Shown here: positions 1 to 64,000 of the stretch, in pieces | Layout: each line of letters starts with the position of its first letter | Numbering within the stretch: the first letter of the stretch is position 1 | NCBI GenBank assembly: GCA_947623455.1 | Contig: OX392527.1 | Span: forward strand, 51,628,401-51,692,400 | DNA: 64,000 nucleotides | Source: Mimachlamys varia | Lineage: Eukaryota > Mollusca > Bivalvia > Pectinida > Pectinidae | Direction: 5' to 3' | Translations under genes and position numbers: made by a program | Notes under the pieces: model-generated | What the model saw: only the letters and a program-made list of their open reading frames with translations | What the model was told of the DNA's origin: nothing | Databases searched by the model: none

Positions 1-1168
1 TTTCTAATAACATTTTATTTATTACGAGGTGTTGTCATTTTACTAGTGACGACAAAAATTCAATAATTTAAACCATTCAACTTTTAATTAAGAGTGGGAC
101 ATTTATGTGCCGACTCCGTTTTCTCGAGATTGTCATCACACACCAGACAATTCGACCTTTTTTCAAAAAACTTTAATTTGCCCGCTCCTAATGTATGTTT
201 TCCTAAATAACTTTTTAAACTAGTTCAACATACTTTTATATAACCTTTGATGATATATTTTCAGAATATTAACATGTATTTTTTTATTTCGAGTGGGGCG
301 AAAATGTACCGACTCTGACTTTCTCGGGGTCGACCCAATCTGAAACAAATTTTATAAACAACCTAAAAGATACGCTCAGTAGCTGTCCTCTACGATTAGT
401 AACAACATTTTTGGCTGAATTTTATACTATTAACATCACATTAGAATGTTTTTTTTTGCTGATTTGTTAGGACCTTCGGCGTCCGATCAGCCGAAGGGAT
501 TATATGCCTTTAATTCTTTTCATATTTTATGTATATTCTGTTTATGTGATGTAACGTGTATTTTATGTGTCTTAATAAAAGGGCGGATAGCCTTGAAAAT
601 ATGACAATTTATTTGTCCGTACTATCGCTATTACTTCCACGATCATATATATATTGTGATGTGTATTACTTATTGAATCAATTTATTTTCTTTCTTATAA
701 CTTTTTATTCTATTTCACTGTATTGTCATTTTACTACTGACGAAATCATTTCGGAATTTAAACCATTCAATTTTTAATTAGAGTGGGGCATTAATGTACC
801 GACTCCGATTTTCACGAGATTGTCATCAAACACCAGACTGTTTGAATTTTTTAAACCACTTTATTTGCCCGCCACTAATGTAAATTTTTTTACAAACTTT
901 TTATACTACTTCAATATACTTGTATTTAACTTTTGACGATAGATTTTCAGAATATTGACATCTATTTTTTTATTCCGAGTTGGACGAAAATGTTTCAACA
1001 TTTTTGACTGAATTAAATAATTGATAAACATCAATTTAGGATGTTTCTTTGCTGATTTAGAAGGTCGCCGAAGGGATTATAGGCAACATTTATCATTTAA
1101 ATCTAAAATTGTTTCATGTTTTATGTATATTTAATGTGTCTTGATAAAGGGGCGGATAGCCTTGAACA
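1..1168. repeat. Diverged tandem duplication of a ~0.57-0.69 kb unit
   Basis: The first kilobase holds two diverged copies of one unit. Sequence near 30-200 (GTCATTTTACTAGTGACGA, then a GAGTGGG..CCGACTCCG stretch) returns near 720-880. Sequence near 565-650 (GGGCGGATAGCC) returns near 1,137-1,220. The second copy lacks about 120 bases present at 300-420, so the period drops from about 690 to about 570. A short hairpin (CCTTCGGC/GCCGAAGG) sits at 473-498. I see no gene here. This block lies just outside the left arm of the large inverted repeat. Confidence 0.6.
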
Positions 1169-1910
1169 TTTAACAATCTATTTGTCAGTACTATCGCTAT
1201 TACATTCACGATCATATATATACATTGTGATATATAATAGACGATTTGCCACAATGATCGAACTGTATATCGCTGCGACATCGAAACATGTTTTAGTGAT
1301 GCCGAGTTTTAACAGTGGTAATAGCCGAGGGCATTTCTGGTTAGGCGATTTGGTGACGTAGATCGTGAGGTCGAGGCCCTGTGAGGGCTCGGTTTAAACA
1401 TGTCTTCCTTTGGCATTTGTGTTTCTATGTTATTTATTTATCTGCCTATCTAACTATGTATCTATCTATCAATCTATCCTTTGTCCTTTTGTATGATTAA
1501 ATATTAATAACAAAACATACCACAAAGACAGTGGTTAACCCTCCAGGCTTTCACCTCTTGTGAGGTTTTATATACAGGATGTACATAAGATAAATGTTGA
1601 TAAAGTTACTGTGCCGAAATAATTAATAGAAAAACATTAGATAGAACAGACTTCTCTAGCGCTTCCACCTCCTTACATTCTCGTAATGTGCCTCTGAAGC
1701 GCCAAGTAGGAAGTATGTAATGGTATAATTCTCCTGAATATGTGTCATACAGCGAAAGGTTTTGAGAATCTGTATCGCCGTATTCTTTGATTGATTTCAA
1801 ATATCAAATATCAAAATGTCCCCTCTAGAACGCTAAGCCAGTGAGAGTTCAAAAAATTTGTCCAAAATACATCATACTCATGTTCCGGCTCGAGGATGAC
1901 CTGTGCAGAG

Positions 1911-2372
1911 TTGCTTGAGTTTCTGTCAGTATATACATTTTTTTTAAATATATGGAGCCGCGGCCCATTACAAAAAAAAAAAATAATCAGAGAATACCAA
2001 AGCGTCAACAAAACCATAATCCAAACTCAAAATCGATTAAACTAGGGGCAAAATAGGAACAAAGGAAAGATTTACATGGAGACTCTCGTAAAAGCACAAG
2101 AAAATAAGACCAGGTGTTCCGGAAGAGTAAGCGTCTTCTGCTTCATCGACACCAGCCATGTAAATCTTGGTCACATCCAAGTAAGCATCAATCCTCAAAA
2201 TGAGAACCGAGTCATCATTGTCATCACAACAAGAAAACACACAAACTAGCAAACTCAAAAACGTCCATCAAAATGTAATGAAAGTATTCCAACGTTATTT
2301 CTCGTTACTGTAATGGGAAGCTCATTTCACACATATATATTTATTATTTACTGACAGAAACTCAACCAACTG
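1911..2372. mobile_element. TIR DNA element present only in the left arm
   Basis: The ends are inverted repeats: AGTTTCTGTCAGTA near 1,920 and its complement TACTGACAGAAACT near 2,350. Further inverted similarity (CCCATTAC/GTAATGGG) reaches about 60 bases inward. The right arm has no element at the matching place (about 42,310), so it serves as an empty site. A short direct repeat of the type ACCTGTG/ACCTACG flanks the element and suggests an 8-bp target duplication, which would fit a hAT-like element. The superfamily is inference. A copy of a dispersed repeat (1,975-2,285) is nested inside. Confidence 0.6.
1975..2285 (+). repeat. Dispersed repeat family D, copy 1
   Basis: Family D is recognised by the sequence GACCAGGTGTTCCGGAAGAG followed by TAAGCGTCTTCTGCTTCATC. 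It starts with GCGTCAACAAAACCATAATC. Further copies lie at 4,313-4,485 (-), 4,955-5,012 (+, fragment), 11,938-12,300 (+), 24,241-24,410 (-), 38,826-39,085 (+), 39,590-39,980 (-), 41,236-41,412 (-) and 49,560-49,690 joined to 51,523-51,740 (+). I see no A/B box and no long ORF. This copy lies inside the TIR element at 1,911-2,372. Confidence 0.7.
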
Positions 2373-3300
2373 TGACCTACGTAAGGTCTTGCGATCATGT
2401 TTAGAATGTTATATATATGTGTGGAGCCTTCTTACGTTTCTGTTTCTGTTTTTAGTAATGCCCGGTTCAAGTTCGAGGCAGGTTAATATTGCTAAACTGG
2501 AAGCATTGTGTAAATTGTGAGTGTAGGAGCGGATTTAATCTCTGACGTCAGGCATCACGTGACCTGTTTAACAAAATCCCGTCTTCTTGAGAGCTGTTAC
2601 ACTGTAATTCCTACACACTCATCAGCTGACTGGAGGGAATCACTTTCATTGGGCAGAACAACCTAACATTTTGTGGGAGGACAAAACACGTCTTCTGACA
2701 TTCTTTATTAAGGAGGCGTAGTAAAAGATGCTGGCTCCGTTTGTTTTGTGATCATGACAATATATACTATGTGTTCCAAATTTGGCTGACTGAAGACTAT
2801 GAACTATAGGACATTCACCATAGCTTGATTTTTGATCAATTTAACGGTAAGCAGTACATGATATTTGAACGAAAAATACACCTTTCTTTTGTTTTATTTA
2901 ATATCTTTATTTCAGAATATGTAACACAATTTTTTGCGTATTGCCCACTACTTTGTATAGCTACAACAACTCAAGATATCGTTTTAATTATTTGAAAGTT
3001 TTAGACAGCCCGCTCTTTGGAAGTGAAGTAAAAGCAGGTTTATAAACTATTACACTACACTTTTACTGTCGGTGTGAAACATATGTCTCGATATAATTGT
3101 GAGGCTGGGGTTTTTTTGCTTGAAATTTTCAACTAGGAATATTCGACAGTGTTACTTCAATTAAATTTTCCATCGTGAACTAATATATTCTTAAGAATAA
3201 TTATTACCTTGTATATACATGAGATTTATAAATGGAGATGTCTTCTGGGTCTAAGACTTTGTTAAAGGAGGGAGTAATGTAGAGGATCTACACCAGGTCG
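2373..3300. other. Left-arm non-coding sequence, no gene recognised
   Basis: This stretch is paired with about 41,420-42,330 in the right arm. It includes a shared block with many stops in every frame. I find no conserved open frame, RNA gene or element end here. Confidence 0.5.
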
Positions 3301-3309
3301 ATCGGCGGC

Positions 3310-3382
3310 GACCAGATAGCTCAATTGGTTGAGCGTCCGTCTAGAATTCGGAAGGTTTTGGGATCGAACCCCAAACTGGGCG
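3310..3382 (+). tRNA. tRNA-Ser(AGA)-like pseudogene or SINE head
   Basis: The D-arm box (TAGCTCAATTGGTTGAGC) and a T-arm box (GGGATCGAACCCC) are correctly spaced. The anticodon loop reads CTAGAAT, so the anticodon would be AGA. The acceptor stem has two mismatches, the anticodon stem ends in a T-T mismatch, and the first T-loop base is A, not T. It is probably a pseudogene or the tRNA-derived head of a SINE. A diverged partner lies in the right arm at 41,092-41,166. Confidence 0.5.
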
Positions 3383-3879
3383 TGCATTTTTTCTTATCCT
3401 ATTACACGGTTTTTGATTTGACAGATAACCTGCAGTTTTTAAGCAATTTCGGAAAATAATTTATCAGACAGTCAGCTTCATCAGGCCGCGGGAGGCATTT
3501 CTCTATCTTTAAAAAAAAAACAACGTCAAGCCTGTTGGCAATTCAACATTGAAGTGTCTTGATGTGGTATTTACGGTCGATATAAAAGACAGAGTTTGCA
3601 GGCAAACTTTTCATTGTGCGTATTGATAATAGATTCACAGCTACAAAATGAGTTGACATTCTTAGCTGAAACAAGCTACCAGTAAAGTTCAAAGAAGTCC
3701 TTATATAAACACCCTCCTTTAGATTTTACAGAGTTGGTATTCGGGAGTCGTACGGGGTGTATCCTATCATTTTCACAAGCCAAATGGTCATTGAAACGAA
3801 TATTACTAGAATAAAAATGATATTTTAATAAGTCTATCAATTTATTAAAGATTTCTAAAATAAAGGCCTGCTTGAAACC

Positions 3880-4260
3880 GAGGTAAACCTGCTGACTAAT
3901 TCATCGGTTTTTCGATAGATGAAATCAAAGCAACGTTTTATTGCTGGCTCTGCAAATTGCTCGACCAAGTCTTTTTCAAAATTTCTTACTTCCATTCTAA
4001 GTACCATTAAATCAGGGATTCAGTCTTATTGTGGCATCGTGTACTCCAGAAGTGGAATTAACAGGATGTGGACTTTGAATAACTCGAAAGACCATTGATC
4101 AATCTCGAGCACCCACTCCTAAAACAAACAAAAAGAAAAACAAAAATTCGATAAACTATTTTATTTTTCTACTCTATCAAACCACATACAAAACTGAAAT
4201 AACGTCTCACATATCTCATTATTACAGCTTTCTTTTTCAAAAAGGCGGACGACGATACAA
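3880..4260 (+). pseudogene. Reverse-transcriptase fragment (Penelope-related, degenerate)
   Basis: The plus strand reads QRFIAGSANCSTK followed by FLTSILSTIKSG and VYSRSG..MWTLNNSKD, with frame breaks. This is the conserved N-terminal region of a YIDD-type reverse transcriptase common in lophotrochozoan genomes, which I would place near the Penelope-like elements. The longer right-arm partner is at 39,180-40,460 on the minus strand. Here the element is cut off near 4,260, shortly before a family D copy. Confidence 0.55.
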
Positions 4261-4312
4261 ATATATGCTAGTGAGCTATTAACTTTGATGTTATCAAGAT
4301 TTATATTGGCGG

Positions 4313-4485
4313 GTGTCGTAAATGAAGCCACAGACGCTTACTCTTTCGGAACACATGGTTTTATTATCTTGTATTTTTGCATAGGTCTCCATGTTAATAT
4401 TTTCCTTATATTTTGCCGCTACTTTAATCGATTATGAGTTCGGATTATGGTTTTGTTGACGCTTCGGTATTCTCTAATTATTTTT
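4313..4485 (-). repeat. Dispersed repeat family D, copy 2
   Basis: This is a reverse-complement copy of the family defined at 1,975. It contains the TTACTCTTTCGGAACAC core and the CGATTATGAGTTCGGATTAT end. Its arm partner is the copy at 38,826-39,085. Confidence 0.65.
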
Positions 4486-4567
4486 GATGAAATTTGAATT
4501 TTTTTTTAGAATAAAACAGCCTGAATATGATGATCTTATTATGATGCCTAAAGAGGCGACATTTAAG

Positions 4568-4703
4568 GATTGACCTCTGGTTTTAGTTTATCAGATCATA
4601 AATCCAATGGAGCACAAGGTAAATTGCGTAAACGTTTACGTTAAGTTTACCGACTGCACCATTGAATTTATGATCTCATAAACTAAACAAAATCAAAGGT
4701 TAT
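4568..4703. mobile_element. Palindromic MITE, left-arm copy
   Basis: The 136-bp element folds on itself. One end reads TTTAGTTTATCAGATCATAA and the other TTATGATCTCATAAACTAAA. The centre is GTAAACGTTTACG. The same palindrome is in the right arm at 38,564-38,708, so insertion predates the duplication. No coding capacity is visible. Confidence 0.65.
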
Positions 4704-5246
4704 TTACAGTGTTTTTCTGTAAATGGTGCATAAGGTTTCTGTTCGATATACAGTTGAGTGTAAGCTAATCTTTACACCCTAGTGCACTAGGAGTGTACTA
4801 CGTTTAAACTAGTAGTGCACTACATTTAAGCTACAGGTAAACTAGTAGTGTACTACGTCCAGTCATGTGTGACCACGAAAACCCCACACAAGTAATGGGA
4901 GTGTCCATACCTACGTCCATAGTATAGTACTTTAATGAACAAATATGAATGTAAGAAAGATTTAAATGGAGACTCTCGTAAAAGCACAGGAGAATAAGAC
5001 CAGGTGTTCCGGTGTTATATAAGAATGACGTCAAACAGATTTTATGCATTAACTTCAGTTTCTTTTGGCCTTTCGAACTCAAACTTGAGAGATCACTAAG
5101 ATGATTTTGTGAAAAAAATATATTTGCATTGAGATGTTTGTTTCAGATAAAAATATTCAAAGCCTATTTACTGTCATGGATAATCGTACTGTAATGTTTG
5201 TTTTCAAATAAAATTTACACATCATTTGAATATGATTAATTTTTAA

Positions 5247-5255
5247 TTTTTCAGT
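5247..5255 (+). promoter_or_regulatory. Probable 3' splice site upstream of the glycosyltransferase ORF
   Basis: A T-rich tract ends in TTTTTCAG about 27 bases before the first ATG. The matching place in the right arm keeps TTTTTCAG on the minus strand although nearby sequence has drifted. This suggests that the single coding exon is preceded by a 5'-UTR intron. No donor was identified. Confidence 0.4.
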
Positions 5256-5281
5256 TATCCTAAGAAGGCCAGCTGATTTGT

Positions 5282-7408
5282 ATGTACAACATGATACGGA
5301 TGTTTGCTTCGATCTGTAGAAGGAACAGTGTTTCGAAGATTCTTGGGATATGTTTTACATTTGCCATCATCACAACCGTTTACTTCATATTGGTCTCTTC
5401 TTACGGGATCACTCGGAGAAACAATATAGCCAAAAGGCGGACCTGCATCGAACCTGCAAATATTCCTGACATAGATCACAGACCCCGTTTCGTATTAGGA
5501 ATATTATCATCAGATAAGCATGTTGACTACAGAAATGCGCAACGATCAACATGGATATCTTCTATGCAACTTTTGCGAGATGAGCTTCCTTTTAGAATTG
5601 CCTACAGATTTCTCCTTGATTTACCGACAAATGAGACAATATCAGAAAACAAGAAATATAAGGATGTCTTATTCCTGAACGTGACCACTCATGGACGAGC
5701 AGTGAAATTTGGAGAGAAACTATACTGGTGGTTGAAATACGTACACAATCGATACCCTGATACTTTACTCACAGCCAAATTAGATGACGATATTTTCCTT
5801 TGTGTCCCTCAGGTATTCCAAAGGCTTGATCAGCACAAATCAAAGACACTGTACTATGGATGGACACACTTTGGCGCGACAGAAAAACTAAATAATCACC
5901 AGTACTATATGGACGAAATGTTCGTTGTTATTGGTAAAAACTTGGTAGAACGAATCGCGAAGCGTAAATATTGTGGTGAACGGAGATGCAATCGCAGTAT
6001 GGATTTAATGGAAAATGACTTTGCCGACACTTCTTTGGTACAATGGCTGTCAGTCTACAACGACATAGATCATGTTGCAGATAACGGAAAGATTGTACAA
6101 ATGGGAAAAGGAATGGAAGCAAGAATCTTGAAGAACATAAAACCAGGGTTTTGTTCAAAATATATTTTAAACCATAAATCCAATGTAGAAGTAATGAACA
6201 AACTTCACGAATATAACAAACCTTCAACTTTCTCTCCAAACGATATGATTGGTGCCGTAACTGGTTCATTGTTTTCAGGCGAAATTGTAAGGACACAGCT
6301 ACCACAGTCGTTAACCAATAATCACAAATATTTTGCAACCAAAGACAAAATGCAGGACTGCGAAAACTGGGCTGTTGTCACAACGATATTTTCTCCTTCG
6401 AAAGCTATTAAACACGTAGCAAATCTTTCCGATTGGTGCTTAGTGATAGTAGCCGATAGGAAAACGCCACTAGAGGGAACGTATATGCCTGAACTAGGAA
6501 CGGATAAGAATACTAATAAAAGAATCAAATATCTTTCTGAAAAAGAACAAAACGTCCTTTATCCGTTATTATCGGAAGTTATACCATTTAACCACTTCGG
6601 AAGAAAAAATATAGGATATATGTATGCTATACACCACAAAGCAAAATACATTTGGGATTTCGATGATGATAATAATGGAATTATAGACATAGATGATTTC
6701 CGTCACGTTTTACCATTTCCGTATGTCACTGATTGTCAAAACGCTTCACGGAAGAATCTTCTTAACCCTTATCCTTATTTCGGAGTAACAGAATCTTTGA
6801 CTTGGCCCAGAGGGTTTCCCCTGCAAGATATTAAAAACAAAACAACCACACTAACACCTTGCACTTCAAATACATCGTTTACACTAGGCGTAGTACAGTC
6901 ATTAGCAAATCAGCAACCAGACGTGGATGCTATTTATAGAATGACACGTGAAACCCCTTTTGACTTTCAAGCAACACGAAAATCTCGTCCGCCATTTGTT
7001 TTACCTGTTAACACATACGCACCATTCAATGCCCAAGCAACTTTATGGTTCGCACATGCATTTCCTTATATGGCATTGCCTATCAGTGTAAATGGTCGCG
7101 TTAGCGATATTTGGAGAAGTTATATAGCCCAATATTTTTTTCACAGAAATGGTCTTCGTTTAGTATTTTCTCCACCTTATGTGACCCAAGACAGAAACCA
7201 TCATAACATTTTAAGGGATTTTAACGCAGAGTTAGACTTATATACAAAAAGTAAGCAACTGGTGGATTTTCTTTCCTCTGAAAAAGCTGGAAATCAATCT
7301 GACATAGTAGAGTTGTACAAGCAGTTATACACAAGACAATACTTAGAACAATACGACATCCAATTCGCCGAGGCATGGACACAAACATTGGCAAACCTCA
7401 ATAAATAA
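5282..7408 (+). CDS. GT31-like galactosyltransferase fused to a DUF288/STELLO-like domain
   Basis: This is an intact intronless frame of 708 residues. Residues 20-38 form a hydrophobic anchor after a short basic tail, as in Golgi type II glycosyltransferases. Residues 70-250 resemble family GT31: FVLGILSSDKHVDYRNAQRS, and a DDD metal-binding triplet at 168-170 in LTAKLDDDIFLC. From about residue 360 the protein matches DUF288, the domain of plant STELLO proteins: CENWAVVTTIFSPSKA, a KTP motif, LSEKEQ, GRKNIGYMYAIHHKAKYIWD and a second DDD at 461-463. It probably acts in the Golgi lumen on protein- or lipid-linked glycans; donor and acceptor are unknown. A splice acceptor (TTTTTCAG) just upstream at about 5,254 suggests a non-coding first exon. 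The fourth-codon ATG (5,291) is conserved in the right-arm copy while the first is not, so translation may start there. Confidence 0.85.
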   Translation: MYNMIRMFASICRRNSVSKILGICFTFAIITTVYFILVSSYGITRRNNIAKRRTCIEPANIPDIDHRPRFVLGILSSDKHVDYRNAQRSTWISSMQLLRDELPFRIAYRFLLDLPTNETISENKKYKDVLFLNVTTHGRAVKFGEKLYWWLKYVHNRYPDTLLTAKLDDDIFLCVPQVFQRLDQHKSKTLYYGWTHFGATEKLNNHQYYMDEMFVVIGKNLVERIAKRKYCGERRCNRSMDLMENDFADTSLVQWLSVYNDIDHVADNGKIVQMGKGMEARILKNIKPGFCSKYILNHKSNVEVMNKLHEYNKPSTFSPNDMIGAVTGSLFSGEIVRTQLPQSLTNNHKYFATKDKMQDCENWAVVTTIFSPSKAIKHVANLSDWCLVIVADRKTPLEGTYMPELGTDKNTNKRIKYLSEKEQNVLYPLLSEVIPFNHFGRKNIGYMYAIHHKAKYIWDFDDDNNGIIDIDDFRHVLPFPYVTDCQNASRKNLLNPYPYFGVTESLTWPRGFPLQDIKNKTTTLTPCTSNTSFTLGVVQSLANQQPDVDAIYRMTRETPFDFQATRKSRPPFVLPVNTYAPFNAQATLWFAHAFPYMALPISVNGRVSDIWRSYIAQYFFHRNGLRLVFSPPYVTQDRNHHNILRDFNAELDLYTKSKQLVDFLSSEKAGNQSDIVELYKQLYTRQYLEQYDIQFAEAWTQTLANLNK

Positions 7409-8080
7409 GGTTTAATTCTGTGTGTGGGTAGCGATATTTTGAGTTACAGAGAGCATAGCATATACCAGTGAACAATATTACAATAATGTGATTGTAATAT
7501 CGTGTGGCTCAAATTTTGTAAGTGACAAAATAGTTCATTTATTGGAACCAAGAACAACCTGTATGTATACATAGATATATGTACCGTCCTTTTGGTGTTT
7601 TGTCTTTGTCAACATGACCAGTACACGGTGAAACATATTTGTATAATGATTCTCGATTCATTGGCGATTTTTTTATATTTACTTTGTAAATGTATTATAT
7701 AAACGTACCGTGTAACAGAATGTATGTAAATATTCTCAATTCATTGGTGTTTTTTTCTGTAAACTTATTATATAAGTTTACAGTGAAACATATGTATTTA
7801 TAATAATTCTTGCTTCATTGGTGATTTTTTTGGGGGTTTGATCTGTAAATACTTTGTGCACTTCCGGTGCTTCCGCATCTGTGAAAGCCTTCTGGGAAAT
7901 TAAGGCCGCGTACGGTCTACAAAATATAATAGCTGACTCTACGGTATTTGTATTTAGTACATTTAGAACAAAATAATGTAATAAATAGAAAAGTTCATAG
8001 TTTTCCGCTAATTACGATACATATGTGGCATATTTAAATTGTTCATGGGATTAATCAAGGTGGCTTTGTAGCTTCGAATT
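7409..8080. other. 3' flank of the glycosyltransferase gene, no further gene
   Basis: This is AT-rich sequence with short internal repeats: three diverged copies of a stretch around GTGAAACATAT..TTCATTGGTG between 7,620 and 7,850. The right-arm partner lacks about 110 bases directly after the stop codon. AATAAA-like signals occur near 7,975, but I cannot assign the true poly(A) site. Confidence 0.4.
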
Positions 8081-8084
8081 AGAG

Positions 8085-8158
8085 GGGTATCTCTTTAGCT
8101 CTATTAGAGCGTCCGACGAAGAATTATGTCATGAGGGTTCGGTCCCCAGGGAAGCACA
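8085..8158 (+). tRNA. tRNA-like pseudogene/SINE head (shared by both arms)
   Basis: An A-box-like stretch (TTAGCTCTATTAGAGCG) and a B box (GGGTTCGGTCCCC) are spaced as in tRNA genes. The acceptor stem does not close well. The right-arm partner (35,205-35,283, -) has a better A box, TAGCTCAGTAGTAGTGCG. Both are probably decayed tRNA-derived sequences. Confidence 0.4.
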
Positions 8159-8287
8159 CTTTTTCTGCTTTCTGAACAATGCATATGGTACGAAATAAAC
8201 ATGGCTTGTGTTGTTCGCGGTAGAAAACGTTGAAAAGTGGAGAAAGGGTCAGATTCGAGTTATACCTCAAAGTAAAAGGTTTACATT

Positions 8288-8565
8288 TTCCCTGTAGCTC
8301 AGCGGCGTCGGGCTGTCGGGGTGCGAAGGGTCGTGGGTTCGAGCCCCAACGACGGCATAATCTTCAAGCTTTTCTTCATCCTATATAGGTATTCCACGCG
8401 TTTCAAACGATAAAACAGCAATAGCGTTTAGGCAAAATGGACCAGAGATAATAAATGTTATTCCAATGACGACTACGATTGACGCTATAAGCCAGAGAAC
8501 GGTTGACAGTTTATCCAAAAGTCACTGTCAAAAGAAATATTCATGGGAATTGGTGTAGTTTCAAC
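8288..8565 (+). mobile_element. tRNA-derived SINE (family A), left-arm copy
   Basis: The tRNA-like head has an A box (TGTAGCTCAGCGGCGTCGG) and a B box (GGGTTCGAGCCCC). A body follows with AAACAGCAATAGCGTTTAGG, GATAATAAATGTTATTC and GCCAGAGAACGGTTGA. The same head and body recur at 34,926-35,092 (-, with an internal deletion of about 115 bp) and at 48,002-48,300 (+). Shared head plus body at an unlinked site shows that it is mobile. Confidence 0.65.
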
Positions 8566-8599
8566 AGTATATATACATGGATTTACAGTAGATCACTCC

Positions 8600-8750
8600 T
8601 TCCGGTCACATTTTTCTGACGACAGGTAAACCAGTCGTTCCACTCCAATAATAATGAGCATCAAGCCGGGAGTAGTAACTACCACTTTTTGAGACTCTGG
8701 TATGTCCCAGCCAGGGGCCAGAACCCTTAACCTTCCTCACAGCAATGATA
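8600..8750 (-). mobile_element. SINE-like element (family B), left-arm copy
   Basis: The minus strand carries the core CTGTGAGGAAGG, GGTAGTTACTACTCCCGGCT and GGAGTGGAACGACTGG. The same core is found at 34,728-34,885 (+) and 23,935-24,130 (-). This order is familiar to me from SINEs in bivalve genomes; I do not assert a named superfamily. Confidence 0.5.
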
Positions 8751-8848
8751 TACCAATATCTAACACCAAGTTTTTCGAGTTATTTTACCTTCATTACTTT
8801 CTTATTATTTAGATTTTTTTTTGGATCATACATTTTTCGTTCGTTATA

Positions 8849-8993
8849 TACAGTCAAAGCTCGAAGTCGGTTGGACAATTGAAAACTGGTATCGAATGAT
8901 TTAATGCGAAGCTTTGGCCGAGACCAACCCAATGTTTCTAATAAAACGGAGCCTTCCAGTTTTGCGAGTTCAAGATAACAGAGGTTGACTGTA
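8849..8993. mobile_element. Tc1/mariner- or pogo-like MITE with TA target, left-arm copy
   Basis: The element begins TACAGTCAAAGCTCG and ends CAGAGGTTGACTGTA, which is an inverted repeat. It is flanked by TA on both sides (8,847-8,848 and 8,994-8,995). At 145 bp it cannot encode a transposase. The inner sequence (CTTGAACTCGCAAAACTGG on the minus strand) is also inverted. The right-arm copy is at 34,513-34,646. Confidence 0.65.
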
Positions 8994-9269
8994 TACACGA
9001 TTTAATAGTGTCTGCTTATTTAGGAAAATACTATATATCGTGTTTTTATTGATATATAAGAGTATGTATGAACGTGTAAGATCATGTATGGAATACAATA
9101 TTTTGTAACATTCGTGTAGCCGATGATTAAAGATATATTCAATAAATGTATAAATAATAAAACCGTCTGATTCTTTGTTTTGTGTTTTTTTTTAATTTAA
9201 TTTTATTTAATGGAAAATCAAGAAACGCATTTCTAGCAACCCAAATAGTAATATCCGTCAGATAAGGAT

Positions 9270-10240
9270 AAGATGATAAATGTTTCCCTCATACAGTTAT
9301 ATCTTGATACATGTTTCCCTCATATATGAATATCTTGATATGTGTTGCCCTCATGTAGGAATATCTTGATACATGTTTCCCTCATACAGTAATATCTTGA
9401 TAAATGTTTCTCTCATACAGTAATATCTTGATAAATGTTTCCCTCATACAGTAATATCGTGATACATGTTTCCCTCATTCAGTAATATCGTGAAACATGT
9501 TTCCCTCATACAGTTATATCTTGATACATGTTTCCCTCATACAGTAATATCGTGATAAATGTTTCCCTCATACAGTTATATCGTGATACATGTAGCTATC
9601 ATATAGGAATATCTTGATACATGTTTCCCTCATACAGAAATATCTTGATAAATGTTTCCCTCATACAGTTATATCTTGATACATGTTTCCCTCATACAGT
9701 AATATCTTGATACATGTATCTCTCATACAGTTATATCTTGATAAATGTTTCCCTCATACAGAAATATCTTGATAAATGTTTCCTTCATACAGTAATATCG
9801 TGATAAATGTCTCCTTCATGCAGTAATATCGTGATAAATGTTTCCCTCATACAGTTATATCTTGATAAATGTTTCCCTCATACAGTTATATCTTGATAAA
9901 TGTTTCCCTCATACAGTTATATCTTGATACATGTTTCCCTCATACAGTTATATCTTGATAAATGTTTCCCTCATACAGTTAATCTTGATAAATGTTTCCC
10001 TCATACAGTTATATCTTGATACATGTTTCCTCATACAGTAAAATCGTGATACATGTATCCCTCATACAGTAATATCGTGATAAATGTTTCTCTCATACAG
10101 TAATATCTTAATACATGTTTCCCTCATACAGTAATATCTTAATACATGTTTCCCTCATACAGTAATATCGTGATAAATGTTTCTCTCATACAGTCAAATC
10201 GTGACACATGTATCTCTCACATAGTAATATTGTGACACAT
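9270..10240. repeat. 31-bp minisatellite array, left arm
   Basis: About 31 copies of a 31-bp unit with core TTTCCCTCATACAGT and ATATCTTGAT/ATATCGTGAT. Successive TTTCCCTCA motifs at 9,841, 9,872 and 9,903 fix the period. The partner array on the other strand is 33,085-34,290. Because 31 is not a multiple of three, there is no long repeated ORF. Confidence 0.9.
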
Positions 10241-10253
10241 GTATCCATCGTTT

Positions 10254-10403
10254 AAGCTTTGATAGGAATATTTTTAGTTTCATGCAGGAAACCGAAAAAA
10301 CCGAATTGCAAACTGAATAAATGCACGAACCGCTTCATGATAAGTTTGAAATTCGGCTTTTTTCATACCTGTATGAAACTAAACAATATTCCTGTCAATG
10401 CTT
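10254..10403. mobile_element. Palindromic MITE, second family, left-arm copy
   Basis: The ends are inverted: TTGATAGGAATATTTTTAGT and its near-complement at 10,380-10,400, followed inward by TTTCATGCAGG/CCTGTATGAAA. It separates the 31-bp array from the 10.4-11.1 kb region. Its partner is at 32,930-33,072. Confidence 0.65.
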
Positions 10404-10479
10404 ATAACTAATTTTGTAAATACGTTTGAAACCAAAAAAGCGGTGCATTTATGCTGTAATTAGACGCTAAAACGACGGA

Positions 10480-10668
10480 TTATATTTCGCACGAATTAAT
10501 ACACATCTGTACGCGTAAGAACGCGTGATGTGACGTCATAGACAAGCCAGTCACGCCATTTTTCAAAATCATTTTCAAACTCATGGGCCGGGTTATCACT
10601 TTCCAAACGGAAATGTACAGAAATGGAATGAAAAATATGGCAGCAGTCCAGCAAATGACAATTTCCAA
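10480..10668 (-). other. Short ORF conserved in both arms, function unknown
   Basis: A 62-codon frame starts MEIVICWTAAIFFIPFLYIS, with one possible membrane segment. The same 62-codon frame is open in the right arm (32,662-32,850, +) with about a dozen substitutions and no frameshift. Two intact copies are weak evidence for coding, since short frames can persist by chance. The region also contains a CRE-like TGACGTCA at about 10,532. I do not recognise the product. Confidence 0.2.
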
Positions 10669-10949
10669 ACGCCTACTAAGGTACCGTACCCACTACGTGT
10701 GTTAAATTGTGGTGATATTTGTTTATCTAGAAATATTCGTTACGCTATAGTAAACATTCATAAAGAAAAAGTAGGCCTGACAGACACGTCAACAGATGAC
10801 GCGTTGCTATCGACTCCACCAATCATGATCCAGAGGGCGAAGCTTTGGATTTTTTCTTTTTTCTTTTTGCATCGAGAATGGAAAAAGAAAATGACCAATC
10901 ACAGAGCAATATTTCACATACAAACAGCGAAAGATTAATTATACAGGAA

Positions 10950-11090
10950 TACAGGATCCCTGTATCTTCAGATAAAGGTATCTTCATGCATGTATCCCTC
11001 AGATAGGGATATCGTGATAATGTTTCCCTAAGATAAGGGTATCTCGATACATGTATCCCTCAGATCATTTATCAAGATACCCTTAGAAGA
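10950..11090. repeat. Small 30-bp repeat cluster, left arm
   Basis: Three or four degenerate copies of a unit with TATCCCTCAGATA and GATATCGTGAT. The matching site in the right arm (31,330-32,510) has expanded to more than 30 copies. Confidence 0.6.
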
Positions 11091-11360
11091 AGTCACTGGA
11101 TTGCTTAGATTTACGAAAAAATTTCTCTAACTGGAAGCACAATCAACATATGAAAGTTTTAAGGAAATCTAGCGGTTAATTGCGAAAGGGTCGTGTCTCC
11201 TAAACTATATTGATATTCTGATTTATCAAATTTCCCCCCAGATACCGTCAATAGTGTTAACATGGCGGTACTGATTGTCACATTCTTTCGTAAATTACAA
11301 CATCTATTCTTCAATATTAAATGAAATAAGTATTTGTATTCGATTGTTTGTCAACTTCTT

Positions 11361-11603
11361 TCAAATTCCATGATACTGGAAACGCACTAACCTGAGTTTA
11401 TGTAACTCACTCTGTTTCTGTATTTCTCCCATAAAGTGACCATCACAACATATTGGACAGAAATACACAAGAGGGTGGAAAACGTTACACTTTTTAACAA
11501 TGTGAATATATTGTATAGAACAAATCAAAGTACTCAAAGTACTGACGGAGGCATTACTCGGATATTTGGAAATTGGAAAGAAAAATAGATGTTTAAGGTG
11601 CAT
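11361..11603 (-). other. Possible exon remnant with CPICCDGHFM motif, left arm
   Basis: The frame reads MHLKHLFFFPISKYPSNAS and later VYFCPICCDGHFMGEIQKQS, and ends at a consensus donor (CTCAG then GTTAGT). A similar frame is open in the right arm (24,678-24,900, +), where the donor is destroyed by a small deletion. Two cysteines and a histidine hint at a metal site, but this is too little for a family call. Confidence 0.25.
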
Positions 11604-11937
11604 CTATCCAAACAAACCTAGTTTCTATTCTACTCTAAACAGCTCTTAATGAATACATAACACGCGAAAGAGCAGGTGAAACTGTTATCAAAAATGTATT
11701 TTCCAAGTACGCAGCATATGTACGCCGATCAAGTGCTTATTTGAAAGATATTAGGGCACATCTGGGTTAAAACGATCAATTAGCAAATTATGACTGCGCA
11801 CCGATACCTACTTATTGGTATAATTCATCAACATAGTGTGTGTGCAATCTATCAAAAATATCTTCTTCGATTCGAACACATTTCTTCAGTAAGAAGGTCG
11901 ATTTCAGTAACGCTTTTCATTGGTCGATCGAATAAAA

Positions 11938-12300
11938 ATCAGAAGCGTCAACAAAACCATAATCCGAACTCAAATCGATAGAAATAGAGAGGCAAGATAT
12001 GAACAAAGGAAATATTTACATGGAGACCCAGGTAAAAGACAAGAGAATATTACCAGGTGTTCCGGAAAAAGAGTAAGCGTCTTCTGCTTCATCGACGACA
12101 CCCTTGGTAAATCTTGGTCACATTCGAGTAAACATTAAGTATCGAGTCATCATGTCAATCCCAACAAGTAAGCACAATAAAAAGCATAATCAAAAACGTC
12201 CAACTTCATATAGCACAGAAAGATACAGAATATTTCTCAATGACATCAAAATGGCAACCATTAAACTTGTTTATAGTCGTCATCAACCTGCATCTATTGA
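11938..12300 (+). repeat. Dispersed repeat family D, copy 4 (long)
   Basis: This long copy includes the GCGTCAACAAAACCATAATC start, the GTGTTCCGG core and a 3' extension ending in GTCATCAACCTGCATC. The arm homology with 24,241 ends inside this copy at about 12,118, so one duplication breakpoint lies within a family D element. Confidence 0.7.
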
Positions 12301-12419
12301 ATCCCCGTGCCGTAGGTTTTGAGGTCGGCCGCTGACATTTATCACGAACATGTTGATATGGCATGTTAACACCTTAGGATGGATGGAAAAGCAGGGATGT
12401 TTCTATCAAGAAATGGAAA

Positions 12420-12680
12420 GCTCGCGATCGAAAAATCGAAATCGTCACGTTTGTCATACAGCTTAGTAGTAAGCTACACGCAAAGATCGAGATAAGAAGC
12501 TGATGTAGGAGAGTATATGGTGTCCTTAATATCAAATTCAGTAGAGTATGTACGATTGACTAGGTCGCAAATATCTTGTTGTTTATAGCCAACGCATCGT
12601 CGATACACCTGAAAGTGAAATTGAAAAATTTAGCAATGTTTTTTTGTTACCCGTCCTGATAAGCCCCTCGACAAGTTCAG
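12420..12680 (-). pseudogene. Reverse-transcriptase fragment (YIDD region), degenerate
   Basis: The minus strand, with frame breaks, reads CIDDALAINN, then DLVNRTYSTEFDIKDT, SPTSASYLDL and KLYDKRDDFDF. This is the catalytic YIDD region and the segment after it in the reverse-transcriptase family also seen at 39,180-40,460 and 43,065-43,230. Stops are present, so it is dead. Confidence 0.65.
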
Positions 12681-12769
12681 CCTCGTTTGAAAACAAAAAC
12701 ACGTCAGTCAAAATTTAGTTCCCAGTGAAATATCAACAGTTTGTTTGAAAATATTTTCTTCTAACCCAA

Positions 12770-15700
12770 CGGTAACTACGGACACGGGTCGAGTTACTAC
12801 GGTCACGGGTCGGGCAACTATGAGCATGAGTAGGGTAACTACGGTCACGGGTCGGGTAACTATGGTCACGGGTCGAGCAACTACGAACATGAGTAGGGTA
12901 ACTACGGTCACGGGTCGGGTAACTACGGACAGGTGTAGGGTAACTACGGACACGGGTCGGGTAACTACGGACAGGTGTAGGGTAACTATGGTCACGGATC
13001 GGGTATCTATGGTATGCGTAGGGTAACAACGGACACGGGTCGGGTAACTACGGTCATGTGTAGGGTAACAACGGACACGGGTTGGGTTACTACGGACACG
13101 GGTCTGGTTTCTAGGACATGCGTAGGGTAACTACGGACATGTGTAGGGTAATTACGGACATGTGTATGGTAGCTACGGACAGGGGTCGGGTAACTACGGA
13201 TTTGCGTAGGGTAACCAAGGACTTCGGTCTGGTAACTACGGACATGTGTAGGGTAACTACGGACATGTGTAGGGTAACTACGGACAGGTGTAGGGTTACT
13301 TCGGACAGGTGTAGGGTAACTAAGGACATGTGTAGGGTAACTACGGACAGGTGTAGGGTTACTACGGACAGGTGTAGGGTAACTACGGACAGGTGTAGGG
13401 TTACTTCGGACAGGTGTAGGGTAACTAAGGACATGTGTAGGGTAACTACGGACAGGTGTAGGGTTACTACGGACAGGTGTAGGGTTACTACGGACAGGTG
13501 TAGGGTAACTACGGACATGTGCAGGGTAACAACGGACATGTGTAGGGTAACTACAGACATGTGTAGGGTAACTACGGACATGTGTAGGGTAACTCCGTAC
13601 ATGTGTAGGGTAACTACGGATATGTGTAGGGTAACTACAGACATGTGTAGGGTAACTACGGACATGTGAAGGGGAACTACGGACACGGGTTGGGTAACTA
13701 CGGTCATGTGTAGGGTAACAGCGGGCACGGGTTGGGTTACTACGGACACGGGTCTGGTTTCTAGGACATGCGTAGGGTAACAGCGGGCAGGGTTGGGTTA
13801 CTACGGACACGGGTCTGGTTTCTAGGACATGCGTAGGGTAACTACGGACATGCGTAGGGTAGCTACGGACATGTGTAGGGTAACTACGGTCATGTGTAGG
13901 ATAACCACGGACATGTGTAGGATAACTACGGATATGTGTATGGTAACTCCGTACATGCGTAGGGTAACTCCGGACAGGTGTAGGGTAACTACGGACATGT
14001 GTAAGGTAACTACGGACATGTGAAGGGTAACTACGGACATGTGTAGGGTAACTACGGACATTTGTAGGGTAACTTCGGACATGCGTAGGGTAACTCCGGA
14101 CATTTGTAGGGTAACTCCGGACATGTGTAGGGTAACTACGGATATGTGTAGGGTAACTACGGACAGGTGAAGGGTAACTACGGACAGGTGTAGGGTAACT
14201 ACGGACATGTGTAGGGTAACTACGGATATGTTTAGGGCAACTCCGTACATGTGTAGGGTAACTACGGACAGGTGTAGGGTAACTCCAGAAATGTGTAGGG
14301 TAACTACGGATATGTGTAGGGTACCCTTGGGTTGGGTTGGGTTACTACGGACACGGGTCTGGTTTCTAGGACATGCGTAGGGTAACTACGGACATGCGTA
14401 GGGTAGCTACGGACATGTGTAGGATAACTACGGACATGTGTAGGGTAACTAATGACAGGGGTCGGGTAACTACGGATTTGCGTAGGGTAACCAAGGACTT
14501 CGGTCAGGTAACTACGGACATGTGTAGCGTAACTACGGACAGGTGTAGGGTTACTTCGGACAGGGGTAGGGTAACTACGGACATGTGTAGGGTAACTCCG
14601 TACATGTGTAGGGTAACTACGCACAGGTGTAGGGTAACTCATTACTTGTGTAGGGTAACTACGGATATGTGTAGGGTAACTACGGTCATGTGTAAGGTAA
14701 CTACGGACACGTGTAGGGTAACTACGGATATGTGTAGGGTAACTCCGTACATGTGTAGGGTAACTACGGATATGTGTAGGGTAACTCCGGACATGTGTAG
14801 GGTAACTACGGATATGTGTAGGGTAACTACGGACATGTGTAGGGTAACTACGGACATGTGTAGGGTAACTCCGGACATGTGTAGGGTAACTACGGATATG
14901 TGTAGGGTAACTCCGGACAGGTTTAGGGTAACTACAGACATGTGTAGGGTAACTACGGACAGGTGTAGGGCAACTACGGTCATGTGAAGGGTAACTACGG
15001 ACGTGTGAAGGGGAACTACGGACACGGGTTGGGTAACTACGGTCATGTGTAGGGTAACAACGGACACAGGTTTGGTTCCTACGGACACGGGTCTGGTTTC
15101 TAGGACATTCGTAGGGTAACTACAGACATGCGTAGGGTAACTACGGACATGTGTAGGTAACTACGGACATGAGTAGGGTAACTACGGACATGTGAAGGGT
15201 AACTACGGACATGTGTAGGGTAACTACGGACATTTGTAGGGTAACTACGGACATGCGTAGGGTAACTACGGGCAGGGGTAGTGTAACTACGGACATGTGT
15301 AGGGTAACTCCGAAAATGTGTAGGGTAACTACGGATATGTGTGGGGTACCAACAGACATGCGTAGAGTAACTCCGGACATGTGTAGGGTAACTCCGGATA
15401 TGTGTAGGGTAACTACGGACATGTGTAGGGTAACTCCGGATATGTGTAGGGTAACTACGGATATGTGTAGGGTAACAACAGACATGCGTAGAGTAACTAC
15501 GGATATGTGAAGGGTAACTACGGACATGCGTAGAGTAACTACGGATATGTGTAGGGTAACTACATATATGTGTAGGGTAACTACGGACATGTGAAGAGTA
15601 ACTACGGACATGTGTAGGGTAACTACGGACATTTGTAGGGTAACTACAGACATTTGTAGGGTAACAACGGATATGTGTAGGGCAACTCCGGACATGTGTA

Positions 15701-18700
15701 GGGTAACTACGGATATGTGTAGGGTAACTACGGACAGATGTAGGGTAACTACGGACATGTGTAGGGTAACTACGGACATGTGTAGGGTTACTACGGATAT
15801 GTGTAGGGTAACTACGGATATTTGTAGGGTAACTCCGTACATGTGTAGGGTAACTACGGACATGTGTAGGGTAACTCCGGACATGTGTAGGGTAACTACG
15901 GATATGTGTAGGGTAACGACGGACAGGTGTAGGGTAACTACGGACATGTGTAGGGTAACTACGGACATGTGTAGGGTTACTACGGATATGTGTAGGGTAA
16001 CTACGGATATGTGTAGGGTAACTACGGACATGTGTAGGGTAACTCCGTACATGTGTAGGGTAACTACGGACATGTGTAGGGTAACTACGGATATGTGTAG
16101 GGTAACTCCGGACATGTATAGGGTAACTACGGATATGTGTAAGGTAACTCCGTACATGTGTAGGGTAACTACGGATATGTGTAGGTTAACTCCGGACATG
16201 TGTAGGGTAACTACGGATATGTGTAGGGTAACTACGGCCATGTGTAGGGTAACTACGGACATGTGTAGGGTTACTACGGATATCAGTAGGGTAACTACGG
16301 ACATGTGTAGGGTAACTACGGATATATGTAGGGTAACTCCGTACATGTGTAGGGTAACTACGGACATGTGTAGGATAACTACGAATATGTGTATGGTAAC
16401 TCCGTACATGCGTAGGGTAACTCCGGACATGTGTAGGGTAACTACAGACATGTGTAGGGTAACAAAGGACATGTGAAGGGGAACTACGGACACGGGTTGG
16501 GTAACTACGGTCATGTGTAGGGTAACAGCGGGCACGGGTTGGGTTACTACGGACACGGGTCTGGTTTCTAGGACATGCGTAGGGTAACTACGGACATGCG
16601 TAGGGTAACTACGGACATGCGTAGGGTAACTACGGACATGTGTAGGGTAACTACGGTCATGTGTAGGATAACTACGGACATGTGTAGGGTAACTACGGTC
16701 ATGTGTAGGATAACTACGGACATGTGTAAGGTAACTACGGTCATGTGTAGGATAACTACGGACATGCGTAGGGTAACTACGGACATTTGTAGGGTAACTT
16801 CGGACATGTGTAAGGTAACTACGGTCATGTGTAGGATAACTACGGACATGTGTAGGATAACTACGGATATGTGTATGGTAACTCCGTACATGCGTAGGGT
16901 AACTCCGGACAGGTGTAGGGTAACTACGGACATGTGTAAGGTAACTACGGACATGTGAAGGCTAACTACGGACATGTGTAGGGTAACTACGGACATTTGT
17001 AGGGTAACTTCGGACATGCGTAGGGTAACTCCGGACATTTGTAGGGTAACTCCGGACATGTGTAGGGTAACTACGGATATGTGTAGGGTAACTACGGACA
17101 GGTGAAGGGTAACTACGGACAGGTGTAGGGTAACTACGGACATGTGTAGGGTAACTACGGATATGTGTAGGGTACCCTTGGGTTGGGTTGGGTTACTACC
17201 GACACGGGTCTGGTTTCTAGGACATGCGTAGGGTAACTACGGACATGCGTAGGGTAGCTACGGACATGTGTAGGATAACTACGGACATGTGTAGGGTAAC
17301 TTAGGACAGGGGTCGGGTAACTACGGATTTGCGTAGGGTAACCAAGGACTTCGGTCAGGTAACTACGGACATGTGTAGCGTAACTACGGACAGGTGTAGG
17401 GTTACTTCGGACAGGTGTAGGGTAACTACGGACATGTGTAGGGTAACTCCGTACATGTGTAGGGTAACTACGCACATGTGTAGGGTAACACATTACTTGT
17501 GTAGGGTAACTACGGATATGTGTAGGGTAACTACGGTCATGTGTAAGGTAACTACGGACACGTGTAGGGTAACTACGGATATGTGTAAGGTAACTCCGTA
17601 CATGTGTAGGGTAACTACGGATATGTGTAGGGTAACTCCGGAGATGTGTAGGGTAACTACGGATATGTGTAGGGTAACTCCGGACATGTATAGGGTAACT
17701 ACGGATATGTGTAAGGTAACTCCGTACATGTGTAGGGTAACTACGGATATGTGTAGGGTAACTACGGACATGTGTAGGGTAACTACGGACACGTGTAGGG
17801 TTACTACGGATATCAGTAGGGTAACTACGGATATGTGTAGGGTATCTACGGATATATGTAGGGTAACTCCGTACATGTGTAGGGTAACTACGGACATGTG
17901 TAGGATAACTACGAATATGTGTATGGTAACTCCGTACATGCGTAGGGTAACTCCGGACATGTGTAGGGTAACTACAGACATGTGTAGGGTAACTACGGAC
18001 ATGTGAAGGGGAACTACGAACATGGGTTGGGTAACTACGGTCATGTGTAGGGTAACAGCGGGCACGGGTTGGGTTACTACGGACACGGGTCTGGTTTCTA
18101 GGACATGCGTAGGGTAACTACGGACATGCGTAGGGTAACTACGGACATGTGTAGGGTAACTACGGTCATGTGTAGGATAACTACGGACATGTGTAGGATA
18201 ACTACGGATATGTGTATGGTAACTCCGTACATGCGTAGGGTAACTCCGGACGGGTGTAGGGTAGCTACGGACATGTGTAAGGTAACTACGGACATGTGAA
18301 GGGTAACTACGGACATGTGTAGGGTAACTACGGACATTTGTAGGGTAACTTCGGACATGCGTAGGGTAACTCCAGACATTTGTAGGGTAACTCCGGACAT
18401 GTGTAGGGTAACTACGGATATGTGTAGGGTAACTACGGACAGGTGAAGGGTAATTACGGACAGGTGTAGGGTAACTACGGACATGTGTAGGGTAACTACG
18501 GACATGTGTAGGGTAACTACGGATATGTGTAGGGTACCCTTGGGTTGGGTTGGGTTACTACGGACACGGGTCTGGTTTCTAGGACATGCGTAGGGTAACT
18601 ACGGACATGCGTAGGGTAGCTACGGACATGTGTAGGATAACTACGGACATGTGTAGGGTAACTAAGGACAGGGGTCGGGTAACTACGGATTTGCGTAGGG

Positions 18701-21700
18701 TAACCAAGGACTTCGGTCAGGTAACTACGGACATTTGTAGCGTAACTACGGACAGGTGTAGGGTTACTTCGGACAGGTGTAGGGTAACTACGGACATGTG
18801 TAGGGTAACTCCGTACATGTGTAGGGTAACTACGCACATGTGTAGGGTAACACATTACTTGTGTAGGGTAACTACGGATATGTGTAGGGTAACTACGGTC
18901 ATGTGTAAGGTAACTACGGACACGTGTAGGGTAACTACGGATATGTGTAAGGTAACACCGTACATGTGTAGGGTAACTACGGATATGTGTAGGGTAAGTC
19001 CGGACATGTGTAGGGTAACTACGGATATGTGTAGGGTAACTCCGGACATGTATAGGGTAACTACGGATATGTGTAAGGTAACTCCGTACATGTGTAGGGT
19101 AACTACGGATATGTGTAGGTTAACTCCGGACATGTGTAGGGTAACTACGGATATGTGTAGGGTAACTACGGACATGTGTAGGGTAACTACGGACACGTGT
19201 AGGGTTACTACGGATATCAGTAGGGTAACTACGGATATGTGTAGGGTAACTACGGATATATGTAGGGTAACTCCGTACATGTGTAGGGTAACTACGGACA
19301 TGTGTAGGATAACTACGAATATGTGTATGGTAACTCCGTACATGCGTAGGGTAACTCCGGACATGTGTAGGGTAACTACAGACATGTGTAGGGTAACTAC
19401 GGACATGTGAAGGGGAACTACGGACACGGGTTGGGTAACTACGGTCATGTGTAGGGTAACAGCGGGCACGGGTTGGGTTACTACGGACACGGGTCTGGTT
19501 TCTAGGACATGCGTAGGGTAACTACGGACATGCGTAGGGTAACTACGGACATGTGTAGGGTAACTACGGTCATGTGTAGGATAACTACGGACATGTGCAG
19601 GATAACTACGGATATGTGTATGGTAACTCCGTACATGCGTAGGGTAACTCCGGACAGGTGTAGGGTAGCTACGGACATGTGTAAGGTAACTACGGACATG
19701 TGAAAGGGTAACTACGGACATGTGTAGGGTAACTACGGACATTTGTAGGGTAACTTCGGACATGCGTAGGGTAACTCCGGACATTTGTAGGGTAACTCCG
19801 GATATGTGTAGGGTAACTACGGATATGTGTAGGGTAACTACGGACAGGTGAAGGGTAATTACGGACAGGTGTAGGGTAACTACGAACATGTGTAGGGTAA
19901 CTACGGATATGTGTAGGGCAACTCCGTACATGTGTAGGGTAACTACGGACATGTGTAGGGTAACTCCGGAAATGTGTAGGGTAACTACGGATATGTGTAG
20001 GGTAACTACGGACAGGTGAAGGGTAATTACGGACAGGTGTAGGGTAACTACGAACATGTGTAGGGTAACTACGGACATGTGTAGGGTAACTACGGATATG
20101 TGTAGGGTACCCTTGGGTTGGGTTGGGTTACTACGGACACGGGTCTGGTTTCTAGGACATGCGTAGGGTAACTACGGACATGCGTAGGGTAGCTACGGAC
20201 ATGTGTAGGATAACTACGGACATGTGTAGGGTAACTAAGGACAGGGGTCGGGTAACTACGGATTTGCGTAAGGTAACCAAGGACTTCGGTCAGATAACTA
20301 CGGACATGTGTAGCGTAACTACGGACAGGTGTAGGGTTACTTCGGAATGGTGTAGGGTAACTACGGACATGTGTAGGGTAACTCCGTACATGTGTAGGGT
20401 AACTACGCACATGTGTAGGGTAACACATTACTTGTGTAGGGTAACTACGGATATGTGTAGGGTAACTACGGTCATGTGTAAGGTAACTACGGACACGTGT
20501 AGGGTAACTACGGATATGTGTAGGGTAACTCCGGACATGTGTAGGGTAACTACGGATATGTGTAGGGTAACTCCGGACATGTATAGGGTAACTACGGATA
20601 TGTGTTAAGGTAACTCCGTACATGTGTAGGGTAACTACGGATATGTGTAGGTTAACTCCGGATATGTGTAGGGTAACTACGGATATGTGTAGGGTAACAA
20701 CAGACATGTGTAGGGTAACTACGGATATGTGTAGGGTAACTACGGACACGTGTAGGGTTACTACGGATATCAGTAGGGTAACTACGGATATGTGTAGGGT
20801 AACTACGGATATATGTAGGGTAACTCCGTACATGTGTAGGGTAACTACGGACATGTGTAGGATAACTACGAATATGTGTATGGTAACTCCGTACATGCGT
20901 AGGGTAACTCCGGACATGTGTAGGGTAACTACAGACATGTGTAGGGTAACTACGGACATGTGAAGGGGAACTACGGACACGGGTTGGGTAACTACGGTCA
21001 TGTGTAGGGTAACAGCGGGCACGGGTTGGGTTACTACGGACACGGGTCTGGTTTCTAGGACATGCGTAAGGTAACTACGGACATGCGTAGGGTAACTACG
21101 GACATGTGTAGGGTAACTACGGTCATGTGTAGGATAACTACGGACATGTGCAGGATAACTACGGATATGTGTATGGTAACTCCGTACATGCGTAGGGTAA
21201 CTCCGGACAGGTGTAGGGTAGCTACGGACATGTGTAAGGTAACTACGGACATGTGAAGGGTAACTACGGACATGTGTAGGGTAACTACGGACATTTGTAG
21301 GGTAACTTCGGACATGCGTAGGGTAACTCCGGACATTTGTAGGGTAACTCCGGACATGTGTAGGGTAACTACGGATATGTGTAGGGTAACTACGGACAGG
21401 TGAAGGGTAATTACGGACAGGTGTAGGGTAACTACGAACATGTGTAGGGTAACTACGGATATGTGTAGGGCAACTCCGTACATGTGTAGGGTAACTACGG
21501 ACATGTGTAGGGTAACCAAGGACTTCGGTCAGGTAACTACGGACATGTGTAGCGTAACTACGGACAGGTGTAGGGTTACTTCGGACAGGTGTAGGGTAAC
21601 TACGGACATGTGTAGGGTAACTCCGTACATGTGTAGGGTAACTACGCACATGTGTAGGGTAACTCATTACTTGTGTAGGGTAACTACGGATATGTGTAGG

Positions 21701-23290
21701 GTAACTACGGTCATGTGTAAGGTAACTACGGACACGTGTAGGGTAACTACGGATATGTGTAAGGTAACTCCGTACATGTGTAGGGTAACTACGGATATGT
21801 GTAGGGTAACTCCGGACATGTGTAGGGTAACTACGGATATGTGTAGGGTAACTACGGACATGTGTAGGGTAACTACGGACATGTGTAGGGTAACTCCGTA
21901 CATGTGTAGGGTAACTACGGATATATGTAGGGTAACTCCGGACAGGTGTAGGGTAACTACAGACATGTGTAGGGTAACTACGGACAGGTGTAGGGCAACT
22001 ACGGTCATGTGAAGGGTAACTACGGACGTGTGAAGGGGAACTACGGACACGGGTTGGGTAACTACGGTCATGTGTAGGGTAACAACGGACACGGGTTTGG
22101 TTCCTACGGACACGGGTCTGGTTTCTAGGACATGCGTAGGGTAACTACAGACATGCGTAGGGTAACTACGGACATGTGTAGGTAACTACGGACATGAGTA
22201 GGGTAACTACGGACATGTGAAGGGTAACTACGGACATGTGTAGGGTAACTACGGACATTTGTAGGGTAACTACGGACATGCGTAGGGTAACTACGGGCAG
22301 GGGTAGTGTAACTACGGACATGTGTAGGGTAACTCCGAAAATGTGTAGGGTAACTACGGATATGTGTAGGGTACCAACAGACATGCGTAGAGTAACTCCG
22401 GACATGTGTAGGGTAACTCCGGATATGTGTAGGGTAACTACGGACATGTGTAGGGTAACTCCGGATATGTGTAGGGTAACTACGGATATGTGTAGGGTAA
22501 CAACAGACATGCGTAGAGTAACTCCGGATATGTGTAGGGTAACTACGGATATGTGAAGGGTAACTACGGACATGCGTAGAGTAACTACGGATATGTGTAG
22601 GGTAACTACATATATGTGTAGGGTAACAACGGACATGTGAAGGGTAACTACGGACATGTGTACGGTAACTACATATATGTGTAGGGTAACTACAGACATT
22701 TGTAGGGTAACCACGGATATGTGTAGGGTAACTCCGGACATGTGTAGGGTAACTACGGATATGTGTAGGGTAACTACGGACAGGTGTAGGGTAACTACGG
22801 ACATGTGTAGGGTAACTACGGACATGTGTAGGGTTACTACGGATATGTGTAGGGTAACTACGGATATGTGTAGGGTAACTCCGTACATGTGTAGGGTAAC
22901 TACGGACATGTGTAGGGTAACTCCGGACATGTGTAGGGTAACTACGGATATGTGTAGGGTAACGACGGACAGGTGTAGGGTAACTACGGTCATGTGTAGG
23001 GTAACTACGGACATGTGTAGGGTTACTACGGATATGTGTAGGGTAACTACGGATATGTGTAGGGTAACTACGGATATGTGTAGGGTAACTCCGTACATGT
23101 GTAGGGTAACTACGGTCATGTGTAGGGTAACTACGGACATGTGTAGGGTTACTACGGACAGGTGTAGGGTAACTACGGATATGTGTAGGGTAACTCCGTA
23201 CATGTGTAGGGTAACTACGGACATATGTAGGGTAACTACGGACATGCGTAGGGTTACTACGGACACGGGTCGGGTACTAACGGTCACGCA
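12770..23290. repeat. 10.5-kb array of a 21-bp minisatellite with higher-order structure
   Basis: About 500 copies of a 21-bp unit with core GTAACTACGGACATGTG. Units vary at fixed places: ACATG/ATATG/ACAGG, TACGG/TCCGG, and CGTAG/TGTAG. Blocks are organised into larger repeats marked by TTGGGTTGGGTTGGG (about 14,325; 17,172; 18,537; 20,113) and by CACGGGTCTGGTTTCTAGG (about 13,095; 13,750; 13,815; 14,355; 15,090; 16,555; 17,205; 18,085; 18,565; 19,490; 20,140; 21,040; 22,115). Both edges have the CACGGGTCGGG variant. Because 21 bases is seven codons and the unit lacks stops in several frames, frames of up to 525 codons appear on both strands (MCRVTTD forward, SVVTLHM and YPTHVRS reverse). I do not call these genes. 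Confidence 0.95.
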
Positions 23291-23934
23291 ACTTACACTC
23301 GAACAATACTCATAGGAACTGATTGATATATATATCGCCCGAGGTTATTACATTTTCTTCTACAAATTCTGTCCCGTCAACTTATAAAACATACTGCTGA
23401 TTAAACTTTCCTCTGTTACTGACCAGGCCTTTCATAAGGACGGCCTCTCGGTGTAAGAGAGGTGGATGCGTTTGTTTAGTACGTTTGTATTAGAGATTTC
23501 GCATTAAGCACTTGGTAATATAGATGTTCGTATTCATATTGATAATAGATATAGGTTTCCTGTATAAACTTGACCAACAACTTAAAATGTATAGACCAAT
23601 TCGGATTCGTGTCCACACGCCATCGGCTACATTGTACATGTAGTGCACGAAGCGTGACGAAAACATGCGAAATACACGTACCCGAGGATTACTACAACTA
23701 AAGTTATATTGCATCAAGGCAGATGAATTTAAGAGAGAATTGCGTACACTATTTAAAAAAGAAACATAAATGAATTTCCCTATAATGTCTTAAATTAAAC
23801 GTTTCTCCCTGTCCGATACGTATACCGATGCGTTTACGGATACGGATTCGTGCTTAATGCGGTAGCGGTATGTTCGTGTAAGCCTTCTTGCGATAGTCCG
23901 AATCTTTTGTCGAGTTAAAGTGCTACCAGACTGA
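23291..23934. other. Unique spacer between minisatellite and SINE, nothing recognised
   Basis: This sequence is not mirrored in the left arm. It contains only short frames and no recognisable RNA or element ends. Confidence 0.4.
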
Positions 23935-24130
23935 AAAATCCAGTCGAATGCCCCCAGCAGAACACCCCACACGGTCACATTATACTGACAACGGGTGAAC
24001 CAGTCATTCTACTCCCATAATGCTAAGCGTCAAGCAGGAAGTAGTAACTACCATTGTTAGAGACTCTCGTATGTCTCGGTCTGGGGACAGAACCCATAGT
24101 CTTCCTCACAGGGGAAAACGCTCAACTAAA
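23935..24130 (-). mobile_element. SINE-like element (family B), third copy
   Basis: The minus strand reads CTGTGAGGAAGACTATGGGT, TAGTTACTACTTCCTGCTTG, GGAGTAGAATGACTGG, TCAGTATAATGTGACCG and GGGGTGTTCTGCTGGGGGC. This is the most complete family B copy in the window. Its head joins the foldback at 24,092-24,238. Confidence 0.55.
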
Positions 24131-24238
24131 GGCCAAAAGTGAGGTCGTGTCAAGGGAGACAATAGCATGGAGCTCTTGACACGGCCTCTTTTTTGGCCTT
24201 TAGTTCAGCGTTTGACCCTGTGAGGAAGACTATGGGGT
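24092..24238. repeat. Foldback at the inner breakpoint of the large inverted repeat
   Basis: CCATAGTCTTCCTCACAGGG at the left end is mirrored by CCCTGTGAGGAAGACTATGG at the right end. Inner arms (ACTAAAGGCC/GGCCTTTAGT and CGTGTCAAG/CTTGACACG) continue the stem. It consists of two SINE family B heads face to face. The right arm of the large inverted duplication begins three bases later. Confidence 0.75.
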
Positions 24239-24240
24239 CA

Positions 24241-24410
24241 GATTTACATTGCGGGTGTCGTCGATTAAGCAGAAGACGATTACTCTTCCGGAACACCTGG
24301 TATTACTCTCTTGTTTTTTTACCAGGGTCTCCATGTAAATCTTTCGATACCTTTGTTCATAGTTTGCCTCTATTTTTATCAACTGAATTCGACTTTCCTG
24401 CTGAAGAAAT
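24241..24410 (-). repeat. Dispersed repeat family D, copy 5
   Basis: A reverse-complement copy with TTACTCTTCCGGAACACCTG and CAGGGTCTCCATGTAAATC. It is the arm partner of the copy at 11,938 and is cut at its outer end, exactly at the arm breakpoint. Confidence 0.65.
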
Positions 24411-24677
24411 GTGATCGAAGAATATATCTATGGTAGATTGTACACACACCATGTTGATGAATTGTACCAATAAGCAGGTATCGGCGCGCAGTCATCATTT
24501 GCTAATTGATCGTATTAACCCGGATGTGCCCTAGTATTTTTCAAATAAGCACTTGATCGGCGTTCATATGCTGGGTACTTGGAAAATACATTTTTGATAA
24601 CAGTTTCACCTGCTCTTTCCCCTGTTATATATTAAAACTTTTCTAGAGCAAAATAGAAACTAGGTTTGTTTTGCTCG

Positions 24678-24900
24678 ATGCACCTTAAACATCTATTTTT
24701 CTTTCCCATTTCCAAATATCCGAGTAACGCCTCCATCAGTACTTTTAGTACTTTGATTTGTTCTATACAATATATTCACATTTTTAATAAGTGTTACGTT
24801 TTCCACCCCGTTGTGTATTTCTGTCCAATATGTTGTGATGGTCACTTTATGGGAGAAATACAGAAACAGAGTGAGTTACATAAGCTCGTGTCCAGTATCA
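24678..24900 (+). other. Possible exon remnant, right-arm partner of 11,361-11,603
   Basis: The frame keeps PISKYPSNASISTFSTLI and CPICCDGHFMGEIQKQSELH. The sequence after SELHKL lacks the splice donor present in the left arm, so this copy is the less likely to be functional. Confidence 0.2.
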
Positions 24901-25378
24901 TGGAATTTGAAAGAAGTTGACAAACAATTGAATACAAATATTCAGTTCATTTAATGTTGAAACATGGATGTTGTAATTTACGAAAGAATGTGACAATCAG
25001 TACCGCCATGTTAACACTATTGACTGTATTGATTTATAGGGGGACATTTGATAAATCAGAATATCAATGTAGTTCAGTAGGCACGACCCTTTCGCAATTA
25101 ACCGCTAGATTTCCTTAAAACTTTAATTTGTTGATTATGCTACCAGTTAGAGATGATTTTGTGAGAATCTAAGCATTCCAGTGACTGGTTTCATTTTTGG
25201 TTACAAAAACATTGCAAAAAAAATAAAAATTAATTTCTTCTCCAAATTTAATGTGTTGGTATTTTTTTCTTGTGAATTTTCTTGAAAATCTCAAACATAA
25301 AATAAAATAAAACAAAAAGGATAAAAAGCTTCCCCAAAAATACTTCATTCAGAAAAATGGACAAAATGATACTAGGCC

Positions 25379-25544
25379 TGTGTTAGTATTATGGGACTTG
25401 TGTAAGTCTAGGTTCGTTTGATGACCCGTTGTTGCGTTTGCGCAGTACTATGTATGTACCGGATGTAAGACGACATGGGGAGTTCAATAAATGGATTCAG
25501 CCAGAGCACTTGTCCAGTGATGATTTAGATTGAATATCACAACA
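25379..25544 (+). repeat. 5' LTR of a Ty3-type retrotransposon
   Basis: A 166-bp LTR starting TGTGTTAGTATT and ending ATCACAACA, so it has TG..CA ends. AATAAA at about 25,488 could serve as poly(A) signal. It is flanked outside by the 5-bp target repeat AGGCC (25,374-25,378). By eye it is identical to the 3' LTR. A primer-binding-site candidate (TGGTGTCAGATTGAGG) starts directly after it at 25,545. Confidence 0.95.
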
Positions 25545-25614
25545 TGGTGTCAGATTGAGGCAAGTGCAGTTACTTCCTGGTAGTAAATAGGAACTACAAC
25601 ATCGATTTGTCCAG

Positions 25615-28600
25615 ATGGCAAAGTTCCAGGCCCCAGAGAAGTTCGATTTCAGCCGACCAAGCGGATGGAATGATTGGCGAACGAGATTTGCTCGCTACCG
25701 CACCGCAACAAAACTTCATAAGGATGAGGACGTTGTACAGATAAGTGCATTAATTTACGCAATGAGCAGTCAGGCAGAACATGTTTTTAAAACTTTAGTG
25801 TTCAATGTGGCCGGCGATGAAGATAAATATGACAAGGTCATTGAAAAGTTCGACAACTATTTCATTCCCAAACGAAATATAATCCACGAGAGGGCGCGGT
25901 TCCACCAGCGGAGTCAGGCCCCCGGCGAGTCTGTTGAGGGATTCGTGAGAGCATTATATGAAATAGCGGAACATTGCGATTTTACATCACAAGATGAGTT
26001 CATCAGAGATAGAGTAGTCATAGGAATTTCGGACAGACATATCTCAGAAAAACTACAAATGAAAGCTGATCTAACATTAGAAGGAGCTATTCAAACGGCA
26101 AGGCAGGCCGAGTTGGTGAAAACACAGATTAAGGACCAAGGAGGACAAAAACAACACGTGGAAGAGGTGAGAAAAGGGAGACAATTCAAAAAGAAAAACA
26201 ACCCAACTACACAACATCAAGCACAAGGTCAGTCATACAATAAACAGTCTCGCAGTGAAAAGGGTGCATGTTCACGGTGTGCTCGCAGCCACGGACAGGA
26301 AAAATGTCCAGCTATAGGGAGGCGCTGTAGATCTTGTAATAAGATGGATCACTTCGCGTGCTGCTGTCGGTCGAAAAAGGATATAAAGGAAGTGACGGAG
26401 CGGGAGGAATTCTTTCTCGGAGCAATAACCTCATGCTATGGTTATGAAAAGGCGTGGGAGGTGACACTGAAGGTAGGAAACACACCCGTAACATTCAAGA
26501 TTGATACTGGGGCGGACACTACTGTTATCTCTCGGGAGACATATAACCAACTTAACCAACGTCCAGCTTTGAGTCCAGTCAGTTCTATACTTCAAGGTCC
26601 AGGAGGAGGAGTCCTTCCATCAGAAGGTAAATTTGACTGTCAAGTTAAGTACAAGGGGAGACAATTCAAATTACCTATATGTGTGATCGGTGGAGCCAGC
26701 TCCAGCAACCTGCTAGGAAGGAGTGCTGCACACCAAATGGGACTGGTAGTGAGAGTTGATGCAGTTACCGACGATTTATTTGGACCAACCGGACTACTGT
26801 CGTGTGAACCAGTCAAAATAACATTAAAGGATCACGCAGTTCCATATTGCATTAGTGCTTCAAGGCGGGTGCCATTCCCACTACTCGAAAAGGTGAAAAC
26901 CGAGCTCAGTCGAATGGAACAGGATGGCATCATAGAAAACGTGACAGAGCCAACAGACTGGTGCGCTCCCATGGTTCCTGTGGTGAAAAAGACCGGGAAA
27001 ATTAGGATTTGTGTGGACCTTAAACGGTTAAATGAAGCTGTAAAGAGGGAACACTTCATGCTACCAACCCTGGATGATATAGCACCAAAGCTAGTGGGCG
27101 AGAAGGTATTCTCCAAGTTAGATGCCAGTAGCGGGTTTTATCAGATACCCCTGGATGTAAATAGCAGCAGGCTCACTACATTCATCACCCCATTTGGACG
27201 CTTCGCCTTTCGCAGGGTTCCGTTCGGAATAACCTCAGCCCCTGAAATATTTCAGCGCAAGATGTCAGAGCTGTTGACTGGTCTGGAAGGAGTCGAGGCT
27301 ATTATAGATGACACCTTGATCTATGGAAAGTCTAAGGAGGAACATGACGAGCGTCTTGCCAAAGTCCTAGACAGGATTCGAGCATCAGGCCTTAAACTTA
27401 ACAAGGATAAGTGCGAGTTTGGGAAGTCCAAACTCGAGTACTTTGGCCATGTCGTTGGTGGGGACGGTATAAGTGTCAACCCAGAGCGTGTTGCAGCAAT
27501 CAAAGGACTAGAAGCACCTAAAGATGTAACTGAGCTACGAAGGGTCATAGGCATGATCAATTACCTTGGAAGATTCATTCCGGATTTGTCTACCATCATG
27601 CGACCCATGACAGATCTCCTGAAATCTGACATTGTTTGGCAATGGATGCCAAGACAACAGCAGGCATTTGACAGGGTAAAAGGAATGTTGACCAACACCC
27701 CTACTTTGGCATTTTACTCTCCAAGTAAACCAACCATAGTCAGTGCCGACGCAAGTAGCTACGGTCTGGGAGGGGCCATGTTTCAGATGGACGGAGACGA
27801 GATTAAACCGGTGGCTTACTGTTCTCGCACCTTGTCACCAGCAGAGTCAAGGTACGCACAGATCGAAAAAGAGTGCCTCGCATCGGTCTGGGCATGCGAA
27901 AAGTTTGAACGATATTTGGTCGGACTTGAATCTTTTAAACTTCTCACAGATCACAAGCCCTTAGTTCCTCTCATCAACACACAGGATCTTGACCGGATGC
28001 CCCTGAGGTGTCAGAGGCTACTCATGCGTTTGAGGAGATTTACTCCAATCGCTGAACACGTACCTGGGAAACTGCTCGTTGTTCCAGATACCCTATCGAG
28101 GAGCCCCCTCAAGCTAAAGGAGGTCCCGATTGACGAGGATGTGGAGGTGTTCGTGGACTCCGTGGAGTCCATCAGGCCTATATCAGATAGGAAATTGGCT
28201 AGGATTCGACAAGCTTCGTTGGAAGATCCTCACCTTCAGAAAGCCCTATGTCTCACAAAGACAGGGTGGCCGGATCGAGAAACCTCCCTAGAGGAGATGG
28301 ATGGTTACTTTGCAGTACGTAACGAACTGTCAGTCTCGGATGATTTACTGCTCTACCGACAAAGGATTGTGATACCGAGTACATTACGTGAGGAAACCCT
28401 GGATACACTCCATGAAGGGCACCTAGGTATAGCCAAGTGCCGCGAGCGTGCAGCTACATGTGTGTGGTGTCCAAACATAGGAAAGGATCTCAAGGAAATA
28501 GTGGAAAGCTGTAGTTTCTGTCAGGAGCACAGACCAACACAGAGGAAGGAACCCCTAAAGGTTACCCCTCTACCGGCACGACCTTGGCAAAAGATCTCAG

Positions 28601-29595
28601 CAGATCTTTGTGACTTCAAGAATGACAGTTATTTAGTGGTTATTGACTACTATTCGAGGTACCTAGAAATTGCCCATCTCTCTAATATAACCAGTGGTCA
28701 GGTTATAGGAAAGTTGAAGAACATCTTTGCTCGTTTCGGAGTTCCCGAAGAGTTGGTCTCCGACAATGGGACACAATTCGCGTCACAAGAATTCAACGAA
28801 TTCGCAGAGAAGTACAACTTCATACAAACTTTCACTAGTCCGCACTACCCTCAGGCAAATGGGCAGGCGGAGAGCGGAGTAAAGATTGCTAAACGCATAC
28901 TCGCTCAACATGACATATTCCTAGCACTTATGGCTTATCGAGCCACGCCTATCGCGTCAACAGGAGCTAGCCCAAGTCAGCTGATTATGGGTCGACAGAT
29001 AAGGACAACCGTACCGGTCGCGCCCAAGACGCTTAACCCGAAGTGGCCGAGCAAGAAGTCGGTGCAGCAGCGTGACCACAGTTATAAGGAACGATACAAA
29101 TCACAGTATGATCGTCACAATGCAGTGCGCTCACTTCCTGAGTTGGAACCTGGAGACACTGTTAGACTCAAACTCGACAAACAAAAACTCTGGAGTTCGG
29201 AAGGACGAGTGGAGAGAGTCGATCACAAGAGACGGTCGTATCAGGTCAGAACACCCCGAGGTGTATATTGGAGAAATCGTAGACATTTGCAGTTGACAGA
29301 ACGCAAGACCCAGTCTAGTGACAATTCTGACTTAACAGGAATCATTAGAGAGCCTGTGTTCACAGACACACCGATTACTCAAAAGGTGTCGGACAATGTA
29401 GTTCTCGAGAACGTCCCACCTGGGAATGTGACAGATAGTCCGCCACTTGGGAAAAGTCAGAACAGTGATGAGTCTCGCCAAGACTCTGATCGCGTACAGG
29501 ATGCAAATCTAACGCGTAGTGACACTACAACTATTACCACGCGTGTAGGCAGACGTGTAGTAAAGCCAAAGCACTTTGATGACTTTGTTGAGTGA
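25615..29595 (+). CDS. Gag-Pol polyprotein of the Ty3-type element
   Basis: A single frame of 1,326 residues. Gag occupies about 1-215 and is followed by two CCHC knuckles at about 219-252 (CSRCARSHGQEKC and CRSCNKMDHFACC). The protease motif is FKIDTGADTTVIS near 296. Reverse transcriptase spans about 410-620, with CVDLKRLNE near 466 and the catalytic IIDD at 563-566. RNase H shows SADASSYGLGG near 709 and LLTDHKPL further on. Integrase has HEGH near 933 with CSFC near 966, then the catalytic acids in SADLCDF (~996), SDNGTQF (~1049) and GQAESGV (~1085). All catalytic residues are present and no frameshift separates Gag from Pol. It encodes what the element needs to copy and insert itself, so it may be active. 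Confidence 0.95.
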   Translation: MAKFQAPEKFDFSRPSGWNDWRTRFARYRTATKLHKDEDVVQISALIYAMSSQAEHVFKTLVFNVAGDEDKYDKVIEKFDNYFIPKRNIIHERARFHQRSQAPGESVEGFVRALYEIAEHCDFTSQDEFIRDRVVIGISDRHISEKLQMKADLTLEGAIQTARQAELVKTQIKDQGGQKQHVEEVRKGRQFKKKNNPTTQHQAQGQSYNKQSRSEKGACSRCARSHGQEKCPAIGRRCRSCNKMDHFACCCRSKKDIKEVTEREEFFLGAITSCYGYEKAWEVTLKVGNTPVTFKIDTGADTTVISRETYNQLNQRPALSPVSSILQGPGGGVLPSEGKFDCQVKYKGRQFKLPICVIGGASSSNLLGRSAAHQMGLVVRVDAVTDDLFGPTGLLSCEPVKITLKDHAVPYCISASRRVPFPLLEKVKTELSRMEQDGIIENVTEPTDWCAPMVPVVKKTGKIRICVDLKRLNEAVKREHFMLPTLDDIAPKLVGEKVFSKLDASSGFYQIPLDVNSSRLTTFITPFGRFAFRRVPFGITSAPEIFQRKMSELLTGLEGVEAIIDDTLIYGKSKEEHDERLAKVLDRIRASGLKLNKDKCEFGKSKLEYFGHVVGGDGISVNPERVAAIKGLEAPKDVTELRRVIGMINYLGRFIPDLSTIMRPMTDLLKSDIVWQWMPRQQQAFDRVKGMLTNTPTLAFYSPSKPTIVSADASSYGLGGAMFQMDGDEIKPVAYCSRTLSPAESRYAQIEKECLASVWACEKFERYLVGLESFKLLTDHKPLVPLINTQDLDRMPLRCQRLLMRLRRFTPIAEHVPGKLLVVPDTLSRSPLKLKEVPIDEDVEVFVDSVESIRPISDRKLARIRQASLEDPHLQKALCLTKTGWPDRETSLEEMDGYFAVRNELSVSDDLLLYRQRIVIPSTLREETLDTLHEGHLGIAKCRERAATCVWCPNIGKDLKEIVESCSFCQEHRPTQRKEPLKVTPLPARPWQKISADLCDFKNDSYLVVIDYYSRYLEIAHLSNITSGQVIGKLKNIFARFGVPEELVSDNGTQFASQEFNEFAEKYNFIQTFTSPHYPQANGQAESGVKIAKRILAQHDIFLALMAYRATPIASTGASPSQLIMGRQIRTTVPVAPKTLNPKWPSKKSVQQRDHSYKERYKSQYDRHNAVRSLPELEPGDTVRLKLDKQKLWSSEGRVERVDHKRRSYQVRTPRGVYWRNRRHLQLTERKTQSSDNSDLTGIIREPVFTDTPITQKVSDNVVLENVPPGNVTDSPPLGKSQNSDESRQDSDRVQDANLTRSDTTTITTRVGRRVVKPKHFDDFVE

Positions 29596-29789
29596 CTTTA
29601 ATTTGTTCAGTTATTGAATAGCTATGATATATCCATCAGTGAGTCAGTTCTAATTTTATAACAATCTAGGCAAGGTATTATGGACATGGTTCTTCTCCTT
29701 ATGGACATGGCTAAATGTTTACTTGTTAAGATCCACATGGATTGAGTTAAATGAAAAGTGTTATTGTTTGCATGTTACAAGTTTCACTT

Positions 29790-29801
29790 AAGGGGGAGAT
29801 G
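29790..29801 (+). other. Polypurine tract of the Ty3-type element
   Basis: AAGGGGGAGATG lies directly before the 3' LTR, the expected priming site for plus-strand DNA synthesis. Confidence 0.8.
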
Positions 29802-29965
29802 TGTTAGTATTATGGGACTTGTGTAAGTCTAGGTTCGTTTGATGACCCGTTGTTGCGTTTGCGCAGTACTATGTATGTACCGGATGTAAGACGACATGGG
29901 GAGTTCAATAAATGGATTCAGCCAGAGCACTTGTCCAGTGATGATTTAGATTGAATATCACAACA
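29800..29965 (+). repeat. 3' LTR of the Ty3-type retrotransposon
   Basis: Same 166-bp sequence as the 5' LTR, from TGTGTTAG to CACAACA, followed by the target repeat AGGCC (29,966-29,970). Confidence 0.95.
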
Positions 29966-29970
29966 AGGCC

Positions 29971-31320
29971 TATCTTCCGTTTCTGTACTGTTGTATTCAC
30001 TGTCAGTGTCCGACCATGTGTCGATATCGTGTACATCTATTTTTTTCGTTGTTTTGCAAAAGGAGTGGTCGTGACAATACTTCTTTTCTTCGTAATCTTG
30101 ACTTGAAGACATGAACCGTCCCCTCTCATCTCGGCTCGCGATTGTTGATATCGCGACCTATTTTTCTATCCTAATTGCGCAAAAGAGCTCTCTCTCTCTC
30201 TCTCTGAAGCACAAATTCAATACCCCGTATTCCAATACCGGGTAGATAAATAACAGGCTACGTCACCACAAAACGAGAATCAAAACCTGTGTATTACGTA
30301 ATGTCGAGCATTCTTAATAAAAGACTTATCCTTAGCTCGAGTTGCATCCCTTAGATCGCGCGCTGTAATGGCTTCGTTATAGTAACTTTATGTTGATGAT
30401 AATTCACCGCACGCATTCTGGAAGCAATGGGAAACAAACCTCCAACTGCTAGTTATATAGTGAGACCTACCTCAAGTACCCAAAATATCGGTATAAGCAA
30501 GTGATAACATTAGTCTTGAATACCTACCCATCTTTTCTGGGATATTGATGACATCATTGACAAGTGATTATACAGTCTTTACTGTTCACGGACGGTATGG
30601 ACTGCACTGGCCGGCTTTTATGCTCTCCGCCGGGGTGGCATCAGCCAATCAGCATTGAGCAATTACGTCACTTTTGAAGTCCGCCAAAGTGTAAACAAAT
30701 GCGAAATTCTCTCCTGGAATTTTGCGGAATAAACATATTCTGATATTTTAGAATGTACAAAACAATAACACATTGCTGTATGAAGCAAGCTATAAAAATG
30801 TACGAAGGATCTATAAGTATACGTTTATTATATAGAGTCGTAAGATATAAACCTGAAGTCGTGTTTGAAGTTGAAGAATCTCGCCATTTTGAACGGCATA
30901 TTCGAGCTTCAGTCGTAGCTGATTGAAAAACATTGGATATTTCTCCCAAAATACGTATATGTATATAAATATTATATTAATAATTCCATTTATTGGTGAT
31001 GAATTTTTCTTCTCTCTTTTTACATTTTAAATGAATTTTTAATGAATGACTCTTGTTGGATTAGTGATTATTTTTATTTACTATTTGTCAAATCCCTTAC
31101 CGACAGCTCATTTTAATATCTTTCTTGTTTAATTGTTTTCTTGTTAAATTACTGCTCTAGAAAACGAGCGAGCTTATGCCATTGTGTGGCAACCGTCGTC
31201 CAGCATTAATCTTTTACTTTGAACTTATATTTGGCAAGCTGTCATGGATAAGTTTCAAGGTCATAGGGGCCGAATGTCTTTAAACATTCAATTAACTTTT
31301 TCTCAATAACTGTGAATGAA
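29971..31320. other. Right-arm-specific unique sequence with weak exon candidates
   Basis: This 1.35 kb (with 25,190-25,378 on the other side of the Ty3 element) has no partner in the left arm. On the minus strand a frame from 30,112 reads MSSSQDYEEKKYCHDHSF and an acidic SDTDSEYNSTETED stretch, and is interrupted by the Ty3 insertion. Another minus-strand frame near 30,915-30,835 reads MFFNQLRLKLEYAVQNGEIL then QLQTRLQ before a possible donor (CAG then GTTTAT), with a heptad-like pattern. Both could be exons of an unrecognised gene. A (CT)n run lies at 30,188-30,206. Confidence 0.25.
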
Positions 31321-31329
31321 TGGAGAAAA

Positions 31330-32510
31330 AATTATCATGATATCCCTATCTGAAAGACAAAAAAGTATTATGGCATCTCTATATGAGGGATATATGTATC
31401 ACGATACCTCTCTCTGAAAGAAACATGTATTAATGTATCCCTGTATGAAGAATGTAAGATCACGATATCCTTATCTGGGGGATACATGTATCAAGATACC
31501 CTTATCTTAATGATACATTTTTACGATATCTCTATCTAAGGGATACATCATCAAGATATCTCTATCTGAGGGATACATTATAACGATATCTCTATCTGAG
31601 GGATACATTAGCACGACATCTCTATCTGAGGGATACATCATCAACACATCTCTATCTGAGGGATACATTATCACGAAATCTCTATATGAAGGATTCATGT
31701 ATCAATATATCTCTATCTGAGGGATACATTACCACGATATCTCTATCTGAGGGATACATCATCAACACATCTCTATCTGAGGGATACATTATCACGATAT
31801 ATCTATCTGAGGGATACATGTATCACGATATCTCTATCTGAGAGATACAAGTATCAAAATATCTCTATCTGTGGAATACATCATCACGATGTTTCTATCA
31901 CGAAATCTCTATATGAAGGATTCATGTATCATGATATCTCTATCTGAGGGACAAATTATCAAGATATCTCTATCTGAGGGATACATTATCACGACATCTC
32001 TATCTGAGGGATACATCATCACGATATCTCTATCTGAGGGATACATTATCACCACATCTCTATCTGAGGGATACATTACCACGATATCTCTATCTGAGGG
32101 ATACATCATCACGACATCTCTATCTGAGGGATACATTATCACGAAATCTCTATATGAAGGATTCATGTATCACGATATCTCTATCTGAGGGATACATTAC
32201 CACGATATCTCTATCTGAGGGATACATCATCAACACATCTCTATCTGAGGGATACATTATCACGAAATCTCTATATGAAGGATTCATGTATCACGATATC
32301 TCTATCTGAGGGATACATTACCACGATATCTCTATCTGAGGGATACATCATCAACACATCTCTATCTGAGGGATACATTATCACGATATCTCTATCTGAG
32401 GGATACATCATCACGATATCTTTATCTGTGGAATACATCATCACGATATCTCTATCTGAGGGATACATGTATCAAGATATTTCTATCTGAGGAATCACGA
32501 TATCCTATAT
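31330..32510. repeat. 30-bp minisatellite array, right arm
   Basis: More than 30 copies of a 30-bp unit (TATCTCTATCTGAGGGATAC, then ATTATCACGA). TATCTGAGGG recurs at 32,061 and 32,091. Thirty bases is ten codons, so artefactual frames of SLSEGYIIT and PSDRDIVMMY type run through it on both strands. The unit is clearly related to the neighbouring 31-bp unit. Some blocks repeat as a higher-order unit around ATGAAGGATTCATGTATC. Confidence 0.9.
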
Positions 32511-32661
32511 AATTAATTTTTCGCTGTTTTTTATGTGATACGCTGCTATCTGATTTGTAATGTTTTTCTTTCCATTCTCTATGCAAAATATGGATATTTC
32601 TACATAAACAAATATCACCACAATTTAACACACGTAGTGGGTACGGTACCTTAGAAGGCGT

Positions 32662-32850
32662 TTGGAAATTGTCATTTGTTGGACTGCTGCCATATTTTTC
32701 ATTCCATTTCTGTACATTTCCGTTTGGAAAGTGATTACCCCGCCCATGAAGTTGAAACAGATTTTGAAAAATGGCGTGACTAGCCTGTCTATGAAGTTAC
32801 TTCATGCGTTCTTACGCGTACATATGTGTAGTAATTTGTGCGAAATATAA
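32662..32850 (+). other. Short ORF, right-arm partner of 10,480-10,668
   Basis: This 62-codon frame begins identically to its left-arm partner over 26 residues and then diverges more. No promoter, intron or homologue is recognised, so it may be only shared non-coding sequence. Confidence 0.2.
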
Positions 32851-32929
32851 TCCGTCGTTTTAGCGTCTATTTACAATTTTTATGCTCCGCTTTTTTTTTT
32901 ATTTTAAACGTATTTAGAAAATAAATTAT

Positions 32930-33072
32930 AAAAAGATTGTTAGTTTCATGCAGGTATGAAAGAAAAACCGAATTTCAAACTTATCATGAAGCTCTACGCG
33001 CATTTATTCAGTTTGCAATTCGGTTTTTCTTTCATAATTACATGGAACTAAAAATATTCCTATCAAAGCTTA
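32930..33072. mobile_element. Palindromic MITE, second family, right-arm copy
   Basis: The arms GTTAGTTTCATGCAGGTATG and the complementary stretch ending AAAAATATTCCTATCAAAGC form a foldback. A GAATTTCAAAC/GTTTGCAATTC pair lies inside. It corresponds to 10,254-10,403. Confidence 0.65.
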
Positions 33073-33084
33073 AATGATGTATAC

Positions 33085-34290
33085 ACGTGTCACAATATTC
33101 CTTTATGAGGGAAACATGTATTAAGATATTCCTATTAGATAGACCTGTATCACGATATTACTGTATGAGGGAAACATGTATCACGATATTACTGTATGAG
33201 GGAGACATCTATCACGATATTGCTGTATAAGGGAAACTTTTATCACGATATTACTGTATGAGGGAGACATTTATCACGATATTACTGTATGAGGGAAACA
33301 TGTATCACGATATTACTGTATGAGGAAAACATGTATCACGATATTACTGTATCGGGGAAACATGTATCACGATATTACTGTATGAGGGAGACATTTATCA
33401 CGATATTACTGTATGAGGGAGACATTTATCACGATATTACTGTATGAGGGAAACTTTTATCACGATATTACTGTATGAAGGAGACATTTATCACGATATT
33501 ACTGTATGAGGGAAACATGTGTCATGATATTACTGTATGAGGGAAAGATGTATCACGATATTACTGTATGAGGGAAAGATGTATCACGATATTACTGTAT
33601 GAGGGAGACATTTATCACCATATTACTGTATGAGGGAGACATTTATCACGATATTACTGTATTAGGGAAACATTTATCAAGATATTACTGTATGAGGGAA
33701 ACATGTATCACGATATTACTGTATGAGGGAAACTTTTATCACGATATTACTGTATGAAGGGAGACATTTATCACGATATTACTGTATGAGGGAAACATGT
33801 ATCACGATATTACTGTATGAGGGAAACATGTATCACGATAATACTGTATGAGGGAGACATTTATCACGATATTACTGTATGAGGGAAACATTTATCACGA
33901 TATTACTGTATGAGGGAAACATTTATCAAGATATAACTGTATGGGGGAAACATTTATCACGATATTACTGTATGGGGGAAACATTTATCACGATATTACT
34001 GTATGGGGGTGAACATTTATCACGATATTACTGTATGGGGGTGAACATTTATCACGATATTACGGTATGGGGGAAACATTTATCACGATATTACTGTATG
34101 GGGGGAAACATTTATCACGATATTACTGTATGAGGGAAACATTTATCACGATATTACTGTATGAGGGAAACATTTATCACGATATTACTGTATGAGGGAA
34201 ACATGTATCATTGTATCCTTATTTGAGAGATATATGTTTCACGATATTCCTATATGAGGGTAACATGTATCATGATATCCTTCCTATATC
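33085..34290. repeat. 31-bp minisatellite array, right arm
   Basis: About 38 copies of the 31-bp unit seen on the opposite strand (CGATATTACTGTATGAGGGA). CGATATTACTG recurs every 31 bases. A run near 33,930-34,090 shares a GTATGGGGG variant, which shows local homogenisation after the arms separated. Confidence 0.9.
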
Positions 34291-34512
34291 AGGTGCTAGA
34301 AATGCGTTTCTTGATTTTCCATTAAACGAAATAAAAAATAAGACTGTTTTATTAATCATTTATTGAATATATCTTCAATCATCGGCTACATGAAAGTAAC
34401 AAAAATATTATATTCCATACAGGATCTCACACGTTCACACATACTCTTATATATCAACAAAAACACGATATATAATATTTTCTTTGATAAGCAGACACTA
34501 TTAAATCGTGTA

Positions 34513-34646
34513 TACAGTCTAACCTCGTTATCTTGAACTCGCAAATCTGGAATGATCCGTTTTATTTGAAATATTGTGTCGGTAACGGCCAAAGCTTCGC
34601 ACTGAATAATTTTTAATTGTCCCGCCGACTTAGAAATTTGACTCTA
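34513..34646. mobile_element. Tc1/mariner- or pogo-like MITE with TA target, right-arm copy
   Basis: The ends read TACAGTCTAACCTCG and ATTTGACTCTA, with TA on each flank. It is a 134-bp partner of 8,849-8,993 and was present before the arms duplicated. Confidence 0.6.
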
Positions 34647-34727
34647 TACACTAAAAGTATGATAACAATAATAACTGAATAATAAAAAAGTAATGGAGGT
34701 AAGATAACTCGGTGTTAGATATTGGTA

Positions 34728-34885
34728 TATCATTGCTGTGAGGAAGGCTTTGGGTTGTGTCCCCTGGCAGGGAAATACCAGAGTCTCAAAATGTGGTAGT
34801 TACTACTCCCTACTTTACGCTAGGTCAGAATTATTGGAGTGGAACGACTGGTCTACCTGTCGTCATAATAATGTGACCGGGAGGA
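34728..34885 (+). mobile_element. SINE-like element (family B), right-arm copy
   Basis: It contains CTGTGAGGAAGG, CAGAGTCTCAAAATGTGGTA, GGAGTGGAACGACTGG and AATAATGTGACCGGG in order. It is the inverted partner of 8,600-8,750. Confidence 0.5.
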
Positions 34886-34925
34886 ATGATCTACTGTTAA
34901 CCCCTGTGTACAGTAATTTCCATGA

Positions 34926-35092
34926 ATATTTCTTTTGGCAGTAACTGTTGGATAAAATACCATCGTTCTCGGAATACATATATATAAGATGAAGAAAAGT
35001 TTGAAGATTATGCCGTTGTTGGGGCTCGAACCCGCGACCCTTCGCACCCCGACAGCCCGACGCCGCTGAGCTACAGGGAAAATGTAAACCTT
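34926..35092 (-). mobile_element. tRNA-derived SINE (family A), right-arm copy
   Basis: Reverse-complement partner of 8,288-8,565. It keeps the head with both boxes and the last part of the body (AACAGTTACTGCCAAAAGAA), but lacks about 115 bp in the middle. The deletion happened after the arms were duplicated. Confidence 0.6.
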
Positions 35093-35204
35093 TTACTTTG
35101 AGGTACAATACAAATCTGTGACCCTCCCCCCGACTTTTAAACGTGTTTTACCACGAACAACACCAGGTTCATTACCATTTGAAATGTTCAGAAAACAGAA
35201 AAAT

Positions 35205-35283
35205 GTGCTTCCACGGGGACCGAACCCTCGATGACATGGTTCTTTGTCGGACGCACTACTACTGAGCTAGAGAAATATCCCCT
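35205..35283 (-). tRNA. tRNA-like pseudogene, right-arm partner of 8,085
   Basis: The minus strand reads CTCTAGCTCAGTAGTAGTGC and later GAGGGTTCGGTCCCC, which are plausible internal promoter boxes. The cloverleaf is incomplete. This copy keeps the A box closer to consensus than the left-arm copy. Confidence 0.4.
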
Positions 35284-35568
35284 CTAGCTCGAAGCAATAT
35301 GACAAATTTACCATGTAAATACAGAAAAAATACATCACCAATGAAGCGAGAATTATTATATACGTATATTTCATTGTAAACTTAAATAATGAATTTACAA
35401 TGTACATGTAAAAACAGAAAAAAATACCAATGAATCGAAAAGCATTATGAAAATATGTTTCGCTGTGTATTTGCCATGTTGACAAAGACAAAACACCACT
35501 ACAGATACTTTATGTATACATACATGTACAGGTTGTTTTTGGTTCCAGTAGATGAAATATTTTGTCAC

Positions 35569-37692
35569 TCATTTGAGGTTTGCCAATGTCTTTGTCCATG
35601 CCTCGGCGAATTGAATGTCGTATTGTTCTAAGTATTGTCTTGTGTATAACTGCTTGTACAACTCTACTATGTCAGATTGATTTCCAGCTTTTTCAGAGGA
35701 AAGAAAATCCACCAGTTGCTTACTTTTTGTATATAAGTCTAACTCTGCGTTAAAATCCCTTAAAATGTTATGATGGTTTCTGTCTTGGGTCACATAAGGT
35801 GGAGAAAATCCTAAACGAAGACCATTTCTGTGAAAAAAATATTGGGCTATGTAACTTCTCCAAATATCACTAACGCGACCATTTACACTGATAGGCAATG
35901 CCATATAAGGAAATGCATGTGCGAACCATAAAGTTGCTTGGGCATTGAATGGTGCGTATGTGTTAACAGGTAAAACAAATGGCATACGAGATTTTCGTTT
36001 TGCTTGAAAGTTAAAAGGGGTGTCACGTGTCATTCTATAAATAGCATCCACGTCTGGTTGCTGATTTGCTAATGACTGTACTACGCCCAGTGTAAAAGGT
36101 GTATTTGAAGTGCAAGGTGTTAGTGTGGTTGTTTTGTTTTTAATATCTTGCAGGGGAAACCCTCTGGGCCAAGTCAAAGATTCTGTTACTCCGAAATAAG
36201 GATAAGGGTTAAGAAGATTCTTCCGTGAAGCGTTTTGACAATCAGTGACATACGGAAATGGTAAAACGTGACGGAAATCATCTATGTCTATAATTCCATG
36301 ATTATCATCATCGAAATCCCAAATGTATTTTGCTTTGTGGTGTATAGCATACATATATCCTATATTTTTTCTTCCGAAGTGGTTAAATGGTATAACTTCC
36401 GATAATAACGGATAAAGGACGTTTTGTTCTTTTTCAGAAAGATATTTGATTCTTTTATTAGTATTCATATCCGTTCCTAGTTCAGGCATATACGTTCCCT
36501 CTAGTGGCGTTTTTCTATCGGCTACTATCACTAAGCACCAATCGGAAAGAGTTGCTACGTGTTTAATAGCTTTCGAAGGAGAAAATATCGTTGTGACAAC
36601 AGCCCAGTTTTCGCAGTCCTGCATTTTGTCTTTGGTTGCAAAATATGTGTGGTTATTGGTTAACGGCTGTGGTAACTGTGTCCTTACAATTTCGCCTGAA
36701 AACAATGACCCAGTCACGGCACCAATCATATCGTTTGGAGAGACAGTTGAAGGTTTGCTATATTCGTGAAGTTTGTTCATTACTTCTACATTGGATTTAT
36801 GGTTTATAATATATTTTGAACAAAACCCTGGTTTTATGTTCTTCAACATTGTTGCTTCCATTCTTTTTCCCATACTCACAATCTTTCCGTTATCTGCAAC
36901 ATAATCTATGTCGTTATAGACTGACAGCCAGTGTACCAAAGAAGTGTCGGCAAAGTTTGTTTCCGTTAAGTCCATACTGCGATTGCATTTCCGTTCACCA
37001 CAATATTCACGCTTCGCGATTCGTTCTACCAAGTTTTTACCAATAACAACGAATAATTCGTCTATATAGTACTGGTGATTATTTAGTTTTTCTGTCGCAC
37101 CAAAGTGTGTCCATCCATAGTACAGTGTCTTTGATTTGCGTTGATCAAGCCTTTGGAATACCTGAGGGACACAAAGGAAAATATCGTCATCTAATTTGGC
37201 TGTGAGTAAAGCATCAGGGTATCGATTGTGTACGTATTTCAACCACCGGTGTAGTTTTTCTCCAAATTTCACCGCTCGTCCATGACTGGTCACGTTCAGG
37301 AATAAGATATCCTTATATTTCTTGTTTTCTGATATTGTCTCATTTGTCGGTAAATCAAGGAGAAATCTGTAGGCAATTCTAAAAGGAAGCTCATCTCGCA
37401 AAAGTTGCATAGAGGATATCCATGTTGATCGTTGTGCATTTCTGTAGTCAACATGCGTATCTGCCGATAATATTCCTTATACGAAACGGGGTCTGTGATC
37501 TATGTTAGGAATATTTGTAGGTTCGACGAAGGTCTGCCCCTGGGTTATATCGTTTCTCAAAGTGATCCCGTATGAGGAGACAGATATGAAGTAAACGGTT
37601 GCGATGATGGCAAATATAAAACATATCCCCAGAATCTTCGAAACACTGTCCCTTCTACAGATCGAAGCAAACATCCGTTTCATGTTGTACAA
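35569..37692 (-). pseudogene. Second GT31-DUF288 gene copy with one nonsense codon
   Basis: This copy aligns end to end with the gene at 5,282-7,408 and has no frameshift over 707 codons. Codon 72, TTA (Leu) in the other copy, is TAA here (37,477-37,479). The first ATG is TTG and the ATG of codon 4 (37,681-37,683) is kept. The C-terminus reads TLANLK, not TLANLNK, because a deletion of about 110 bp removed the original stop and 3' flank. Both DDD motifs and the KTP, GRKNIGY and AIHHKAKYIWD motifs are intact. If translated from the next ATG (37,410) it would be a 613-residue protein without membrane anchor. It is either a young pseudogene, a soluble variant, or an assembly error at one base. 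Confidence 0.8.
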
Positions 37693-37919
37693 ACAGATCA
37701 GTTGGCCTTCTTAGAAAAACTGAAAAACGAAAACAAACATTACAGCATGATTATCTATGACAGTTAATAGTTTTTGAATGTTTTTTATCCGAAACTAACA
37801 TCTCAATGCAAATAATTTTTTTCTTAAATAGATTTTGGTGATCTCCCCAAGTATGAGTTTGCAAGGCCCAAGGAAACTGAAGTTATTGCATGAAAACCTG
37901 TTTTGACGTCAATCCTATA

Positions 37920-38560
37920 TATAGACACAAGAACCGTTATCTTTGATATCAGACCTATACAGCAATCTCAAGTAAAAACTTCAGTAAAGTAGCACCGTAT
38001 GAAATTTGATTATGATAGGTCCAAAGGAAATATCGTTATAGCACGGAACCCACATATGGATTATATTTATAGCAAAAGTGATCTGGGTGTTCAACCTTTA
38101 ACCCCAAGCCAAACCTTTTATATCGGATGCATTGTATATAATTTGAGCTCGATAGGCCCAAAAGAAAACAAGGTTATTCCGTGGAAACTTTTGTTAAGAC
38201 AACTCAAGCGACGACATCGGCAAAATGGTTCCTATGTAGTTACGGTCTACATTGACATTCACTTGATAACTTGCAAACAAAAGTTATTTTCCAAAAATCT
38301 ATACTTGAGAACGTGCCAAATATCTTTGATATCGACAACAATATATGTGGGCGGAGCTATGTAAAGTATCTAGTTCGAGTCACAATTGTATGACGCCATC
38401 AGCAATGGACATGGCCGAAGTTAACCATGGCTTACGCAAACTTCCTGCTGTTGAACCGTTTTAACGTTTGTAAGGTTTGAAATGAAATCTATGTCCGCAA
38501 ATGGGGCTACATTAAAAAGAAAAGTTATGAACCATTACAGAAAGACCCTGTAAATATCAG
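37920..38560. other. Right-arm-specific stretch with weak internal repeats
   Basis: There is no partner in the left arm. A degenerate unit around GATAGGYCCAAARGAAA recurs near 37,877, 38,018 and 38,150. GTGGGCGGAGCTATGTA at about 38,349 is the complement of a motif near 47,853. I see no convincing gene, although one 121-codon frame exists. Confidence 0.35.
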
Positions 38561-38563
38561 AAT

Positions 38564-38708
38564 TAACTTTGATTTTGTTAAGTTTATGAGATCATAAATG
38601 CGATGGAGCAGTCGGTAAATTTAACGTAAACGCTTTCCGTTTACGTAATATATCTCGTGCTCCATTGGATTTATGATCTTATCAACTAAACAAACTCAAA
38701 GGTCAATC
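38564..38708. mobile_element. Palindromic MITE, right-arm copy
   Basis: Partner of 4,568-4,703. The ends read AAGTTTATGAGATCATAAAT and ATTTATGATCTTATCAACTA, which are inverted repeats. The middle again carries GTAAACG repeats. Confidence 0.65.
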
Positions 38709-38825
38709 TTTAAATATCGCTTCTTTATGTATCATAATAAGAACTGATTATTCTGACGTGACTTAATGCCGATTATTCAAAGTTATCATATTCAGGCTGT
38801 TTTATTCCCGATTTTTTTCAAATAA

Positions 38826-39085
38826 TAAGAGAATACCGAAACGTCAACAAAACCATAATCCGAACTCAAAATCGATTAAAGTAGCGGCAAAATATCAACA
38901 AAAGGAAAATATTTACATGAAAACCATGCAAAAGTACAAGATAATAAGACCAGATGTTCTGGAAGAGTAAGCGTCTCTGGCTTCATCAACGTCACCCGCC
39001 ATGTAAATCTTGTTCACATCCAATAAACATCAAGTCCTCAAAATGAGATCCGAGTCAGCATTGTCAATCACAACAAGTAAACATC
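38826..39085 (+). repeat. Dispersed repeat family D, copy 6
   Basis: It carries the GTCAACAAAACCATAATCCG start and a variant core (AGATGTTCTGGAAGAGTAAG). It is the inverted partner of the copy at 4,313. A short AACTCGCTATTT/AAATAGCGAGTT hairpin follows at 39,090-39,132. Confidence 0.65.
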
Positions 39086-39179
39086 GATCACAAACTCGCT
39101 ATTTGAAAGCCAGCCCCAAAATAGCGAGTTTCAACTGCGACATGTAATCACCATAGGATGGGGAATCAGGCATGTTACT

Positions 39180-40460
39180 ATCAGGAAATGGAAAGTTTAC
39201 GATCGGAAAATTGAAATCGTCACGTTTATCGTATAGCTTAGTAATAAGCTGTCCATGTTAGTCATAGTGGAGATCGCAGTAAGCAGCTGATGTTGAAGAG
39301 TCTGTTGTGTCCTTAATTTCAAGTTCAGAAGGGTATATACGATTGATGTGGTCAGCAAACCTTTTGTTGTTTATATACAGGATATATCTGAAAGTGAAAA
39401 TTTCAGGATAAAAAATAATCAGCTAAAAATGGGGCACATTTTGGTCAAATGAGACTGCCAATAGTCCAATGGAAAATCTTTCCTCCAAACCCAACAAAAA
39501 TGTTGTCAACCAGGAATTCAAACATTCTTCAGTACATTTCATCTTGGCTTTTGTTGTTTTTCACAGTGTATATTCTCAAACTAACAACACAAGGATTCGA
39601 GTGATGCAGGTTGATCAGAACTATGGGCAAGTTTTATGGTCGCCATTTTTGTCTCATTGAGAAATATTCTGTAACTAAGGTGATATGAAGATGGACGTTT
39701 TTGAGCATGCTCATTAGTGTGTTTACTTGTTAAGATTGACAATGATGACTCGGTTATCATTTTGAGGACTTGATGTTTATTGGATGTAACCAAGATTTAC
39801 ATGACGGGTGTCGTTGACGGAAACGCTTACTCTTCCGGAACACCTGGTCTTATTCTCTTGTACTTTTCCAAGGGTTTCCATATATATCTTCCTTTGTTCA
39901 TATTTTGCCCCTAGTTTAATCGATTTTGAGTTCGGATTATGATTTTGTTAACCCTTCGATATTCTCCATTTTTCCCCTAGGTTAGCCCATTAGCATATAG
40001 TTGTATCGTCGTCCGCCTTTTTGAAAAAAATGTTCCCATGGTGAGAGATCTAAGACGTTCTTTCAGTTTTGTATGTGGTTTGGTAGTAAACAGGGTAGAA
40101 AAATCAAATAGATTTATCGAAAAAAATCATTTTTAAGAGTGGGCGTTCGAGATTGCTAAAGGATCTTTCGAGGTTTTCAAAATCCACATCCCGTTAATTC
40201 CACTTCCGCAGTACACAGTGTTACAATAAGACTGAATCCTGATTTAATGATACTTAGAATGGAAGTAAGAATTTTTGATAACGGCTTGGTCGAGCAATCA
40301 GCAGAGCCAGCGATAAAACGTTGCTTATACGGATCCTTGTGTGGTTTCGGTATCCAATAAAGACGAGGTAGGTCAGCGTCTTGCTTATTAACCGGCATCT
40401 TGAAATATTGCAATACTGAAGCATGGTTAGAAAGTGTTCATCTATCAAAAAACCGGTCAA
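39180..40460 (-). pseudogene. Degenerate reverse-transcriptase element, split by a family D insertion
   Basis: Reading the minus strand from 40,460: LYWIPKPHKDPYKQRFIAGS, CSTKPLSKILTSILS, then FDFSTLFTTKPHTKLKERLR and TTIQLYANGL to about 39,985. After a gap filled by a family D copy come MFEFLVDNIFVGFGGK and TIGSLI.PKCAP (39,600-39,430), then FADHINRIYPSELEIKDTTD and KLYDKRDDFNFPI to 39,180. The domain order is that of one YIDD-type reverse transcriptase, Penelope-related by my reading. Several stops and frameshifts make it non-functional. The left arm keeps only the first part (3,880-4,260). Confidence 0.7.
39590..39980 (-). repeat. Dispersed repeat family D, copy 7, inserted in an RT pseudogene
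   Basis: A near full-length reverse-complement copy that runs from GATTCGAGTGATGCAGGTTG through CTTCCGGAACACCTGG to CGGATTATGATTTTGTTAAC. It separates two parts of the reverse transcriptase described at 39,180-40,460, which shows that family D inserts as a unit. Confidence 0.7.
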
Positions 40461-41091
40461 TGTGTAATTAGGGGTACATAGGTTATCAAGCAGGCCTAGT
40501 TATTTTTGCAAGCAATAAATGTAATAGCGTTTGCAAACAATTATCAAGTTGTTAGATGCTTTGTCTGCAGAAACATTTAACTAATTATCATGTAGATCGT
40601 TGAATGTTGTTTGAGAAAAATATTTGATATATACATATTAATTTACAAATCTTGAATAAATTGATAGACTTACTAAAATGTCATTTTTGTTCTTGTTTTA
40701 TTGGATTCAATGATCATTTGGCTTGTGAAAATGATAGGATACACCCCGTAGGACTACCGAATACCAACTCGGTTAAATCTAAGAAAGGTGTTTATATAAG
40801 GACTCCTTTGAACTTGACATGTAGCTTGTTTCATCTAAGAATGTCAACTAATTTGACAAAGCAATACGCGCAATGTAAGGTTTGCCTGCAAAGCTCTGTC
40901 ATTTATATCGATCGTAAACACCACATCAAGACACTTCAATGTTGAATTGCCAACAGGCTAAACGTTTTTAAAACAGTGAAAAATGCCTCCCGCGATGAAG
41001 CTTACTAGCTGATGAATTATTTTCCGATCATTTTATAAAATGCAGGTTATCTGCCGAATCAAAAATCGTGTAACAGGAGAGAAAAACTGCA

Positions 41092-41166
41092 CGCCCAGTC
41101 CTGGGTTCGAGCCCGGGATCTTCCGAACTCTGACGGACGCTTAACCAATTGTGTTATCTGGATGCC
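41092..41166 (-). tRNA. tRNA-like pseudogene, right-arm partner of 3,310
   Basis: On the minus strand the B box reads GGGCTCGAACCC and the A-box region reads AACACAATTGGTTAAGCG. One base is lost in the anticodon loop compared with the left-arm copy, and the acceptor stem is imperfect. This supports a decayed tRNA-derived element duplicated with the arm and not a working tRNA gene. Confidence 0.45.
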
Positions 41167-41235
41167 GAAGATCGACCCGGTCTAGATCCGCTGCATTACT
41201 CCCTCCTTTAACAAATTCTTCGATCCCAAAGACAT

Positions 41236-41412
41236 CACTATTACGGGTGTCGTCGATGAAGCAATAAACGCTCACTCTTCCGTAACACCTGGTCTTATTT
41301 TCTTGTAATTTTACAAGAGTCTCCATGTAAATCTTTCAGTTGTTCATATTTTGCCCCTGATTTAATCGATTTTGAGTTCGGATTATGATTTTGTTAACGC
41401 TTCGGTACTCTT
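41236..41412 (-). repeat. Dispersed repeat family D, copy 8
   Basis: It shows GGGTGTCGTCGATGAAGC, TTCCGTAACACCTGG and GATTTTGAGTTCGGATTATG in order. No partner is seen at the matching left-arm place near 3,230, so it probably inserted after the duplication. Confidence 0.6.
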
Positions 41413-41419
41413 TAATTTA

Positions 41420-42830
41420 TTGATAAAGCTCATGTATACACAAAGTAATATTCAAAAATGTTAGTTCACGATGGAAAAGTTCATTGTAGTAACAATGTCG
41501 AGTATTCCTTGTTGAAAATTTTAAGCAATAAAAAAAAAAAAACTAGCCTCACAATTATATCGAGTCACATGTTTCACACCGACAGTAAAAGTGTAGTGTA
41601 AAAGTTTATTAACCTGCTTTTACTTCACTTGCAAAGAGCGGGCTATCTAAAACTTTCAAATAATAAAAACGATATCTAGAGTTGTTCGAGCTGTACAAAG
41701 TAGCGGGCAATACGCAAAAATATTTGTTGCCTATTCTGAAAAAAAAAAGATATTAGATAAAAACAAAAGAAAAGTATTTTTTTCGTTCAAATATCGTGTA
41801 ATGCTTACCGTGAAATTGATTAAAAACTTAGTTATGATGAATGTTGAATATTTCATAGTCTTCAGTCAGCCAAACTTGGAACACATAGTATATATTGTCA
41901 TGATCACAAAACAAATGGAGCCAGCTTCTTTTACTACGCCTCCTTAATAAAAATTGGCAGAAGACGAGCTATGTCCTCCCACAAAATGTTATGTTACACT
42001 GTCCAATGATACTAGAGCCCAAAAGTGATCCCCGCCAATCAGCTGATCGCTGTGGAGGCATTACAGCGTAAATGTTCAGCTCTCAAGATGTCTACGGGAT
42101 TTTGCTAAACTGGTCACGTGATGTCTGCCGACCGAGATTAAATCCCCTCCTGCTACACTCACAATTTACACACTGCTCCCGGTTCACAATATTAACCTTC
42201 CTCGAACTTGAACCGGGCGTTACTAAAAACAGAAACGAAGAGAAACGCAAAAAGGCTCCACACATGTATGTATACATTCTAAACATGATCGCAAGACCGT
42301 ACACAGGTCACCCTTGGGCCGAAACATGAGTATGATGCATTTTTGGACAAACGTTTTGGAATCTAACTGGCGAAGCGTTCCAGAGGGGACATTTTGATCG
42401 TTGATTATATAGAAATCAAACAAAGAATTCAGCAAGACAGATTGTCAAAACCCTTCGCTGTTTGACATATATTCAGGAGAATTATACCATTATATACTTT
42501 TTCCTTGGCGCTTCAGAGGCACATCACGGGAATGTAAGGAGGTGGAAGCGCTAGAGAAGTCTGTTCTTTCTAATGTTTTTTCTATTTATTATTTCGGCAC
42601 AATAACTTTATCAACATTTATCTCATGTATATAAAACCTCATCAGAGGTAAAGACCTGAAAGGTAAACCACTGTCTGTGTGGTATGTTTTGTTAATAATA
42701 TTTAATCATACAAAGGGACTTTCACTTTTCATTGTTTTATATAGATAGATGGATAAATAGATAGATAGATACATACATAGTGAGATAGGCAGATAAATAA
42801 ATAACAGAAACACAAATGCCAAAGGAAGAC
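41420..42830. other. Outer part of the right arm, no gene recognised
   Basis: Mirrors 1,380-3,190 of the left arm. It contains short frames only. A GATA-type microsatellite lies at about 42,740-42,775. Confidence 0.4.
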
Positions 42831-43064
42831 ATTTTTAAACCGAGCCCTCACAGGGCCTCGACCTCACGATCTACGTCACCAAATCGCCTAGCCAGAAATG
42901 CCCTCGGCTGTTACCACTGCTACAACTCGGCATCACTAAAAAGTGTTTCGATGTCGCAGCGATATACAGTTCGATCATTGTGGCAAATCGTCTATTATAA
43001 ATCAAAATGTATATATATGATCGTGAAAGCAATAGCGATAGTACAGACAAATAGATTGTCAAAT

Positions 43065-43230
43065 TTTAATATCAAGCGCAGTAGGGTATATAGGATCGAC
43101 TAGGCCAGCAAACGTCTTGTTGTTTATAGACAAAACATCGTCGATATACAATGTACTTGGAGATGAAATTTAAAGATTTGGCAAGGTTTTTGTTACCCAT
43201 CCTGATAAGCCCCTCCTTAAATGACCTTAA
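43065..43230 (-). pseudogene. Reverse-transcriptase fragment with YIDD motif
   Basis: The minus strand, over two frames, reads GLIRMGNKNLAKSLNFIS and then YIDDVLSINNKTFAGLVD followed by IYPTALDIK. It abuts the outer end of the right arm at 43,062. This is the same family as 12,420-12,680. Confidence 0.6.
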
Positions 43231-43539
43231 AAATCAGAAAATCTTTCAATTTGAAATGTATTATAGTTATGTCACTTAACATAATAAGGATGATGAGATG
43301 GGTTTAAAAATTGCATTTCATTATAAAATATTGTTTTTAAAGTATGTTAGATTTGCGTAATAGTATACAAATGTTAGATTTGCATAATATTATACAAATG
43401 TTTTATTTCAAATCTTACTTTCAGTATCTGCATATTTGTATAGCAAATCTGCTGTGTAATTGTCAGTCTGCAATTTGAAATTCCTCAATAAGTGATAATG
43501 TACATGTAAACCAAATAACAGTACGAAAAACATTTGCGA

Positions 43540-45010
43540 ACATCCAGCTTGATAATATTACTGGTGCGTTTAATATTACCGACTACCGACCTGTCAGTCT
43601 TACTAGTATCATTGTTAAAACCATGGAAAAACGTATACGTGATAGTATAATGCAACATATACAGATAAATAATTTATTCAATGAGAATCAGTTTGCATTT
43701 CTTGCTGGAAGATCAACAACGTTAACACTTCAAATGCTTATTGTCTTAGATCATTGGACTCGTATGTTGGATACTGGAGGAGAAATTGATGTTGTTTACA
43801 TGGATTTTATGAAAGTTTTTGATAAGGTACCCCATCGTAGTCTGATACACAAACTTTATAATTATGGCATTAAGCCGAAAAACTGTCAAATGGATAGAAA
43901 ACTTCCTAAGTGATAGACATCAAAAAGTAGTGATAAACGGATCTGCATCAAAATTACAGAATGTACTTAGCGGAATTCCCGAGGGTAGTGTATTGGGACC
44001 AATATTGTTTGTTCTTTATATTAATGACATGCCAGATAACGCATTGTCGTCATGTCCTCTATTCGCAGATGATACCAAAGTATACAGTAAGATTAGAAAT
44101 AATGAGGATATGGAAATTCTACAGGCATATTTAAATAATCTTCAAAAGTGGTCTGATGATTGGCTTTTAAAATTACATTCAAATAAATGCAAGGTACTGC
44201 AACTTAAGGGATCACCAAACAATAACCGATGTTATCGTCTCACCAGTCAAAATGGAGAAGTCGTACTGGAAAATATCGTCAGTGCAAAAAGGATCTAGGT
44301 GTAACGGTGGATGCCAACCTCGATTTCCGAACCCACATCCAAAACTCAATAAATAAAGCAAATTCAATTCTTGGAGTCATCAGAAGATCCTTTACCAATT
44401 TGGATGAGACAATGTTTAGACAGCTTTTCAAAGCACTGGTTAGACCACACCTGGAATATGCAGTCATTGTGTGGAGTCCGTACAAACTCAGAGACATTCA
44501 AATGATAGAAAATGTACAAAGGAGGGCTACTTAGCTTCTTCCAGGTTTTAATTAAAAGAACTTTCATATGAAGAACAAGTGAATAAGCTGAAACTTCCAA
44601 AAGTCAAACACCGCAGGACCAGGGGAGATTTGATAAACGTTTTTAAAATTGTGAACGAATAATTCGTTGAGAGGGTTACATCTAGCATAATTATTTTAGA
44701 TAATAGCGAAAGAACTCGAGGTCATAGATTTAAGTTGTACAAACAACGATGCAATACAAAACTAAGAAAAAACTTGTTCAGTTTTAGGGTAGTAGATGCC
44801 TGGAACAAGCTACCAGATTATGTCGTAAATGCGAAAACTATTAGAGATTTTGAGATATTGCTATATGATCATAATAAGGACAATATCTATAATGATAACT
44901 GATAAAAATTTTTAATGAGTATATATATTTCATGTATAACTTTGCCAGTGGCATTTTATTTTGTATATATATATTGTGATATGGACTTTTTTCCATTAAA
45001 TTCCATTAAA
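43540..45010 (+). pseudogene. CR1/jockey-group LINE, 5'-truncated and frameshifted
   Basis: The fragment starts inside the reverse transcriptase (ITGAFNITDYRPVSLTS), continues with NENQFAFLAGRSTTL and VYMDFMKVFDKVPH, shifts frame near 43,880, and resumes with GIPEGSVLGPILFVLYINDM and the catalytic FADDTKVY. A second shift near 44,290 is followed by DLGVTVDANLDFRTHIQ and ALVRPHLEYAVIVWSP, then LSYEEQVNKLKLPKVKHRR. The end lacks poly(A) and carries short CCATTAAAT repeats (about 44,990-45,010), as in CR1/L2-type elements. No endonuclease is present. It is dead. Confidence 0.85.
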
Positions 45011-45232
45011 TCCATTAAAATATTTTTTTAAATGTCACTCAGCTTTATTTTAATTCTTAAATCCAGTGTCTGTATATTTGTACAACGAAAGTGCCTTGAA
45101 ATATGCAATCTGAATGTACATTAAAATTGAGTCAAAAATTGTCTTCCTTCGTCATTTGTGTTTCCGTGTTACTTATAAATGAAATTACATGTATAAGGAA
45201 TAAACACACAAAACAATGTGATCATCCCTTAA

Positions 45233-45606
45233 AGGCCCAATATACGTAATTTTCGGCGAAAATCAAGTCTAATAACTTTTTATATTAAAGGATTTAGTTA
45301 AGATTAAATTATATCAGAAATATCGAAGATGACTTCTTTCGCGGTAACCGGTACAGCAGCAGTTGAAACTCTATTTGTAAAAACGCGTCTATTTTGAACT
45401 GTCTTCTAACTTCGGCTTGTTGTTGAAGTGGGCCCCACCTGAATTATTTTCAATTCTTTGGATTTTTTTTTTGTCAAGAGTTTCTTGTTAGTTACCGCTA
45501 ATGTTTACTTCGTTTTAAGCTTAATTTTGCATGGTTATTAACTGGATTTTTCCCCCAAATTTTTCAGAATCACGAAAAATTTCCTGAAGTTACGTATATT
45601 TGGCCT
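45233..45606. mobile_element. piggyBac-like MITE with TTAA target sites
   Basis: A 374-bp element with inverted ends AGGCCCAATATACGTAA and TTACGTATATTTGGCCT. TTAA directly flanks both ends (45,229-45,232 and 45,607-45,610), the target duplication typical of piggyBac. It has no coding capacity, so mobilisation would need a transposase from elsewhere. The ends do not start with CCC as in the type piggyBac element, so the superfamily is inferred from the target site only. Confidence 0.7.
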
Positions 45607-45929
45607 TTAAATAATAGTGAATTAAATATGAAGACTGAGTGACATACCGGTTACCTGATTCTTGGGACGCCGTAGGGCCAGATCGTTTGTCCATATATTA
45701 GTAGCTAGGCGGTGCTACCCCTGGTCGATTACTAGCATGGTTAACCGAACTAGTCGATCATGAAGTGGAAGTAAAAGCCAGTCACTCAATCTATCAGGCA
45801 ATACATCAATAGGGATCGAACAGGACATTTCTCTCATGTCTAGGTGTGTAATACTGGCCTGTCTAGGGCAATACACATATGATCGCTGTGGTTGTATTAC
45901 ACCCCTACCCATGCAATACAGCCACCGCG

Positions 45930-45964
45930 TGACGTCACAATGGCGCAACAATGTCGTGACGTCA
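45930..45964. promoter_or_regulatory. Pair of perfect CRE sites
   Basis: TGACGTCA occurs at 45,930-45,937 and 45,957-45,964, 27 bases apart, both within GTGACGTCAC. This palindrome is the CREB/ATF binding consensus. No convincing gene lies next to it, so a promoter role is speculative. Confidence 0.3.
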
Positions 45965-46237
45965 CGAGTTCGGTAAAATCTGATGCCGAAAAAAGAAAAA
46001 TGGCGACGTGATGAAATTAAAACCTTTCACGATATTTTAACCGTGTACATTAGAAAGCTGAGATTATTTTTTCTGCGCAAACTACGTTTGCAAATATGGG
46101 GTATGCTCGATCTCGCTGTATCATTTGTTTTCGTCAAAAAAATTAAAGGAAAAATTTGATATTTTCAAAATGGTGGCCAGTCAAAAGTATTTTCATGGTT
46201 TTTGAGCTTATTCAGGTAGTTGAAATGAGAGAAAAAT

Positions 46238-46388
46238 ACTCTTTCATGACCAGAGGTGTAAGATAGGGAAATTCCACCCTCGGGATTTTCAAATTTGGCA
46301 AAACCCTCGGCAAAGCCTCGGGTTTTACCAAATTTGAAAACCCCTCGGGTGGAATTTCCCTATCTTACACCTCTGGTCATGAAAGAGT
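46238..46388. mobile_element. Near-perfect 150-bp hairpin (foldback MITE)
   Basis: ACTCTTTCATGACCAGAGGT at 46,238 is mirrored by ACCTCTGGTCATGAAAGAGT ending at 46,388. The stem continues through GTAAGATAGGGAAATTCCAC and CCTCGGG with almost no mismatch, then a less regular centre. The arms are about 65 bases each. There is no ORF. It lies 170 bp before the hammerhead array. An RNA copy would form a long double strand. Confidence 0.8.
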
Positions 46389-46709
46389 CTTATATTCTAA
46401 CATTGGTAAAGCCAAGTGCAATACCAGTGCACTTGACTGTTTACTTAAGTGTATTCCTCTGCATTTTTAAGTCTCACCTAAAGGCAGTAAGTTTTAAATA
46501 TTTCCGTGTTAAGGTACTGCATGCCATACTATACTATCATCAATCTTATACATTACTGATATACACATTTTCGTAGTACACGATTTGAAATTATACAGAA
46601 CAAGTTTAATTTTACTTCAAAATTCATACATTAAAGGAGTTTTACGCACCTTAAACTTTCTGCTTCTACATTAATTTAGAGATTTTGGATTCCCACCTTT
46701 TGGCCCCCA

Positions 46710-46753
46710 GCATCACTGAAGAGTCCTAGGAGGACGAAACAGCTGTATGGTGC
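46710..46753 (+). ncRNA. Hammerhead ribozyme (type I), copy 1
   Basis: Stem I is GCATCA with TGGTGC (one G-U pair). The core CTGAAGA fits CUGANGA. Stem II is GTCCT-AGG-AGGAC. GAA follows, then a tiny self-complementary stem III (ACAGCTGT) and the cleavage triplet GTA, with the cut expected after A46747. All invariant core bases are present. The very short stem III suggests efficient cleavage only when two copies pair, as in other metazoan type I hammerheads. Confidence 0.88.
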
Positions 46754-47088
46754 AGTTTAATTTTTTTTCGGCATGCTGTGTCTGTTACTAAATTTGGAAG
46801 GTGCAGCACATGTGTGTGATACGTCATCTTTAATGAAAGGGGGTGGCACACTTTGCTGTGTTTTTTTTTTAGTCCCCGAGGTTTGCTGGAGCCTCCATAG
46901 CCACAGCTAATCGCATTTGAGTAGTGGCACGGTACATTATATACACATTTTCGTAGTACACGATTTGAAATTACACAGAACTAGTTTAATTTTACTTCTA
47001 AATTCATACATTAAAGGGGTTTTACGCACATTAAACCTCCTGCTTCTACATTTGTTTAGAAATTTTGGATTCCCACTTTTGGCCCCTA

Positions 47089-47132
47089 GCATCACTGAAG
47101 AGTCCTAGGAGGACGAAACAGCTGTATGGTGC
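47089..47132 (+). ncRNA. Hammerhead ribozyme (type I), copy 2
   Basis: Identical in core and stems to copy 1: GCATCA, CTGAAGA, GTCCTAGGAGGAC, GAA, ACAGCTGT, A, TGGTGC. The cut is expected after A47126. Confidence 0.88.
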
Positions 47133-47467
47133 AGTTTAATTCGTTTTTTCGGCATGCTGTGTCTGTTACTAAATTTGGAAGGTGCAGCACATTGGTGTGA
47201 TACGTCATCTTTAATGAAAGAGGATGGCACACTCTGCTGGTGGATTTTTTAGTCCCCGAGGTTTGCTGGAGCCTCCATAGCCACAGTTAATCTCATTTGA
47301 GTAGTGGCACGGTACATTATATACACATTTTCGCAGTACACAATTTGAAATTACACAGAACTAGTTTAATTTTACTTCTAAATTCATACATTAAAGGGGT
47401 TTTACGCACATTAAACCTCCTGCTTCTACATTTGTTTAGAAATTTTGGATTCCCACTTTGGCCCCTA

Positions 47468-47511
47468 GCATCACTGAAGAGTCCTAGGAGGACGAAACAG
47501 CTGTATGGTGC
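47468..47511 (+). ncRNA. Hammerhead ribozyme (type I), copy 3
   Basis: Identical to copy 2 over the 44 bases of the ribozyme. The cut is expected after A47505. The array ends about 80 bases downstream. Confidence 0.88.
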
Positions 47512-47799
47512 AGTTTAATTCGTTTTTTCGGCATGCTGTGTCTGTTACTAAATTTGGAAGGTGCAGCACATGGGTGTGTTACGTCATCCTTACTTGCATG
47601 TTCTTATCAGTGATAGTTAACTATACTTTTATTGTCATTGTTATCAATTTTTTATCCTTATGTTTACAGTATCTTTCTGTGAAATGTTCGTAACTATTTT
47701 GTTCATTATAGTCAAATCTTCGTACACAGATTTCATTTCAAAACTAATAAACATGGGAATTGTTCAATAAATGTAACAGCATAAAATTTGCAAGCTCCG

Positions 47800-47900
47800 C
47801 CCTCGTTTATTGTTGGTGACGTCACACAACTGTGTTTCAAACTTTTTAATTTGCATAGCTCCGCCCACATGTATTGTTGTCGACGTCATAGAAATTTGGC
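47800..47900. other. Dispersed GC-box/CRE-like motif pair
   Basis: Two related stretches, AGCTCCGCCCTCGTTTATTG with GTGACGTCAC and AGCTCCGCCCACATGTATTG with CGACGTCA, lie 60 bp apart. A third, inverted copy is at about 38,335-38,365. They may be the remains of a small repeat. Confidence 0.3.
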
Positions 47901-48001
47901 ATGTGTTTGACTACAGTTATGCGGTGATAATGATAATCTGTTGAGCAATGGTTATCGAGCGAATGTCAGTGAAGAAGATATAGGGTGTTTATTTTCCTTC
48001 T

Positions 48002-48300
48002 AACTCATAATCAGTGGTAAAGCATAGAGCTGTCCAAGAGCCAAGGGTTGCGGGTTCGAGCCAAGGCAACGGCACAATCTTCACGCTATTGTTCGTCCTA
48101 TGATACTATAGTATATGTTTCACACATGTCAAACGAAGAAAACAGCAACGGCGTTTAAGCACAATAGCCCAGGATAATAAATGTTATTCAAATGGGGTCT
48201 ACGATTGACACTTTAAGCCAGAGAACGGTTGAAATTGTATCCAAAAGTCACTGCTAAAAAAATATTCGTGAAAATCGCTGTAATTTTGACAAAATATATG
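48002..48300 (+). mobile_element. tRNA-derived SINE (family A), third copy
   Basis: The B box (GCGGGTTCGAGCC) and the body segments AAACAGCAACGGCGTTTAAG, GATAATAAATGTTATTC and GCCAGAGAACGGTTGA match the copy at 8,288. The A-box half is degraded. This copy lies outside the inverted duplication and supports element status for the family. Confidence 0.6.
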
Positions 48301-48659
48301 TGTATGTAAATGATACTTAAGTGACAATAATTCAATTGTCAATAAGTTTAGATTTTTTTTTTTCATTTTTACTCGCCAGAGTATCGCAAAAATGAAAAAT
48401 TCAAAACTCGTATCATAAATATAATATGAAGAGAAACTGTGAAATATAATGCGTGTACATACATAGGTTTTGATATACAGAAATCAAATAAAGAACGCCC
48501 CGCCCCCCCCTCACACATACAAACACCCCCAACCCCGACCCCCCGACTACTGCAGCGTATGTTCGATCTTAAAAGGTATTGACAGATTATTCCTTTAAAT
48601 CCACATACCCATTTGACTTAAAATGAAGATTTAAACTCATCACCACTCTTCTTATTGAA

Positions 48660-48906
48660 GTGATTTTTTAACGACAAGAACTTGAATTCCCACCATCAAA
48701 AGTTAGGCGTCGTACACACATTGCTCAATAGATGTGAGACAATTGTCACAGAACAGCATGACCAACTTCAAGAGCAGAAACACATTACTAAGGAAATGAA
48801 AACATGCTCATATCCAGAATGGGCCCTAATACGGGTAGAACAATATTGTCAAAGTAAGGGGAAAGACCAGCTTAGGATAAGAACAAAACAAAAGGCAGGG
48901 GCGTAG
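48660..48906 (+). pseudogene. Penelope-like element fragment (region after the RT)
   Basis: The frame reads NSHHQKLGVVHTLLNRCETI, then ITKEMKTCSYPEWALIRVEQ. The S-HH-KLGVV-TL pattern followed by a YPEWA helix is the segment between reverse transcriptase and GIY-YIG endonuclease in Penelope-like elements. The frame ends at 48,906, and no endonuclease follows. Confidence 0.6.
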
Positions 48907-49159
48907 CTTGAGGTATTTTGATGTGCAAGCCCGCGACGTTTTCAATTTTGAGGAGGGAGTACTTCAGGGGTGGGGGAGGGATGGATCACATTTGGACTTC
49001 AAATGGTGCCATTGTTTTGGACTTGTTTAAATCATCCTTGTCTGGCTCATCATTATACAAATTATTAATCCGAAAATGGAATACGATATGTTTTATTTCC
49101 ATGATGTATGGAAACAAAATCATTATCCATACCTTTCTTATGTCATTAACTCATAAGTA

Positions 49160-49559
49160 AATAAAACCATCTTTGATATACATACGTCTCTGTTTATAAG
49201 TATATATGTTCTGTGCAGGACTCAGGAAGTAAGAACTCATGCTAGTGTTCTTAAGCATAATTTTGTATAATTCGAACAGGCCTAGTTTTACGAAAGTTCC
49301 TCGACTTAAAAATATCCATAGAAAAGCATTAAAAGAATTAACGGAAAAATCGTAATTTAAAGGAATTTTCCTTAATTTCTGTAATGCTTTCCTATGGAGA
49401 TATTTCACTTAAGGAATTTTGGCCGGGCTCATTAATAATTGTATTTGCTGACATTTTGTTTGTACCGAAATGTAGTAAAATTTGGCCCTTCTTTTATTAC
49501 TCTGAGAATGATAAAGGGGTCATTTGTGTATATTAAATCTAATACAGATTTACTAAAAA
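49160..49559. other. AT-rich interval, nothing recognised
   Basis: Short inverted similarities exist (GGAATTTTCCTTAATTTC near 49,365 and AAAGTTCCTCGACTTAA near 49,295), but there is no clear element end or gene. Confidence 0.3.
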
Positions 49560-49690
49560 AAAACAGAGAGTACCAAAGCATCAACAAAACCATAATCCGA
49601 ACTCAAAATCGATTAAACTAGAGGCGAAATATGATAAAAAGGAAAGATGTACATGGAGACCCTTGTAAAAGCAAAAGAAAATAAGACCAG
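49560..49690 (+). repeat. Dispersed repeat family D, copy 9, 5' part
   Basis: Starts CATCAACAAAACCATAATCC and runs to AATAAGACCAG, where a DNA transposon interrupts it. The rest resumes at 51,523 with GTGTTCCGGAAGAGTAAGCG. Confidence 0.75.
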
Positions 49691-51519
49691 GCCCCGCTTT
49701 CACGAAACTTCTTAACTCCGTTCTCAATGCTTAACTTTGAGTATATGCTTAACTTTAAGCATATGCTTAACTTTTGGCTTTCTTCAAAATTCTCAATTCT
49801 CAATTCTTAGATTTTAAGTTGAGAATGGGCCAATATTTGAGAACGGTCCATAGCATGCTTAACTCTCATTCTTAAATATGACGGACATAAATCGAGCGCT
49901 TCATCGTCAGCTTCAGAGAACTGTGTGCAAGTCGAATACATTTTATTAATGTTTCAAGAGTGTATATTTTACATACGTTCATGGTTAAACTACTTAAGTA
50001 TTCCTGAGGATCACTCAAAGGTTTTTAGAAGCCGATCCTCATTGTTTTCACCCTGCAATAGGCTCAAAACGAAGGTATTCGCCACAGGAAAGTACATGTA
50101 GGTCTATTCGGCCTACGTCATGCTTTTCAGACAAACTCCTGTCGCTACTGTGCTCTGTGTTCCAACTGGACACAGAATGTCGATGTTTGTTGTTGTCGCC
50201 AACATTAAATATTTGCAATTCAACCGGACAAAAACCTGTAGAATATGACCCTATAGATTCCATGCACTTGCAGTTTCGTCAACACAAACTTTCTAGAACG
50301 TCGGCCCCCTATCGGCGACCTCAATCTATTCGTAATACTAAATGCTGTATGTACCTCCATGTGTCCGTCTCGTTACCATCCGACACGAGCCAGCTTCATC
50401 AAATTCTTACACCTCACTCTGAGGTAGGTCTATTTACAAAACGTTACACATTATTATTAATAACCAAAATGTATTACCAACACTTATAAATACGTAATTC
50501 TCTATTTCATACTAGGTCTCCTCAAACATCAAAATATTCTATAAGGCCTACTGTATTAACAAAATGTCAATGATGAGGAACACATTTCAAGAAGTGTTAT
50601 ATTATACATTATATTTAGTATATATGCAAGTTGGTGTTGTGCTGGGTCATTTTCATTACCATATAAGTTTATATTCTTTCTGATACATGAACATGGTGCC
50701 AGGCACATCACTGGAAAAAGAAGATGTGGTCAACATTTTTTTAATCAGATCAAAATCTTTTGTCAAACTGAAGACATTATATTCTTAAAAACTTCCTTCA
50801 ATGCTTCATAGTTAAAAAATTTAGAAAAGCTTGAAATTGTTTAAACTCTGACAATAAATATCATTTTCAAGTTTGAAAAAAATGACAGCTGTTGAAAAAA
50901 ATGCACATGATTTAGTTTTTTAGTTTTCTGATCAGGGAAAGAGGATGGATAGTATATTTTATTATTATAGTTCAACAAAAATACTGTCATAATCTATTTG
51001 TGTGTGCTGTATAATTTTATATACATAATCCAGCTTAAGAGGACATGTTTTTTTTTGGAATAAAAATTCTCATGTTTATAAGGCAGATTGTATCGGTCAG
51101 TATTTATTTCCTTAACAGTGCAAATGATTACACTTACTTGTGTAAAGTCAAATCTTCCCTTGTTGGTGGTACATTCATGTTTTCCGTCTTTTCACAAGCA
51201 GGTAAGCGGACATTGTATATGTGTACACGTGTATTTGAATAAACTATCTTAGCTCACTCACCTTCAACACCGATATGTCTGTCTCTGACCCAAAATCATG
51301 GCACAAGTTTCCCCGTAGTTTTGTAACAAACTTTGTTTCAATCACAAAAGAGTTCCATGTGAGGCCGCTTAGGTCGCGAGAAATGCGTTCTTAGCTGAGA
51401 ACGTTCTCAAATATTTGAGAACGTGTTCGTGAAAGCCAATTTTGAGAACTTCTCAGCTAAGTACGTACTTAGTCTGAGAATTGAAAATTAAGAATTGAGA
51501 AGTTTCGTGAAAGCGGGGC
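49691..51519. mobile_element. Harbinger-like DNA element with CAG target duplication
   Basis: A 1,829-bp insertion with terminal inverted repeats GCCCCGCTTTCACGAAACTT and AAGTTTCGTGAAAGCGGGGC. The 3-bp target CAG is duplicated (49,688-49,690 and 51,520-51,522). Removing the element and one CAG restores the family D consensus. Subterminal regions hold repeats of TTAAGCATATGCTTAA type and AGAACGTTCTCAAATATTTG. A 3-bp CWG target and such ends point to PIF/Harbinger. No transposase is recognised; the longest frame (50,157-50,489) is unremarkable, so it is probably non-autonomous. Confidence 0.75.
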
Positions 51520-51522
51520 CAG

Positions 51523-51740
51523 GTGTTCCGGAAGAGTAAGCGTCTTCTACTTCATTGACGACAACTGCCATGTAAATATTGGTCACCAAGTCCTCATTGT
51601 CAATAAAAACAAGGGAGAACACTAATGAGCATACTCAAAACGTCCATCTTCATATCACTTAAGATACAGAACATGCTCCATGAAACCAAGATGGCGATCA
51701 TAAAACTTGCCCAGTCTTCATCAACCTGCACCTCTCTTTT
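51523..51740 (+). repeat. Dispersed repeat family D, copy 9, 3' part
   Basis: Continuation of the copy starting at 49,560, through AGTAAGCGTCTTCTACTTCA to CTTCATCAACCTGCACCTCT. Confidence 0.7.
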
Positions 51741-52458
51741 CTCTGTGCCATAATTTTGTTCATCAGCAGCTGATATCTATCACTAAAACCTAATATGACA
51801 TGATTTTATAAAAACAAGTCGACCTAAGTGAAGGTAGTTTCAAACTGATGCTTATGTTTGGATGTTGTTCGGTATTCATTTGTATACAAATTATCTCACG
51901 ATATAGCCGTTACCTATATTATTTGAATTGTGTTGGCTGCGGTCTCCGACATCTTGCACGATTATATATGATTTAATATACATGTATATTGTAATTCTAT
52001 ATGCTATTGCATTCGGAAAGAAATAAAATTGAATTTGAAGTATTTATAGCAAACATTTTTTTTCTGCAATCTAATATGTTAATCTGACGAGTCGAAAAAA
52101 AAGAAGTAACAATATCAGTGGACTTTTAAGAATATAAGTTGAATTATGAAATTTCTCGACTTTAATACACATACTTTGGAAAATGATGTACAAGCACGGG
52201 CTTATGTGCTTATATGGCAGCTACGTCCCTGAAAGGTCAAGTGGCTTAGTCATCCCGTATATTAAAGGCATATCCAAAACCATTCAGAGGATATATCGCA
52301 GTCATGTCATAGAAACGGCCATGAAAACTCTTCAAAATAACCTTGCACACAATATGATAAAACAGTGAGATGTCGCAGTATGCGTACGCAAAATCGAATG
52401 CCAAAAATTGTTATGTATAGATCAGAACAGAAAGGAAGCAGGCAGAGTAACAGACAAC

Positions 52459-52487
52459 TGGAGGGGGGGGGGGGGGGGGGGGGGGGG
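52459..52487 (+). repeat. Long poly-G run
   Basis: An almost uninterrupted run of about 27 G residues after GGAG, followed by GTGAGGGAGAGAGGGAGAG. Such runs are assembly-prone and can form G-quadruplexes. A shorter G run is at 53,756-53,774. Confidence 0.85.
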
Positions 52488-52752
52488 TGAGGGAGAGAGG
52501 GAGAGAGCAATCTGCTTAAAGGCAGATACAAGAAGCCATCTAGATACGCCACAGCGGACCAATTTTAAATCGAGATGAGGAGACTCACAGACTCTCGCAG
52601 TCTTACATAACGCGTAGCTGAATCAAGTCATTTCGGTACAATAATTTTACTATTGTACATATGCCTAACAGTGTAGACGAAATCGACCGATTTGATGTTA
52701 CAACTCTTACAAAATTTACACTTTTTTGTGCATATACGCTTTGTTGGTCATT

Positions 52753-52804
52753 TGTCTGATGAAGGTGACAGGGTACATATCGTATGAGTCATCGAAACGT
52801 CACA
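52753..52804 (+). ncRNA. Penelope-type hammerhead ribozyme motif
   Basis: CTGATGA (52,756-52,762) is followed by stem II (GGTGAC/GTCATC with one G-U), GAAAC (52,794-52,798) and the cleavage triplet GTC. Stem I is a short TGT/ACA pair and stem III is minimal (AC/GT). This matches the compact hammerheads reported in Penelope-like retroelements. A Penelope fragment lies on the same strand at 48,660. Confidence 0.6.
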
Positions 52805-53125
52805 TAAAACATTAACTGGTTGTAAAATAATCTTTACGTTAATCAATTATTGCTTAAAATAGTATCTAAAACAAAAAGTCAAAACGTATTTTCCATATGT
52901 CAAGACAATTTTCTTGTCAAAATATTCAAAGCTGAAAGGGTTCTCTTTCCATCCTATTTAGTACACACTAGCAGATGATAGCTTGTAAATAACGAAGTCC
53001 CACTTATACCGCCAACTACGCTTCAAACATCCTTAATTGAATCATTACGGTCCATTATGTTTCGGTTTGGTACGGTACACAGTCCCTGTGTCTGACAGTC
53101 GGCCATTTCATCTCCAAGCAGCAAC

Positions 53126-56100
53126 ATGTCTCCTCTCCTATTCCTAGTCGCTGTGATTGGAGGATGTGTTTCAGGTAAGATGTTGGTTACTTAAGGATTG
53201 GGGCAATGTGGTCCGTTATGGTACACTTCACGGAAACAGTTACCTCGGCCGATACTATAAGGCAGAGCAGCAATCGCGACAACTCGGGGAAATTTCCGGT
53301 AATCTTCGGAAATCTAATTTCTCGAATGCATGTATAGAAGATCGCATGTGGTAAACGTCATTTTCCAAAATGGCAGCGCCCATTACCACGCCGAAACCTT
53401 TGTTGTATATTCGTAGTCTTTCGTTATTCGTTGATAAAGTCCGAGGACTTTAGAACTACATGTATGTCGTGATTCACTGCATAACTTAGAGGCGTATGCA
53501 TTCGAGGGAGTAGAGGTATAAAATTAATATGAATTTGGTCTTTAATATGACAACTTTGAAGCTTGGTAAGTTATTGGTATATGTAATGAAAAACAGTGAG
53601 GTACCAATGAGATCACCTTGACGTACACCTTTGTTGGACATAAACTGATTGTTTTAGGTTATTGAATTTCCCCCGGTCTATAAAGAACCAAAAGGGTCTT
53701 TGAGCCCGTAGAGTAGATCCCTCCTCGTCCAGAGATACCTAATTCGTGACACTGAGGGGGGAGGGGGGGGGGGGTATACTGGAATCACCCTGTCTGTCTA
53801 TATATATGTCTAGATGTCTGTCTGTCATCCACAGTAACTTGTCCGGAGATTTCCTACTTAACTACCTGTCAGAATTCGGTGAAACTTCACATGAATTATT
53901 AGTAGGTCATGAAGTTCTGCGTCGGCATTTCTATTTCAGATTTCGACCCCTTTAAAGGTAGTTATTGCCCTTTATTGGAAAATCTTGCCCGGTTAGATTT
54001 TGATGAAACTTCACATGAATGATCAGTATGTTATGATCTTCATCACCGTAAACGTGAATTTAAAGTGAATAATTTCTAAAGAAAATGATCAATTCTGTAA
54101 GTTTACCGTCAAGGTCAGTAAAGGATTATAAACTATCAGCATCTGTTGGGGTATTAGTTATCTAAAGGAAGACAGTTCTATAGCTAGTTATGTTTTTATA
54201 TTGTTAGCTACCACAATTCGAGATCTATATACCGGGGGAAACAGCGTTGAAGACATACTAGAACACCAGGACAGCCAACATGACGGAAGTGACGAAATCC
54301 CCACATTGCCAGAAGACAACATCGATGTCGAGATGATGAACGCAACTAACCTTCCCGACATGCATTGTATGGAGTATTACACGTGCTTACCGGAAGTAGA
54401 TAATATCCCACCAGGATCCATAAAGAAAGGCTACTACATAACCACAGCCTACGCGAGGAAGCAATGCAGGTAAAATTGAATATTACAATACTCAGTTTTA
54501 AGGAAGCAAACAATAATCAGTCGTTTCACATTGTCCAATTTGACTAGATACCAATATATTTTTTTTAAAGTAGATATCAATATATTCTGCAATTGAATTA
54601 TAAAGCGTTATTTTTTACTAACATATTACTAGAATGATGTTTAAAACTTAATTTGAACGGGCACAGAACATTTTTCCCTGTCAAAGTCATCGCATACATT
54701 TGAGTACGAAAGTACAACAGCTCAGAATAGTCTTCATTGCTTACATGTACCTTAGTTGTATTTCCTCCCGCTAGGCTTCGTTGTTTCACGATTGTCGCAG
54801 TGAAACCTGTCGGAGGATTAAAGAACTAAGGGAGATAATCCAGTCTTCGTTTTTAGATACACATCATTCAATTATGCACAATGAAGGTAATTTGTGTAGC
54901 TGTTTAACTGTTCAAAAAATACTTTTAATGGTGATGTTGAATTTGACAGGAATACGAAGAGGCTGTTAACATGTTACATGGCTGGGGACTACTCAGACTG
55001 TCCCACTGCCGCAGACACTTACACTACGATGTTCCAGCTATACAACTACATGTGTGTGGAGCCGAGCCGATCAGGTATGTATGGTGGCTGATTCGGGACA
55101 TCGTAATACCGCTTCGTTTTAAACAACGTCATATAACGATATTAAGTATTTATATGTCATCGTAATGTGGAATGGTTATAGCAATAGTGTAAAATAGCAA
55201 GTTAAAGCAGCGGTGATTAAAAGTAACGAGGTTATATTTATGGTGAAGTGATAAGGTCATGGATTTATATTAACGATGTAATGATAAGGTAACATTGTCA
55301 TATGGGATTGAACGACGTTTTGGTTTCTATTTTCATGCCGGAATAAATGCAAAACGGTTGCATCCATATTGACCATGAAACCTGCATTTATACCGACATG
55401 AAGATTAAAAAACCAACAATAATAATAAAAAACGGCGTTCAATCCATGTTTTTGGATTTTTTTTTACTAGAGAACAGTTGTTAGTTTTACATTCACTTGT
55501 CCTGCACATTATTATTTTTTTATTATTCTTATTATTTAAAATAGACAGCAATTTTAAACTGTTTTCTTATGATTTCTTAGATGTGCTGTCATTTCTTCCC
55601 TGTGCCAACAACTATGATGTCCAACTGTCGTTTTACACGTCGTATATCCAGTTCGAATCGGCATTCAATACCATCATGCACTTGCCAAACGCCAACCCTA
55701 CAGACATCGGCCGTATGCTCTGCTGGTATGTACAATCGTTATCTGGGTCCATCACTAACTTTTTATGTTATAATCATTAGTGGAGACAATCATAACCTCT
55801 AAAACTTGAATTAAAAAAAAACTGAAAACCTAATATAAATGTAACTAGGTATCTGGTCCTTATTTACATGTAAGTACAGTAATCAAGCAGACATTGAAAA
55901 TGTTATTATTTTAAAATGTCAGAACACGATAATTGACGCTATATGAACACAAATGCCACAAATTGTAAATTTGCTTTAAAATCTGCATCCGTTCGCTTTT
56001 ATGATTGGCCGAAAAAGTTCACAAACGTTTTTGTTTGATTAGTATAAACTAATTTTTTTTTGGAATTGAGTTGTTTTAATTCATGGTGGTGAGTTCTCTC

Positions 56101-56332
56101 TAATGTATCATTATAATTGACAAAGAGAGCGGTTTTGGAGCGTTACATGTGGTATCCAGTACAACATCAAACTTGATGTTTCAGGGCTATGAGTGAGTTC
56201 AAAAGGAAAACAGGAAGTGTTATCGAGACCGAATGTTCCGTGCACGACCGAGAAATATTCGAGAAAGTGATCGAAATGTCAACTGAACGACAGTTCAACT
56301 GTCCTCAACATGGAAACGACCACGGCCACTGA
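53126..56332 (+). CDS. Secreted cysteine-rich protein, five exons, family unknown
   Basis: Exons: 53,126-53,174; 54,208-54,469; 54,950-55,074; 55,581-55,725; 56,185-56,332. All introns are GT..AG and the phases agree, giving 242 residues and a TGA stop. Exon 1 encodes a signal peptide (MSPLLFLVAVIGGCVSG). The mature part begins ATTIRDLYTGG, has an acidic stretch with one N-glycosylation site (NAT), and ten cysteines: MHCMEYYTCL, KQC, LLTC, YSDC, YMC, LPC, MLC, TEC, FNC. An even number suggests up to five disulfides. The tail ends HGNDHGH. It should be secreted or extracellular. The pattern loosely recalls DUF19-like cysteine domains, but I do not claim that. A paralogous first exon is at 61,235. 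Confidence 0.8.
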
Positions 56333-56510
56333 AACATTGCAATACAAAATCGATGGATTACCTCCCTTCGAAAACATGGATTACCTCCCTTTGTTATACA
56401 TGAAGATTGGCAGCTTTCCTTTGATGTACATGAATAATATCATTCGCTGCTTGCCATCTCTTTATCATATATTATTTCCATCAATAAAGTTTTAAATAAT
56501 TTCTGGCTAA
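56333..56510 (+). other. 3' UTR and poly(A) signal of the secreted-protein gene
   Basis: AATAAA at 56,483-56,488 is the first good poly(A) signal after the stop codon, followed by a T-rich stretch. A duplicated phrase (GATTACCTCCCTT at 56,356 and 56,379) lies in the UTR. Confidence 0.55.
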
Positions 56511-56861
56511 TATGATATTGTGATCCCAACTATTATTTCATTTACTACGTATCTTATTTTGCATTGATATGTATTGCTATTTCTCATAACGGGTCGTAAC
56601 AGACACGACTATTTCAGTACACACCCGATCTTCGTTGCGAAGGGTATACCATGAAAATTTGAAATTGTTTGCCGTGTTTGAGATGGGTTTTTTGTTGTTG
56701 TTATTTTGTTTTCTCTTTTTTTATTGCCAAAAAGATAGAAAATTCAATTGACAATCGTAACCAGTCATGAAATAAAATATAGTTCCTCATCTAAATAATA
56801 ACTTAAATAAATACTCAATAAATCTTATATTAGGAATAAGATTCATCAATTTGGTATGAGT

Positions 56862-57334
56862 GATATATTCTAAGTTTGTTTTGTACACAAACAGGAATAG
56901 AAAACTGAATTTACGAGCTTTCGAAAACCACTGTTTCCTTTATCAAGCAAAGAGTACAATAGCCGAGTATCGGTGTTCTGTCCGCTGAAATCAGTTCACT
57001 ATCCCAAAAAAGGTCGAATTAGAGAAGTCAGCTGTCAAATTCGTAGCGCGGCATTTCGTCCAAATGTATTCTAATACTACAGGCAGACAATTGGACGGGT
57101 AAGATGCTGACCCATTAAGAGGCGGAATGGGTAAACATCTTACTCGTCTCTCTGTCTACCTGTAGTATTAGAATACATTTTGACAAAATGTCGCGCAGCT
57201 GACGTCACTACTACGGCCCATTTTGGGTAGGTAGCTGATTTCAGCGGTCAGTTTGCTTGACAAAGGAAACAGACGTTTTCAAAAGATAAAATTTTCAATT
57301 CCTGTTTGTGTACAAAACAAACTTTGAATATATC
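56862..57334. mobile_element. Foldback element, 473 bp
   Basis: Long inverted ends: GATATATTC, then AAGTTTGTTTTGTACACAAA with CAGGAAT, mirrored by ATTCCTG..TTTGTGTACAAAACAAACTT and GAATATATC. Further inner arms (GTATTCTAATACTACAGG/CCTGTAGTATTAGAATAC and GCTGAAATCAG/CTGATTTCAGC) show that the whole element is an imperfect palindrome. No ORF of note. Confidence 0.75.
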
Positions 57335-57550
57335 AATAAATCTTGTTTGGAACATTTATATAGTTTGCAGGTACATAGTAACTCACTTTTTCTGGAAAAA
57401 GTAGCATTATCCAGTAGTCAGTGGGGTTGAAATGGGAAAAAGCCATCTTGTTGCTATAGCAATGCAACTAAACGGCGAAGTTTGCAGTCAATGTATCATC
57501 AATGGCTACATCCAGTTGGGATATCCCGTTTGTAGCTATACAATACAAAT

Positions 57551-57815
57551 AAACATGGCGGCAGCATTGCCTATCAAGAAAGCATGTAGGTTGTGTTTGA
57601 ACAACATAGGAGACAAAAGAGTCCAAACAGACATTGACATCGGCGTCATTCTTTCAGAAATCTACCATGGCAAAATTATCAAACCGAGTGAAACGAGAAA
57701 CGACTATTCTGATTGGTCGAAATCTCCGAATAAACTTCAATTCGGAAGAACAAGACTCTTCGTCTGGTCTGGCATACGGGATACAAACGTAAGAAAACAT
57801 CAAGTTGGTTTCTGA
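57551..57815 (+). CDS. Candidate coding exon with YY1-like start, function unknown
   Basis: The ATG at 57,555 lies in AAACATGGCGGC, a YY1 motif of the kind that often overlaps start codons. The frame reads MAAALPIKKACRLCLNNIGD, then KRVQTDIDIGVILSEIYHGK, and stays open to 57,815. CRLCL resembles the start of ZAD-like or other small zinc-binding domains, but the rest is not recognised. It could be a first exon whose donor I cannot fix. Confidence 0.3.
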
Positions 57816-59539
57816 CAATGACTATGATCACACTGTTGCCTGTTTACTGTCGTCGAGGTCTTTTTAGCGCTAAAACTACGAGTAGTTTTTGCGTCTATTG
57901 CCGCCACTTTTCTGTGACCTTTTGACCCATGTCATTCCCCCACTCCCGCTCCGGAAAAGCTTAAATAACTACCAATCGCATGATATATGAACTATTTGAA
58001 AGCCTAAACATTACAGGAAATGATGTTCCCATGCTATTGTTAATAATTATGATGACTTTAATAATCTATATGCAATTTGTAACAAAGAAATCAATTTTTC
58101 ACTCCCATGGCTCATTTAAATATTACGTCTCTGTTCTTAGTTTGACCTCTCTGTGTATACATAACCTCTCGGTGTATACACACATCCATGTATAACCTCG
58201 AGCTCTCGCGATCGGTGCTAATTATACACTCGTATACGGATCGCGATATGTCTCAGACACATCACTAACAGGTGCGTGTGTACTGTCATGCAATTTGTAT
58301 TAAACTTTGATTATATAATCGCTTCATAGCCAACAGTCCTGATTTTGGTTTGATTTCTGACCGACGGCCATCTTGGACATTTAGCTCACAGAATACCATC
58401 TTTCAGTTGATGATGCCTTTTCTTAAGAAGAAAAAAGAAAGGAAAAAATAAAAAAAAAACAAATGAAGATAGTCTATGGTGGGTACCAAGATCCTTCTGG
58501 GACCAATTGTTTAATGTTCATACAGATATGTTTGGCTTACTATGTATGTGCATACGTTAGTGTCTCTGATGCACGGAATATTCTTTATCCGATGTCTTAA
58601 ATGTTTATAAGACTTGATAGTGTATATGTGTTCTAAAGTTAATGTCGCATTTGGTTTCTTAAATCTTCTATGAGATATACATGTACATATGTATAATATA
58701 GAATGAAATGAAACGAAATGTTTAAATGCTACATTACATCCGTTTTCATTAATCGTACTTTTAGGAGGTTGGTATGATATGTCTACTTAATAATGCAAAC
58801 TGTTTTTAACTTACAAACAAACATTTGATTATCAAAACAAACCAGTATTTGTCGTTTCAACTTTGATCTGCCATTGCTCCCGTAATTAATCCTCATCTTG
58901 CATTTCCAACTGGATCTCGGTTGTGATTTTTTGCTTAAAGTGTTGCAGGGAAGGTTTATGAAATAAAGCTTCATTTTGTGTCTAACAAACTAATACCGTT
59001 TATTTCAATGCATATATTAAAAGAAACACATTCGCTTCCCTGTAAATTGATCAATATTCATTTCAAAATAAAAAAAAATGATATTTTAGTCAAATTGTAA
59101 AAGCACCGCACTAAATTGTACATGTACATTGAAAACAACTCGTCAATCTAAACAATTTGCATGTAAATTATGTTTACTCTAAATACTTACTAACCTAATC
59201 CCTATTCTGAAACCTTCTGATATCGAAACTTATTAACCCACACAACAAAATCACTTCAATAGCTGTTGAAAAATACATACTTTTGTTTGAAGTTTTAGCG
59301 TTTCAGTACTTTCAGTACTTTGATTTGGTATAGTATGCGGTGGCCTCTCAGACCCGCTTCATACTGGCGAACATGTGCTCATATTATGAAATATATATTG
59401 ATAACAGTTATTTTAGTAAGTTGGTTGGTATGTAGAATACATCGGTGTTAATTGAGATCATTTTCCTTATGTTTCGGTGAGCTCAGTTATAAAAATTTCA
59501 AGGTCAGACTGTTCCATCTAATCAGGGTCCATGTCATGC
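57816..59539. other. Intergenic AT-rich sequence, nothing recognised
   Basis: Only short frames, poly(A) and poly(T) tracts, and no clear element ends. CTCGCGATCGG/GATCGCGATATG near 58,205-58,245 form a weak hairpin. Confidence 0.4.
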
Positions 59540-60483
59540 TGTTAAATCTAACCAGTGACCACATCGCCTCGGGCTGTTCCGTCTAACCATCGACCCACGC
59601 CGGGCTGTTCCGTCTAACCATTGACCACGTCTGGCTGTTCCGTCTAACCATTGACCACGTCGGGCTGTTCCGTCTAACCATTGACCACGCCGGGTTGTTC
59701 CGTCTAACCATTGACCACGCCGGGTTGTTCCGTCTAACCATTGACCACGCCGGGCTGTTCCGTCTAAACATTGACCACGCGGGTCTGTTCCGTCTAACCA
59801 TTGACCACGCGGGTCTGTTCCGTCTAACCATTGACCACGCCGGGTTGTTCCGTCTAACCATTGACCACGCCGGGCTGTTCCGTCTAACCATTGACCACGC
59901 CGGGCTGTTCCGTCTTCCCATTGACCACGCCGGGCTGTTCCGTCTAACCATTGACCACGCCGGGTTGTTCCGTCTAACCATTGACCACGCGGGTCTGTTC
60001 CGTCTAACCATTGACCACGCCGGGTCTGTTCCGTCTAACCATTGACCACGCGGGTCTGTTCCGTCTAACCATTGACCACGCTGGGCTGCTCCGTCTTACC
60101 ATTGACCACGCCGGGTCTGTTCCGTCTAACCATTGACCACGCCGGGTCTGTTCCGTCTAACCATTGACCACGCCGGGCTGTTCCGTCTAACCATTGACCA
60201 CGCCGGGTCTGTTCCGTCTAACCATTGACCACGTCGGGCTGTTCCGTCTAACCATTGACCACGCCGGGCTGTTCCGTCTAACCATTGACCACGCCGGGTC
60301 TGTTCCGTCTAACCATTGACCACGCCGGGCTGTTCCGTCTAACCATTGACCATGCGGGTCTGTTCCGTCTAACCATTGACCACGCGGGTCTGTTCCGTCT
60401 AACCATTGACCACGCCGGGTCTGTTCCGTCTAACCATTGACCACGCCGGGCTGTTCCGTCTAAGCATTGACCACGTCGGGTTT
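59540..60483. repeat. 30-bp minisatellite
   Basis: About 31 copies of a 30-bp unit (CTGTTCCGTCTAACCATTGA, then CCACGCCGGG). The GC-rich unit stands out from its AT-rich surroundings. Variants CGCGGGT and CGCCGGGT (one base longer) shift the frame within the array. Frames such as FRLTIDHAGL and MVRRNSPAWS follow from the 30-bp period and are not treated as genes. Confidence 0.95.
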
Positions 60484-60693
60484 TCGTGGACGTTTACCAA
60501 TAAGCGACAATCAATCACTGCTTTACTTCTAAATCACGTAGTTTTCAAGACATACGCACCATGTCATTTTGTTGCTGCACAAATGCGCATTCGAGACGCA
60601 TATGTTTGGTGGGCTTCTTTTGTCTAGTCCATCTGACAATGACTTTTGCCCTTTTAAAATATCAACCGTCACTAGGCCTATGCATACACGTAT

Positions 60694-60776
60694 GATGCAA
60701 CGAAAAATGTAACAATTTCGAAAAATGTAATAAATGTTACAATTTTTGAAATTGTAACATATTTCGTTGCATCACA
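60694..60776. repeat. Short palindrome (foldback)
   Basis: GATGCAACGAAAAATGTAAC is mirrored by GTTACA..TTTCGTTGCATC. The inner arms AATTTCGAAAAATGTAA and TTACAATTTTTGAAATT complete the stem. It would form a strong hairpin of about 80 bases. Confidence 0.7.
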
Positions 60777-61234
60777 CATATCTTTACCTACATTCCATAA
60801 ACCCAACACATACATGAAGTAGTGATTTATCCTCTAATGTAATAGTTCGTTATACATGGAAGAGATGAAGCTATACTGACATTTGAAATGGTGTTATTTC
60901 AGCAATGCTCATTATCAACTGCTAATATAAATTTACAAGTGTATATAACTACATTGTAAATAGTACTAAATACATGTACGAGGTAAATATTAAAGTCAGG
61001 ATTTCAAATTGACCAATTACAGCAGAAAATATTGTCCGAAACAAAATGTCAAAAGTTGTTTGTAGTCATTGATGGTTTATAATGATAGTTTACAAATACC
61101 AAAGTCCCGCTTAAACAGCCATTTTAGGTGTAAAACATCCTTAATTGAATCATTATAGTCTATTATGTTTGGGTTTAATACGGCAAACAGACCATGTTTC
61201 TGACAGTCGGCCGTCTCATCTCCAGGGAACAAAC

Positions 61235-61283
61235 ATGTCGCCCCTCCTATTCATCGTAGCTGTCATTGGAGGATGTGTTTCAG
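61235..61283 (+). CDS. First exon of a paralogous secreted-protein gene (partial)
   Basis: The 49-nt exon encodes the signal peptide MSPLLFIVAVIGGCVSG and ends at a consensus donor (TTTCAG then GTAAGA), exactly as exon 1 of the gene at 53,126. About 100-150 bases upstream are also duplicated (CATCCTTAATTGAATCATTA and CTGACAGTCGGCC). I find no exon 2 in the remaining 2.7 kb, so either intron 1 is longer and the gene runs past the window, or the copy is incomplete. Confidence 0.65.
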
Positions 61284-62369
61284 GTAAGATATTTTTAATC
61301 AATTTCATACTATAACCAGGTATAAGGAGAAATTGATTTTTCTCTTATGCTTTTTGTCTGTCTTAATGTTATAAGTTAAATTATATTGTGTTTAAGTGTT
61401 ATTTTTGCGACTAATGTATTGCCTTGCGTTATAATACTAAAGTTTTGCCGTTCCTATTTCGCTCGGACCCTTTTATTTGAGATTGGCATTATTTGCCCTT
61501 TCTTCTGGTTCTGCTTGATCGGTCGCCTGTGTTCACCTCATCGTTAACCTTAACTAATAGACTTGAGATGCTAATTAAGCATAAATTATGCGATCAATTT
61601 ATACAAATTTGATTTCATGATGTTTAAAATTCATCGCGAGGGCAAGTTTACTTCATATTCAAATATCAAATTCAATATTTAACCATATCTTTTAAAGCTT
61701 AATCGTAACAAACGAAAAGTATTTTGTAAATTAAGAAAATTTGATCTAAAATTTCTTATAGAAACAGGAAGATGGTAAAAGAGTCTCTCGCCAGGAAATG
61801 CTATATCCTCTCTGCGATAACTGTGCTGGAGCCGAATATCAATACAATTTATATACCAAATTATTATCATGTCATCGCAATGTTTATCAAAATTAAAGGA
61901 ATGTTTTCAGTATATGTAACATTATACAAACTTATACAAACAATAACTAAGCTGTAAAAATAAGTTAACTCCAAGAATGATTGAAATAGTTTGATATTAT
62001 TTATTTTGTATCTGTAATATGCTTTATATAAAATTTGTCTATTATGGCCATCTTTGCATACTGTGTAATATTGACCTCTTGTTACGCACCGTACATGTGT
62101 GACGTCAGTGTAATTACAAATCTTGAAATCTTAAAACCTTAGTCTACTTTGTAAAACAATGACATGTGATTTATTTAGAAGAGGTGGCTGCATTGTCTTG
62201 AGGTGATCCTGTTTAAATAGATCGTTCGTTATGATGATAGTGAGTTACAGTCTATTGCAGAAACGATGTACATGTATACTGCGCAGGGAGATCAATTTCT
62301 TAAAACTTTTATCTCATAATGGTGTAGTCCAACTTCACTTATAAAGCGTCTACAGCATCCTATCAAAAT

Positions 62370-63060
62370 AGAGTTGTCGATCATGAGGTTATCGGCAGTA
62401 TGGTATTGCTAAGGTCGGAAATAGGGTAATTGGTAATGAGGTTACTTTGTATCGGCAGTGTGGGTATTGCTAAGGTGGGAAATAGGGTTATCACTAAAGA
62501 GGTTACTTTGTATCGGCAGTATGGTATTGCTAAGGTCGGAAATAGGGTTATTGGTAATGAGGTTACTTTGTATCGGCAGTGTGGGTATTGCTAAGGTGGG
62601 AAATAGGGTTATCACTAAAGAGGTTACTTTGTAGCGGCAGTATGGTATTGCTAAGGTCGGAAATAGGGTAATCACTAAAGAGGTTACTTTGTATCAACAG
62701 TGTGGTATTGCTAAGGTCGGAAATAGGGCTATTGGTAATGAGGTTACTTTGTATCGGCAGTATGGGTATTGCTAAGTTGGGAAATAGGGTTATCGGTAAT
62801 GAGGTTACTTTGTATCGCCAGTATGGGTATTGCTAAGGAGGGAAATAGGGTTATCGGTAATGAGGTTACTTTGTATCGGCAGTGTGGGTATTGCTGAGGT
62901 CGGAAATTGGGTTATCGTTGATGAGGTTACTTTGTATCGACAGTATGGTATTGCTGAGGTCGGAAATAGGGCTATTGGTAATGACGTTATTTTGTATCGC
63001 CAGTATGGGTATTGCTGAGGTCGGAAATTGGGTTATCGATCATAAGTTATCGGCAGTACA
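62370..63060. repeat. 60-bp minisatellite in the putative first intron
   Basis: About 11 copies of a 60-61 bp unit (GTATTGCTAAGGTCGGAAAT, then GAGGTTACTTTGTATCGGCA). Two subtypes, GGTAATGAGG and CACTAAAGAGG, alternate, which suggests a two-unit higher-order period in the first half. It ends with ATCGATCATAAGTTATCGGC, similar to its left border. Confidence 0.9.
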
Positions 63061-64000
63061 TTTATGGTTATTTTGTTAAGGAAGGGTATCCCCAAACATA
63101 TTCAGATTGTGTAAGGGGAGGTAACACCGACAACAGTATGTTGCTAAAGTCTATCCATTTCACAGGCAACACGTCATTTATAGTTTAACTTGCACAAACA
63201 AAAATAATCTAATTGGTAGGTCAGAAAATGTATAGGACGTTGGTTGGGGAAATGTTATATAATTTATTTTCTATTTCAAATGACCAACCATCGATTGATT
63301 TATTTTATCTTCATTATTTGATAATAGTGTTACCATGTGAATATGATGTATTTTGTTTTTGTTAAGGGGTTGTTGTTAAGCTAGCACGTGACTTGCTATT
63401 CTGTACAATTATGGGATCTTCTTCTTATATGTTTGCCCTCATGAAATACACACATCTAGCATATATGTTAGTCACAAAATTTTGACATTTCGGGTATAAC
63501 AATTGTCTACTTGGGATGTGTGTTACTATTAATTCTAATTGACAAATCGCGGTGACCTTAAAAAGTCACGAATCAAATAAAATACTGTTGAAAATAACAT
63601 GAACTGGAAGCTCGTAATATGGGAGCTTTTCCGCAGGCAATAAATAATTATTAATATACAACATTTGATATAGCACCCTATCTATATAACATAAGCTACT
63701 CTAAAGCGCTTTACAAAACATACATGTATATATTTAACAATTAGGTTACAATCAATACAATTCAACACATTAGTTATAATATATACAATTCTAATGAATT
63801 CACATGAGCTGCCTTATCTGGCGCTAACTTCTAGTCCTGTATCACATGGCTAATATCTCTCTATGTGTATGTGTGTGTGTGTGCTGGGTAGATGTATTGT
63901 GTTCTGTTTTTAGCGGGACCTTGCTTCCAACGGCCTCTTTTATAGTGCCACCTCACTTGAATGCTACAGCACAGATACCACATTAGCCACATTGTTCATT
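63061..64000. other. Window end, no gene recognised
   Basis: AT-rich sequence with a short GT repeat (63,866-63,882). No exon matching exon 2 of the secreted-protein gene is seen. Confidence 0.4.

What the first reader, a model, noticed from the sequence alone, without database searches (positions are those of the whole stretch)
46559..47592. Hammerhead-ribozyme tandem repeat: a candidate retrozyme
Three complete type I hammerheads sit in identical positions of a 379-bp tandem repeat. Every invariant base is present, stem I pairs perfectly (GCATCA with TGGTGC), and the predicted cuts are exactly one unit apart. A transcript would release 379-nt linear RNAs that could circularise. Seen directly: repeats, core and pairing. 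Known: animal genomes contain small retrozymes of this design. Inferred: that this array is transcribed and mobile. The self-complementary stem III (ACAGCTGT) predicts dimer-dependent cleavage.
Basis: partly seen in the sequence, partly recalled or inferred. Interest (0 to 1): 0.9.

Follow-up and report, generated by a model that had tools for sequence, protein, structure and literature searches.

The report
Self-cutting RNA jumping-gene family
The repeat is one copy of a very numerous animal jumping gene whose RNA would carry a self-cutting ribozyme, and the way its copies end in the genome gives a clue to how such elements are copied back into DNA.

Summary
The array is real: 2.7 units of 379 bp with three identical type I hammerheads (Rfam RF00163, E 1.5e-5 each, 31.6 bits, under the curated cut-off of 34), predicted cuts 379 apart. 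It is one copy of a dispersed family: 11,028 hammerhead motifs within 3 mismatches in the same 975-Mb genome, none with the reversed control. It fits the known animal non-LTR retrozymes.

What I did not find described: copies share a 3' end. In loci chosen by body or hammerhead, 59 of 70 measurable copies end at one place, 83-86 nt downstream of the ribozyme cut, not at the cut. 5' ends are scattered and most copies are shorter than one unit. I saw no poly-A and no target duplication signal; the last ~36 bp is tandemly multiplied at 52 listed places. Of 84 tail-chosen copies, 62 run through the cleavage junction, so their template was uncut or religated. An anole Penelope-like element starts reverse transcription internally 82-92 nt past its hammerhead cut and has a 30-40-bp 'tail'. 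I therefore propose Penelope-like mobilisation of circular or concatemeric retrozyme RNA. Penelope-like RT/GIY-YIG frames exist in this genome; shared sequence, or a Penelope hammerhead, was not shown. Cleavage, transcription and circles are untested.

The parts
46559..47591 (+). Retrozyme copy: 5'-truncated first unit, two further full units by cut-to-cut count, ending at the family's common 3' end
   Evidence: array, 46559-47592; boundaries against the unit; common 3' end
46710..46753 (+). Type I hammerhead 1, predicted cut after 46747
47089..47132 (+). Type I hammerhead 2, predicted cut after 47126
47468..47511 (+). Type I hammerhead 3, predicted cut after 47505
47127..47505 (+). One 379-nt cut-to-cut unit (the predicted monomer RNA)
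   Evidence: sequence; cleavage itself untested
47558..47591 (+). 3'-terminal tail: the module of about 36 bp found tandemly multiplied elsewhere; proposed reverse-transcription start at its 3' end (47588-47591)
   Evidence: the start site is inferred from copy ends

Best explanation
The array is a copy of a high-copy animal non-LTR retrozyme. Multi-unit transcripts are cut by their type I hammerheads into 379-nt RNAs that are religated into circles, sometimes dimeric (inferred from the family; not shown here). A reverse transcriptase supplied in trans starts at a fixed internal site, CAUC|UUU, 83-86 nt downstream of the cleavage/ligation junction, primed at an AT-rich target. It runs 5'-ward, mostly through the junction, for a variable distance, usually less than one turn and sometimes several. 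This leaves insertions with a common 3' end, scattered 5' ends and occasional in-phase tandem arrays. The enzyme is most likely that of a Penelope-like element (PLE): internal initiation, the spacing from hammerhead cut to start site and a tail of about 36 bp match the one PLE measured in vitro. Shown: common 3' end, scattered 5' ends, junction read-through in most tail-chosen copies, tail tandems, mild AT bias of flanks, no target-duplication signal. Inferred: transcription, cleavage, circles, trans RT, PLE identity. My odds: retrozyme 0.93; template with an intact junction and a fixed internal start 0.8; PLE as the helper 0.5.
For: Rfam match and exact 379 spacing. 11,028 near motifs, control 0. 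Common 3' end: 59 of 70 measurable copies in loci chosen by body or hammerhead end at model position 374-379 of 380; over all loci 147 of 163, but 100 of those loci were chosen by the tail itself. 5' starts of 84 tail-chosen copies are spread over the unit and 62 of 84 run more than 8 nt through the junction. Tail-to-tail junctions: 114 matches, control 0; the 100 listed lie at 52 places on 17 contigs, spacing mostly 36 bp. Alternating B-A-B-A-B array L004, as a dimeric circle would give. PLE geometry: start 111-118 nt into the ORF, cut at 26 by the paper (85-92 nt) or at 29 by my placing (82-89 nt); tail 30-40 bp, AT-rich targets. PLE RT and GIY-YIG matches in frames of equal length (741 or 825 aa) at 12 places.
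Against: No sequence similarity of the cut-to-start stretch to the anole PLE (59 of 500 shuffles score as high). No hammerhead in the 441 bases read upstream of one PLE RT. No copies ending at a second, tail-less site, and no inverted tails at 5' flanks, both of which PLEs can have. Several bdelloid PLE insertions have 8-10-bp target duplications; here no signal. Array L008 has units only 86.4-86.7% alike, no closer than units of different loci (89.0%), so its units need not come from one template. The hammerhead is not more conserved than the rest (0.915 against 0.936); 31 of 58 tail-chosen copies keep all 11 core bases checked.
Confidence: 0.55

Rival explanations
1. A SINE-like element mobilised by a LINE whose RT recognises the 3' tail (CR1/L2-like LINEs often lack target duplications and can add short 3' repeats; recalled). 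The template is an uncut multi-unit transcript and circles are not needed.
For: Common 3' end, 5' truncation and no target-duplication signal are also LINE-like. 3' tandem repeats of the tail resemble 3' repeats of such LINEs. The window itself holds a LINE-like RT.
Against: No LINE with this 3' end was seen: in 351 kb of window and fetched loci the motif GTTACGTCATCTT (up to 2 mismatches) outside retrozyme tails gives 24 rows, of which several are truncated retrozymes and the rest look like the chance level. LINE 3' ends were not surveyed genome-wide. Multi-unit arrays and the B-A-B-A-B order are harder without circles.
Confidence: 0.3
2. A satellite DNA spread by DNA-level events (unequal crossing-over, extrachromosomal circles, segmental duplication); the hammerhead is incidental.
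For: Tandem arrays exist; L004 order and the 45-bp hammerhead array L059 could come from unequal crossing-over.
Against: Most tail-chosen copies are single and truncated from the 5' side only, with one 3' end and unrelated flanks at many places. DNA circles would give random ends on both sides.
Confidence: 0.08
3. The template is the linear ribozyme product (5'-OH at the cut), without religation.
For: Cleavage at 379-nt spacing predicts such RNAs.
Against: Copies end 83-86 nt past the cut, not at it, and 62 of 84 run through the junction. An apparent excess of 5' ends beside the cut against one reference unit (11 of 75 in 8 nt; 0 of 5000 uniform draws reach it) was not clear on the family profile (494 of 10,000 uniform and 1,013 of 10,000 smoothed draws reach it).
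Confidence: 0.04

Closest known systems
Metazoan non-LTR retrozymes (Cervera and de la Pena 2020, PMC7229834), above all the mussel Mytilus galloprovincialis family
   Same: Type I hammerhead in low-GC repeats of 350-390 bp, thousands of motifs, no coding frame, co-existing PLEs
   Different: Here about 11,000 motifs against about 5,000 in the mussel; a common 3' end 83-86 nt past the cut and a tail module, which I did not see described; RNA evidence exists for the mussel and not here
Penelope-like elements, anole Poseidon PAc (PMC11167929)
   Same: Hammerhead upstream of an internal RT start site at 82-92 nt, 30-40-bp tail, AT-rich target, partial tandems
   Different: PLEs code for RT and GIY-YIG; minimal hammerhead; no sequence similarity found in the stretch compared
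Newt and axolotl satellite retrozymes (PMC7229834)
   Same: 330-350-bp repeats, type I hammerhead with weak stem III, act as dimers
   Different: Dimer action here is only predicted
Plant LTR retrozymes (PMC4918200, listing only)
   Same: Non-autonomous, hammerhead, circular RNA
   Different: Type III hammerheads in LTRs, 4-bp target duplications (as told in PMC7229834)

Membership tests
Metazoan non-LTR retrozyme | Type I hammerhead with intact core | tested here: met
   RF00163 over its full length, E 1.5e-5, but below the gathering score
Metazoan non-LTR retrozyme | Short tandem repeats (150-450 bp), one hammerhead per unit | tested here: met
   379 bp, 2.7 units; but most tail-chosen copies are sub-unit
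Metazoan non-LTR retrozyme | G+C below 50% | tested here: met
   0.393
Metazoan non-LTR retrozyme | No coding capacity | tested here: met
   No stop-to-stop frame of 110 aa or more overlaps the array; shorter frames not examined
Metazoan non-LTR retrozyme | Many dispersed copies | tested here: met
   11,028 near motifs; copies on many contigs
Metazoan non-LTR retrozyme | No LTR, PBS or PPT | not tested
   No search for these motifs was made
Metazoan non-LTR retrozyme | Target duplications, when present, longer than 4 bp | tested here: inconclusive
   No signal: 9 of 55 with 6 nt or more against 61 of 644 same-locus controls
Metazoan non-LTR retrozyme | Self-cleavage and circular RNA in tissue | not testable with these tools
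   Needs transcription assay and RNA-seq
PLE-mobilised element | RT start 82-92 nt past the hammerhead cut, seen as genomic 3' ends | tested here: met
   83-86 nt, 59 of 70; comparison rests on one PLE
PLE-mobilised element | 30-40-bp tail unit next to the start site | tested here: met
   Tandems of about 36 bp at 52 listed places; not as tail-less ends
PLE-mobilised element | PLE with RT and GIY-YIG in the same genome | tested here: met
   56 GIY-YIG and 124 RT matches, lower bounds
PLE-mobilised element | A PLE here with the same hammerhead or tail | tested here: inconclusive
   Only 441 bases upstream of one PLE RT could be read, no hammerhead there; the other PLE stretches were 5'-truncated copies (L160) or interior RT (L161)

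The most novel reading that the evidence does not exclude
Genomic 3' ends record the reverse-transcription start site of an animal retrozyme, 83-86 nt past the ribozyme cut, with a tail module of about 36 bp. It would be the first sequence signature tying retrozymes to Penelope-like machinery, the hammerhead-to-start spacing being the cassette that autonomous and non-autonomous elements share.
Probability: 0.5. Interest if true: 0.75.

Novelty: new member of a known kind. Interest (0 to 1): 0.58.

Why it matters
Which enzyme copies animal retrozymes back into DNA is open: a 2020 review says that their repeats show no conserved motif that would reveal the helper (PMC7761336, passages). A common 3' end, a measured spacing to the ribozyme cut and a tail module offer such a motif and make the Penelope idea directly testable in vitro and by mapping copy ends in other animals.

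Tried and rejected
Tried and dropped. (1) A pile-up of 5' ends at stem III and the cut: 11 of 75 against a single reference unit, not clear on the profile. (2) Inverted tails at 5' flanks: best score 23 of 145 flanks, best shuffled 20. (3) Target duplications: 9 of 55 copies with 6 nt or more against 154 of 2750 mispaired and 61 of 644 same-locus controls; the first control alone would suggest a small excess. (4) Extra conservation of the hammerhead: none. (5) Sequence kinship of this stretch with the anole PLE: none. (6) A 27-mer of the hammerhead in viral contigs: 0. (7) Pfam PF26215, recalled as linked to PLEs: not in the library. (8) Literature; no listed paper that I looked into describes a common 3' end or RT start site for animal retrozymes. 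Only CC0, CC BY and CC BY-SA papers are held, supplements could not be read, and most listed papers I did not open. Seen of papers: PMC7229834, outline with abstract, part 1 of 6 of the text, sections 13-17 and passages; PMC11167929, parts 1-3 of 4; PMC7761336 and PMC3846280, passages only; all others, listing only. (9) A count of unit-to-unit junctions and a mismatch-tolerant tail count did not complete.

Rows dropped before counts: L024-L026 (the window's own array again, as L001) and L040 (near-duplicate of L039); 10 of 65 copies (no clean 3' end, too near a stretch end, or array-internal); 5 of 80; 4 of 88 tail-chosen copies cut at the 5' side (L143, L147, L148, L156), which biases lengths downward; 13 of 176 copies cut at the 3' side. 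Tail-chosen loci are 80 of the 100 listed of 527 matches and the first 20 of the 100 listed of 1,171, not random draws: listings run in contig order, and places already held, repeats of one cluster and some of contig 4 were left out. One search covers the 100 listed of 114 matches. In one search one badly written pattern matched nothing; only the second is used.

Full report
WHAT IS THERE. The array 46559-47592 is confirmed by Tandem Repeats Finder (2.7 copies, 95% matches). Three identical hammerheads lie at 46710-46753, 47089-47132 and 47468-47511; predicted cuts follow 46747, 47126 and 47505. Rfam Hammerhead_1 covers each from end to end with 31.6 bits, E 1.5e-5. That is below Rfam's curated 34 bits, so the gathering search of the whole window lists no hammerhead.

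ONE COPY OF A LARGE DISPERSED FAMILY. The window lies in contig 1 of a 975-Mb assembly of 71 contigs. From contig sizes I guess a bivalve; this was not tested. The 35-nt hammerhead motif has 545 exact matches and 11,028 with up to 3 mismatches; the reversed control has none. These are motifs, not copies: arrays hold several. Two versions of the 31-nt 3' tail have 527 and 1,171 exact matches, control 0. Twenty-five full units are on average 88.8% identical, range 82.3-97.4%.

HOW THE COPIES END. I fetched 58 loci chosen by body or hammerhead, one with a hammerhead array and 100 chosen by the 31-nt tail, and built a profile from 25 full units. The fair test of the 3' end is the first set: of 70 copies there whose 3' side was not cut off, 59 end at model position 374-379 of 380; 6 of the other 11 end at 361-372, and 5 elsewhere. 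Over all sets it is 147 of 163, helped by the choice of loci. In letters the end is TTACGTCATC followed mostly by one to three T, then unrelated DNA. The predicted cut most often falls at model position 294|295, and by the window's own letters the end lies 83-86 nt past the cut. The fair test of the 5' end is the tail-chosen set: 84 measurable starts are spread over the unit, 81 of the 84 copies are no longer than one unit, and 62 of 84 run more than 8 nt past the cleavage junction. Four more were cut at the 5' side and are longer than 429 nt, and 12 continue 3'-ward beyond the stretch, mostly as array-internal tails (11 in the first 80 loci). So arrays are a minority, but their share is only roughly known. 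No poly-A follows the ends printed.

Target duplications give no signal: matched stretches of 6 nt or more in 9 of 55 copies, against 154 of 2750 mispaired and 61 of 644 same-locus controls. Flanks are mildly AT-biased next to the ends: A at the third base past the profile end in 84 of 145, T at -3 and -2 in 70 and 69 of 142.

THE TAIL IS A MODULE. A pattern for tail joined to tail has 114 matches, control 0. The 100 listed fall into 52 places on 17 contigs, 35 with a single junction and up to nine in one place; spacing is most often 36 bp, also 34, 38 and 42. L138 shows one body followed by six tails. TTT(A/G)A occurs at the start site and again about 36 nt before it, so slipping back of the young cDNA to the start site is a simple way to make these tandems (inference from the sequence).

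ARRAYS. In six arrays (L001, L002, L003, L005, L006, L007) neighbouring full units are 92.5-97.4% identical, against 89.0% between loci, as copies of one template would be; in L008 they are only 86.4-86.7%, which shows no such link. In L004 five units alternate B-A-B-A-B: A-A 98.4%, B-B 94.5-96.8%, A-B 85.4-88.0%. A dimeric circle copied more than twice explains it; unequal crossing-over does too. A putative dimeric circle was a residual product in vitro for the axolotl retrozyme (PMC7229834 section 16).

MECHANISM. If the template were the linear product of the ribozyme, the 3' ends would sit at the cut. They sit 83-86 nt later and most tail-chosen copies cross the junction, so the template was a circle, a concatemer or an uncut transcript. 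In the anole Penelope-like element PAc the hammerhead cut is 26 bp into the ORF, reverse transcription begins inside the RNA at +111-118, cleavage prefers AT-rich DNA, two adjacent start sites delimit a 30-40-bp tail seen at genomic ends, and hammerhead cleavage is not needed for insertion in vitro (PMC11167929). The spacing is 85-92 nt by the paper's numbers and 82-89 by my placing of the cut on the template RNA printed there. Spacing, internal start, tail length and AT preference agree with the retrozyme ends. In a bdelloid rotifer, PLE pLTRs sufficed to integrate a foreign gene in trans, and PLE insertions there may lack a target duplication, though several have 8-10 bp (PMC3846280, passages). 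PLEs exist in this genome: 124 RT matches to the L160 frame and 56 GIY-YIG matches, both lower bounds; at 12 places the two are listed close together on one strand in frames of equal length, 741 or 825 aa. The L160 frame itself matches Pfam RVT_1 with E 1.8e-6 but 28.2 bits, just under the cut-off of 29.6. Cervera and de la Pena proposed PLEs as helpers from co-occurrence and shared hammerheads (PMC7229834), and a later review by that group says that no conserved motif in the repeats reveals the helper (PMC7761336). The common 3' end offers such a motif.

LIMITS. The comparison rests on one PLE. Transcription, cleavage and circles are untested. The hammerhead is not more conserved than the rest of the unit among tail-chosen copies, and 31 of 58 of them keep all 11 core bases checked: expected if most copies are dead on arrival, but no support for function. 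A hint of 5' ends piling up at the ribozyme was not clear on the family profile.

VERDICT. A retrozyme by membership, with an unusually readable record of how its copies begin and end. The Penelope reading is about even odds and worth a bench test.

Noticed in passing
L059 (G000 C3:14921300-14922700), about 360-1370: A 45-bp tandem array of bare hammerheads inside a degenerate retrozyme copy; 21 matches keep the core pattern. Its transcript would fall into 45-nt pieces.
   Followed up: partly
L004 (G000 C13:5910953-5915006): Retrozyme array whose units alternate B-A-B-A-B, a two-unit higher-order repeat.
   Followed up: partly
G000 contig ends, e.g. C16:13686-20642, C17:23627-68103, C4:17923-31234, C1:65800251-65805788: Penelope-like RT plus GIY-YIG frames (741-825 aa) lie near contig ends, in tandem on C16 and C17. 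L162 just upstream of one RT holds the end of another open frame that looks to me like an SGNH esterase (recalled motif, no Pfam hit).
   Followed up: partly
L160 (G000 C5:48159000-48160500): Two identical, 5'-truncated Penelope-like RT frames head to head.
   Followed up: no
window 5264-7408 (+) and 35569-37476 (-): Near-identical glycosyltransferase-like ORFs (Pfam STELLO and Galactosyl_T for the first) in inverted order, each beside a 31-bp tandem array (9274-10246; 33090-34278), on either side of a 10.5-kb satellite of 21-bp units (12771-23276) and a gag-pol-like ORF (25591-29595).
   Followed up: no
window about 46220-46400: A foldback (inverted repeat) element directly upstream of the retrozyme array, seen by eye.
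   Followed up: no
window 43479-44298 and 44991-45019: LINE-like RT in two overlapping frames (Pfam RVT_1), with three copies of TTCCATTAAA further downstream that may be its 3' repeat.
   Followed up: no
window 3310-3382 (+): tRNA-like match, 41.7 bits.
   Followed up: no
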